A stretch of 64,000 nucleotides of DNA, from NCBI GenBank assembly GCA_013180625.2, contig SNVD02013746.1:791667-855666 (forward strand), read 5' to 3'. The notes beneath the pieces are model-generated. The model saw only the letters and a list, made by a program, of their open reading frames with translations, searched no databases and had not been told where the DNA came from. This DNA is from Boswellia sacra. Taxonomy: Eukaryota > Streptophyta > Magnoliopsida > Sapindales > Burseraceae. Of this stretch, positions 1-64,000 are shown one piece after another (position 1 is the first letter of the stretch; each line of letters begins with the position of its first letter). The position numbers and the translations under genes were made by a program.

Positions 1-375
1 GTCAATTTAATCATACCTCCGGATGATTCCTTCATTTTAGAATAATTAATTCACTAAAATGGAAATTGAATTTCAAAAATTCGAGCCCACCGTTACGTCT
101 GGAACAGTAAAAAATGGTGGAATAACCTCTTCCGGGGCTCAAAAATTCTTTTTATGCAATAAATACTAAGCTTGGAAACCTTAAGGACTAAACTAAATTT
201 CCTAAGGGCTAAACTGAAATTTCAGAAGCTGAAGGGGGCATAATGTTAATAATCAGAATTACAGGGGCCAAACTGAAATTTCCTAAGGATTGAAATGTAA
301 ATTTTAGAAATTCAGGGGGTCATAAATGATTACCCAGAAATACAGGGGCTAAACTGTAATTTCAGAAAGATATGC

Positions 376-495
376 TGACGTGGCAGAGGCTGGACACGTG
401 TCTCTGACGTGGCCTACTGATGTGGCCTTGATGACGTGGCTCTACTGAATTGGCAAAAGTGCGCTGACGTGGCGGATTGCGTGGCGCTGACGTGG
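376..495. promoter_or_regulatory. Cluster of TGACGTGG (bZIP-type) sites
   Basis: TGACGTGG occurs at 376-383, 405-412, 432-439, 465-472 and 488-495, with a variant TGATGTGG at 418-425 and a G-box CACGTG at 395-400. This is the hybrid C-box/G-box core that plant bZIP factors are known to bind. The density (six in 120 bases) is seen directly; a regulatory role is inferred. In element C this lies downstream of the LTR, in the leader. Confidence 0.45.
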
Positions 496-760
496 GTCGT
501 CTTCTTTCTTGAGACGCGCGTGTGGCGCGTGAGGCGAGTTAAGTCCACTCGCAGTGCAGGCTGGTGGCGCGTGCGGCTTCTCTGGACGTCAGATTGATCG
601 CCGAAAAATTACAGAATGATCAGCACGACGTCACGAACACACAAAACACTTCAAATTCGGAATTCGAACACTTTCCGAAAAATCGAAATTTTCCAGAAAC
701 AGGGGACGAATTTTCTCTGAATTTTTTCTCTCTGTTCTGACGTTCCAGGAGCTCAACGAG

Positions 761-772
761 GCTCTGATACCA
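761..772 (-). other. Primer-binding site, tRNA-iMet type
   Basis: On the minus strand this reads TGGTATCAGAGC, the standard primer-binding site complementary to the 3' end of initiator tRNA-Met. It starts two bases inside the LTR end at 775, which fixes the orientation of element C. Confidence 0.85.
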
Positions 773-774
773 TT

Positions 775-1123
775 TGTTGGGTATGCAATGCAAACTCAGA
801 ACAGAATTTGGGAGAAAATTAACTTGTATTAACAGAGAAAATTCAATATACAAGATTTACACAAAAACTCCCCTAAAATAATCCTGAAGCTCTCCTGGCT
901 CTCTCACTTCTAAACTCTCTGGTTTAGTTCCTCTCTGGGATGATCACAACTTTGCAGGACGTCCTCTATTTATAGAGGAGTCTGCATTACATTGTCAATG
1001 GGGTAGGTGAGGTTGGTCACCTAACCTTGCCTACCCCTAGACTTTCCTTTGGTTGGTCACCTACCTTACCAAGGGAGGTGCCAACCTTTGACACAATCAC
1101 ACATGGGAGGAAGACTTTCAACA
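775..1123 (-). repeat. LTR of element C (349 bp)
   Basis: It begins TGTTGG and ends TCAACA on the plus strand, next to the primer-binding site. A TATA-like CTATAAATAG is present on the minus strand at 966-975, in the expected place for an LTR promoter. The right border is placed from the terminal CAACA and the start of unrelated gag coding sequence at 1124. Confidence 0.65.
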
Positions 1124-1759
1124 AAAGCAGCCATCTGTGCGCATGAGACATCAATATCCTTTAAGCCTTAAGGAGCTGACTGAAAAACTTACTAATCATG
1201 AAAGTTTCTTCAATCGAGAAGTCGTCAGAAAGGGAAACACCACCATTATGGCTCAGTTCAATCAAAAGACTGATCATAATAGGGGCAAAGGAGGACAACG
1301 ACATCAATTTGGCAACAAGGGACATAGATCAAATTATGAAAATAGTGGCTATCAAGGAAATATGTCATTTAATCAGAGCCAACAACGAAATGGTTCTCAC
1401 CAAGGCAACTTTTCACAAGGCCATAATTTCTCCTATCCAAATTCCATTTCTAGGAATTTCAACATTGGCACCATCCATCAGCAAAATTGGGGTCCCAATA
1501 ATCCAAGAAAAAAAATGTGATATGTTCCTATTGTAACAAACCTGGACATATTGCCCGAAATTGTCTATCTCACCCTCCGCAGTCAAATTGGCCACAGGCC
1601 AATTTCACGACCAGTGAGCCGCAACAAAACAACAGTTGGATGGTCGATTCTAGTGCATCTCACCATATAAAATCTGACCTGCAAAATCTCTTTGTGCACT
1701 CTGAATATGACGTTAATGAAGGTATAATGATCGGAGATGGCAATGATATACCCATATCT
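1124..1759 (+). pseudogene. Copia gag-protease fragment (element A, left part)
   Basis: This is the left fragment of an old plus-strand Ty1/copia element. The frame 1137-1520 is a Gln/Asn/Gly-rich gag tail; the overlapping frame 1517-1759 carries a complete zinc knuckle CSYCNKPGHIARNC and then the start of the protease. The protease active site, normally DSGAS or DTGA, reads DSSASHH, so the catalytic Gly is lost. The change of frame near 1517 and the missing N-terminal gag show it is dead. The coding sequence stops at 1759 where element B is inserted and resumes at 7136. Confidence 0.85.
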
Positions 1760-2319
1760 TGTTATGCACAGCGGAAGCGATAACCAATAGAACAACTAAG
1801 TGCACAACCACAAACTATACTAGATAATAGAATATAATAGCAACTAAAGAGGCAACCAATCAACCACAATGTAGAAATAGAAATAACACCAATATTTAAC
1901 GAGGTTCGGTATGAATACCTACGTCCTCGGGCGCCGCTGAAGAAACTTTCTACTATCTTCAAAGAGAACTACAAACTTTTGAGCCACAATACAAATATCA
2001 CAACTATTGGGCCAAACTGTAATTACCTGAATAGTTGGGCCAAACTGTAATTACCTAAACAATTGGGCAATACTACAAATACCCAAAACAAAGGAGAAAA
2101 AAGTAAATATTACAAACTTTAAGGTCCTTAATGAAAGGCTCTTAAACTATGAGGTCTTATAGGTGAGACCTTACAAATAGAGGGGGTAGAGAAGAATTTC
2201 CAATGGGACACAAAACTTCTCCCATATGGCCTCCTTTTATAAGCCCATATGAGACTCATGCTTTGTAACTTAACCAATGTGGGATTTCTCTCCCACTTGC
2301 ATATGAGCCACACTTAACA
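1760..2319 (-). repeat. 3' LTR of element B
   Basis: 560 bp, TGTTATGC...TTAACA on the plus strand, matching 6576-7135 along its whole length. It carries a TATA-like TTATAAAAGG on the minus strand near 2233-2242. The adjoining purine-rich minus-strand run AAGGTGGAGATT (2320-2331) is the polypurine tract. Confidence 0.95.
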
Positions 2320-2420
2320 AATCTCCACCTTGGCGAATATGCTAACCCACCACAAATTTCTTCTTTTTCCCACATTCTCTATCACAACTACAACGCCTCC
2401 AAATGCGCCCACTGGCGCAG

Positions 2421-5400
2421 TCAAACTCGCACAATGTTGATCAAGTCCAAACAATGACTGAACTTGATCGCTGTCACAATCTTAGTCAACATATCTGCGG
2501 GATTCTCAACAGTCTCAATCTTTTGAAGTAAGATTCTCCCTTCATCAATAATCTCCCGCACAAAATGATACCGAACATCAATATGCTTCGTATGAACATG
2601 GAACACTGGATTCTTCGCTAAGTGGATAGCACTCTGACTGTCAGAATAAAGAGCGATCTTCTTTTGCCCAATTCCCAATTCATCCAACAGTCCCTGTAAC
2701 CAAATAGCTTCCTTCACAGCCTCTGTCATTGCCATATACTCTGCCTCTGTAGTAGACAAAGCCACTGTAGACTGTAAAGTAGACTTCCAACTCACTGGTG
2801 CTCTTGCAAGAGTAAACACATAACCAGTTGTCGACCGACGTTTATCCAAATCACCAGCATAATCTGAATCAACATAACCAATAGCATACTGACCACATGT
2901 ATCATCCCTCTCAAAGACTAAGCCAACATCTACAGTTCTCAACAAATACCGTAGAATCTATTTCACTGCTTGCCAATGTCCTTTACCAGGATCATGCATA
3001 TTCCTGCTCACAACTCCAACTGCATGTGAAATGTCAGGTCTCGTACACACCATAGCATACATCAAGCTACCAACTACATTAGCATATGGAACTCGAGACA
3101 TATACTCTCGTTCCTCATCTGTACTAGGAGATAAAGATGCACTCAGCTTCATATGAGGAGCAAGTGGGGTACTTACAGGTTTTGACTGTCAAACTACTGT
3201 AATACCTTCTTCAGATACTACTTCTGAGTCAAACAAATCTTGCTTCTCCCTCTATCTCTACTAATCTCCATGCCTAGTATCTTCTTAGCTTCTCCCAAAT
3301 CTTTCTTCTCAAACTCTCGATTCAACTGAGTCTTCAACTTTGCAATTTCTTCAACATTCGTCGAATCTATCAACATATCATCAACATACAAGAGTAGATA
3401 AATGAAAGAACCATCATGTAGCCTCCGAAAATACACACAATTATCAAATTTTGCTTCTTGTGTACCTCTGACCCATCATAAACCGATCAAATCGCTTATA
3501 CCACTGTCTGGGAGATTGCTTTAAACCATAAAGCGATCTTTTTAGTTTGCAAACCAAATTTTCCTTACAAGCAATTTTGAATCCCTCTGGCTGAGTCATA
3601 TAGATTTCCTCTTCCAAGTCACCATGTAAAAATGCAGTTTTTACATCAAGTTGAACTAGTTCCATATTCATCTGAGCTACAAAGGCCAACAAAATTCTAA
3701 TGGAAGAATGTTTCACAACTGGAGAAAATACCTCATTGTAGTCAATTCCTTCCCTCTGAGCGTAGCCTTTAGCCACCAACCGTGCCTTGTAGCGGATGTC
3801 ATTCTTGTCAGGAAATCCATCTTTCTTTGCATATACCCATTTGCACCCAATTACCTTTTTACCCTTCGGTAGTTGAGCTAGCTCCCAAGTTTCATTCTTC
3901 TGAAGAGACTGCATCTCTTCGCTCATAGCTGTCTTCCACTTATCAACTTCAGAGCATCTGACTGCCTCTCTATAAGTGGAAGGAACATTAGCATCTACAA
4001 TTGGAAGTGCATAGGCCACCATATCAACAAATCGAGCAGGTCTGTGAATCTCACGTCTTGGCCTATTAACTGCAATAGATTCTTGTTGCTGTTGAGGTTC
4101 CTGAGTAGAACCCTCTCCATCATCTCTCAAATCTCGCTCTGTCATAGGAGTACCATTATCTGTCTCAATAGATCTAACTGGGTTCAATATCGTTGTTTCA
4201 AACTCCACCTGCTGCTGAATATGCTCCACCTGCTATGAAGTACCATTCACCTTTGTCTGGTTTTCTGATTTCCTCAACATTGAAGACTCATCAAATGTCA
4301 CATCTCTGCTGGATATAATTTTCCTCGAACTAGGACACCAAAGATGATATCCTTTTACTCCTGAAGTAAATCCTAAGAAAATTGCTTTCTTGGCTCTAGG
4401 ATCCAGCTTAGATTCTTTCACATGATAATATGTTGGAGAACAAAAAACATGTAAAGAATCATAATCAGAAACAGGTTGTCTAGACCATACCTCCAATGGA
4501 GTTCTATCACCAATAGCAGCTGAAGGTAGACGATTAATGAGATGACACGCATAAGTCACAGCCTCAGCCCAAAATTCTTTGCCTAACCCAGCATTGGACA
4601 ACATACACCGAACTTTCTCCAGCAATGTCCGGTTTATGCGTTCTGCCACCCCATTCTGCTGCGGTGTACCTCTAACAGTAAAGTGACGTACAATACCCTC
4701 ATCATGACACAATTTAAAAAACTGATCACTGCAATACTCACCACCATTATCTATTCTGAGATGCTTGATCTTCTTACCAGTTTGTGTCTCAATCCTTTTT
4801 TTCCATTTAAGGAAAACACCAAGTACATCATCTTTTGATTTCAAACAGTACACCTAAGTTCTTCTGAAAAAGTCATCAACAAAAGTAACAAAGTAGTGCC
4901 TACCTCTCATAGATGCGGTTTTAGTAGGTCCCCACACATCTGAGTGAACATAATCAAGAATACCCTTAGTATTATGAATAGCGGTGCCAAATTTCACTAT
5001 CTTTTGCTTTCCCATAACACAATGCTCACAGAAATCCAGCTTGCAGGTCTTTGCAGCTTTCAATAAGCCTCGCTTTACCAAACTGAATAAGGCTTTCTCA
5101 CCTGCATGTCCCAAACGCATATGTCATAGTCTCGTGATCTCTGAATCTGCATCATTATTAGAAACCATAGCAGTTGATCCAATGAACGTATTACCATTAT
5201 AGTAATACAAGTTGTTCCTCCTAGTGCCTTTCAATACCACAAGAGCACCTGAAGTGACCCTCAGAATACCATCTCGAATAGATATACCACAGCCTTTAGA
5301 TTCTAAGGCTCCCAAAGAGATGAGATTCTTCTTCAATTTCGGTACATACCGAACATCTGTCAGAACTCTAGTCAGTCCATCATGATTCCTCAAACAGATC

Positions 5401-6414
5401 GAACCTATCCCAGCAGTATGGCAAATATCATCATTGCCCATATACACAACTCCACAATCAAGTTCCTCAAACTGAAAGAACCAATCCCGATATGGACACA
5501 TATGATAAGTACAACCCGAATCCATAATCTACTCATCAGAACCAAAAGTGGATGGATGACCAACTAGACATATATCCGACTCACTATCATCCTCACGCTC
5601 AATAACACATGCATCAGAAACAGCCTTGCCCTTATCTTTCTTTTTCAACTTAGGACAATCTTTCTTTCAATGCCCTTTGTCACGACAAAAGGCACACTCA
5701 TCTTTTCCTAATCTACCGCTCGACCAAGATTTTCCCCTTTTTCCTGGTTTCCTACTTTGACTACGCCCTCTCACTGTCAATGCATCTACTGACTCATCCC
5801 TATGTTCCCTTTGATCTTTCTTACGAATTTCATAATTCAACAAAGCAGAACATACTTCTTCAAAAGACAGTTTATCTTTCCCATGGATAAGAGTAATGCA
5901 CAAATGATCTAATTCATCCGGAAGTGAGCCAATCAATAGCATAACCTTAATTTCATCTTTGAAGGTTTCATCTAAGTTTAATAAATCAGCAATTAACTTA
6001 TTAAACTCATCAATATGAGAACTGATGCTCGTACCTGGTTTCAACTAGAGACGGAACAATCTTTTCAATAGATACAGCCGATTCTCATTGCTTTTCTTCA
6101 TATATTTGTTTTCCAGCGCCTTCCACAGTTTGCTTGCAGATGTCTCTTTCATGAACGGATACTTCTGTTCTCTACACAAGCAAGAGCGAATCAACCCATA
6201 AGCTTTTATATTCAGCCTGTCCCAATCTCTTGCACTAATATCTTCTGGTTTTGTTTCTTCTAGAACAATATCCAAATCTTGCTGATACAACCCGTCCAAC
6301 ACCTCATTCTGCCATAAGCCGAAATTATTTCAGCCATCAAATTTTTCAACATCTATTTTTGCATTTGTCACAGTCACTATCTTCTTAGGTACAGTTGACG
6401 ATGAAGCCATTACT
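2421..6414 (-). pseudogene. Degenerate gag-pol polyprotein of element B
   Basis: The reading frame starts at the ATG at 6412-6414 and runs to about 2421. In order it has the gag domain (5667-6414), a CAFC...GH zinc knuckle near 5690, protease with MDSGCTYHM (near 5500-5525), the integrase zinc-binding and DDE core (4233-5120, with RIDNGGEY and the GVAERINR glutamate), RT (3218-4229, with LYVDDML) and RNase H (2421-3152, with VDSDYAG, TEAEYMA and SDSQSAI). All catalytic motifs remain recognisable. It is broken by in-frame stops or shifts near 6330, 6044, 5525, 5122, 4853, 4230, 3440, 3155 and 2950. Related in sequence style to the tobacco TNT1 pol. Confidence 0.93.
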
Positions 6415-6561
6415 ACCTCTCATAAATAAGCTCGATACACAAATCACCAATAACCAAGCTCCAACAAACTATTATATTCAATAACTAGCAATCCAAAATC
6501 AATAGCCCAGAACAGTAGTAAGTGCTTCAATGAAATAGCCACTAACTACCCAAAACCTTCA

Positions 6562-6573
6562 GCTCTGATACCA
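6562..6573 (-). other. Primer-binding site of element B (tRNA-iMet)
   Basis: The minus strand reads TGGTATCAGAGC, two bases internal to the 5' LTR that starts at 6576. Confidence 0.9.
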
Positions 6574-6575
6574 AT

Positions 6576-7135
6576 TGTTATGCACAGCGGAAGTGATAAT
6601 CAACAGAACAACTAAGTGCACAACCACAAACTATGCTAGATAATAGAATATAATAGTAACTAAAGAGGCAACCAATCAACCACAATGCAGAAATAGAAAT
6701 AACACCAAGATTTAACGAGGTTCGGTATAAATACCTACGTCCTCGAGCGCCGCTGAAGAAACTTTCTACTATCTTCAAAGAGAACTACAAACTTTTGAGC
6801 CACAATACAAATACCACAACTATTGGGTCAAACTGTAATTATCCGAATAGTTGGGCCAAACTATAATTACCCAAACAATTGGGTAATACTACAACTACCC
6901 AAAACAAAGGGAGAAAAAGCAAATGTTATAAATTTTAAGGTCCTTAATGAAATGTCCTTAAACTATGAGGTCTTATAGGTGAGACCTTACAAATAGAGGG
7001 GGTAGAGGAGAATTTCCAATGGGACACATAACTTCTCCCATATGGCCTCCTTTTATAAGCCCATATGAGACTTATGCTTTGTAACTTAACCAATGTGGGA
7101 TCTCTCTCCCACTTGCATGTGAGCCACACTCAACA
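6576..7135 (-). repeat. 5' LTR of element B
   Basis: 560 bp, TGTTATGC...TCAACA, the partner of 1760-2319. It is followed by the target duplication TATCT at 7136-7140. Confidence 0.95.
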
Positions 7136-9340
7136 TATCTCACATTGGTTCCACTTCACTTTCTTCACTTACAGCCACTTTTAAACTTGATATTGTTTTG
7201 TGTGCTCCTCTAATCAAGAAAAATTTGTTGTCTATATCTCAGATTTGTAAACAAAATAATACTTTAATTGAGTTCTTTCCCAACTCGTTTCTTGTGAAGG
7301 ATTTGAGCATGGGGGCATCCTTTTTGCGCGGCCAAGGTAATGGAAATATTTATGCGTGGCCATCAACAAATTTCATGTCTTCTCCAGTTGCTTTAGTTGC
7401 CAATGCAGTTTCCTTTGAGTCATGGCATCGTTGTCTCGATCATCCTTCTAGTATTTATTCAAAAAAAGTTAGTCATTAGTCAACATCTCCCTGTTTCATC
7501 AGTGTTTCTATGAATCATTGTGACTCATGCCTTTGTAATAAGAGTCATAAACTTTCTTTTGGAATATCTTCAATTTCATGCAGTCGCCCTCTTAAAGTTA
7601 ATTTACACTGATGTTTGAGAACCTATACAGTTCGATTCCATTTTTTTATAATTTTAGTTATTTTGTTATTTTTTGTGGATTATTTTTCCAAATACACATG
7701 GTTTTATCTGCTTCAATAAAAATCCGAGGTTCCAACAATTTTTGAACGCTACAAGAAAATTGTTGAAAACTACTTTGTTACAATCATAAAAACTATTTAT
7801 TCGGATGACGGTGGTGAATATCGAAGTTTGGGACATCTTCTCTCTAAATTTGGTATTCAACACCTAACCTCCCCACCATATACTCATGATCGTGTTGTCA
7901 CTGCCAAAAGAAAACATCACCATATCTGTGAAATCGATCTCACTTTGCTTCATCAAGCCTCATTGCCACTTCGTTTTTGGTCCATAGCTTTTAACACTGC
8001 TGTGTATTTAATTAACCGTATGTCAACACAAGTGTTAAACTTCTTGTCCCTATTTGAAAATTTTTTTCACACATCACCTAATTTTCTTAAATTAAGATTC
8101 GTTGGCAGTTTGTGCTATCCATGGCTTAAACCATATACTTCCAATAAATTAGAACCTCAGTCCAGGCCATGTGTATTCCCTGCTTAATTCTCTTCAACAT
8201 AATTCATATCATTGTTTTGATCCACAACCTTGCAAAATCTTCATATCACGGCATGTGGTTTTTGTAGAATCATGTTTTCCATTTATGAGAATCTCCTTAA
8301 ATGATACTTGAAGTAATTCTCATTTAGCTTCCATGCGGTCAAGACCAACTTCTCTTCTCAACTATTTTCTCTTACAGATTCAGATTCATTTTGTTCTTTA
8401 CCTTCCAATAATGAGTCCACTTGCCAATTATGTCCAGCGAACCTTCCAACTCATGATATTGTTCCCATTCAAAAGATTCCCACACATCTATCACATCCTA
8501 CCAATTCTAGAATTTCTTCCCTTCCAAATCACAAATAAATTCCTTAACAGATTTTCCTAATTCCTTCAACTCTCTAGCTAGTAGCAACTCACAAATAATG
8601 CCGTCTACTCACTTTTGGCTTCACGGATTGCTCTCATGCAAAACTTTTTACAGGTACATACTTCTTCAATTTCTTCACCTTCTCATAAGTCCACATCATC
8701 TAAATCTACCCTTCTTACTTCCTCTCCATCCCAAATTGTTACCCGATCCAAAAATAATATATTCAAGTCAAAATTTTTTTTTGACTCACATCTACTGAAG
8801 CTGCGTTCAAAGCTGTTGCTGATGCCATTTTTGAGCTTGCCTAGGTAAAAAATCTTCTTTTAGAAGTTGTAATCCTACCAACTCTGCCACCAACAATATA
8901 TTGTGATAACATAGGTGCCATGCATCTCTCTGCCCATCCTGTGTTTCATTCAAAAATAAAACATGTTGCTATTGACTTTCATTTAGTGAGAGATCAAGTT
9001 TCCAAAGGTCAACTTTGCATATCTCATGTTCATACGGCTGACCAATTGGTGGATTCTCTTACCAAAGCTCTTCCTTATATAACATTTCAGGATCATCAAT
9101 TCAAGATTGGATTCCGTGATGGATGATCAATCTTGCAGGGCCATAGTAAACCTTGATTATAGGCTCATGTTTAGCATCTAATCTTTGCAATCATATGCTG
9201 TAAAACAGTTGTACGTATTCTGTTTCTATTTGTTTGATTTTGTTCTCCTCAATTATAGGAATTGGCTTCAGCTTGTAACTTGTGTATAATCACGTTGAAA
9301 TAGATAGTAAAATATAATTTAGCATCAATCTTTGAATACT
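7136..9340 (+). pseudogene. Copia integrase and RNase H remnants (element A, right part)
   Basis: This continues the copia broken at 1759. Frames 7198-7479 and 7828-8187 carry the pre-integrase and integrase regions (a WHRCLDHPS zinc-binding start and the LPLRFWSIAFNTAVYLINR segment after the DDE core), with many shifts between them. The RT is missing, apparently by deletion between about 8560 and 8860. The frame 8920-9126 is the C-terminal RNase H (HPVFHSKIKHVAIDFHLVRD). A non-coding tail follows (9127-9340), with no clear LTR; it ends where the Athila-1 LTR begins. Confidence 0.8.
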
Positions 9341-10723
9341 AGTCGCACAAGTAATAAAGTGATAGGTAGATATCGTTCCTATGAGGATTGATTCTAATTG
9401 AATTTGTTATTCAAAAGCAACAACAGAATAAATGGGGGGGTTTTGTTGATAGATTAATTAAATAAAATATTAATGTAAATGCACAATAACACAACACAAA
9501 GTAAAATGGAGTGAAAAATCAATGAGAGACACTTGGTTAAGGGTTCTTTCTCTGCCACAAGATATAAATTTGTGAATTAACATAGAATTGTAATCCAATT
9601 ACAGCATTGAAGTTATCAACCGTAGATAACAACAAGCTCTGTTATCCCAATCTTTCCTTACTTTGTTGTTAAATAAAACAAGCTCTTTATTTAATCTCTA
9701 TCCATTAAACAACCTAGAACAAGCTCTCTAAGTTTAATTCAATGGAAGCATTACGATAAGAAAGACAGGTTGATCTAAGCAATAATCACACAGGTCGGAT
9801 TATTTAACCTAGGTTGTATTTTCCAATTGCAATCTTTGATCACAATTTTGCTACTAATGATTGGAAATTCAAGACAATTACGGATCAAGATTTCTAATCT
9901 AGCAATAGACAACAACCAGATTATATTCAGTTGGCCATTCCAAATACAATTAGCAAGCAATCATAAGCATTAGATATGGGAAAATACAAGCAACTTCAAT
10001 TAGAGAATTGGATAACAACTTCTTACACAATCAACTCACAAAAACCATATCAAGGGCTTTGAAATCACCCTCAACCAATTCAGATTCAAGTACACATGTT
10101 CAAAAACGTGATAAATACAATACAACATATAAATTTTCCAAAAAATGAAAGGGAAGGGAAAAATTTAGCAATTCTGATTAAATCTCTTTGAATTATAGTT
10201 CTTCCTCTTTCCAAGCTTTCTTTCTCCTTCAAGAACTCCAAAAGATGAGAGAATTCCAGAGCTGCAGCCTCCAAGTCGTTTCCCCCTCTTCAAGTTATGA
10301 AAATAAAACCCTAAAATATGTTTATATACTCTGCTACAGTAACTTGCTACAGTGCCCCGTATTTAATAACATGCTACAGTGATATGTGGAATTACAAATA
10401 TACACTTTTCATACCATTTTTATCATAACTTTTGGTACACTACATAAATTCGTGAACTGTACATTTTTCCAGAAAATAGACTTCGAGAGCTTTTCAATCG
10501 TATATAGTATGTTATCCGGTTAATTGTATATTGATACAATCAACTCCGAGAAATTGGTTGATTAGCAGAGGTGAAAATGAAGGGTTTTACTTCATTTTTG
10601 TGCAAGTTGCTCCAAAACTCCTACAAACATCAAAACCACACAAAAACATAAAAATACCAAAGAATATAGCAAAGAAACATGGACAAATTGATATGAAAGT
10701 AATACATAAATAGACACCTATCA
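9341..10723 (-). repeat. 3' LTR of Athila-1
   Basis: Matches 22256-23646 from the shared ATACTAGTCGCACAAG onward and ends ...CACCTATCA at 10723. Compared with the right LTR it lacks the terminal TGATGCGTTCG part, so its outer end is truncated or rearranged against element A sequence. Confidence 0.9.
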
Positions 10724-12690
10724 AATTCCCCCACACTTAGACTTTGCTAGTCCTCGAGCAACTACAACGATATGAAAACAAAACTAAATTTAAACAGAAT
10801 CAAAGAAAAAATTAAAACACACATGTTTTAACTTGCAAATAGGCCTCAAAGATTGTACTTAATTATAACCTAAGGAAAACTTCAAAACAATGAACTTGAT
10901 CAAGAATCTCATTACAAAGATTAGTTTCGCTCTACTTCAATTCCTCCAGTGTGTGTGTGTAGAGCCATTCTCACCTAATAATTTATAACCCGGATGAGTT
11001 TATGCATAAAAATGAATCATATTTAATAGTGAAGATGTGTGTATAAATGAACTCCATAGGCCTGCTTTTCAAGTCACTCTCCACTAATGTAGACATGCAC
11101 AACACCAAGGATCAAGTAGGACTTTATTAAGCTTGTAACGTTTGGTTTGGGTGAAGGTATGATAAAGGATAATAATTTGGCTCAAATCACCCACAAACAC
11201 ATAAATCATTCAAGACTATGTAGAGCTCAACCCTATAACACAACTTTATTTTAATTCACCAGGTTACTCCCCCAAACTTATTTAGAACACTCAATCTTTC
11301 TTTTTTTCGCAGAAAACAAAAGAAAACTACACCCCCATACTTTGTTGTTTCATTCTTTTTAAGAACACTTAAGGGTGTAGATATCTTATTCTTCTTCTTT
11401 TGTTCTCTTTTTTTTTCTTTTTTTTTTTTTTACACTTCCCCTCCCCCACACTCAAACAACATATTGTCCTCAATGTGTAAGTACGTAGGCGATAAGTACA
11501 GATTGGCTTTTTTTTCTTTTTTCTTTTTTTTTTACAAACACAATAGAACTCACTTGCATTGCTCATGACACATCCCAACCTCCGCTAACTTCCCAAAACC
11601 AGAACATAGCTCAAAATTTAATTGTGAATGATCTACATGCTCATAGGTAAGGGATAAATTGTTTGGAACAAATTCATTTGAGGTTAGGAAATCTTTTAGT
11701 GAGTTAACAAAGAAAAAGGCTTACAAAGGCTCAAAAGGGGTAACTAGGGATCAATTTCAGTCAAGGTTGGCTATTAAGGCTCAAACGGTCCAAAGATGGC
11801 CTAAATCATTTCCCAATGTTGCACAGTCTAGGATTTCGCCTCGAGTGACCATCAAACAAGTTCTAGAATTCATTGAAATCTGAAGAAACATTTAAATTAC
11901 ATAACTTTCTCTAAGTGAACAAATAACTCAGTGATAATAGCTCAGTGCTCAATGTTGCGCAAGGAATCAAAAGCAAAGCGAAAACCAATAAACATTTCAA
12001 GCACACAGATCCATGCATCATTTATCATTTTCCAAGAGTTATTTTTAATTCAATCATTATCTTATCATTGACCCACAAAATGCAAGAAAAGAGGTACATG
12101 GCGTTGTTACACCTGAGTCAAGATTGTATATTTCAACAATCCTTAGGACCAGTAGCCCGCAGACTTAAGGTTTCCAGCCTATATACCTTTATTATGAAGA
12201 ACAAAACAAGAAACAAGACACTTCAAACAACATGAAATAAACAAACTACAAAGTTATTAAGAAGAATGCGTTTCAAGGGTTAATGAAACCCCATATTCTA
12301 CCATTCTTAGGTTTTTCCACAATTTTTTTTTTAAAATCGAAACTGATAAAGATAAAAACACATAACAACTCTAAATTACGCAAAACTAAACTCACTCATA
12401 AAATAACAAAGTTCAACAAGTCAGCAAACAAAACACAAGTTAGTTAGAATGGGTCTAAAAAAGTTTAGAAGTTAGCCTCCTTATTCAGCCATTATGGATT
12501 GAAGAGATCCAGAATGCGTTTCAAGAGAACTTGAACTTTTTAAGCCACCACTCTAAAAACCGAGATTAGAAAATATTACCTGGGACGAAAGAAATAACTT
12601 GAAAAAGCTCAAAAGAAATAACATGAAAAATCTCAAATAAACACAATAAAAAGAGAGCAAACAAAAGTGAAGTAAACCAATAGATAAAGA
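10724..12690 (-). other. Athila-1 3' untranslated region and polypurine tract
   Basis: Directly inside the LTR, the minus strand has the polypurine tract GTGTGGGGGAATT (10724-10736). The rest has no supported gene. It holds T/C-rich runs (11395-11450, 11510-11535) and, at 11461-11476, a near-palindrome that on the minus strand reads ACATTGAGGACAATAT. The same motif is in Athila-2 at 60754-60769, each time followed downstream by a G-rich purine run. The small plus-strand frames here look like chance. Confidence 0.7.
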
Positions 12691-13340
12691 TTACAGACTT
12701 AGCGTTAAATCCAGTTTACGCCTTTTATTGCCTTCCGCAAACCAATCTATCTGAGCTATTATTGGATCAGGCGAATAGATGAATGCTTGTAATTTGTCAA
12801 TTAACTCCCTTGCAGTTGAAACTGTAACCAGGATTTGCCTCGCCGACTGTGAGATAAAGTTTTTTTCTACTGCTTGATCAAGAAAAGACAACAAACCATC
12901 AAAAAATTATTGACATTTAACAAACCAATGGGTTTCCGATGGATGTTTAGCTGTGCCCAAGAGGTGATTTGAAATATCTCTTCTAATGTACCATAACCAC
13001 TGGGCAAAGCTATAAATGCATCAGATTTAATGACCATATGTGCAATACGCTCATGCATGTTAGAGACCTGTAACTCTTCCCCCATTGTGTTGCCTATGAT
13101 ATCTCGCACAGCTAATGGTTTAGGAATAATGCCGAGAACTTTACTTCCTCCCAAGGATGCAGCTGTCGACACACACCCCATTAACCCAAGACTATCCCCT
13201 CCATAAATCAAATGAATACTCCTCGCAGCTAATGTCCTACCAAGATCAAGAGCTGCTGTTGTAAACTCTCCATCTTTACCAAATTGCGATCCACAAAATA
13301 CGCATATATTTTGGAATCGCCGAATTGGTGTTTTCTCCAT
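12691..13340 (-). pseudogene. LOG-like cytokinin-activating enzyme, frameshifted copy in Athila-1
   Basis: LOG enzymes release active cytokinin bases from their nucleoside 5'-monophosphates. The frame 12867-13340 starts MEKTPIRRFQNICVFCGS and has the Rossmann-like phosphate-binding region IYGGDSLGLMG, the NMHER segment and SGYGTLEE. The C-terminal part continues in another frame (12691-12894), ending KLDLTLSL. A one-base change in a T-run near 12903-12908 causes the shift. The invariant PGGxGTxxE has become PSGYGTLEE and GGG has become GGD, so this copy is probably dead. There are no introns, unlike plant host LOG genes. It lies in sense orientation within the element and is 60-65% identical by eye to the open copy at 60902-61552. 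Confidence 0.88.
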
Positions 13341-13344
13341 TTCT

Positions 13345-13690
13345 ACAAGTGCTCTAACCTTGTGTAAGACAATGATGCACGTTAGGTAATATGCTTTTCA
13401 AGTGTAAGACAGGTTATAATAATGACATTTGAAAATATGGAGAATGGATATATACACACATAAAACTCTCAAATTTGACACATGGGGACATAATTTCGGT
13501 GGGGGTTGCTCGATGCAGATTTATCGCCCTAAGATTTGAAAAAAATGAGATATGCTTTCGGCAGGGTTTGACAAAACCTACACATTTGTCTCCCACGTGA
13601 AGCATGAAAAATAGAGATATACTTTCGGTGGAGGTTTGACAAAACCTCCACACTTGTCTCCCACGTGTACTTATGCCATAAGGTAGTCAT
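13345..13690. repeat. Duplicated 67-bp hairpin unit with G-box
   Basis: Two units, 13547-13599 and 13614-13667, share GAGATAT.CTTTCGG, GTTTGACAAAACCT and TGTCTCCCACGTG, with a period of 67 bases. The second holds a 20-bp imperfect palindrome at 13630-13649 (stem GGAGGTTT/AAACCTCC apart from one base). A third, weaker relative lies upstream at about 13480-13510. The segment sits between LOG and the NABP-like ORF and is not evident in Athila-2, so it may be a MITE fragment inserted into Athila-1. Its function is unknown. Confidence 0.5.
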
Positions 13691-13895
13691 ATGGTTTGTC
13701 AAAAAGAAAACTTGAAATTAAAACAAACAAAATCAACAAACAACAACAACACAAAAACAACATTGATAATCAGATCAAACGAAACAAGAAAAAATAAAAT
13801 TCGACAACAACAACACACATTCAAATATACAAGTAGTTGTGATTGTGGCTCACATCTTCCTCTGGTTTTACGTCCAGTAACGGCTGAAACGCCTT

Positions 13896-14445
13896 CTATG
13901 AGTCGGGGATTTGCTTCCCATCCAGTTTTCTTATAAACTGGCAAACAGGGTCGTTTTTAGTCAGATTCCCTAAACTATAACACTGCAATTCATCACGAAA
14001 TTGTGTCCATAGATTAAGCAATTCACGCTGAACAAGTCCACAAGAATGTGACTCAAGAGTTAATAAAACATTATCCAGCGACTCATTACTCAGACCATTC
14101 TTAATAAATGAGAGTTTATCTTCTCTATTTCCTGGACACAAAACCTAATGAACGACAAGTCTGGTTACAATTCTATCTAGCACATTTATAACATACTTGT
14201 AACCTCTTTCGCCTCTTGGCGTAGTAGCTTTTTCCTAGACCAGGCATATATTTTACGAGATTAATGTCCGGCTCACCGGACAATCTCACATTGGCTTCGA
14301 TAAGCCATCGGATATCCGCAGGCACATTTAAGAGCATCAACGCCCAAAGTCTAGTCATCCGTACTTTATAAATTTTGAACACAGCATTTTGAGGAAGTGA
14401 AGGAAAATATTTACGAAGGTTCGACAGAAAGATATCGGCATCCAT
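13896..14445 (-). pseudogene. Small basic Cys-rich protein, NABP-like, broken (Athila-1)
   Basis: The start MDADIFLSNLRKYFPSLPQN at 14445 matches the Athila-2 copy at 62413. Residues 1-90 end in a basic stretch YYAKRRKRLQVC and the first CxxC of a zinc-finger-like cluster (CYKC...CNQTC); a TAG at 14173-14175 replaces the Trp codon found in Athila-2. The frame then continues with CRSLGFVS and, after a shift, 13896-14141 (FIKNGLSNESLDN..., ending KLDGKQIPDS). The sequence Gly-Lys-Ser-x-Tyr-Ala, basic cluster, four Cys, then FIxxG(L)S resembles carlavirus nucleic-acid-binding proteins in layout. That relation is an inference and needs a profile search. Conserved sequence continues about 75 bases past the stop. 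Confidence 0.6.
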
Positions 14446-14877
14446 TGAAGAGAAGAAAAGGAGAGATATTATCGATAATGCGATTGAGTCTGTTCTTCTC
14501 CAAGATGTGCACGTTTCAAACCTTCGGGCAATGGCTTCAGCTTCCGTTTAGATGTTTCCTCAAGCTGTTGCACAAATGAGCTCAAAGCACGGAAAAATCA
14601 AATTAAACAAAAGAAACGAAAAGAAAACAAAATAAAATAAAGACACATAAAAGAAATAAAAACACAATAGCAAACAAAAGTCAAAAATAAACAAAGAAAC
14701 AAATGAGACAGATTGCAAAGAGAGATAAAACCTGATCAATTACGTTCGATAAAGCCTATGAGAGGAATCTCCTCGAGATACAAAAATTGATCATCATTAC
14801 CTTCTTTTCTTCTTCTCTTTTTATTTATTTTTCAAAAACATTGGGTTGCCTCCCAGTAAGCGCTTGGCTTAACGTCC
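14446..14877 (-). other. Spacer between integrase and Cys-rich ORF (Athila-1)
   Basis: About 430 bases, A-rich on the plus strand around 14580-14740 and with a T/C run near 14805-14835. I see no env-like ORF here, which is where Athila elements often carry one. Confidence 0.5.
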
Positions 14878-16185
14878 TCAGCCTGACGTTATCTGTCCAC
14901 ACCCATCAAGATAAGTTGGCTCGTAGAGAGGTACCTCATCGATGTCCTGCATCACTGAATTATCATAGTAAGGCTTCAACCTGTGCCCATTCACCTTGAA
15001 TACTTTATCCGTTTTTAAGCTCTTGATTTCCACTGCACCATGGGGAAAAACATTAATAATAACAAAAGGTCCAACCCATCGAGATCGTAATTTACCTGGA
15101 AATAACTTGAGGCGAGAATGAAATAAAAGAACTTTCTGTCCCACTTCAAAATTCTTCCTGGAGATCATTTTATCATGAAATGCCTTAGTTTTCTCCTTGT
15201 AAATTCTAGAATTCTCATAGGCATCATTTCTAAGTTCTTCCAATTCTTGCAGTTGAAGCTTCCTTTGTTCTCCAGCAGCATCCATCTCCATGTTACAAAG
15301 CTTTACTGCCCACCATGCTTTATGTTCAAGCTCCACTGGAAGGTGGCATGGCTTACCATAGACTAACCTGTACGGAGACATACCAATAGGTGTCTTGTAA
15401 GCAGTCCGGTATGCCCAAAGTGCATCATTCAATCGTAGGCTCCAATCTTTGTGGTTCAGATTCACTGTCTTCTTGAGAATGGACTTGACTTCTCGATTTG
15501 AAACTTCAACTTGACCACTAGTTTGTGGATGATATGCAGTAGACACCTTGTGAGTGATGTTGTACTTCTTGAGCAAGGCTTCAAATGATCGGTTGCAGAA
15601 ATGTGTCCCTCTGTCACTAATCATGGCTCTTGGTGTTCCAAATCTCGCAAAAATATTAGATTTCACAAAATCTACAACAACTTTAGAATCATTAGTTCTC
15701 ATAGCTTTTGCTTCCACCCATTTAGAAACATAATCCACAGCAAGTATAATGTAAACATTACCAAAAGATGAAGGAAAAGGACCCATGAAATCAATACCCC
15801 ACACATCAAAAATCTCGACAATAAGTATAGGGGTTTGTGGCATTTGATTTTTGGCACTTAAATTACCTGTCCTTTGACAATGGTCACAAGCTTTGCAGAA
15901 CAGATATGCATCTTTGAATAATGATAGCCAATAGAATCCACAATCAAGAACTTTAAGGGCTGTTCTTTTTGGTCTGAAGTGACCTCCACATGCATAAGAA
16001 TGACAGAAGGTTAAAATTGAATTAAATTCAGATTCAGAAATGCACCTTCTTATCACTTGGTCAGAACAATACCTCCATAAGTACGGATCATCCCATATGT
16101 AATACTTGGCAATGTTCTTAATCTTGTCTCTTTGAGCTCGAGTCAAGTCATGTGGTAGCTTCTTGGTAACTAAGTAGTTGACAAT
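14878..16185 (-). CDS. Athila-1 integrase (open, 5' end displaced by insertion)
   Basis: The open frame 14878-16146 encodes 422 residues: the HHCC zinc-binding domain (about residues 48-90, [10 protein letters not shown]...CKACDHCQ), then the DDE core with [17 protein letters not shown] and the glutamate in QVEVSNREV, and a C-terminal domain rich in basic residues ([10 protein letters not shown]). It inserts new cDNA into the genome. Upstream codons continue to 16185, where the solo LTR cuts it from RT-RNase H. There is no chromodomain. In the original element this was part of one polyprotein with 17992-22127, so the ATG at 16146 is not a natural start. Confidence 0.93.
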
Positions 16186-16208
16186 TGTTGACCCAGGTAT
16201 GGCAACCC

Positions 16209-16244
16209 GAGGGGGGGAGGGAGGGGGGGGGGGGGGGGGGGGGG
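16209..16244 (+). repeat. G-rich tract
   Basis: 36 bases nearly all G, with a pure run of 22 G at 16223-16244. It could form a G-quadruplex. The true length is uncertain because such homopolymers are often mis-assembled. Confidence 0.8.
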
Positions 16245-16529
16245 AATTGGGTTTTTATTTATCAAAACGGATTTAGAAAACTTTTCTTGAAAGATCAAAA
16301 TTAGTTCACTCTTTCTTTGAAAATAAAGGTGAAGAAGATGAAATTAGAATTTATCAAAGATGCAATCAAAAGAATAATAATGATGAACAATCACAAGTGC
16401 AAGTAAATGTAAAGAGGAAAGGGATAGAGAGAGTGCAAACTCAATTTACGTGGTTCGGCAAACCTTGCCTACGTCCACGGGCTCCTAGCTCCACGAGCTA
16501 AGCTTTCCACTAAGTTGTAGAAATCTTTA

Positions 16530-16800
16530 CAACTTGCTTGATGAACAACCTCACCAAGACTTTTTCTTTCAACTCTTGATAACACCACACCAAGAGTTCT
16601 TCTTGATGAACAACCTCACCAAGGCAACTTCCTTCAACCCTTGATAACACCACACCAAGAGTTCTTCTTGATGAACAACCTCACCAAGGCAACTTCCTTC
16701 AACCCTTGATAACACCACACCAAGAGTTCTTCTTGATGAACAACCTCACCAAGGCAACTTCCTTCAACTCTTGATAACACACAACAAGAGTTCTCTCAAG
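16530..16800 (+). repeat. About 60-bp tandem array in the solo LTR
   Basis: Roughly four units, each with CTTGATGAACAACCTCACC, AAGGCAACTTCCTTCAAC and a CTTGATAACACCACACCAAG phrase. The two middle units are almost identical, indicating recent duplication. Confidence 0.85.
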
Positions 16801-17102
16801 GATAACTATTATCCTTTACAATAATATCTCACTCTCACCACAATACAAGAACAAAGATAATTTTTACAACAAAAGTATAACTCTCTTCAAAGAGTAGATA
16901 AATAATATAAAAGCTCTCTAGACTTGATATTTCTCTTGCTTTTTGCTTGATAAAATGCTTCTCTTGCACTCCTTGAATGCATGGGAGAATGGCTCCTTTT
17001 ATAGGCAAATGAGATGAACTTAATCAAGTGAAGACACCAACTCCAAATTTTCTGCCCACCATAAAAACCGTAATCTTGTCTTCCATTTTTGTCAATGTTC
17101 CA

Positions 17103-17790
17103 TTTGAAATTTGAAAATATGCAAAACATAAAAGATTTATCATTTGAATAAGCTTTCCAACGCATCAAGAATAAAGTCATTTGGATATCTGTAGCTCAAG
17201 ATATGGCCAAAACACCATTCGGTGCTCATGTGACTTGATTTTTCTTTCTTGTGTCAGTCCACCAAATTGAATGATAATTCTGTCAGCCTTCCGTTTGAAA
17301 TTTGAATTTCTTCAAAACATGAAAGATCTGCATATTTGAATAAGCTTTCCAAAACATTAAGAATAAAAGCATTTGGATATCTCTATCTTAAGATATGGCC
17401 AAAACACCATTCGGTGCTCATGTGAGTTGATTTTTCTTCTTTGTGTCAGTCCACCGAATTGCATGTCAATTATGTCGGCCTTCTGTTTGAAATTTGAATT
17501 TTTTCAAAACATATGAAATGTTTTTCATTAAGTCATCTTTCCAATGCCATAAGAATCAAGTCATTTTGATTTTTCTAGCTCAAGATATGTCCAAAGGAGT
17601 ATTCGGTGCTCATGTCAGCTGCTTCCATTTGTCTTTCAACTTGCATGATGATTTGGACAACCTTGCACTTGAAATTTGAATTTCATTAAAACATATGAAA
17701 TGTTATAAATTGAGTAAGCTTTCCAAAGGCTCAAGAATCACATCATTTGGATATTTGTAGAGATATATATGACCAATTGATTGAACATTG
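17103..17790 (+). repeat. About 190-bp tandem array in the solo LTR
   Basis: Four diverged units start with TTTGAAATTTGAA at 17103, 17294, 17485 and 17669 (spacings 191, 191, 184). Each has a CTTTCCAA..CAAGAAT, a CATTTGGATAT and a GGTGCTCATGT phrase. Probably formed by duplication in the LTR. Confidence 0.8.
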
Positions 17791-17991
17791 CTCATGTGTC
17801 ACATTCCTTGAGTCAATCCTTGTTCTTAAACTTTGGTGCCTTTAACATGTAGTCTTCTCCTTAGCTTCAACACTTCATTTTAATAAGCCTCTTCTTGATT
17901 TTAAAATTATTTCAATGATCTTACTCTTGCATATAAATAAACATATTAGTAAATCTTAATTAATCAATGTGTATTGTTATCATCAAAATTA

Positions 17992-19298
17992 TCATGTAGC
18001 CTTAGGGCTAACAACAATATCTGCAAACCAAGGGGCTACTACATTTAGAAAGAACAATTGTTCATCCGAAAAACTTTCTTGTAATGCCAGTGCATTCTTA
18101 TCATGGACAATGCAACTGAGATGGTCTGCAACTAAGTTTTCACTTCCCTTCTTGTCTTTGATCTCCAAGTCAAACTCCTGTAAAAGGAGTATCCACCTGA
18201 TAAGCCTTGGTTTAGCATCTTTCTTTGTGAGCAAGTACCTCAAAGCTGCATGATCAGAATAAACGGTTACTTTAGTACCAATCAAATAAGATCGAAACTT
18301 TTCTAAAGCAAAAATAACCGTTAGCAGCTCTTTCTCAGTGGTAGAATAATTAAGTTGAGCATCATTTAAAGTCTGAGATGCGTAGTAAATGGCATGTGAA
18401 ATTTTGCCGATTTGTTGATCCAAAACGGCACCCACAGCGTAGTCACTTGCATCGCACATGATCTTGAATGGATGATTCCAATTCGGAGATTGGATTACTG
18501 GAGCCGAAGTCAAGAGTTCCTTTAGTTTCTCAAATGCCTCTTTGCATTTCTCATCAAATTCAAAGGCCACATCATTCTGTAATAATCTGCATAGGGGCAA
18601 TGCTATCTTCGAGAAATCTTTGATGAATCTACGATAAAAACCTGCATGACCAAGAAACGAACGAATATCCCGCACACTTGTGGGAGGTGGTAAGGAACAT
18701 ATAAGATCTATCTTGGATTTATCCACCTCTATACCCTTAGCAAAAATAACATGTCCCAAAACTATACCCTGATCTACCATAAAATGACATTTCTCCCAAT
18801 TCAGAACAAGGTTAGTTTCTATACATCTTTGAAGTATAAGGGTAAGGTTGTCAAGGCATTTATCAAAAGAATCACCAAAAACACTAAAGTCATCCATAAA
18901 TACCTCAATAATGTTCTCAACATAATCAGAGAAAATACTTACCATACACCTTTGGAAAGTGGCAGGGGCATTGCAAAGACCGAATGGCATGCGTCGATAG
19001 GCAAATGTACCGAATGGGCATGTGAATGTAGTTTTCTCTTGATCCTCAGGGGCAATGACAATCTGATTATATCCTGAATAGCCATCAAGAAAACAATAGT
19101 GAGAATGACCTGCTAACTCTCCAGCATTTGATCAATGAATGGCAAAGGAAAGTGATCCTTGCGAGTTGCTGAATTGAGCTTCCGATAATCAATACAAACT
19201 CGCCAGTCGGTTTGGATACGAGTGGGAACTAGCTCATTATTGTCATTCTTAACCACCGTAACACCAGATTTCTTCGGAACAACTTGGACTGGACTCAC
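17992..19298 (-). pseudogene. Athila-1 reverse transcriptase and RNase H
   Basis: The N-terminal RT part is at 19113-19298 (DWRVCIDYRKLNSATRKDHFP) and the main frame is 17992-18990: [13 protein letters not shown], the catalytic FMDDF (aspartates at the YxDD position), and RNase H with [28 protein letters not shown] and [10 protein letters not shown]. The domain copies element RNA into DNA and removes the RNA strand. A stop near 19112 splits the RT. The last 8 codons at 17992-18013 run into the solo LTR. Otherwise the catalytic residues are present. Confidence 0.92.
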
Positions 19299-22127
19299 CC
19301 ACTTGCTTGTCCGAAATTGGATAAATCACACCCACATCTAACAATTTCAGGATTTCTTTCTTGACAACTTCCATCATTGGAGGATTCAACCTCCGCTGTG
19401 CTTCTCGAGTGGGCTTGGATCCTTCTTCTAATAAGATACGGTGCATGCATATGGCTGGGCTAATACCTTTGATGTCAGCGATTGTCCACCCAATGGCTGT
19501 TTTGTGATCTCGAAGCACTCGGATGAGTTTCTCTTCTTGTAACGGTGCAAGGCCCTTTGCTATTATGACTGGCAAAGTATCTTTCTCACCCAGGAATACA
19601 TGCTTCAAATGATCTGGAAGAGGTTTAAGCTCCAAGGCAGGTGCTTTCATCACAGAAGGAAGAAGTTTCTCATTAGATAAAGGCAATTCAATGTACGAAA
19701 CATCATACCTGTTTGTGGTGATAGCTATAGTCTCATCCAAGCTTGCCATAGCTTCCTCCACTTCTTTAGACACTTGTATCAACTTCCTTGATTCTCTGGA
19801 ATTTTCTGCCCCTATGTGCTCACTAATGGCTACTTCCAATGCATCATTGCGAGTTAACTCAAAAAGTTGTTGTGCCAAAGAATCAATAACATCAACTGCA
19901 AAAACAGAATGCAAGTCACTAGGGTACCTCATTGCCTCAAAAATATTGAAACGAATCACCTCGCCATCAAACTCCATGGTGAGAGTGCCATCATGAACAT
20001 CAATATTGGTTCGGGCAGTTTTCAAGAATGGCCTCCCCAAAAGAATCGATGTTGGATTGGGAGATGTCTCATCCTCCATTTCCAGAACATAGAAGTCTGC
20101 TGAAAAAATCAATTGATTTACCTGCACAAGCACATCTTCCACAACTCCTTTAGGATATGCATTAGAACGATCAGCAAGTTGAATTACAATACTAGTTTCG
20201 ACAAGGGGTCCAAGATTCAAAGAAGCATAAATAGAATATGGCATGACATTAATAGATGCTCCTAAATCTAACATAGCTCTTTCAAACTTGGTATTACCAA
20301 TAGTGCATAGAATAGTGAACGTACCTGGATCTTTGCATTTCGGAGGAATTTTTCTTTGCAATACAGTTGAAATATTTTCCCCCACACTTATCTTCTCATT
20401 TCCTTTCAACTTTCTCTTGTTGGTGCATAACTCCTTGAGAAATTTTGCATAACGAGGTACTTGCTTGATAGCATCCAGAAGTGGTATATTTACCTCGATC
20501 TTGCGAAAAGTTTCCAAGATTTTCTGTTCTTGTTCCTCCTTCTTTGATTTTGCAAATCTGCTAGGAAAAGGTGGGAGAGTAACATATGAAGGAATATGAG
20601 TTTTATGATTTACCTTAGAAGATGATATTTTATTCATGGTGGAAGTTGTGTCATCCCCTTCATCAGTTTGTGATTTCTTTGGTGGAATCTCTAATTGCTT
20701 CCCACTTCTCAAAGTTTCAGCACTAGCATTCTCTCTTGGATTGATCACCGGCTGAGAAGGTAATTTTCCTGAGCTTTGACTCTCAAATTTGCTCATGTTA
20801 GTGGCCAATTGTCCTATTTGATTTTCCAGGTTTTGGATACTTGCCCTAGTTTCCTGCTGAAATTGCATTGTGTTAGTGGCAAGTGCTTTAACAATATCCT
20901 GGAGAGACATACCTGAATTTTGTGGAGCTGGTTGTGGTGCTGGTTGTGGTTGTGCTGGAAATGATTGCTGCACCCTTGGTTGATTGAAACCTGGTGGTCG
21001 ATTTGGTATGGCATTTGGGGCAATTGGTTGATGATTCCCATATCTCTCCATCCAGCACTGTAAGTATTGGAGAAAGGGTCATAACTTTGCCTTGGTTGTC
21101 CTGCAAATCCACCCATGGCATTGGCTTGTTCTGTATCTCCTTCTTGCAAAGTTGGACACATGTCGGTTGGATGGTCCATGGCAGAATATACTCCACATGC
21201 ATAAGATTGCTACATATGTCCTACAACCATTTTTTTTACAAGAGAGGTAAGTTCACAAAGTTGTTGTTCAATGTTTGAAGTACTTACCTCATTTACTCTT
21301 TTTGGTAGTTGTGGCTCGAATTGACTGCTGAATTGTTGGGAGTTTGCTGCCATGTCATTAATCAAACGTCTTGCAACGTTCGGTGTTTTATTAACTAGTG
21401 CTGCACCACTAGCAGCATCAATGATACTCCTTTCCATTGGTAAGAGACCCTTATAGAAATATTGAATTAGGAGTCCATCACTAATTTGGTGGTTTGGACA
21501 GCTGGCACATAACCTTTTAAATCTCTCCCAATATTCATGAAGAGATTCTCCATTGTGTTGTCGAATGCCACTAATATCTTTTCTAATATTTGTAACTTTC
21601 GAGGCTGGAAAGTATTTCTCCAAAAAGAGTTTACTCATCTCATTCCAAGTGATAATGGTACCCGGTGGTAGATAGTATAGTCAATCTTTTGCCGAATCTG
21701 CTAATGAGAATGGGAAAGCTCTCAATTTAATTTGCTCTTCAGAAACGCCGGTTGGCTTCATACTTGAGCATACCATATGAAATTCATTGAGGTGTTTGTT
21801 CGGATCCTCTCCTGCAAAACCATGAAATGTAGGCAAGAGATGAATCAGTCCAGATTTAAGTTCAAAATCTATCTCAAAATTGGTGCTTATGCATAGCGGT
21901 TGTTGATCAATAATTGGAGCCACTAACTCCTTAAGAGTCTAATCATTTTCCATCGCCATTGCTTCTGATTCAGATTTGATTGAACTGCAAGAATATGGGA
22001 GGGAAGTATGTCGTGCAAGGTCAAATTCTGGAGGTGGAGTTGAAATTGACCGATTTAGCCTTAAATTCGAGGATTGGAGAAACTCTTTAATTCTCTTAAG
22101 TCGTTGATCCGCTTCTCCCTCGGACAT
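19249..22127 (-). pseudogene. Athila-1 gag and protease
   Basis: The polyprotein begins at the ATG at 22127 (MSEGEADQRLKRIKEFLQ). Gag capsid frames are 21681-21923 (FHGFAGEDPNKHLNEFHMVC) and 21210-21638 (YFPASKVTNIRKDISGIRQ, the standard retrotransposon gag domain). A Gln/Pro-rich linker and the protease lie in 19249-21051; the aspartic protease site reads MLDLGASINVMPYS, the usual Athila form. The frame 19249-21051 (600 aa) runs into the RT start. Gag is broken by stops or shifts near 21925, 21660 and 21200. Fragments only, so no functional particle protein is expected from this copy. Confidence 0.9.
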
Positions 22128-22206
22128 AAAAGCCTAACCACAAACAATCAGGAAATAACAATCAAGAATCAGTAGTAAAAATAGAATAACAAATTGATTA
22201 GAAAAT

Positions 22207-22227
22207 CAATCCCCAGCAACGTCGCCA
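22207..22227 (-). other. Primer-binding site, tRNA-Asp type
   Basis: The minus strand reads TGGCGACGTTGCTGGGGATT..., matching the tRNA-Asp site typical of Athila and other plant gypsy elements (TGGCGCCGTTGCCGGGGA) except for two changes. It lies 6 bases inside the LTR. Confidence 0.85.
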
Positions 22228-22233
22228 AAAACT

Positions 22234-23646
22234 TGATGCGTTCGAAACTAGCAAGTATACTAGTCGCACAAGTAATAAAGTGATAAGTGGATATCGTTCC
22301 CACGATGATTGATTCTAATTGAATTTGTTATTCAAAAGCAACAACAAAATAAATGGGGGGGTTTTGTTGATGGATTAATTAAATGAAATATTAATGTAAA
22401 TGCACAATAACACAACACAAAGTAAAATGGAGTAAAAAATCAATGAGAGACACTTGGTTAAGGGTTCTTTCTCTGCCACAAGATATGAATTTGTGAATTA
22501 ACATAGAATTGTTATCCAATTACAGCATTGAAGTTATCAACCGTAGATAACAACAAGCTCTGTTACCCCAATCTTTCCTTACTTTGTTGTTAAATAAAAT
22601 TAGCTCTTTATTTAATCTATATCCATTAAACAACCTAGAATAAGCTCTTTGAGTTTAATTCAATGGAAGCATTACGAAAAGAAAGACAGGTTGATCTAAG
22701 CAATAATCACACATGTTCGGATTATTTAACCCAGGTTGTATTTTCTAATTGCAATCTCTGATCACAATTTTGCTACTAATGATTGGAAATTCAAGACAAC
22801 TACGGATCAAGATTTCTAATCTAGCAATAGACAACAACCAGATTATATTCAGTTGGCCACCCCAAATACATTCAACAAGCAATCATAAGCATTAGATATG
22901 GGAAAATACAAGCAACTTCAATTAGAGAATTGGATAACAACTTCTTACACAATCAACTCACAAAAACCATATCAAGGGCTTAAAAATCACCCTCAACCAA
23001 TTCAGATTCAAGTACACATGTTCAAAAACGTGATAAAAACAATACAACATACAAATTTTCCAGAAAATGAAAGGGAAGGGAAAAACTTAGCAATTCTGGT
23101 TAAATCTCTTTGAATTATAGTTCTTTCTCTTTCCAAGCTTTCTTTCTCCTTCAAGAACTCCAAAAGATGAGAGAATTCCAAAGCTGCAGCCTCCAAGTCG
23201 TTTCCTCTTCTTCAAGTTATGAAAATAAAACTCTAAAATATGTTTATATACTCTGCTACAGTAACTTGCTACAATGCCTCCGTATTTAATAACATGCTAC
23301 AGTGATATGTGGAATTACAAATATACACTTCTCATACCATTTTTATCATAACTTTTGGTACACTACATAAATTCGTGAACCGTAAATTTCTCCAGAAAAT
23401 AGACTTCGAGAGTTTTTCAATGGTATATAGCATGTTATCCGGTTAATTGTATATCGATACAATCAACTCCGAGAAATTGGTTGATTAGCAGAGGTGAAAA
23501 TGAAGGGTTTTACTTCATTTTTGTGCAAGTTGCTCCAAAACTCCTACAAACATCAAAATCACACAAAAACATAATAATACCAAGGAATATAGCAAAGAAA
23601 CATGGACAAATTGATATGAAAGTAATACATAAATAGACACCTATCA
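22234..23646 (-). repeat. 5' LTR of Athila-1 (1413 bp)
   Basis: TGATGCG...CCTATCA on the plus strand. A minus-strand TATATAAA is near 23242-23252. The partner LTR is 9341-10723. A 69-base unassigned stretch (23647-23715) separates it from the next copia. Confidence 0.92.
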
Positions 23647-23715
23647 CATATGCATGGTTAAGTCAAGTTGATTATCAATGCCAGTGTCAATGCTAATCTT
23701 CAATGGCAAGAATTA

Positions 23716-24274
23716 TGTTAGAATGTTAGTAATATTAGGATTTCCAATCCATGTGGGATTGAAGAATTATTAATTAATTAGGAAATTAGAATTTGAATTG
23801 ATGAAAGGAATCCAACTACTAAGTGGTTGATGAAACTAAGAAAACTAATCAATGAAGGAAAATGCTTATTAATTAAGTATTCCTTATCCTAGTATAAAAT
23901 ACCTTATACAAGTTTTAGGCCCTATATATATAGACTTGTATGTGAGAGCCAAAAGACAAAAATCACAAGTAGAGAGAAAAGAGACAGTAAAAGAAAGAGT
24001 CTTTTCCTAGGCTTGTCACTAGTCGTCTCCAATATAGAAGTTGCAAGTACTTGGGTGGCAAAAAGGTACAGGGTTGTGTTCCCCAAGATTCTCTTGTGTG
24101 GTATTGCTTTGTAATCCCATTATTTTAATAGTGGAAGTTAATGTCAGAGTTCGTCCCGTGGACGTAGGCAAGAAGCCGAACCATGTTAAAATTCTTGTGT
24201 TCTATCTTTCTACTATTTCTTGATCATTATATGTGCTTGTTGAGTTATTTGGTTTTCGCATTGTAATCCCAACA
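23716..24274 (+). repeat. 5' LTR of element D
   Basis: 559 bp. It shares TTAGGATTTCCAATCCATG-type sequence and the terminal CCAACA with 27095-27625. Indels (the right copy is 28 bp shorter) and substitutions suggest an old insertion. Confidence 0.92.
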
Positions 24275-24470
24275 AGTCGTATCAGAGAGAGGTTCTTAGT
24301 GGTAGTGTGAATAGATACAATCTAAGGAAAGTTCTATAAAAAAGACTATAATTGTCTAAGGAGGTTAGGCTTTAAGTAGGATAGTTGTGACCCCTCTAAT
24401 CTTTCCTAGGAGCTTACCTAGTAGGTATTATTTATTACTACACAAAACCAAGCTAAATGAAAGGGTTATA

Positions 24471-27050
24471 ATGAAAGGTGCAAGTGGCACTACTATGATT
24501 AAGCTTAATAACTCAAATTGGGTGACTTGGAAGCCAAGAATGGAAGATATTCTCCACTTAAAGATCTTCATAAGCCTATTGAAGGAGATCAAGGTAAGAT
24601 AGAAGATATGGAAGGCAAAGATTGGCTAATGCTGAATAGGAAATCAATTCGTACTATCAGGCAACGGGTGAATGATAGTGTTTTTCACCATTTGCCTAAT
24701 GAAACCAATGCTCAAGCTCTTTGGCAAAAGTTAGAATCTTTATTTCAGAAAAAGACTACTACAAAGAAGGCGCTTTTGTTTAAAGAGCTCAATATACTTG
24801 AGTATAAGGAAGGTATTAGTATAGCTGAACTTCCAAAGTGTAATCAATCAATTAGCAACCATAAATATGAAGATTGATGATGAATTACAATCTTTGATGC
24901 TATTAAGCTCCTTGCGAGATAAATAGGAGACTTTCATAGTGACCATAAGTAACTTTGCTCTTGATGGTGTATTATCTATAGAAATTATTAAAAATGGTAT
25001 GTTCAATGAAGAAACAAGAAGAAAGGTTGCAAGAATGGATAATGCATAAGCCTTTGTCACTGAGGATAAAGGAAGAAGTAAGAATAAAGGGCAAAAGGAT
25101 CATGAGAAGTAAAAACATAGATCCAAGTCAAGAATAAAAGGTAAGTGTTATCATTATGGCAAGGAAGGACATATGAAGAAGCATTGTTGAATATGAAAAA
25201 GAGAGCAAAATGAGGAGAATCAAAGGGATGACAACAAGAATGTCACTGCAACCATAACCAATGAAGATGAAGATATTCTCTCATTTGTAGAAGAAGAGTG
25301 CCTACATATAGATAAACAAACTATTGAATGGATTATCGATGTAACTGCATCCTATCATGCTAACTTTTAGCACAAACAAAGCTAGTGATTTTGGTATGGT
25401 GAAGATGGGGAATACTATTGATTCCAAGATCATAGGAATAGGTGACATACATGTGGAGACTAATTTTTAGATGTAAGATGATACTTAAAGATGTAAGACG
25501 TGTTCCTGATTTACGCCTTAATCCAATGTCTGGACTCGCTTTACACAAGCATGGTTTTGAAAGTTAATTTGGCAATAAGAAATGGAAGTTGACTAAATGG
25601 TCAATGGTAGTTGCTCGAGGGAAAGTTAGTCCTACCCTATGTAAGACACAAGTAAGGGTACCAAAAAATGAGTTGAATACGATATAAGATAACTCGTTAT
25701 ATCTGTGGCGCAAGTGACTCGGTCATCTAAATGAAAAAGGGTTGCAAATCTTGGCAAAGAAATCTATTATTCCCTTTGCCAAAAGAAAGTCCGTTAACCC
25801 TTGTGATGATTGTTTATTTGGGAAACAACATAGAGTTTTTTCCAATTCTTCTTCTAAAAGAAATTAAACGTGTTAAATTTGGTACACTATGATGTATGTG
25901 GTCCCATAAATGACTTTTTGGGCAGTAGGAAATACTTTATTACTTACATTGGTGATGCTTCACAGAAAGTTTGTGTGTTTCTCTTGAAATTCAAAGATCA
26001 AGTCTTTCAAAGTTTCAAAGAGTTTTATGCTAAGGTTAAAAGGGAAGTAGGAATATTTCTAAAGTGGATTCGTACTGATAATAGAGCTGAATATGCATCT
26101 CATAAGTTTAGAAATTATTGTTTCCAACATGGTATAAAGCCTGAGAAGACTGTACTTGGCACTCCACAATGCAATGGTGAAGTAGAAAGGACGAATCACA
26201 CTATTGTAGAGATTACTAAGTTACCTAAATCTTTTTGGGCTAAAGCAATTCGCACTACATGTTACCTCATCAATAGATCTCCATCAGCAACATTAAACTA
26301 TAAAGTTCCTAAAAAAGTATAGAGTGGTAGAGATGTTTACTACACACAGCTAAAGGTATTCGGGTGCAAAGCTTTTGTACACATATCTAAAGAGTAAAGA
26401 TCCAAACTAGACAACAAGTCCACTCCATGTATCCTTGTGGGTTATGGAGATGAAGAGTTTGGGTATATACTATGGGATCCAAAAAAGAAGAAATTGATAA
26501 GAAGTAGGATGTGATCTTTCAAGAAGATCAGACATCGGTGGATATCGATAAATCCACTCAACCCAAAGGCTCAAATGAGGCTGTAGTTGATCTTACTCCT
26601 ATTCCATTGCCAACACAACAAATTACTAATGAAGAAGTAGTGCAAGGTAATGATGCAGAAAGACAAGGTGATGAAGAAGAAGGCCAAAATGGTTTTGATG
26701 ATGATGTGTCACTAGTACCTAAAGGTCTTGACTAGGGGAAGTAATCAGAAACTGAAGAGACCCAACTAAGAAGGTCCAGAGAAAGAAAGCTATCTATAAG
26801 ATATCTTGCCTCTAAGTACATTCTTCTAACTGATGAGGGGGAGCCAGAAAGCTATGAGGAAGCCAAAACTCATAAAGATTACAAGAATCGAGTTAAAGAA
26901 TGGTACATATGAGCTGATAAAACTTATAAAAGGACGAAAAGCTTTCAACAATAAATGGATATTCAAGTTGAAGAGGGATGACAATGACAACTTGGTGAAG
27001 CAAAAGCTCGAGTATTGCATTCCATTAGCAGGCATGAGCTCCAAGTGTTG
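24471..27050 (+). pseudogene. Copia gag-integrase remnant of element D
   Basis: Starts MKGASGTTMIKLNNSNWVTW at 24471, with a shift into 24518-24877 (gag). The zinc knuckle near 25144-25185 reads CYHYGKEGHMKKHC, so its second Cys is lost. The protease site has become DVTAS. Integrase is at 25640-26330, with RTDNRAEY and GEVERTN (D and E of the DDE core). A short N-terminal RT piece (NNKWIFKLKRD, about 26940-27000) then stops; the RT core and RNase H are absent. Many stops occur. Confidence 0.85.
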
Positions 27051-27094
27051 AAGTTCTCGAAAGTGTTCCTCCCTCAAGAATTGGAGGGGGAGAT

Positions 27095-27625
27095 TGTTAG
27101 AATCCTAGTAATATCAGGATTTCCAATCCATGTGGGATTGAAGAATTATTAATTAATTAGGAAATTGGAGTCCTAATTGAAAAAAGAATCCAACTAATAA
27201 GTGGTTGATGAAACTAGGAAAACTAATTATTGAAGGAAAATGCTTACTAAGTATTCCTTACCCTATTAGAAAATACCTTAGACTTGTATATAAGAGCCAA
27301 AAGACACAAATCACAAGTAGAGAGAAAATAGAGAGTTAAAAAAAGAGTCTTTTCTTAAGCTTGTCACTAGTTGTCTCCAAAATAGAAGTTAAAAGTACTT
27401 GGGTAGCAAAAGAGTATCCGGTTATGTTCCTCAAGATTCTTTTGGGAGATATAATTGCTTTATAATCTCATTATTTTAATTGTGGAAGTTAATTTCGGAG
27501 TTTATCCCTTGGATGTCGGCAAGAAGCCAAACCATGTTAAAATTCTTGTGTTCTATTTTTCCACTCTTTCTTGATTATTATTTGTGATTGTTAAGTTATT
27601 TGGTTTTCCCTTCGTAATTCCAACA
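27095..27625 (+). repeat. 3' LTR of element D
   Basis: 531 bp, partner of 23716-24274, immediately after the polypurine tract and followed by AATTA. Confidence 0.92.
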
Positions 27626-28540
27626 AATTATTATTACTGGCGCACTAAGATGAGAACATGGAATCCCTTTTGTAAGATATCCCATGCATGTTTGGCTTGT
27701 AGCTTCAGTATTCTAGGAAACATGGCTTTCAATTAACGCTTGTTGAAGAATAAATAGCATCTTCAAGTATGTTGACTATCCTTTAGCTCCTTCTGCTTAG
27801 CTTTAGACGAGTTAAAAATATGCTTTGGAGCGTTGAATCCACACTGATTCATAACCCACAAATCTTAGATAGGAATCAAGGATGTTCTCATATTAATGCA
27901 CTAGTAACCATATTTCTTACTGTTGAAGATTGGCATGACGTGTCACTTGACCCGATCATATTAGCTAATAGATTGACGCCCAACGATGACTGAATATGGC
28001 TTTGACACCACTGTTTGAAACTATAGAATATATATATAAAAGCTATAGAACACGTAGTTTGTATTGAATATTTAATTCGAAGCAATACAGACTTACTAGC
28101 GATGGACTCCAGTATTTGAGCATCCAAAAGCTTTCTACATCTTAGAATCCTAGTACATAATACAATTAAAAGAGTCGGGGCCTATCTACAACAGTGTCAG
28201 CTGGCTAACTACAGAATAGTATACCATGTCAAAGGCGGTCCATGCCTATGCTAAGATACTATTGGCTAAATTTGTTGCCTTGACTAGTTGGAGAATGCAA
28301 AGCCAAACTTGAATTGTACAACGGCCTTGGGCATGGATCGTAATTGGATGACTCTTAACAATCTGCTAACCGACTCAATTGTGAAGCACTCATTTGCTGC
28401 ATGACTCGACTTGCTACTTATTGTTTGAGTACTATCGATTTTTCTGCTAATGTTAATTAGTCCAAAATTTGATCACATGCTTAAAAAAAGTGAATTAGAT
28501 AGTATACTTGAAAAGCTGATCGGATGTTTTTACCTTATCT
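27626..28540 (-). mobile_element. 5' remnant of another copia element
   Basis: At 27998-28010 the minus strand reads TGGTGTCAAAGCC, a variant iMet primer-binding site, next to TGTTTGAAAC starting at 28012, which looks like an LTR end. To the left, about 27640-27720, the minus strand has a gag-like AKHAWDILQ phrase. No second LTR or further pol sequence is found. The LTR part to the right runs to about 28440, with an unclear border. Confidence 0.4.
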
Positions 28541-28819
28541 CTTTTTTGAAAAAATTACTATTCACATAAAAAGAAAAAAGATTGTACAAAATACGAGGGG
28601 CATACCCCAAGAAGAGTACTTAGTACTCACAAGTCTAAAAGGAGGAAAAACGAAGCCCAAAGGCCTCAAACAAAAAGCGAGATATGGAGCCAAAAGGCTC
28701 AAACAAAAAAGAAAAGGCGCATAGGCCTAATAACGACCGCAACAAAGCTAACATTCCCAAGATAATGCAACAAAAGGGCGCATGTGCCCAATTAAACAAA
28801 ACAAAACTCAAAAAACCAA

Positions 28820-31800
28820 CTAATAACGAAGGCCCCATATAGCACGAAGCTGAGGAGTGATCACATACTTGGCCTCAATGGTAAGAAGCCGAGAGCGGAC
28901 CAACGCAAAAATCTCATCAATCACTTGACGACGAGTCCGATGTCACTGCTGATACACACGATCATTCCTCTCATACCATAGAAAATAAACTGTAGCAGAG
29001 AAAACCAAACGTGCAAGGATATGCCCAAAATTCTTCCTGCCTTGAAGATGAAGAGAAGCCCAATGAAGTAGAGAGAGCCAACCAGAAGATGGCCAAACAA
29101 TAAGAGTCTTAGCTGAAATCTCCCCCCATACAGAAGACGAGAAAGGACAGCTGAAGAAAAGATGCTCGTGCGTCTCATTTGCTGAAGCACAGAGAACACA
29201 GCCTGAAGAAGATAACATGCCATGACTTCGTGGTCGATCCATAGTACGAAGACGGCCCAATGAGGTAAGCCAAAGTATAAAGGAGTGCCTTGGAATATGG
29301 CCAAGGAACCACAGAAGATGATAAAAGGAGTTTACCGAGCGTCTAATCCGTAATAATTCCCACGCTGAGGCAATAGAGAAAATACCAGAGGTGTGGCCCT
29401 TCCAAACAATATGGTCAAGAGTCCCCATCATAGGTCAGATGCGGATAGAGTCCCAAACCCGTCTGAGGTCCGGTCCACCTTCAGGAAAAGCCTAATCTCC
29501 ATCCTGAATGATAGCTGAGACCTTCGCATCTGAGGGAAGACCTGTAGATGAAAGAGTCCTGAATGAAAACAAATCACAAAGACGCCCCTACGGCAACCAG
29601 TAATCCTGTCAAAGTGAGGTATCACGTCCATCTCCAATAGAAGAGACAAATTTACCCCTACACCAATCCCGACTCTGTAAAATCTTCCTCCAAGACCAGG
29701 AGGCTCCAGAAGTAACCCGAACCTGCCAAAACGAGCGACCCCGAAGGAGTACCTTATTAACCTAAAAAGACCATGTGGAAGACTTGTCAGAAAGAAGTCT
29801 CCAAACATGCTTCAAAATAGCAGCACGATTCCACTCATTCACTCGCTTGATTCCTAAACCCCCTTCTTTCAATCGATAGCAAACCGAATCCCAAGCTACT
29901 TTGGCCCCAAAATGAGACAAAGAGGTTCCTTTCCACAGGAAAGCAGCCAGAATACCCTCAATCTTCCGTACCACAGCTGCCGGTAAAATAAACATAGATG
30001 ACCAATAGACCTGGATGGAAAATAGTACCGACTTAATCATTTGGAGACGGCCAGCATAAGTCAGCACAGCAGATGTCCACAATCTGACCCTCGAGAGAAT
30101 CCGTTCTATCAAAGGAGCACAGTCTGAAAGGCGTAATCTGGTACTAATCAGTGGCACCCCCAAATATCGGACTGGCAAACTCCCCACTTGAAAACCCAAG
30201 ATGGACTGCAACACTGTACGATCCTCATCATTGACTCCAGATAAGAAGACATAACTCTTGGCCGAATTCGTAACTAAACTAGAGAGCTCTGTAAACTCCT
30301 GCAAAGCATCATGAACTACCCTAACAGAGCCCACATCTGCCCTGCAAAAAACCATCAGATCATCTGCAAAACAGAGATGAGTAAGAGAAATCTGCTGGCA
30401 TCTCCAATGGTATCGAAATCCAGGCCGCTGAGAAGCCTCCCGAAGAATACCACTCAAACCCTCCATGGCCAACACAAAAAGGTATGGTAACAACGGATCA
30501 CCCTGTCGAACACCTCTGGAAGTGGGAAAGAAACCATGAATCTCTCCATTTAAAGCGTCCGAGAAGTGAGCAGAAGACATGCATGTCGCAATCCATCGGA
30601 CCATACACTCTGGGATACCAATCGTCCTTAATCCCAAAATGATGAAATCCCAACTGACAGTATCAAAAGCTTTGCGAATATCCACCTTTAACGCGCACCG
30701 GGGAGGCGAATGCCCAAGGTGGTAATTATGCATAAACTCTTGTGTTAATAGAATGGCATCAGAGATCCTCCGACCTGGGACAAAAGCTGACTGCGAACTC
30801 CCAACTACATCAGGTAACACTGCTTTGAACCGGTTTACAATCACTTTAGAGATGCACTTGTAAAGAACGTTGCAACATGAGATTGGTCGAAAGTCACTCA
30901 TAGTCCGAGGAGTCTCAACCTTGGGGACCAAGGCAATCCGAGTGGCATTAACACATTTCGGCATCCAACAAGTTGCAAAGAAGTAGCGCACCGCAGCCAT
31001 AAACTCAACACTAATAATGTCCCAAGCCCGTTTAAAGAACAGAGAAGTGTACCCATCCGGTCCTGGAGCTTTATCATCGGGAATCGAGAATAAAGCTGAC
31101 CTGATCTCATTATTAGTAATAGGGTACACTAAAGAAGCCAGCATCTCCGTAGAAACTCTGCCAGAGAAAAATCAAGAAGCATCTACAAGAGAAGGGCGAG
31201 GAGGAGCTGTAAGCAATTTCTGGAAATACCTCACAGCTAGATGACCTAAGTCGCCTTTATCTGTAACAATGGTGCCAACCTCATCCTCAAGCTGACGAAT
31301 CCGATTCCTGACTTGTCTATGGATCAGAGACTTGTGAAAGAATTTAGTATTCTGATCCCCCTGAGAGAGCCATTGGATCCTAGACCTCTGCCGAAAGAAA
31401 GCCTCTTCATCCCTGCACAACTGAAAATACTGCTTAGCAAAATCCCTCTCAGCCAAAATACACTCTGGGGAAGAAGGGCTCTCATCCAGAGCAGCCTGAG
31501 CTGCTGCCCACTGAGCCCTAACCTCACTGACCCTACTAGAGATGTGACTAGAGGCCTTGGCATGCAAAGTCTTAAACTCCCGTTTCAACAACCCCAATTT
31601 CTACGTAACTCGAAACAAAGGATCCCCGTCCACAAGCGTAGACCATACTTTTTGAACAATCTCCAAAAAATCCTCTCGATCAGCCCAAAAGTTTAAAAAT
31701 TTAAAAGGATTGGAGGTCTGCCTACGTTGATCTCCAAACCTGATGACCAAAGCACTGTGATCAGAAACATCCCGTGGAAGAATCTCAGAAGTTGTGTTTG

Positions 31801-32458
31801 GCCAAGTCAAGAACCAAGAAGCGCTACCGAAACTCCAATCAAGAGTCCGGAGAATAGTACCCTTTCCCTGCTGCCCATTATGCCAAGTATACCGGAGTCC
31901 AAGAGATGGAACTCTGATCAATGCTGCATCATGTATACACTGACCAAAATCATCCATATAACCACGCCAAGCCTGATCCCCTCCAACTCTATCCGACGAG
32001 CGTAAAATCGCATTAAAATCACCCAATGCCAACCAAGGTAAGTCACCAAAATCCCTGGACTGAGCTCTGATACAGTCCCATAACTGTCGACGGACACCCG
32101 GATCATTGAAACCATAAACAAATAGCAAACCAAAAGAAACCCCATCAGATAATCTGGTAGCCCGACAAACAATCCACTGTGAAGAAAGCTGCAGATCACT
32201 CAACCTATACAATGTAGGGTCCCAACACACCAAAACTCGGCAAGCAATTGACTCAGTGGCATTGGATAAAATCTTCCAAGAAGGACAAATACCCAAAACC
32301 ACTGAAGTAAGGTGTCGCTGATCAACCTTAGTCTCTAAGAGACCAATCAAACCTAAAGAATACTTAGAAATCCAATTTCTAACTGCCCGTTGCGAAGAGA
32401 AGCCATTAAGGCCTCTAATATTCCAACTTCCTATCATAGGAAACTGGAAATAACTCAT
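28820..32458 (-). pseudogene. LINE ORF2: endonuclease and reverse transcriptase
   Basis: Domain order: apurinic-type endonuclease (31601-32458, starting SWNIRGLN, with GDFN and a DVSDHS C-terminal motif), a linker (31172-31597, LSQGDQNTKFFH), RT (29762-31144, with APGPDGY, FRPISCCNVLYK, the RQGDPL loop and catalytic FADDL), and the C-terminal zinc-binding domain (28943-29431, with CVLCASANETHEHLFFSC). It nicks target DNA and primes reverse transcription there. Breaks are near 31600, 31158, 29800, 29430 and 28945. The frame ends at the TAG at 28820-28822, after QLRAIWGL. Confidence 0.9.
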
Positions 32459-32473
32459 GACTGAAAAAAGAAA

Positions 32474-33854
32474 TCATTTGGGGCGCACGCCTCCTTTGCC
32501 CCCATTGCCACCCTTTTTACTCTGGACCTTTTTACCTTGACCAACAGGAGGAATAGGAATAGAGTTAGATCGTCGACTATCCAAAGGCTCCGTAAGGGTT
32601 TTTGGAGAACCCGGAGCAATAACCTTCTCTTGAGGAGCAATCCTTGAAGAATCAGGTAAAGTAGCTACAGGGCTATCAGGGCACTTCAGAATTTGATCCT
32701 GGTGAGTTTCAATAGGAGATAGTGAATCGGGATCAGAATCTGACTCAAAACTCGAACCATGGGTAGCAATCTGGCCTAGTTTAGTAAAGATCCTTTCCAT
32801 CGAATCTGCCTCGGTAGTTACTGGATTTGAAGTCAATAGTGCAAGAGGTCCAGCTGGTGTGGAGTCAGTAACAATACCTTTACCCTTGTCTCTTAGAGCT
32901 GGGGTTATATCTTCAGCACTAATCTGATCTTGGCCAGGCTCAATATGAACAGCTGCTGCAACAACAGGGTCAGCAGTCTTCCCCTTATCTCTCAAGATGA
33001 GGGCTGTAGTAGTAACTGACGCCTCAGCCTCTGTACGAGCAGAAGTTGCAACAGGTATCGGACAAGTATGGCCAAACAAACAACACTTGGGACATCGTTT
33101 TGGCTTCCATTCATATTCTACCCTGATCTTGATCGGTTCAGAAGAAAGCTTACACCGGATCTCAAAGTCTTGCACTGGAGCATGCTCCGCATCTATCTCA
33201 ACACAGACTCTGGCATAGGATAACCTAGTTTGCTCATAAGTCATCCTGTCACATGATAAAGGTCGACCAACCATACTAGAAATAGCACTGAGTGCTTTGG
33301 TTGACCACAATGGAAATGGTAGTCCATATAACCGAATCCAGACTGGAATCCTGAAAATCCTGCTCTGATCAAAAGAGAAATAAGGATTCCATTGTTGAAG
33401 AATGATGTGCTTCCCACCAAAACATCCAGGGTCCTCTCTCTAAAATATCCTGAACCTCCTCCACTGTTCTAAATCTGAAAATTAAGAATCCCGTCCCAGT
33501 AGAGCGGACATCCTCTAAACCACTAGACTGCCATGCACGCATCGCAATGGAACGTGCAGCATGAAAAGGCATAATATACCCAGGAAAAAAACCCACGATA
33601 CAGCGCAACCAATCAGCCCCCGCATCATCAACCAGCTCATCAGGGAGCTCAAGGATTGAACCCGGGTCCTTCCGGGCTATCGAGTCAAGGCAAAATCTAG
33701 TGCTGGCCTCAGTAACCCGAACCCTATCAGCCCAAGAACCGGGTGGTTTGGGTAAGGGTTGTTTGAGGGTGGTGTTTCGGGCAGGTGGGTGTGTTTGAGT
33801 GGCACGAGGCGGGCGTTGGGTCTGATTCTGTTTGTTAGGGGCGGAGGTGGCCAT
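32474..33854 (-). pseudogene. LINE ORF1: DUF4283-type RNA-binding protein
   Basis: The ATG is at 33852-33854 (MATSAPNKQNQTQ). A Pro/Thr-rich N-terminus leads to a DUF4283-like domain (GFLIFRFRTVEEVQDILERGPW) and, after a one-base shift near 33370, to the CCHC-like knuckle CPKCCLFGHTC and a Ser/Asp-rich tail. ORF1 proteins of plant L1 elements bind the element RNA. It ends 15 bases before ORF2. Confidence 0.85.
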
Positions 33855-34796
33855 AGTAGGGATGGTGTAGTGTAGGCTAGAAAATGTGTGGTGAAAATAG
33901 TGGGTAACCTCAACCGGAAGCAATAAACCAAAATTAACTCCAAAACTCCAAAATACCAACCAACAATCAATTCAACCAAATATCTCCAAATCAGTCAATT
34001 CAACCAAAGTATCCAACCGACAATCCAAATAACCAGGCGCATGCAGAAAAGCAAGTTCACAACAGTTCAAGAACAAATTAAAGAAGATAATGTGAAATTG
34101 CGATATAGGGTGTGCATACCGGTCACCAAAACGGGCATAAAAAAAGAACCAGTGAATAGTTTCTGTTGATGTCGCTCCTTGGATTTGATTATCCGCAAGG
34201 AATTTGGGTGTCAGCCAAGAAGCAAATATGCATGTAATAGGCTGAGGAGCAACCTGGAAGAATCGATAAATAGTATTTTCGGATGAACAGTACTGACGCC
34301 GTCAGGAATAGTATCTCCGAAAATATAAATGCGATTTCAGGGATAAATACTGGGAATCCGACGATTCTACAGAAGGAAAACCTGATCGACGCCTCTTGAT
34401 CTACACTTTGGTACCGGAGGTGACGACCCACTCGCCGTCGAACAGAAAAGCGGCGGTGAATAGTAGATTAAAAACTCCGTGGACGGGGCTGAAGACGGTC
34501 GAAACAGATTTCAGTGCTGAAGAAAGATTTGCAGAACGGGCCGAGATGAAGCTGACCACGCTGGCGGTGACTATTCACTCGCCACTCTGCCGTCGTGAAT
34601 AGTGAAAACCGATACCCTTTTTCTGTAGATTTGAACGTTTTCCGTTCGAAATCTCGAAAGGTTCAAGAAGTAAAGTTTGATTAGCGTGTTTCGATCTACA
34701 ATATGTGTGAATCTCAAAGCGTTACTCGCAAAACCGGCGAAATGAACCGTAACTCCGGCGGTGTCATTTGAGAGAAAATCATGTTTCAATCTGTAC

Positions 34797-34820
34797 CCCT
34801 AAACCCTAAACCCTAAAACC
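34797..34820 (+). repeat. Short telomere-like CCCTAAA run
   Basis: About three copies of CCCTAAA in a row, containing AAACCCTAA (telo-box) twice, exactly at the estimated 5' end of the LINE. It could be a telo-box cis-element or a short telomeric filler. Confidence 0.75.
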
Positions 34821-35955
34821 TTTTGAATGCAGAACACCTTTAACTCCTAAAAGCTAAAAGATTAGTTAGCAGTTAATGCAGATTAACTCTCCCATACAAC
34901 AACAACTTCTTCCTTTTTCAGAATCAGGATGGTGAGAAAAATCATTCCAATTCATTCTTTTTAAATGTAGTCTACCACATCTCTCCCCAAACATCAAAAA
35001 AAAAAAAAAAAAAAAGGTCCCCTAAGTTTGCTGTGTGAGAGTAATTGATATCTCACATCGCTAGCAATACGATCTTGGATCATTTATATACAATTGGTAT
35101 CAAAACACACACACTATCGAGATAGTGCTCAGTTGCAGACTCTTTTTAAGTCTATTGTCGATGAAGGTCTTAAACTTCTTGCTAAGAGCTTGAGAATATC
35201 TACTTGATTTGGTTTTGGCAAGTTCTAAATGGCTTAAAAATGGTCAATTACATCAAAATGGTCTATGATTTCTGACGTATTAATTCTGAAAAGACCTCAA
35301 TATTAATAAGCTGCTGGGCTGCGGAACTCAAGGCTTAGGCCAGCCAACTCTTTTCTTCACATTGCCTTTTTGTCCAATACCGGAAGAATGATGATAATAA
35401 AGAAAGAAATGGGAATTTGGAATACAGAAGATGTGAGATTGAACCTTGTAAGGCTACAGGTAAGTCATGCAGTAACTGATCTTCTCTCCCTTATATTGCC
35501 ATTAATCCCAGATGTGTCATCAATCTCTGAATAAAATTTCGTCTATTATGAGTCAAACTGTACTTTTACAGGTTTGATGTGCTGATATATAAATTAATCA
35601 TACAGGACATATACTACGGTCCTTGTCAGGTCTCAGATAATTGGGATACTTTTCATTCAGATTGTTTTAATCAGGCACGTTTTCAACACACACTAGTATA
35701 GCAGCCTGCAAGAATATACAGTTGTTCTCTTTTATATGAAGATTAACTGGAGAAATATCAATTGAATAAAACAAGAAAAAAATCTGGTTGTTTGGAAGTT
35801 TATTTAGAGATATTTTCCTTTGCCCAGATAGATGATATATTGTAAGGTTATGGCTTACTTGGCTAATCTTATCTTTCCAACCTGCTTGCCCAATCCAAAA
35901 ATCTTCCCTTCATAAACTTCCAAACCAACGAAGAGCGCCAACTTGAGCAGCATCC
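34821..35955 (+). promoter_or_regulatory. Region upstream of the phosphohexomutase gene
   Basis: No gene is seen. It holds a run of 20 A (34996-35015) and, near 35040-35110, a phrase resembling copia LTR ends (GATATCTCACATCG, TTGGTATCAAAAC), perhaps an LTR scrap. The promoter of the gene at 35956 should lie in the last few hundred bases, but no clear TATA box could be assigned. Confidence 0.4.
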
Positions 35956-38900
35956 ATGGCTTCCACTGCAACTTCCAAGATAAACTTGCAAAATAATGCC
36001 TCAAGAACAAGCTTCCTATCTTCACAAGGGACTAGACCGTTTCAAACTAATCTTAAGTTTCCATTTCTATCGTGTCCAACTAAAGTTATACACGTGAAAT
36101 CTTCTGCTACAACGAAGTATAATGAAGTTGTGGTGGATGAGGAAATGGACAGGATTCGAAGGCTCCAAAACGGCTCCGACGTTCGTGGGGTTGCTTTGGA
36201 AGGTGAAAAGGGGCGAAGAGTGGACCTTACACCTCCGGCAGTGGAGGCCATTGCAGAGAGTTTCGGTGAGTGGGTGAAAAATAAATTGGAGAAGGAACGA
36301 GGACGACCAGTTAAGGATGTTAAACTGTCACTTGGTAAAGACCCTCGAATATCAGGAGCATCTTTGAGTGTAGCAGTGTTTGCTGGCCTTTCTCGCGCTG
36401 GTTGCTTGGTGTTTGATATGGGACTTGCAACTACTCCAGCTTGTTTTATGAGCACATTGTTGCCTCCGTTTGCCTATGACGCCTCTATAATGGTAGAGTA
36501 CCAGAGCCGTTTGTGTTTGTTTTTCCTGATCGATTCCAGGCAATATTGCTAATACAATTCTTGGCTTTTATGTGTATATATTTCAGATGACTGCTTCTCA
36601 CTTACCCTATACTCGGAATGGTCTAAAATTTTTTACTAAGAGAGGGGGGCTGACCTCACCGGAGGTGGAGGAAATATGTGACGAAGCTGCCCGAAAATAT
36701 GCGAATAGGCTATCTAAAGTTTCGACTATGCTGACAACTCGTCCAACTAGAGTTGATTTCATGAGTGCTTATGCAGAACACCTCAGGGATATCATCAAGG
36801 AAAGAGTTAATCATCATTTGCACTATGACACTCCACTCAAAGGCTTTCAGGTGAGGTTTTCTTCTTGCTTGCTTTTGTTTGTATATACAAGCTTGTGGTG
36901 TGTTACTGTGTACCTCTCATGCACGCGTTGAATCTTCTGCTATCCTCAATGTCTACATGGAAAGGAAACATATGGTGCTCATTTCAGCTCTTGGTTTTGA
37001 GTCTGGGCCAATTTTACCAATTCGCTTCTTAAAGGCTGTCACATTTTCGGGCCCAAAAGCAATTTAGAGCTTGAAGCTTTCAGCCCAGAAAAAAGGCCCA
37101 TTTATATACTTCATACGTGGATACGGGCGTTTTCATGAACGAATTTCCAAAAACATTAGTAATATTTGGCTTAACACTATAATGTTTCATGATTTTTTTA
37201 TCATTACATGTCGTCTTCAATCTTAATACATTAAATTGGGAGTTTTGTTTAGTCCAAGGACAATTTGCAAAAATAACCAAATTTAAATTTAGATGAGTAT
37301 TTATTCTACTAAATCCTAATTCTTTTTATTATCTGATTAATTGACGAGTTCACAAGTATCTTACTTATTAAAAACTAATTCATTATATTTCAAAATTAAT
37401 CTTAATTTATTAAGTTGATGTTATGATTAATTTTGAAATTATGAAGATAAGATGAAAAAAGAAACCCTAACTTATAAAAGTTAGCTGGGAATAATTAGTA
37501 GGATGGGTATAAAAATACATTTCATGGGTGCAAATAACTTCATCTATAGACAAATCATTTGATCATTGATTTTCTTATGATTTGACGAGTGAATTATTTT
37601 ATCCCTTATGATAAGATGGCCAGCACACATTTTTAGTTTGTAAAAAGCGTTCTTTTAATATGTTTGAACTGATTTGGAAAGGTATATTTTATCATTTAGG
37701 TTGAAGTTATTAAAAAACAAAATAAAATATTAAACCTGTTAAAAATCAAAACAGTCACCCATCTAAGTTATTTTGTTTAATTTTTGAAATCCATTGAACT
37801 CTAATGTTAAACCAAAGTTAGAATCGATAAATATTAACATTAGAGTTAGAATCCTTAAAAATTAAATCTAATTACAAAAGAGAATTGTGGGATTTCATGA
37901 TATTGTGATAACCATTACAATGATTCCAGATAATAGTGAATGCTGGAAATGGATCAGGAGGCTTCTTCACATGGGATGTGTTAGACAAGCTTGGTGCAGA
38001 CACCTTTGGCTCTCTGCACCTCAAACCAGATGGGATGTTTCCCAACCATATTCCCAACCCTGAGGACAAAACCGCAATGGCTCTAACAAGGGCTGCCGTG
38101 CTAGAAAACAAGGCTGATCTTGGAATTGTCTTCGACACCGATGTAGACCGCAGTGGTGTTGTGGATAGTAAAGGCAACCCAATTAATGGTGACAAACTCA
38201 TTGCACTCATGTCTGCAATTGTGCTAAAGGAACATCCTGGTACCACCATTGTGACCGATGCTCGTACGAGTATGTCACTTGCCAAATTTATTACTGAAAG
38301 AGGAGGAAACCATTGCTTGTACCGTGTTGGTTATCGAAATGTCATTGACAAGGGAGTCCACCTTAATGAGGACGGCATTGAGACACATCTCATGATGGAA
38401 ACTTCTGGCCATGGTGCTCTTAAAGAGAACCATTTCCTAGATGATGGTTAGTCATTTGCATCTTGCTCATGCTATTAATGATGTTAAACTAATAAATTAA
38501 GAATCTTTGAACTTGTGTGTTAGATTGCTTATTTATCAGTATTTAAACCTTTATTTTATAGTTTAAATTTTTTAGTCGAGTGGTTTCTTAATATGGTATT
38601 AATTAGCGGTGACACATTTGTATTTAGTTTCGGTTTTCTACAAGTTTAGAACTTGGGTTTAGTTCCATATTGGTATTAGTTTGATCTATGTTAGATGTGA
38701 GAAACCTGCTTAACTTTGATGGTTTAATAGTAGTGTTAGGCTTTTCCATGATAGATTATGCTTTTGTGGAAGTGGTAACTTTATATCATGTAACGTGCAT
38801 TAACTTGTTGAATAGTATTTGTTTTCTGCAGGGGCTTACATGGTTGTAAAAATCATCATTGAGATGGTACGCATGAAGCTTGCAGGATCAGATGAAGGGA

Positions 38901-39670
38901 TTGGTAGTCTAATAAAAGATCTTGAAGAACCACTAGAATCAGTTGAACTAAGGATGAACATTATTTCTGAGCCTAGAGATGCAAAGGCAAAGGGTGCTGA
39001 GGCCGTTGAAACATTTCGACAGTACATTGAGGTATTAATTAAATATTTTGCATAACAATTCACTTTCAAGCGTTGAAATCTAATCTCTATGTATATATTG
39101 CTTTCATTTATATGCAAGCTATTTGATCACTTGCAGGAAGGGCGGCTTCATGGATGGGAATTGGACTCATGTGGAGAATGCTGGGTGAGTGAAGGCTGCC
39201 TTGTGGACTCCAACGACTCTCCTGCTGCCATTGATGCTCATATGTACAGGTGCAATAGAAGTCACTTAGAAACTTCCAATTTGAGAAATGCAAGTTTCCC
39301 AACACTCTATGTTACAAGCTTAAAAATTGTTGCAAATTCAGGGCTAAAGTTTCAGACGAAGAACATGGAGAACATGGATGGATACACCTTCGCCAGAGTA
39401 TTCACAACCCAAATATTGCTGTAAATGTCCAATCAACAGTGCCTGGGGGCTGTCTATCTATTACAAGAGTTCTTAGAGAAAAGTATGTAACATTGCAAGT
39501 TAATCTCCATCCTGTATTTTCTTGTTCTTGGGTTAATTTGCTTCCAAAACATTTATAAGTCATTTTAATTTTATTTCTGGTTTTTGAATCTTCTCAGGTT
39601 TCTCAGGGCAAGTGGAATGGAAAAAGTGCTTGACATTTCCCAGATCGACAGGTATATCAAAACTAGCTAG
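35956..39670 (+). CDS. Plastid-targeted-type phosphoglucomutase/phosphomannomutase-family protein
   Basis: Seven exons: 35956-36492, 36587-36850, 37930-38446, 38832-39031, 39137-39249, 39342-39482, 39598-39670. All introns are GT-AG and phases agree, giving 614 residues. The first ~50 residues are Ser/Thr/Asn-rich with few acids, like a chloroplast transit peptide. Alpha-D-phosphohexomutase signatures follow: the phosphoserine loop MTASHLP (Ser183), the metal loop DTDVDRSG (Asp336, 338, 340, Arg341) and the sugar-binding ETSGH (exon 3). Length and sequence match the At1g70820/At5g17530 group of plants, whose exact substrate I do not know. The usual TASHNP reads TASHLP, which I believe is normal for this group. 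The gene looks intact and converges on the SWIM gene. Confidence 0.93.
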
Positions 39671-40597
39671 AAGCCTGTCAAGGCTTATTCAGGTGCAGAC
39701 ATACATATAGAGAATGATTGTTTATACATCAGATAACTTCTTTTGTACATAAGAACATATCAGAGGAAAGATATATTTTATAGAAAAATGGAAATTTAGC
39801 AAATTTTCCCTTTACGACATGGATTTTAATATCAAACGTTGAAAGTCATGCCAGTACACAACTTCGCTTTGCAGTTCAAGCTTAATCCTGAGTCAACAAA
39901 AGCAAAAGCTTCTCATAACCTAGTCAATATCGAATGGGAGCAAAATAGGCCATCTGATGCGATGCGAGAAAATCATCTAAATTAATCACATTCCATTCAT
40001 CCATAACAGCAGCTATATTATAGACAATTAAAAATAGCTAAAATCGCTGCAATGGTTTTCAGAGTAAGAGATATTATAAACGGTTGAACATATGACGGTT
40101 TCAACAGATTAACCTATCTTTATCATATATAGCCCAATAACATGCACAAATACATGTATCATATATCTGGGGTGTGTGGATTGCATACTTCAATCCTCTG
40201 TGATCATTGGCTCACTAGGCTTGCTGTGTTTCATAAGCCTACAATCACACCGGTATGCTCTTTTAAGAAAAATTTATGCTCCTTCAAGAAAAATTTTAGG
40301 AGAAAGCAATTAGTGGAGTATAAAAAATAGTTAAGTATCAACTTCAAATGACCAAAGATCAATTAGTAAGTTGCCAGGGCAAAACAAATTTACATTTCTC
40401 ACAATAAAAGCTTGTAGTTTACTTTAGTTATAACTAACCTGGTGAACAAACGTAAAGGTTACAAAAGAAATAATGAATTATCCGGGTATGTACATGGTAA
40501 AAGCGCAAAGACAAAATTTATAGATACAGCATAAGTATTAGCTATCACCAGATGCAGTACCACGAACATCTTGTCTGGTGTCTGTCAGACTAACAAA
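39671..40597. other. Intergenic region between convergent genes
   Basis: About 930 AT-rich bases holding the 3' UTRs of both genes. I see no further gene or repeat. Confidence 0.6.
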
Positions 40598-43500
40598 CTA
40601 ACAACCAATTTCCTCAGCAACGGTACTATTGCAACCATGAACAATGTCCAAGTGGCCGCCGAGCTCATTACTGGTTTTGCCTTTTTTGGTACAGATAAGC
40701 TCAGTGTCACAATCACCATTTTCAGCACTCCTTTTAAGTTTACATCCAGTTAAAGAAGGTTTACCACTCAACTGCAATTTACTAGATTCTCTTTCTTGAG
40801 CTTCAACATTAATAGGTTTATGACCATCAGTGTCACTTGGCATTGATTGTTGACTTGATGATTCAGAGAATGAAGACATTACACTGTCAGCTGCTTTGGC
40901 ATCATGACATGGGTTAGAACCATTTGTTGCATCCTCACAATTCCTACCTGATGACAAAGCAGTATCAGAACAGTGAGGGTTGTTAGAAGCACTTCCATTA
41001 ACACAATGAAACTCCATGTCTTCTTCCTTACCACCACCTGAAGATTCAGTCATACCAATCACGTTTGACTCTGTTGGCACATGCATGGATAGAGAGGCCT
41101 CAACAATGAGAGAATTAGCATCTGCTTTGTTAGAGAGAACTGTTTTCTCAGCATCATCACTGCAAAAAGCATTCTGCTGAGTTTCAGTGCAGTGCTCAAG
41201 GCACCCTGTTGTTGATGGAGGGGTGTTAATGGTCAGTTGATCCACATCCATCAAACCTCGATTGCAATCTTTATCTGAGATAACATCTTCAACTCCATTT
41301 TGACCAGTGAGAGCAGCATCTTTGGTGGTTGGATAAATGATAATTGCAGGGTCTGAATTAATTAAGAAATTCTCTTCACTCTTGGAGATACAATCACTGG
41401 ATATAACCTCATCAATAGAAAATAATCCAGGTGAGGGAATACATGCGAGTGGCTGGTTATCATCTGTCTTGGCAAGAGAAATTTCTTCTTCAGTATTCTC
41501 ACCACAAACTCTGTTTCCACAAACCACCTGATCAATGAGCATGCTACCCAAATCATTTGCACTACGACCACAAGCATCTTGCTCATTCACACAATCATTG
41601 TCATTTTGAGATGATACATCCTCATTCATGCTCTGACTCTCACCGACTAAGTCCCTATCTTGACCACCGGAAACCACCCCTAAATTTTGTTGCTCAATGT
41701 TATCCACAGTTTGTTTCTCAGTAGGATCCAGATTAGTCTGGCTACTTCCACTATCTACAAGGGCATTTAACTGCTTGTGTACAGAGACTGCAAGAGAAAT
41801 AGCATGATCACGAATCAAAGAATCAAGGGGTGAACAATGTAACAAGTCAATTAGGGCTTGGTTATATTGCATTAAGCTGATAGACGGCATGACAGACCCT
41901 TTCTTGTGAAAAACTCTAATAACTTTTAACACATGCTCGCACAGATAGCCCATTTCTGCCCAATTACAATCACAAATACCATACTGTGAACCAGGGTTCT
42001 GCACAACATAAGTTTTATCTCCATCATGCTGGTCTATGACTTTAGCGCATTTACCCTCAACGATGACATTGGAATCTGGAATCTTCAATGCTTTGCGCCA
42101 AGATGTTAAACCACTCACCCACTCATCTTTCCAATATCTTGCAAAATCATCCTTCTCTGAGTATTCATCGAGCCAAAAGTAGGAATGCACTTTAGTACCC
42201 AACTTATCAACCAACCAATCAGCACGTTGGTAAACAGTAGGATCTTTCTCATTCAACAACCTGAGCTTCAACTGATTGTGGTAAAATTCCATGGTTGCAC
42301 TAGTCTCCTGGCTGGCAATTGGAAGAGTCTTTAATGTAGTGATCCAAGTCCCTGAGAGAAAAGAACATGTCTTTAAATCTTTCAAGAAATACAAGAGGCT
42401 TTGACATAGAAAATCAATGGACTAAGGCTATTAGAGTGAAACTTCATATTCCTAATACTTTATGAGCCTCTTCATATTCTTTACATGATGAAATATGACA
42501 TCAAATCACAACTCTCAGTAAATCTGAGACCATAAATCTGAGACCATTACTTTATTAAGAGCTATGGTATAAACAAGACATGGCTCACCAATGCAAAGGT
42601 CTGAACAACAGTTCAGCAGCGCATGTTGTAAAGTTGAGAAGAATGACAACAATTTTAGCAATTTATTCTAAGGCACCAGTTGGAAAATAAGACTCACCTA
42701 TCCTGGGATACCAGACTCCCCTGAAGTAATCCATAAAATCTGAGTTATCCGTGAAGTCTTCCATGAAATCCTCAAACAAGTCAAGATGTCCATGTCCTTT
42801 ACAGATGCTATCTACTGCCTGTCCAAGCCGTCTAAAAATCTCAGCACGCATCTCTGTTTCTGAGCATCTCTTCACTATGTTCTTATGCCATGCGTGGCGA
42901 ACCCGCCAGAAAGAAATCAACACAGAGCACTGGAACACATCCCTGAGTACAATGGAGCAGTTTATGAATTCAAGCCAGCATCATTTATTCTGGAAACAAA
43001 GAGGGTGTCATTGCCTCTCATCATTGAAAAATGGTCTATAGCACTATTAACAAACTGACCACATTGTGGTTCATGTTCATATGCAATGATGCATATTGCA
43101 TTATTATCCTCGATCAGTGATCACATTGTTACAAAATATTTAGGGCCAGAAACTACTGAAAAGTGAGGCATCGGACAGAAAATACTTGATAAACATTGAA
43201 CCGTATGATATGGCAGGTCAGGATGACAATTCTAATCGCAAATGCACTAGAGGTCCCAAACCATACTAGAAAATACTTGATAAACATTGAACCGTATGAT
43301 ATAGGGTGAGGATGACAATTCTAATTGCAAATGCACTAGAGGTCCCAAACTAGATGTAAATAAATGTATCAAGTAATCACGTAAGCCTTAGCTCACACTA
43401 CTATACATGGTTAATGGACAATTATCCACCAAAATACCAAAAATATACTAGAAAGCATATGATAATCTTAATTGAGTTCAAGAAACACCTACTTGATTGT

Positions 43501-44818
43501 AAGAATGTCAGCTGATGGATCATCCACTATAAACCCAGCCAACTTCCAAGTAGGATCCTTTGTTCGAACTCTATTGTAAAGAGCCCTCATCCATCTATGC
43601 GTATCAGCACTTGCAAATCTCGGAGCTATTACCCAGGCTACTGGGATGGCCTTGTTGTCTGAGTTGAACACGACGAGACTGTGTAAAGGATACTACATAT
43701 TATAATTGTAGAGAAGGCCATGATTAGTTTCCAAGGTATTTGAAGGCTGTAATGCAATAAAAAACAACAATTATAAGTATTAGATCATCATTCAATGAAG
43801 AAAAGACACACCTTCAATTTGTTTGTACCAAACCTTGAATCAGACACAACAAGGCTGCGGTTGCCGAATCGAATCATCTGCTGCAACTGCCACTCTGTTT
43901 GAATGCCCAAAGTGAAAGGAACATAATCAGAAAAATCCTCATAGAAGAAAACATGACTCTGGTGGCTTTCAACCCACACTTTTATACTGCTTGCATCATC
44001 TGGGTCCAATTCGTAGGTAGAACGTCGGATGCTCCTCTCCTGTCTTCGAACATATCTGTGCGTCAAGAGGTCATCACGATTACATGGACCACCTTGTTTC
44101 TCCACTGATTCATTGTGTCTCTGCATTATTGTCTCCACAGAGACCCCAACATATAGTAGAGATAACACACGAAGACGGAGATCTTCTGAGATGTATGGCG
44201 CAAACATAGCACGTGTTCCAGCAGCCTTCTTGTCCTGCGGGCCATGACATGGCAATCCATTCTTATCCACGTGCTTATCATCATTATATATGATAAGTGC
44301 TACTGATGGTTCAGCAATTAAACGTTTCACAATAAAGTGGCATATGCACCCTCTTTTAGTATTCGGACGGCCAGCATTTTTCTTCTTTGGAATATAAGTA
44401 TTCCTACTGGGACGTACAATGCCTCCCTTCCTATGGTCATCAGGACCAAACGAACACCAATACCTACAGATTTAAAAGGATCACCCAAATTTACAAAATA
44501 AAAGACACAAAATAGGAACTTTTATAAGAAAATTTGTGGAACTTACAAAATATATTCAAGAATACCATCAACCTTTGGCTTGTAAGATGTATTTGTAGAC
44601 CGTCGTCGCCTTGCTTCAACATGAAATCTTGTTGGACATTCTTTGTTGGCAGATTCACCCCTCACAAAATCATCCACTCTAGCAAATGGGATTAGAGCAA
44701 CTCTATCTAATTTGTCACGCCAGCCTTCCACCTTTGACCAAACAAGATCAAAAGCAGAAAACTCCAAGGTCGGAGGATTCTGCACAGGAAGGGACAGAAT
44801 CTCGTCCCATCTGGCCAT
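40598..44818 (-). CDS. SWIM zinc-finger, MULE-transposase-related nuclear-type protein
   Basis: Five coding exons (minus): 44547-44818, 43812-44463, 43493-43746, 42698-42942, 40598-42351. GT-AG borders and phases agree; the product is 1058 residues. The start MARWDEILSLPVQ follows directly on a splice acceptor (GCAG|ATG), so a 5' UTR intron (44819-45640) is likely. Residues 90-390 hold a FAR1-like part (YWCSFG...CICHFIVKR) and a MULE-transposase-like core with VVFNSDNKAIPVAWV and FIVDDPSADI. The SWIM finger CDC...LCEH is at about residues 601-613. The long Ser/Asn/Asp-rich acidic C-terminus (about 430 residues) looks disordered. It belongs to the plant SWIM family exemplified by At1g60560 and At4g13970; function is largely unknown. 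It is a domesticated transposase-like host gene, not an active transposon: no terminal repeats and intact introns. Confidence 0.9.
43178..43354. repeat. Tandem duplication in intron of the SWIM gene
   Basis: Two adjacent copies of about 88 bp (43178-43267 and 43268-43354) share GAAAATACTTGATAAACATT and AAATGCACTAGAGGTCCC. They lie inside the 550-bp intron 42943-43492 and do not touch splice sites. Confidence 0.85.
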
Positions 44819-45760
44819 CTGCAATGGACACAAAAGATTTTACACTCTCCATAACCAATAAAAAAACATACTCTATTTACAATTGGATTAATCATGCATG
44901 TTGGTCAGACACCCACACTTACACGGAGTATTCAATTCACAAGGTTGGGCTTATTTTTTCAAGCTTGTGATAGGTTCAGCTTTCCTCAACTTCAATTGGC
45001 ATCAACAGAATTGATTCAATTATAGTTGGAACAGTTCACGAAGCAAAAATATCACAACAAAAGAAAACACAAACCAAACCCCCTTCCCTTATCCTTTCTT
45101 TGTTTTACCGATAAACCGAACAGAAATTAGTCGAAACTAACAGTTAAAAAACCCTAACTGAACCACTCATTGCCACTTTATTCTCACTTTTAAGCATCCA
45201 GCTGATAAGTGGTGATAGAGTTTGAACAACTAAAACCTCCCCAGTTTCCTTCTAGCTTCCAGAAACTCTAATACAAATCTTAGCCTTACCCACTGTTTGG
45301 TTTCCAAGAAAATTCATAAAAGTGGTTAGAAAACAAAAGAATAAGACGTCCCTTTACAAGTCCAAAAAATAAGCCCAAACAAACAACAAAAACGAATTAA
45401 ATTCAGTGAGCTGAGTGAAAATGTTAAGTATCACCCAGAAAATTTAAATTTCTCTCAATTTTGTAGCATTTTCCTGGCAAACAAACAAGGAAAACTTCAC
45501 CATTCACGGAAAATAAGAAGAAAAAGAGCTCCTCGTAGAAGAGTGCACGGGCCATGTTGTATTTTCATATATTATTGTTGTGCAAACAACGTGGCATGGC
45601 TTAAGATAAGAGAAGCAAAGTCAAAGTGTAGAGCGGTTACCTGGTGAGAGAGATGAAACCTCGCGAGTTGAGTAGTAAATAAGGAAGAGCTGAGAGTGGC
45701 GCCTGATAACCAAAGGCTGCTAGAAGAGAAGAGAGGAGAGGTCACGTCCGTGGGAGGCAC
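44819..45760 (-). promoter_or_regulatory. 5' UTR exon, leader intron and promoter side of the SWIM gene
   Basis: A donor CACCAG|GTAACC at 45640/45641 pairs with the acceptor just before the ATG, giving an 822-base leader intron. The non-coding first exon would start in the T/C-rich area near 45660-45760. Leader introns of this kind often raise expression in plants. Inferred from splice signals only. Confidence 0.55.
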
Positions 45761-47566
45761 CTCCTTGTGGAGAATTATCAGAGGGGAAAAAATAACAAAC
45801 TACCCTCCAGGTTTTGGAAATTGTCAACCGCATGCCCACTATTACTCGATTTCCCAGTACTCCAAACATTTTCAAAAATTCATCAATCACAACCCAAACA
45901 CAAAACGGTGTTAATGTTCTTTGACAATACAAGGGTACTAATGTCATTGGGCTTCACCTAATCGATCAACAATCATCCTTGTTCGTCTGCCTTCAGCATC
46001 TTATAATGAGAAACAAACTTCTCATCACCATCATCTAAAAAAATAAAAAAAAAAATCACCCATGGTCAAATAAATCAACTTATCCGACTCAATTCAAGAG
46101 CCAACAAAACCAGCTTGCCCTTCTCCACAACAAACCCTTAAAAAGATCTTCCTATTGCTATGAGTTTTAAAGAACTCACCCTACAACTTCTTGATTTTAG
46201 TCCATGCCATGATAATCTGTCATTCTTTCAGTAAAATTTTTAAGCATTGGTTGACTAGCCAATACTAATCATGGATCAATAGAAGAGCTTTGGTTGACTG
46301 AGCGCGGGGTAACTTATGTTCGACTAAGCCGATGTGCACCATGGATCAATAGAAGAGCTTTGGTTGAAGTCAAATAGGTGAAGATGGTACTTAATTAGAT
46401 AAGAAGATAGCCAAGAGACCACGAGCCTTCATTGAAGATGATGATGAATCACGATGGTTAGTAGCTCAATCATATATTTGATCATTTTTAATCATTTTTC
46501 AAAGTCATATTGGGTTCTCTTTTAGATATCTTATCCTAAATTAATAAAATAAGCGATAAAACAATAATTATAAGCTGATCAACCCTCCAAATTAATTAGA
46601 ATTAACTAATTTCATTAATTAGGGATGTACTTAATGGATTTATAGGAAAAATTAGATGATTGCTGACCAAAAAAGTAATTGATGGCATGCTCTTGACAAA
46701 TTTTGAATCCTGAATGATAGTTTATGATTTTTCTCTGTTACGACATTAATAATAATAATAATAACAGCAACAACAATAATAATAATTAGGGAATAAAATG
46801 AGAAGATGTCATACATTGCCCCAAGGCTGTGGCTTAATGTCACTTGTATTATTGAACTTTTGCTAATCGTCCCTAGGTTTAATGAAATTCATTGTTTAAT
46901 TAATTGACTGACTGACTGACAGAAACCGTCAGTTAACATGAATCTGACTAACTTTTGGACTAAATTTACTTATTTACCACTTATAACAATATATTGAACG
47001 CAACAAAATAAAAAAAAATCAAAATTCAATAAAAACTCTTTAACGCATTAAGACAAAGTAGAGAAAAAGAAGCTGAAAGACGAAATTATATAACCTTGGG
47101 ATGTTACTCAAAACTACAGTCGTATGATGTCAGGGACTTAGATGACGAATGTCACAAAACTTACGGACGGCGAAATGAACTTAGGCAAATGGTGTGGCAT
47201 GTAATATTTCTGCAAATAAATGTGTATAATTTGGAGATAGCTTGGAACAGTTAGGGCTGAGATCATTTAAAGATTGGGTCCATTTGGAGTTGGCATTCGT
47301 CCGCCCAAACCTAACATAGGCCCAATCCACACAATTAAGATCAAAACCCCTTCGCGCAAGTTTGAATTTTTATTTTAAAATTTTTAATGTTATGTAACAA
47401 AAATTTTAAGAAATTTGAGTCAAAAGAAATTTTGTTTGTTGGGGTTTTGGTGAGAAAGGAAAAACTGATTGCTCCTAATACTATCCTATCTGAAGTTAAA
47501 CATACAACCCAAACACAAATCTAAACCTATATTGTAATACGGTCATGTCCAGTGTAAGTTAGTAAG
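45761..47566. other. Non-coding stretch with simple repeats
   Basis: No gene is supported. Seen: a 28-base phrase repeated 63 bases apart (ATGGATCAATAGAAGAGCTT, near 46272 and 46335), an AAT-rich microsatellite (46748-46787) and four GACT units (46903-46920). Confidence 0.6.
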
Positions 47567-49510
47567 TATAACACCCAAAATCGAAACACAAATATTACCA
47601 AAACGCTAAAAAATCACTAATAATAAATCTCTAAACAAAAACTTCAATAATCATTCTTATTAGAAAAAAGTGAACAGAACAATACATTTAATGTCTCTCT
47701 AAGCAAAACAAAGTCTAACAATCTAAAGTTTTAAACATAATTGTAATAAAAAAATAATCTTTTTATTGCATAATTCCAAAAAAAAATGAATTAATGTCTC
47801 GACATCAACCAACAAGCCCAACTACTAACTTCCGAGACTATTATGCAAAATGTTAGAGACGAGGGGTGAGCCGTTAACTCAGTAAGTAAAATCATACACA
47901 ACTATTAGTCTCTTAAAATAATTATAAAAACTTCATATAATTCATAGTTTAATACTTCAGGTCCAAAATCATATCTTAATAAAAACGGAGTCATAAGCAT
48001 TTGTAACACTTAAGATCAAAGAAATCATTCACAATCATTAAGGATAAAAAAAAAATTATCAACTCATGTCACATGTAATCCCGGTGACCCGGCCTAAAAG
48101 TCGTGTGCACACTAATACCACAACTGGGTTCAGAATTCATAACAGTATTTAGATACTATAGGCAATGAGTCAAAATATTCAAGAACCATTTCAAATAACA
48201 CGATACTCAAAGTACATATACTAATAACTTTTTGAAGATAATAATAAGTTCGTCAGACGTTCATTTCACTAAAACGGTTTTTAACATGAAAACGGTTTTT
48301 GAGAATCAATTTAAAAACTTTGCTAAGACTCTAATTTCACAATTTATATTCTAAAACAGAAAATAATTCATATAATATCACATAAAAATATTTCCTAGCA
48401 AATCAAAATATTTATTAAGAACACATTACACTTTAATCATAGTACATGTATGATGTTACTTACCTTGATCGATCTAAAAAGAGAAAAATCCTAGCTCCTA
48501 TTCATCCAACGATTGTCCTAAGACATAACCAGAAAACATCTTGATAAATTCATAAACTCAACACCTCAAATGCTCTACAAATTCCCTTAAAAATTCATAA
48601 ACAAACCGTTTTGCCTAAGACTCATTCTCTGAATAGAGGTGATTCCAGAAATTTTATAAATTTATATCTTAATCTGATTAACCTAGGATTTTGCAGAGGT
48701 GAACTAGACACATATATTATTCAAATGAAAATTTTTCAAAGCAAATTACATTCAAAAACTATTTTTAAATGATTTTCGTTTTCTATCAGTAAAGCCTATC
48801 CAGAATTTTCAGATTAAGATGTTTCAAATTCAAAATTTCATAACAATTATTATACACATTTAAAAATCATGAAAATTTACAGAAACATATAAATCATCTT
48901 CACAAAGTATCATCAAATTTGAGAAATTTCTGACTCCTCTAGCATATGAAAAAAATTTCAAAATTTGTAACATCCAGAAATCATAGTATTTTCCAGGATT
49001 TCAATAGAGAGTTCAAAAATTCGTAATAAATTGAAATATTAATATTTTTTTGTGAAATAAAATTTTACACATTCATATATATGTATATAAGAATATATAA
49101 AAAAAACAGACTGAAAATCAAATTTTAAGTATCCTAATAAATTCAAAAATCCTAAGCTATTCCTTAATCCTCTGCAGAAATCCTAGCATAAATCTAGGCA
49201 ACAAAAAAAATTCTAATAAAAATTATTAAATAAAACTAAAAGAAACATAATCTTACCTAGAAATCTTTGAGTTTCAAAGCCTCCACCTAATTTTTAGGTT
49301 AAAAACCCTATTTGTAATATTATAATATTGCTTATATGCTAGATGAGGTTAAGGTATTCCAAAAGAGATAAAACTAAACCTGTATGTATCTCTTCTAATT
49401 TAAATATAAATAAAACTCTTTTTTTTATTTATTATAATCCTTGTCCAACTCCCAACAAAGACTTTTATAGCCCTAAAAAAAATTTACGGTTGTTATAATA
49501 AGTGTGTAAC
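47567..49510 (+). mobile_element. Possible decayed gypsy-type solo LTR
   Basis: Begins TATAACACCCAAAATCG, close to the TGTAACACCC start of many plant chromovirus LTRs, and includes GGTGAGCCGTTAACTCAGTA (47867 on), a phrase seen in such LTRs. No coding sequence, primer site or partner LTR is found, and the right end is a guess at the TGTAACACAC near 49505. Confidence 0.3.
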
Positions 49511-50317
49511 ACACGAACCATAGAAAAAACTATTATTCATTGATAAAACATCATACAAAAAAATTAGCACCTCTTCTAATTTTTCTTTCCTAAATTCTTA
49601 AAATTTTAAATGGTGCACATTTTGAAGAAAACTACGAACCAGGGTCTAGCCAAAATATTGAATCAATGGAGGCAAAGTTTGATCAATAATAAAAACAGTC
49701 AATATTTTGAGAGTTAATTCTTTCATCTCATACTTGATTATTGATTAATGCATAAATTGATCTCAGACTATGGTTATTATTATTAATTTTTATATGTATA
49801 TGATTTGCACCATATTCGATTACGTCTAAAATTTCTTTATCAATCGACTTTGTTGTACTCACTAATACCTTGAACTAGGAATAATACAATCAATGCCCAG
49901 TTTCAACTCATTTGACGATTGTTTGAAATTTAAATTAATTAATTAATTACTTCCTTTTGAATTGGTTCGTTCCTTAATACACTTTATTAATGACTTTATA
50001 TTAAGCATCCGATATCTTATAGTTTTCTGGATGCCAATAAACAAATTTCATAATTTAGAGATTTATTATAACTTGTGTTACTTTCCTATAGTTTTCTCTA
50101 TCTTTCACTTGACCAATTATTTTAATTAGGTGCATCAATTATTAATTATTCTTAATCAAATGCTCCTTAATCGCCTTTAGACATAATCATTTGGTCAGAT
50201 GATCACAACCATCTTACCATGGGGTATGATAAAATTTTAGAATATCCTTTGACTCGGTGTCTGACATGTGTTCATACATTAATATAATCAGAAACCTAAG
50301 ATACGATGAGGGTGTGG
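49511..50317. other. AT-rich non-coding DNA
   Basis: I see nothing here beyond low-complexity AT-rich sequence. Confidence 0.5.
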
Positions 50318-50655
50318 CTACGGTACACCTGATGTACCGGGGCTGCACTTTTTTAAATTGTGTAAAAGTTGTAAATATATGTGCAAAAGTAGTAAATGAA
50401 TATGTAAAAGTTGTAAATGAGTATGTAAAAGTTGTAAATAAGTGTATAAAAGTTGTAAATGAATATGTAAAAGTTCATTTACAACTTTTACAAACTCATT
50501 TACAATTTTTACGCACTCATTTAAAAAAATTGTAACTAAGTGTATAAAAGTTGTATTTACAACTTTTACATATTGATTTATAACTTTTATACATTTATTT
50601 ACAACTTTTACAAAAATTTGAAAATTGATGTATCGGTACATCAATAGTACCGTAG
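50318..50655. mobile_element. 338-bp inverted-repeat MITE with 21-bp sub-repeats
   Basis: Ends are CTACGGTAC (50318-50326) and its complement GTACCGTAG (50647-50655), with TGATGTACCG repeated further in on both arms. The arms are built of 21-base units around GTAAAAGTTGTAAATGAGTAT on the left and their complement on the right, so the whole can fold back. No target duplication is clear. The repeat length is a multiple of three, which creates spurious frames on both strands. Confidence 0.7.
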
Positions 50656-51232
50656 TATGATTCGAAGATTTATCATATTAAGAAAAAAGTAATTACAACA
50701 TGCATTTTGTTTCTACTTTCTAAAGTATATATTTAATATTTTGATTCTTCTTCTCTAGTAATATTTCTAAAATAGTTAGATTAAAAAAAAAGAAAAAAAT
50801 ACGTGTAAGTTGATTAGTCCACAAATAAATTTCATTATAGTGTGTGAATATAAGAATATTAAGTTACAAGTGTCAACCAATCGATCAAGATCTTTCTTGC
50901 AGATTCAATCCGTCGCATGGTGGTTATTAAACCTCTAATGGTCCACACCACACATACATTATGATTTTTCTTTTTTTTTTTTGTTTCGGGGCAACGTTAA
51001 AGGGTTTAGATTAGTGCCACCAGGTTCTAAATAGGAGAGCAACTCTTTTTGTTTAGGATTAGTTTTAAGAATATAAAATTAAATGTAGAGAAGGAAATGT
51101 GGTTGATATTAATATAAAATGCAAAAGAAAATATGATACAAAAAAGGCAATCAAATACAACACTACAATAATGTTATGTTTTGTTTTCGTGTTTTCAGAA
51201 AACTATTTTTTGAAAATGCATGTTTACCATAT
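50656..51232. other. AT-rich non-coding DNA
   Basis: No gene or repeat recognised in this stretch. Confidence 0.5.
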
Positions 51233-52088
51233 ATTTAAATTAAGAGAAAATATTACAAATAATCTTGAACTAAGACCTAATATTATAAATAACTCTAACG
51301 TTTTTTATAATATTATGAACGAACCCACTGTTAGAATCTTCCGTTAAAATTAACTGTGCTATGGGTATTATAATCTAATAAGCTATTGTCACTATTAAAA
51401 CCAATATGATTGGACAATTTGCACTTATTTTAATGCTCTCAACACTCATTTTCTTTCTATATTAATATATATAATTAATATATAATTTAAAAAAGAAAGT
51501 ATTACTATACATACCCTTAATAATATAAAAACAAACCCTCAAATTATTATTTTATTTTATTAATTCTTTTACTATTTATACACAAATTTCTTTTTTGTTT
51601 ATCCTTAATACAATTTAAAAAGGTAAATTAATCCATAAAAATTAAAACAAAAAAGTTGTGTATTTGCCTTGTAATTTTATGGATTAATTTACCGTTTTAA
51701 ATGTGTTAAGGATAAACAAAAACAAAAAGAAAAAATTGTATACAGGCAGTGAAAGAATTAAAAAAATAAATAAAATAAAATAATAATTTGAGGTTTTATT
51801 TTGATATTATTAAGGGTATTGCAGAAAAACAATTTATTTTTTAAATTAGATCTATTAGTGTAGAAAAAAAGGGGTGTTGGGAGCATTAAAATAAATGCAA
51901 ATAGTCTCATCATATTGGTTTTAATAATAAAATAGATTAATAGACTACAATACCCCTAACATATTTAATTTTAACATAAGATCCTAATGACAAGGTTATT
52001 CATAATATTATAAAAAAAGTCAGGGTTATTTGTCATTTTAAACCTTAGTTAAGAGTTATTTATAATATATTCTCTTTAAATTAATATC
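51233..52088. mobile_element. 856-bp palindromic foldback element
   Basis: The left half (from ATATTTAAATTAAGAGA) matches the reverse complement of the right half (to TCTCTTTAAATTAATAT) along almost its whole length at about 75-80% by eye; the centre is near 51655. Strongly matching blocks include ATTAAAACCAATATGAT at about 51396 against its complement near 51910. It would give a long imperfect hairpin if transcribed. No coding capacity. Confidence 0.75.
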
Positions 52089-52337
52089 AATCATATATCA
52101 TTTTTAAAATTAAAAAAATTAAAACTAACTATATATTCTGACTAAATTTTGAAATAAAAAATTTAAAATATAAAACAACTAAAATTTATAAAAAAAACTA
52201 CATAATAATCAAAATCCTTTGAAGATTAAGTTTGTATAATATAAAAGCATTTGTTTGAAAATTTTCTTAAAACTAATTTTCAGACCATCTAAATAAAAAA
52301 TAAATTCCTAAAATAAGATATAGAGAGTATGAATACA

Positions 52338-52408
<71 letters not shown>

Positions 52409-53041
52409 ATTCATTACAACTCTTTATGTTTTATTACTTTAGATTTTGAAGATATATAGCTTAAGATACAAGCTTAATCAAAGAACAAATTGTGATATGA
52501 TCATGATATTTTGATGGGATTTTGAGTTAAATATTAAATATAAATAAAATTAGCACAAAATTATAAAGTGATTTGTGACTTTGCAATGATCCTTTTTCTC
52601 TTACCCAAACAAATTATGGGAGAACTTAATTAATTTTTTCCTTCAAAAAAAAAAATAGGTTCATTAATTTTAAACTTGAAAAGTCTAGAGGTTCTCACGA
52701 GATAATATAAATAAAAAATATTTTTAAAAAAAGTGTAACTAAGCCACCAAAAACTAGAATAATTGTCAACAACTTTTGTAATTACATGATCTAATGCTAG
52801 ATGATTAGAGAGAAATGACTCAAATCATGTAAGAATAGTGCTAGATTTATAATATTCATATAACTCAATCTCTGCAACCGTGTATTCCATATGACAAAAA
52901 TTTACTAGAGGAGGAAAAACAAAAAAAGAATGATGAAAGTTACATCTCCAATAAAATTCTGCCATATAAATTGGCTTATCAAGTTATATAGTTTGGGTTA
53001 TATGAAAGTTATAAGTTTAGCATTACTGAATCATGTAACAC

Positions 53042-53045
<4 letters not shown>
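52089..53045. repeat. AT-rich DNA with a CATA/TA microsatellite
   Basis: At 52333-52411 there are about eight ATAC units followed by TA repeats. The rest of the stretch holds no recognised feature. Confidence 0.7.
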
Positions 53046-53123
<78 letters not shown>

Positions 53124-53139
53124 TGTGCATATGTGTGTG

Positions 53140-53182
<43 letters not shown>

Positions 53183-53190
53183 GTATATAG
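53046..53190 (+). repeat. Compound microsatellite (AT)n(GT)n(AT)n(GTAT)n
   Basis: A run of AT, then GT (53091-53140), AT again, then GTAT units. Frames reading through it on both strands are artefacts of the repeat. Confidence 0.95.
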
Positions 53191-53940
53191 GAATAGGATT
53201 AGGACTATTTACCAACCCCCTGAGGTTTTGTTAAATTGTTCGATCATCCCTCAATTTTTAGAAATTGGGTTTGCCCCCTGAGGTTTCAAATAAGATGTTA
53301 GCATTAATATATGAAGGGTACAATCGTAATCTCAAATATAATCAAATTTCAACTTAAAAAATTTTGCATCGGTCTCTACTATGTGAATTACTAAAAGTCC
53401 ATAATCCCAAAAAAAAATTCCTAAATATAGTAGTTAACCTAACCTAAGTTAAAAATTAAATCATGAAATATATAAACTTAACTAAAGTTAAGTCTTCTCC
53501 AAGCTAACCCATAATCAAATTCGTGCGTTGGGACACTATCATCAACGTTCAAGCTTCCTATTTGCATATGGGTAATGGGTATCACTTCGCTGTTGCATAT
53601 GATATTTTTTGGCTATGGGTCGTGCTGATAATGAAGAAGAGAGAGCGGCATTGGATGAGGGTGGCTACAAGATTGGTGATGGGAGGTGTGATGGAGCTCG
53701 GTTTGACTAAGGGAAGGAAAATCAATGATGGATCAGATGTAGGTAAGGACGGTGAGGTGGAGAGGAGCAGATCAACAAGATGAGAGAGAGAAGGTTGAGG
53801 AGAAGGGGATCAGTAAAGGATGGAGGAGAACGGGGTGATAAAGTAGAGGAGGAGATTCGCTGGATTAGTGATGGATGGCTTGGGTGGTGAATAGAGATCG
53901 AAAAGATAGATCTTGTAAGAGTGAGAGAAGGGAGATCGAG
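53191..53940. other. Non-coding, MITE-like CCCCCTGAGGTTT pair
   Basis: CCCCCTGAGGTTT occurs at 53216-53228 and 53274-53286. This phrase is found near the ends of a common plant MITE type. The rest (53520-53940) is purine-rich on the plus strand without a supported gene. Confidence 0.4.
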
Positions 53941-56900
53941 TGTGATAGAAATAGAAACTTCTTGTGAAAGACAAACATAATTTTTATTAAAGATCCTGAA
54001 TACCATCTCAATGAGTATAGTATCACGTTTTATATACATAACTAGGCAGTGTAACAGACTAACTGATTGAAGCTGACATGGCAAGTTTGTTGCACAGTTG
54101 TTACACGTGCAGAACTTCTTAACAGATTATTTTCTTCAACATTCCTCCTCAAGTTTAATTGCAGTTCTTCTAAGCAGTAAACTTGTTCCCTGATTCAATT
54201 CTTAACTTCTCTCTTAACAATTCAAAACGCACTCTAGACAATGGTTTTGTCATTATATCTGCAATTTGAAATTCAGTGGAAATATGCTTAACAACTAGTG
54301 GCTGTGACAAAACTTTCTCTCTGATGAAGTGAACATCCACTTCTATGTGCTTTGTTCTTGTGTGAAACACTAGATTTGCAGTCAATGATTCTGTACCTTT
54401 GTTTGTCACACCAAATCACAGGAACTTCAGTTAATTGAAACTCTAACTCCTTTAATAAACTTTGTAGCCAAATTATTTCTGTGGCAGCTTGAGATAAAGA
54501 TCTATATTCTGATTCGGTTGATGATCTAGCTACCACCTTTTGTTTCTTAGCCGATTAGTAGATCAAGTTGTCTCTAAAATAAATGCAATAGTCGGAGGTT
54601 GATTTTTTGTCATCAAGTGAGCTAGCCCAGTCTGCATCACTGAATCCTACTAGATTAAGTTTTGACATAGGCTTAAAGAGCAGCCCATAATCACTGGTTC
54701 CTTTTACATACCTCAACAACGTTTTGCATCCTTGCTATTGATTCTTTGTTGGAGATTGAAGATATTGACTTAGTTTATTGACAGCAAATGAAATATCTGG
54801 TCTAGACATTGCCAAGTATTGCAATGCACCTACAACATTTCTATAAACTGTAGGTTGATCAAAAAGTTCACTATCATCCTCTCAAAATTTTGAATTAGAC
54901 ATCATAGAAGTTTGAGTCTTTTTAGCTTCTAACATATTATACTTTTTCAACAAGTCTTCTGCATACTTCTTTTGAGTGAGCATTAAACAATCCTCTTTTC
55001 TCTGAACTTCGAAACCAAGAAAATAATGAACCTCTCCTAGTGCCTTAAGTGAAAATTGCTTATTCAAGTCACTAATAACTTTTTGTACTTGAGCCTTGTC
55101 ACTACCTGTTATCAAAATGTCATCTACACAGACTAATAATAGAATTATCTGACCTTTATTCTTGTAGATGAACAGACTTGAATCAGCCACAGACATCCTA
55201 AACCCCCACTAAAGCATAGCACCTTTAAGCTTGTCAAACCAAACTCTAGGGGCCTGCTTCAAGCCATATAAGGACTTGTTCAGCTTACAAACATAACAAG
55301 GCCAAGAAGGATCAATAAAACCAATAGGTTGTGACATAAAAAACATCCTCCTGCAAGTCACCATTTAAGAAAGCATTGTTGATGTCAATTTGCTGGATAT
55401 CCTATTTGTAAGTGACTGCAATAGAAAACACAACTCTGATAGTGGAAGGTTTGATTACAGGGCTAAAAGTTTCAAAATAGTCTATGCTTTCTAACTGTTG
55501 AAAACCCCTAGCAACAAGTCTAGCTTTGTATCTCTGTAGAGTCCCACCTGAGTTATACTTTATTCGAAAAATCCATTTATTGTCTACTATGTGATTTGCT
55601 GTGTCAGAAGGTACCAATGTCCAAGTGTTATTTGCTATGAGAGAATAAAATTCAGCTTCCATGGTAGCTTTCAAATGAGGGCTGGATAATGCTTGAGCTA
55701 CGGATGAAAGTTTTGTGCTTTGCAAAGTGTGTATAGTGAAAACTTTTAACTTAAAAATTCCAGCCTCGGCTCTAGTAACCATAGGATGAGAAATAAGAAT
55801 AGGAGCTGGTTTTGTTGGTGACAATGAGGGAGATAAATCAGGAGAAGACATTTTCTTAGAGTTTGATTCAAAAGAAATATGTTTAGGTAGTATATGTTCT
55901 GTAGAACCTAAATTTGAGACATATGAAGAAGAAGAATTGGACAAGGAATTGTGTGGAACATGATTAGAATAAAGAGGAGAAGATTGAGGTGGAACAGCTG
56001 ACTGTGAAGGAATTGTAGAAGAGGATGTAATGAAACTTGGAATTATCCAAGTGGAATACACGGGCTGAGAAGATATAGAAGAATTACTAGATATAAGAAA
56101 ATTTCCAGTTTGAAAAGGAAACTCAATTTTATGAAATAAGACACTCTTAGAAATGTACACTCTGCCTAAAGAATGTAAGCACAAATACCCCTTGTGATTA
56201 CTGTTGTATCCAATAAACACACATTTAGATGTGTGAAAAGAGAGCTTGTGTTTGTTGTAAGGTCAAAGATATGGAAAGCAGGCACAACCAAATACCCTTA
56301 ACACAGTTAGATTAGGATATACTTTATAAAGTTGCTGGAAAGGAGAAACATTACCAAACAATGGTGTTGGCAATCGATTGAGTAGAAAAGTAGCTGTATG
56401 AAAAGCATGCCACCTAAACTGCAAAGGCAAAACAATTTGAGCAAGAAAAGTTAGCCCGATCTCTACCACTGATCTATGTCTTCTTTCCACCATTCCATTT
56501 TGTTGGTGAATGTATGGGCATGGATGCCTGAAAATTATACCAAGTTGAGTAAGCATAGAAGTGAGAGGTCTAAACTCTCCACCCCAATCAGTTTGTAAAT
56601 AATTTAACTTGGTTGCAAATTGTCTCTCAACTAGTGATAAAAATGAAGGAAAAATCCTTGAAACCTTAACCTTCGTCTGCATAGGATAGATCCAACTGTA
56701 TCTACTATAATGATCAACAAATAACAAATAATACTTGTAGCCATTCACAAAAGTAATAGGTGCAGGACCCCACAAATCTGTAGAGACAATTTCTAAAGGT
56801 ACAATGATTGCTTTATTAGATAAAGGATAATGTAAGTGGCATTGCTTTTCAAGCTTACAAGAATCACACTGTAGCATTTTATTAGATGAGCTAGAAAGCA

Positions 56901-58165
56901 GTCCAGATTGTTTAGCAACATAAGCAAGAGTATGCACATTTGGATGGCCTAGTCTCTGATGCCATAAAACTGAAGGGGAAATTACTGCTTGTGAGATACA
57001 TTTATTCACAACACAAGAAAACAAAGATTCTGGTTGAACATCACTGACTATTGATGCAGGAATACTTGAAGCAAGTGAAACTGATGATAATGTCTTTGAA
57101 AGTTGTTGTGACACATGCAGTTTGTAAAGGCCATTTTCAAGTCTACCTTCTAAGAGAACTTGCTTTCTAGTCTTGTCCTTACAAGCACAGGAATGAAACT
57201 CCACCATCATATCATTATCATTAATCAATCTAGAAATGCTAATAAGATTTTTTGTGATGAGAGGAGCATGTAGAATCCTTTGAAGGTTTAAAGGTGTAGT
57301 CAGGTTAGAAGTGTGTAGAACTGCAGAATCTATATGTAGGATAGGAACTACATTACCATTACCCACTTGTATGCCTTCTGTGCTATTGTAACTTTCCTTA
57401 ACACTCAAGTTATTCAGATTTGATGTAATATGATCTGTGACACCAGTATCTAGATACCATGATGAGTCTACAATAATAGGTGGAGAAGCTACAACAAAAG
57501 TTTGAGCATTTGAAGAATTGTTCTGAGATTGAGATTGTTGTGAAGAAGCCACATAAGCTTGACCATTTTGATGGTTCTAAGTAGGCATCTGAGTAGCCTA
57601 ACTACCTTGAAAGCTCACATCAAATCTATGATAGCATTTTAATGCTACATGTCCAACTTTTCCATATAGTTGACAAATTTGCCTATTACCATTCCCTCCT
57701 CCAGCATGATATCCATGTCCAGTAGAAAATCTTCCTCCTTGATTTCTTCCTTTACCTTTGCCTCAAAAATTTTGATTAGAAAAATTTTGTGCAAAAGAAC
57801 TCTTAGGAAATTGAGAACCTTGGCTAGCAGCAAAGAAAGGACCAGTTCTTTTTGCCAAATGAGCACTATGATCAATATACATCATCTATGTAGTGCTGTG
57901 TTAAGCAAGCCTTAATTCATAGCTTTGTAATTGATACTGAGCTTCTTCTAATGACACATATCCAGCTTGAGAATTGATATTAACCACTATAGCATCAAAC
58001 TCAGGACCTAAGCCATTCAAAATATACAACAATAAATCAGTTTCTGTAATTTTAGATCCTATGGCAAATAGACTATCAAATATTTCCTTCATTTTCAGAA
58101 AATAATCTGAGATTGATAATGATCCTTTCTTAATACTCTGTAGCTTGACACATCCGAAAAAGGAT
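53941..58165 (-). mobile_element. RE1-like Ty1/copia element cut by Athila-2 (element E)
   Basis: The 3' LTR (53941-54141, 201 bp, TGTGATAG...TCAACA) is next to a minus-strand polypurine tract CTTGAGGAGGAA (54142-54153). RNase H, RT, integrase, protease and gag follow rightward in copia order. At 58166 the gag is cut by the Athila-2 LTR; the rest and the 5' LTR lie beyond the window. Confidence 0.9.
54170..58165 (-). pseudogene. Degenerate copia gag-pol of element E
   Basis: Gag is at 57645-58163 (SDYFLKMKEIFDSL...LLLYILNGLGPEFD). A frame of 429 residues (56263-57552) holds the protease site WYLDTGVTDHIT and the integrase with WHQRLGHPN, TDWGGEF and GMVERRHR. RT lies in 55402-56220 and 54882-55196, where YVDD reads CVDD. 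RNase H is at 54170-54536 ([10 protein letters not shown]). There are several shifts, for example near 56230, 55390, 54880 and 54400. The gag start is missing. Confidence 0.9.
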
Positions 58166-59527
58166 TGTCTCCCAAGTATAGGAGTGTCGAAGTAATAAAC
58201 CCGATAAGACCGGGGTCGATCCACAAGGAAGGGAATTTAAGCGTTACCAATTATAAGCTAAGCAAATATGATATGGATGATTCGAAGAGGTGACAAGATA
58301 ATATCAACAAGTAAAAGTAAGGAACAAGTTAATAAATAAGAATAACTAAAACACAAGAGAAATTAACACAATAATAATGAGAGCTAAGGTTAGGGGATCC
58401 GCCTTGATATTTCGAATAAGGATAAACAACCCATTTTAGTTATATGAATTATATTTGTTTCGTTACCAATATTTATACCACTTCTTGTAAATGGGTTCAA
58501 GCATCCAATGTGCCAATCATCATATGTCTACAACAAATCAATGTTCCTAACTAGATTCGTGTCGGTAAGGAAGAACCATACATCATCTAGAAAGGATCCA
58601 AGCATTTGATGTGCCAAGGATTGTCGACAATGGATCAAGACCTCCACTTTACGAGTGGTGTCAAGATTGATTAAGAAATTAAATATAAATCATATTGAAT
58701 AAACATTATAAGATTAAGATTATTAAGCACATATTAAGGGTTAGAGAATCCTTATTCTCATATCAAGGGTTTCACCCTTTCACCTTAGCAAAAGAGAAAT
58801 TAGAAGAACATTATAATAGAAAGAAAGTAAAATGTAAGAAAAAGGAAATTCATTAATAACATAAACACACAAAACACAATACAAGATCCTAGCCAAAGCC
58901 AAAATGTTCCAGCCAAGGCCAAGATGCCCCCATGGGTCACAAGGCACCTCTATTTATAGATACATCCAGGGGCAAACTTGTCAAATTACAAGGGCATAAT
59001 TGTCAAATATTAGTTGTAAATATCTTTGACAATTGGGATCATTAGGCACCGACTTTGACCATCAATTTTGACATTGAAATGTTGTGAATTTTAATCACAT
59101 GTCTTCATGAAAGTTGTAGATATTTCTCTCAGCTTTCTAGAACATATTGATTTGTACAATTTGGATATGTATTTTGAGAGATACGGTCCAAATACTGAGG
59201 CCTGGTCAGACTGGGCCGAGACTGTAGATGGGTTCACTTCAAGCCCAATTTTGGTCCACTAAGAGCCCGAATTTGATGATGCTTGTGAAATGGAATCTTG
59301 TAGAAAATTAAATCAGCTTTCCAAAACATTAAGAATTGCACCATTCTGATCTATAAAAAGAGAGTTATGCCCATTTTACCGAACCTGTAACAAAACCAAA
59401 ATTAAGAGAAATTAATTCCAAAGATGCAAATGCTACAAATATGCTTAAGTTGAGGAATTTAATGACACTATTAATGCAATATGATGAACTAAACTCTTAT
59501 TAAACATGCATATTTAAGTGTTCATCA
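58166..59527 (-). repeat. 3' LTR of Athila-2 (1362 bp)
   Basis: TGTCTCCCAAGTATAGG...TGTTCATCA on the plus strand. The adjoining minus-strand run GGGGGGTG (59528-59535) is the polypurine tract. A TATA-like CTATAAATAG is on the minus strand near 58970. The start AAGTATAGGAGTGTCGAAGT parallels the Athila-1 LTR layout. Confidence 0.85.
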
Positions 59528-59535
59528 CACCCCCC

Positions 59536-60901
59536 AACTAGCTTATTGCTAGTCCCTAGCAATTAAAGCGTTATTATTTAGAAGTGATTTATAGAATTTT
59601 ACATCCAAGGTGGTCATTATTGCACTCTCCTTGATTTTATCCAAATAAACAAACTCTCAACTGATTTTTTTTTTATATGACTCATGTACCCTTCAGTCAA
59701 GATATCCACAAACCTTCTTTTGTGCTCAGTTGACACATGACTATGGGGCTTATTAGAAATAAGCCATATCGGTTCTAGTATTTGTTAAGGCTAACAACCT
59801 TAGGTAGGGGATTTATTCATTTATATATTTATACATTTTTTTTCTCTTTTTTTTTTTTTGAAAGAATGCATCTTTAACCCATGTAGCGAGCCTTAGGCTA
59901 ATGACTCCCAGACCAGTTGGCCTTAGGGCATTAGGTGTTAAGACACCCCTACGAGCTTAACGACTCGGGTTGCCGATGCTTTATTTTTGCTTAGAAACTT
60001 GTGGATAGTGCAATGTTCAATCCCATTAAGCTTTCTCCTTAATCCATGTAGCGAGCTTTGGGCCAATAGCTCCCAAACCAGTTGGTCTTAGGGTATTAGG
60101 TGTTGAGGCACCCCTCGGGGTTAATTGCTCGAATTAAGGAGGCTACAAGACCAAACTTATCCACCATTACTTTCTCTCTTTTTTCTTTTTTTTTTCTCTC
60201 ATTTTTCATTTTTTTCATTTTTTCATTTCATTTTTTTTAAACTTTCCCTTTCCTTTTGTTGTTTTCCTAAACAAAACAAAAGAACTCAAATATTGCAATA
60301 TTTCATTTCGCCACCCACAATCATACATCAAGGTATGTGTGTGTGTGAAGAAAGATTCATAGATACTTGCTTAATGAGCACATAAGCACACAATTTATTA
60401 AATGATAAGGTTGTGAGAGTTCATAGATTTGAATGATTCAAAGTGAAATGAATAAGACCTCCTTGTTATAAAATTCAAAAATCAAGACTAAATAATATCA
60501 AATAAGTCTTCAAAAATGCTAAGAATAAAATGACAAAAAAAATTTGGGGTTTTTTAAAAAACCAAATGGGTTGCAAGAGTCAAATGGTCCTCACTAACTC
60601 GGCATTCCTGGACACAGAATGCGCTCAAGAGGATTTTGAACTCCTTACACCGCACTCTGAATCTAATACTAACCCGCTTTCTTTTTTTTTTGCAAGAAAA
60701 AATAAAATTTCAAGACACACTATGCTACTATCCTTCCCCCCTAACCAAATGAAACATTGTCCTCAATGTTTAAATGTAGAGAGATAAAGTATAGGAGACA
60801 TTACCTGAAACTTCTGTTATTCAAGAGAGATGACCTGAAAGACTCATAAAATAACATGCTAAAAGTAAAATAAAATAAAATAAAGGACAAGAAGAAAAAA
60901 A
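59536..60901 (-). other. Athila-2 3' untranslated region
   Basis: No supported gene. It has two diverged copies, 166 bases apart, of a ~97-base unit (59875-59971 and 60041-60138) sharing CATGTAGCGAGC, ACCAGTTGG and TTAGGTGTT. There are long T/C runs (59835-59860, 60175-60240). At 60754-60769 it has the palindrome-like ACATTGTCCTCAATGT also present in Athila-1, followed by a minus-strand GGGGGGAAGG run. Confidence 0.7.
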
Positions 60902-61552
60902 TTACAAACGGAGATTCAAATCCAATTTGCACTTTTTGTTTTGCCCTCCTGCCCAATTAATTTGAGTACTAGCTGGGTCAGGTTCATACTCAACTTCTTG
61001 TAATTTGTCAAGTAGCTCACCAGCAGAAGTGGCAGAAATAATGATCTTTCTCGCTGAATGAGGGATAAAATTCTGTTCCACAGCTGCATCAACAAAACTT
61101 ATCAAAGGATCAAAGAATTTTTTGACATTCAACAAACCTATGGGTTTTTGATGGAGATTCAGTTGGGCCCAAGAGGCAATTTGAAAAATTTCTTCAAGAG
61201 TGCCAAAGCCACCTGGTAAAGCAATAAAGGCATCTGAATTGATGAGCATATGTGCCATGCGTTCATGCATAGAGGAGACCTGTAACTCCTTCCCAACCGT
61301 TTTTCCAACAATACTTTCTACAGCCAAAGCTTTAGGAATAACTCCTAAAACTTGAGTACCCCCTACATGTGAAGCTGTTGACACACAACCCATTAACCCG
61401 AGGCTACCTCCCCCATAAACCACATGAATCTTTCTTTCAGCCAGTAGCCTACCAAGATAGTTTGCTACTTCCACAAACTCCTCACTTTTCCCCGGTCGAG
61501 ATCCGCAGAATACACATATCCTTTGGATTCGACGTTGTGAAGTTCCCTCCAT
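60902..61552 (-). CDS. Intronless LOG: cytokinin riboside 5'-monophosphate phosphoribohydrolase (Athila-2)
   Basis: An open frame of 216 residues, the normal length for plant LOG. It converts cytokinin nucleotides to active free bases in one step. Seen: RICVFCGSRPGK (residues ~11-22), YGGGSLGLMG, VSSMHERMAH with the catalytic Arg, and PGGFGTLEE with the catalytic Glu. The Lys usual after MHxR is Met here. The C-terminus ends KCKLDLNLRL, an LxLxL (EAR-like) motif also kept in Athila-1. Plant host LOG genes have several introns; this has none, so it derives from an mRNA. It lies in sense orientation between integrase and 3' LTR. The start MEGTSQ sits 9 bases from an adapter artefact, so the region just upstream is unreliable. 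Confidence 0.92.
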   Translation of the reverse strand: MEGTSQRRIQRICVFCGSRPGKSEEFVEVANYLGRLLAERKIHVVYGGGSLGLMGCVSTASHVGGTQVLGVIPKALAVESIVGKTVGKELQVSSMHERMAHMLINSDAFIALPGGFGTLEEIFQIASWAQLNLHQKPIGLLNVKKFFDPLISFVDAAVEQNFIPHSARKIIISATSAGELLDKLQEVEYEPDPASTQINWAGGQNKKCKLDLNLRL

Positions 61553-61560
61553 GTCTATGC

Positions 61561-61598
61561 CTGTCTCTTATACACATCTAGATGTGTATAAGAGACAG
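61561..61598. other. Nextera mate-pair junction adapter left in the assembly
   Basis: Two 19-base Tn5 mosaic ends head to head: CTGTCTCTTATACACATCT (61561-61579) and AGATGTGTATAAGAGACAG (61580-61598). This exact pair is the Illumina Nextera mate-pair junction. It is not biological. Sequence on its two sides need not be adjacent in the genome. Confidence 0.97.
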
Positions 61599-61865
61599 TA
61601 TTTATGGAGTGCAAAAGGTATGCTAATGATGATATCTATCTAGGTAGCTCGATTGTTTGTTGAAAAAGTTGACAATAATGCAAAAAAAAGGTCAAAAGAT
61701 GATGAAATAAGACACCATAAGTCAAACAAAAGATACAAATTCAAAAATGACAGCAATGAGGTATTAAAATTCAAAAATGATGCCACGCATGCATATGTAC
61801 AGGTAGTTGTGACTGTGGCTCACATCTTCCTCTGGTTTTACGTCCAGAAACGGCTTAAACACCTT
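61599..61865 (-). other. Leader between Cys-rich ORF and LOG (Athila-2)
   Basis: From about 61797 to 61865 it is conserved with Athila-1 (about 13828-13895), including TTGTGACTGTGGCTCACATC and CTCTGGTTTTACGTCCAG. The rest shows little similarity. The left edge is the adapter, so its true extent is unknown. Confidence 0.6.
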
Positions 61866-62413
61866 CTATGAGTTGGGGATATGCTTCCCATCAAGTTTTC
61901 TTATAAACTGGCAAACAGGGTCGTTTTGAGTCAGATTCCCAAGACTATAGCATTCCTGCTCATCTCGGAAATGTGTCCACAAATTAAAAATTTCACGCTG
62001 CACAAGTCCACAAGAATGCGTCTCAAGAGTCGTTCGGATATCATCCAAAGACTCCTTACTCAGTCCATTCTTGATGAACTGTAGTCTATCCTCTCGATTG
62101 TTAGACAAATATCCCAAGGAGCGGCAACGCTGGTTACAAGTCCATCTTGCACATTTGGGACAAACTTGTAACCTTTTGCTCTTCGCCTTTTGGCATAGAG
62201 CTTTTTCCCAAACCTGGCATATGGGAAACAAGATTATCTGAAAAACTCACAAGAGAATCGAACCTTGGCTTCAATTAACCATCTTAAATCAGCAGGAATA
62301 CCCTTACGCATCAACAACCTTAGTCTCTCTGCACGAGCTTTATAAATTTTAAGCAAATCATTTTGAGGAAGAGAGGGAAAATGTTTGTGCAATTTTGAGA
62401 GAATGGTATCCAT
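61866..62413 (-). pseudogene. Small basic Cys-rich protein, NABP-like (Athila-2)
   Basis: The start chosen is MDTILSKLHKHFPSLPQN at 62413, matching Athila-1 (an upstream ATG at 62461 adds 16 residues not conserved there). The N-terminal helix-rich part runs to 62234; a one- or two-base shift near 62170-62240 separates it from 61866-62231, so this copy is probably broken. The second part has basic KRLQVC, the Cys cluster CPKCARWTCNQRC (CxxC-x4-CxxxC), then FIKNGLSKESLDD and ends KLDGKHIPNS. The basic run plus four Cys suggests nucleic-acid binding. The order resembles carlavirus NABPs; those are known silencing suppressors or transcription-factor-like proteins, but homology here is unproven. 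Confidence 0.6.
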
Positions 62414-62539
62414 GTGAAGAAAATGAGAGAGAAGAAAAGAAAATGGATGCAAGGTGAGCAACAGTTTTTAGGGAACTGAAAAACCGACTTTAAATGTCAC
62501 GGAGTACCGTATCCGCCACTTAACCGAGAAAAATCAATC

Positions 62540-63795
62540 CTTAAAAAGGATCGATTAAAGCAATAGACTCTTCGTTTTGGGCAAAATTTTCAAAGAATGG
62601 TTTTAACCGTTGTCCATTAACTTTAAACACATGACCATTCTTTGGGTTCTCAATTTCAACTGCTTCATGAGGGAAAACATTTTTAACAATGAAAGGCCCA
62701 GTCCAACGTCACCGAAGTTTACCAGGAAATAAGTGCAACCTTGAATCATACAAAAGAACTTTTTGTGAAGGTTCAAAAGATTTTTTAACAATAAATTTGT
62801 CATGAAAAAACTTCATTTTTTCTTTGTAGATTTTAGAATTTTCATAAGCCTCATTCCTGATTTCTTCAAGTTCACTCAGTTGTAGTTTTCGTAACTTGCA
62901 AGCATCATTCAAGTTTGTATTAAATGTTTTAATGGCCCAATAAGCTTTATGTTCAATTTCCACCGGCAAGTGACAAGGTTTTCCATAAACTAGTCTATAA
63001 GGAGACATTCCCAATGATGTTTTAAAAGCAGTTCGGTAAGCCCAAAGTACATCATTAAGTCTTAAAGACCAATCTTTACGATTTGGGTTAACCGTTTTTT
63101 CTAAGATCTGTTTTATCTCCCTATTAGCTAATTCAACTTGTCCACTTGTTTGTGGGTGATAAGGTGTAGAAATTTTATGGGTTATTCCATATTTCTTTAT
63201 TAAGGTTTCAAATGGTTTATTACAAAAATGCGTACCCCCATCACTAATAATGGCTCGAGGAATTCCAAATCTACTCAAGATATTCTCTTTCAAGAATTTG
63301 ACAACTGTTTTGTGATCATTGTTTCGACATGGAATTGCCTCGACCCATTTTGAAACATAGTCCACTGCAACAAGATGTACACAAAACCCAAATGACGAGG
63401 AAAGGGTCCCATAAAATCAATACCCCAACAGTCAAAGATTTAAATGACAAGAATGGGATTCAACGGCATCATGTTTCTTTTTGAAATAGATCCCAATTTT
63501 TGACAATTTTCACACGTTTTGCAAAATGCATGTGCATCTTTAAATAAGGTGGGCAATAAAATCCACATTGTAAGATCTTAGCAGCTGTTTTTCTAGATGA
63601 AAAATGTCCTCCACATGCTTTAGAATGACAAAAGTTAATGACACTACTTGCCTCATTGTCGGGTATGCATCTTCTCATTATTTGGTCTGGACAATATTTG
63701 AACAGATATGTGTCATCCCAGTAAAAATTTTTCACCTCGGTTAAAAATTTTCTTTTGTCTTGAGCATTCCAATGAGGTGGCATTTTCCCTGTCAC
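62540..63795 (-). pseudogene. Athila-2 integrase
   Basis: Frame 63469-63795 holds the zinc-binding domain (CHSKACGGHF, then the CC part). Frame 62709-63365 holds the DDE core ([17 protein letters not shown] and QVELANREI). The first aspartate region near 63400 is shifted. The C-terminal domain continues past a TGA at 62706-62711 to about 62540. It aligns throughout with 14878-16146. Probably inactive. Confidence 0.9.
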
Positions 63796-63879
63796 AAGAA
63801 AATTTACAATGTTAGCAAACCAAGGTACAGTAGCGACAGAAAATAAAAATTCATCAGGAAAAGAATCATTGATAGGTGA

Positions 63880-64000
63880 AGTTTCAATTAATGTCTCTGT
63901 CGTTAGTCTTGAAAGATGATCAGCAACGACATTTCAGCTCCTTTTTTATCCTTTATTGTGATGTTAAATTCTTGGAGCAATAAGATCCACCGTATCAATC
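63880..64000 (-). pseudogene. C-terminal end of Athila-2 RNase H
   Basis: The minus strand reads [19 protein letters not shown], then the VADHLSRL-type end in a shifted frame. It matches 18090-18200 of Athila-1 and is cut by the window edge. Confidence 0.8.

Follow-up and report, generated by a model that had tools for sequence, protein, structure and literature searches.

Two Athila-like retrotransposons with similarity to LOGL4 were reportedly described by Steinbauerova et al. in 2011. The Gypsy consensus sequences of Populus and of two Citrus species have been documented to contain a YgdH/LOG domain (PMC9289625, citing Steinbauerova 2011), and plant Gypsy elements bearing a LOG-type domain are already in print (PMC9289625). 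The locus of Boswellia sacra analyzed here is comparable in that a LOG-family ORF lies inside a plant Gypsy element; however, the passages of that report on the Citrus and Populus elements name neither a partner similar to viral nucleic-acid-binding proteins (NABPs), nor a pocket change, a C-terminal tail or a pol-less subfamily (PMC9289625). Likewise, no report of these four features was found among the literature matches listed (titles and abstract beginnings, open literature) and, as judged from those matches, the NABP-like partner, the pol-less subfamily, the LOG pocket change and the LxLxL tail appear to be new here.

Extra ORFs between pol and the 3' LTR are known from plant Gypsy elements, the sense ones being described as mainly Env-like, while antisense extra ORFs of plant retrotransposons are described as mostly of unknown origin (PMC7264820). 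The genes reported here share position and sense orientation with the Env-like third ORF (PMC7264820), but they are two ORFs, and they presented no Env similarity in the Pfam scan. Similarly, orchid Gypsy elements carrying an AlkB-type m6A demethylase are a case of a fixed extra functional domain, although the domain is a different one (PMC9289625). Compared with the plant LOGs (2A33, LOG3; 1YDH, LOG8), the element LOG shares the family match, the PGGxGTxxE motif and the catalytic Arg/Glu, but it differs by a replaced pocket Lys and Glu, by an EAR-like tail and by its uninterrupted frame inside an LTR element. The Cys-rich ORF (CRP) resembles flexivirus NABPs (PF05515, PF01623) in combining a basic stretch with a Cys finger, and differs from them by its length of about 182 aa, by conserved N- and C-terminal parts that the profile match does not cover, and by being encoded by a retrotransposon.

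Two cassettes inside Ty3/Gypsy elements

The window, i.e., the whole stretch of DNA that was analyzed, comprises 64,000 nt of B. sacra (GCA_013180625.2, contig SNVD02013746.1, 791,667-855,666 of the forward strand). On its minus strand, element 1 begins with a 5' LTR (22234-23646; starting with TGATA and ending with GCATCA), followed by a gag piece (21210-21638; PF03732, 6.2e-14), a gag C-terminal/protease region (19249-21051; PF13650, 4.4e-4, under the curated cut-off), reverse transcriptase/RNase H (17992-18990; PF17917, 7.9e-36; PF00078, 2.8e-14) and integrase (14878-16146; PF00665, 7.5e-18; PF17921, 5.5e-8). Downstream of the integrase, on the same strand, lie the CRP (13896-14445), which has a broken frame and is recognized as flexivirus NABP-like by its intact relatives, and the LOG-like ORF (12691-13340; PF03641, 1.8e-26 on the piece 12867-13340). 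A polypurine tract (10727-10736, minus strand) directly precedes the 3' LTR (9336-10723, minus strand, without its final ~23 bp). The LTR ends were placed by the ends of genome copies bearing target duplications.

The LTR pair, gag, and the reverse transcriptase-RNase H preceding integrase are marks of Ty3/Gypsy, and we take the sequence following the 5' LTR to resemble Athila. When 22257-23649 was aligned with 9336-10726, the LTRs agreed at 1,337 of 1,391 aligned bases (K2P 0.040); at the LTR substitution rates used for dating, 1.3e-8 and 7e-9 per site per year, element 1 is approximately 1.5-2.9 million years old. The LOG of element 1 is broken by a frame change near 12867-12906 and reads PSGYGT where its relatives have PGGxGT, its tail, KLDLTLSL, being encoded in the second piece. 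Direct repeats of 65 bp and ~192 bp spacing occupy 16537-17797, between RNase H and integrase.

In the second, diverged element, the same genes follow an integrase core (62709-63365, minus strand; PF00665, 1.2e-12) in the same order, with CRP pieces in a broken frame (61866-62413, minus strand) and an intact LOG-like ORF of 216 aa (60902-61552, minus strand; PF03641, 9e-39) ending in LDLNLRL. The LTR pair of element 2 is not entirely within the window, and the synonymous sites of the two window integrases are saturated, leaving their dN/dS uninformative. The earlier note had described the gene pair at 12691-14445 as internal cargo of a gypsy element and not as a neighboring gene, and had located the pair again, in unchanged order, at 60902-62413 in a second element. 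Its observation is confirmed: both cassettes are real, with the order integrase, CRP, LOG on the minus strand, and in element 1 the pair is flanked by both LTRs, as internal cargo.

Regarding the remaining content of the window, two exact head-to-head Tn5 mosaic ends (61561-61598; 38 bp), located ~8 bp upstream of the start codon of the element 2 LOG, are a sequencing-adapter artefact of the assembly. A LINE-type element with reverse transcriptase, endonuclease and DUF4283 (29762-33310, minus strand), a host-like phosphoglucomutase/phosphomannomutase gene in pieces (35956-38451, plus strand; PGM_PMM domains I-III), and Copia-type pieces (3444-4229, 24518-24877 and 54882-57552; RVT_2, Retrotran_gag_2, gag_pre-integrs) were further detected.

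The cassette family and its pol-less subfamily

Among the 10,198 loose candidates from a PF03641 search of the 638.6 Mb genome, 150 were scored, and these all lie over the cut-off and have no stop within the 131-aa domain. Twenty loci were taken with their flanks from these best 150 of 10,198 places, L001-L008 (glanced at) and L029 being left out of the analyzed set; because of its origin in the 150 best LOG-domain places, this sample is biased to intact LOG. LOG was matched across all 216 residues in every locus, and it was stop-free in 17 of them (stops occur in L009, L012 and L014). Moreover, a CRP match was present upstream of LOG, on the same strand, in 18/20 loci, a pairing that is not due to chance since the loci had been picked by LOG alone. 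In L009 and L027, LOG was present with no CRP match within the fetched stretch, and in L020 the contig end falls inside the CRP match. Integrase, with that of element 1 as the query, was identified in the fetched upstream stretch of four loci, contig ends having shortened some of the stretches. With a LOG 97.7% identical, L011 is a member of the element 2 family.

Twelve of the 20 loci jump from window position 19369 of element 1 to 14890. The stretch bounded by these breakpoints (14890-19369, minus strand, by junction comparison) contains the end of the protease region, reverse transcriptase, RNase H and nearly the whole integrase, and all of this has been removed from the 12 copies, which retain gag sequence, CRP and LOG. 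The junction is identical in 12/12, including the same two-base CC, denoting a single founder deletion whose later amplification presumably drew on pol supplied in trans. The 5' flank was fetched for ten of these copies, and for nine the 3' LTR was also in range. Eight of the nine presented exact 5-bp target duplications, while in the ninth, L017, a polypurine-tract-like sequence precedes the 5' LTR; LTR divergence in the nine ranged from K2P 0.005 to 0.034, the figure for L015 having been dropped as it rests on 28 bases. The eight copies that bear target duplications are entire LTR units, and the gene pair is therefore internal cargo in them as well. In 2/12 copies, the gag-protease stretch can be read through as a single frame without interruption. 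In this context, we observed an amplified, non-autonomous LTR-gag-CRP-LOG-LTR subfamily that has spread without a pol of its own. A second junction, near window positions 22134|21356, occurs in nine of the 12 members; L013 starts at it, and L016 and L024 are without it.

Both genes bear the signature of purifying selection. Between families, the LOG of element 2 compared with 19 family-1 copies gave dN/dS of 0.168-0.208 at dS 1.17-1.38, and the window CRP piece compared with eight family-1 copies, chosen for an uninterrupted CRP, gave 0.171-0.202 at dS 1.03-1.21. Within family 1, where sampling bias touches the figures (the between-family ones being touched least), pooled pN/pS for LOG was 0.169 over 171 pairs (0.138 when restricted to the 12 pol-less copies, 0.263 when restricted to the four that have integrase), and for CRP it was 0.177 among the same eight copies. 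The comparison of the window CRP piece with L011 (dN 0.196, dS 0.245), which is out of line with that of LOG (dN 0.010, dS 0.070), was left unused because the L011 match is split between frames. By the terms of the earlier note, only two cases, with neither purifying selection nor expression, would have reduced the cassette to a single old capture; instead, paired genes were found in 18/20 loci, with between-family dN/dS of 0.17-0.21.

These values bear directly on the possibility that LOG and CRP were passively captured and ride along without function. Neither window copy has an unbroken CRP frame, LOG is broken in one of the two, that of element 1, and CRP is uninterrupted and near full length in only 8/20 loci, as would be expected of passengers; however, dN/dS of that order at dS > 1 in both genes, the 60-79% CRP identity to one reference relative (P0129) across 70 aligned relatives, which come from named plants and from metagenomes, and the maintenance of the pair in a subfamily that lost pol make passive capture highly improbable. 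That a plant Ty3/Gypsy lineage has long carried the cassette as an accessory module, and did not pick it up by a recent accident, forms part of the explanation that we prefer, which as a whole has in our judgment an even chance of being correct.

A Cys-rich protein related to flexivirus NABPs

Flexivirus CRPs are described as determining pathogenicity and suppressing silencing, and p12 of chrysanthemum virus B as a weak suppressor that is also a transcription factor inducing hyperplasia (PMC12172455). In the Pfam scan, the window CRP pieces alone were under the cut-offs, and their affiliation was established through intact relatives; 306 relatives, intact or not, were found at E <= 10 (the best 120 of 306 were listed). 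The intact proteins of ~182 aa present a basic stretch and then a finger with four conserved Cys. Among 71 of the 120 listed relatives, aligned for being near full length, 65 matched the viral NABP profile PF05515 (best 1.1e-8) and 65 matched PF01623, Carla_C4 (best 3.7e-8), at E <= 0.001, and the curated cut-offs were exceeded by five (PF05515) and seven (PF01623) of eight intact relatives. The assignment of the Cys-rich ORF to the NABP relatives, as proposed in the earlier note, is consequently upheld, the viral link resting on profile scores over the short finger region. The fold model of CRP is weak (pLDDT 67.7, pTM 0.31); 4/29 of its viral structure matches are flexivirus NABPs or silencing suppressors, none of the 29 reaching E 0.001, and the best two, both flexivirus silencing suppressors, have E 0.19 and 0.54. 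In IMG/VR viral contigs, no relatives of LOG or of the CRP alignment were found. CRP is a basic zinc-finger protein, and binding to RNA or DNA, together with a blunting of host silencing of the element, is its most likely role.

Origin, pocket and tail of the element LOG

At least 7,955 LOG-family proteins were found (7,998 candidates scored), of which the best 120 were listed. The listed relatives of LOG and CRP include Populus, Reevesia, Diplodiscus, Xanthoceras, Melia, Parasponia, Acer, Rhamnella and Orobanche, and they are probably element-borne, as judged from clade and copy number. Relatives of both genes share the size of their longest contig (8,723 for P0005, LOG, and P0129, CRP; 2,128 for P0022/P0123; 1,018 for P0012/P0222), which hints that LOG and CRP occur on one contig elsewhere, the short ones hinting at it least.

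A LOG tree of 64 rows was built from 31 of the 120 listed hits, the two window LOGs, four loci, 20 of 120 cellular LOGs, four solved-structure fragments and three Xanthoceras rows. One branch (support 99/98) sets 37 element LOGs apart, another (100/95) sets apart 22 cellular LOGs, and the three Xanthoceras rows group with the element LOGs (98/92); within the element clade falls a Populus protein annotated as LOGL10 (row P0052). Removal of the Xanthoceras rows from the best 120 listed hits left 117 element-clade hits. For the cellular control, one LOG8 and two bacterial LOGs were added to the best 120 hits obtained with LOG3 as the query; this set represents one part of the family.

In CgLOG, Arg99 and Glu122 have been proposed as catalytic, Met96, Lys100 and Glu121 as the adenine site and, by superposition, Met96, His97, Lys100, Glu125 and Trp129 as the prenyl site (PMC4979012). 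The element LOG (PF03641, with 211.8 bits to 2A33) keeps marks of the family, with PGGxGTxxE in 98/117 element-clade hits and 20/20 loci (cellular LOGs, 108/120), and both catalytic Arg and Glu in 106/117 hits and 20/20 loci. These features, together with the purifying selection on LOG, would agree with an ordinary cytokinin-activating enzyme whose local product keeps cells dividing and favors the inheritance of new copies, as the earlier note had suggested. However, the pocket has changed: at the Lys100 position (CgLOG numbering), Lys was identified in 1/117 hits (M in 47, I in 46, L in 22 and T in one), and at the Glu125 position Glu was found in none of the 117 (Q in 85, H in 27, others in five), with neither residue in any of the 20 loci. 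In contrast, both are present in 120/120 cellular LOGs, in 1YDH, 1T35 and 5ZBJ, and in the three Xanthoceras rows. Alanine at AMP-binding or catalytic residues of CgLOG, Lys100 among them and Ser19 excepted, led to near loss of activity (PMC4979012). MmLOG is described as differing at the pocket and yet still being a LOG (PMC4979012). Furthermore, angiosperm LOGs form four groups, and plant LOGs with shared critical residues can yield different products (PMC11593424), so that residues alone do not settle LOG activity.

The C-terminus of the element LOG presents basic residues followed mostly by L(D/N)LxLxL. The LxLxL motif lies within the last 15 residues in 96/120 listed hits vs 0/120 cellular LOGs, occurs anywhere in the protein in 97/120 vs 6/120, and is present in 94 of 102 full-length hits (214-229 aa). 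LxLxL is a form of the EAR motif, which is bound by TOPLESS; being short, it may serve another purpose. Pocket change and tail are both absent from the three Xanthoceras rows, for which reason they may have arisen on the stem leading to the element clade.

With its pocket Lys replaced in 116/117 and its pocket Glu in 117/117 hits, and with a tail absent from 120/120 cellular LOGs, production of active cytokinin by the element LOG, assumed in the earlier note, is doubtful, and the action on dividing or meristematic cells that was built on it is at most conjectural. A plain cytokinin role remains the main rival, although an unlikely one. A repurposed, perhaps nuclear, LOG would be the better reading.

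The same tail bears on a further alternative, in which the pair would be an accessory packaging or replication module that leaves the development and defence of the host untouched, with CRP as an RNA chaperone and a LOG-like protein that clears or senses a nucleotide. The basic stretch and Cys finger of CRP, and the retention of gag sequence, CRP and LOG in pol-less copies, are compatible with this; nevertheless, the conserved basic LxLxL tail would be left unexplained, and we consider such a module distinctly improbable.

We therefore return to the preferred reading, in which CRP would bind RNA or DNA and lower host silencing of the element, and a captured, uninterrupted LOG frame would have turned into a different protein. 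This protein, keeping the catalytic Arg/Glu pair and the phosphate loop, with the pocket Lys changed to I/M/L and Glu to Q/H, and with a tail of basic stretch plus LxLxL in the form of an EAR repression motif, may work in the nucleus, where it could recruit TOPLESS-type corepressors and/or handle a nucleotide other than the usual precursors of cytokinin. Host defence or silencing programmes would thereby be damped, to the benefit of the element. As regards these two modules, CRP and changed LOG, the case seems to us evenly balanced. The bolder version, a two-part counter-defence kit that joins a flexivirus-type suppressor to a nuclear, TOPLESS-recruiting LOG acting perhaps on a defence nucleotide, and that was spread by the pol-less derivative, is offered tentatively and is rather unlikely.

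In brief, both extra genes of this retrotransposon have identifiable relatives and are under purifying selection between families, and a non-autonomous element has kept these accessory genes after losing pol. Pocket and tail are two clade-wide LOG changes that give direct predictions. If true, retrotransposons and RNA viruses would share an anti-silencing-type protein, and some annotated plant LOG genes, such as the Populus LOGL10, may be retroelement proteins.
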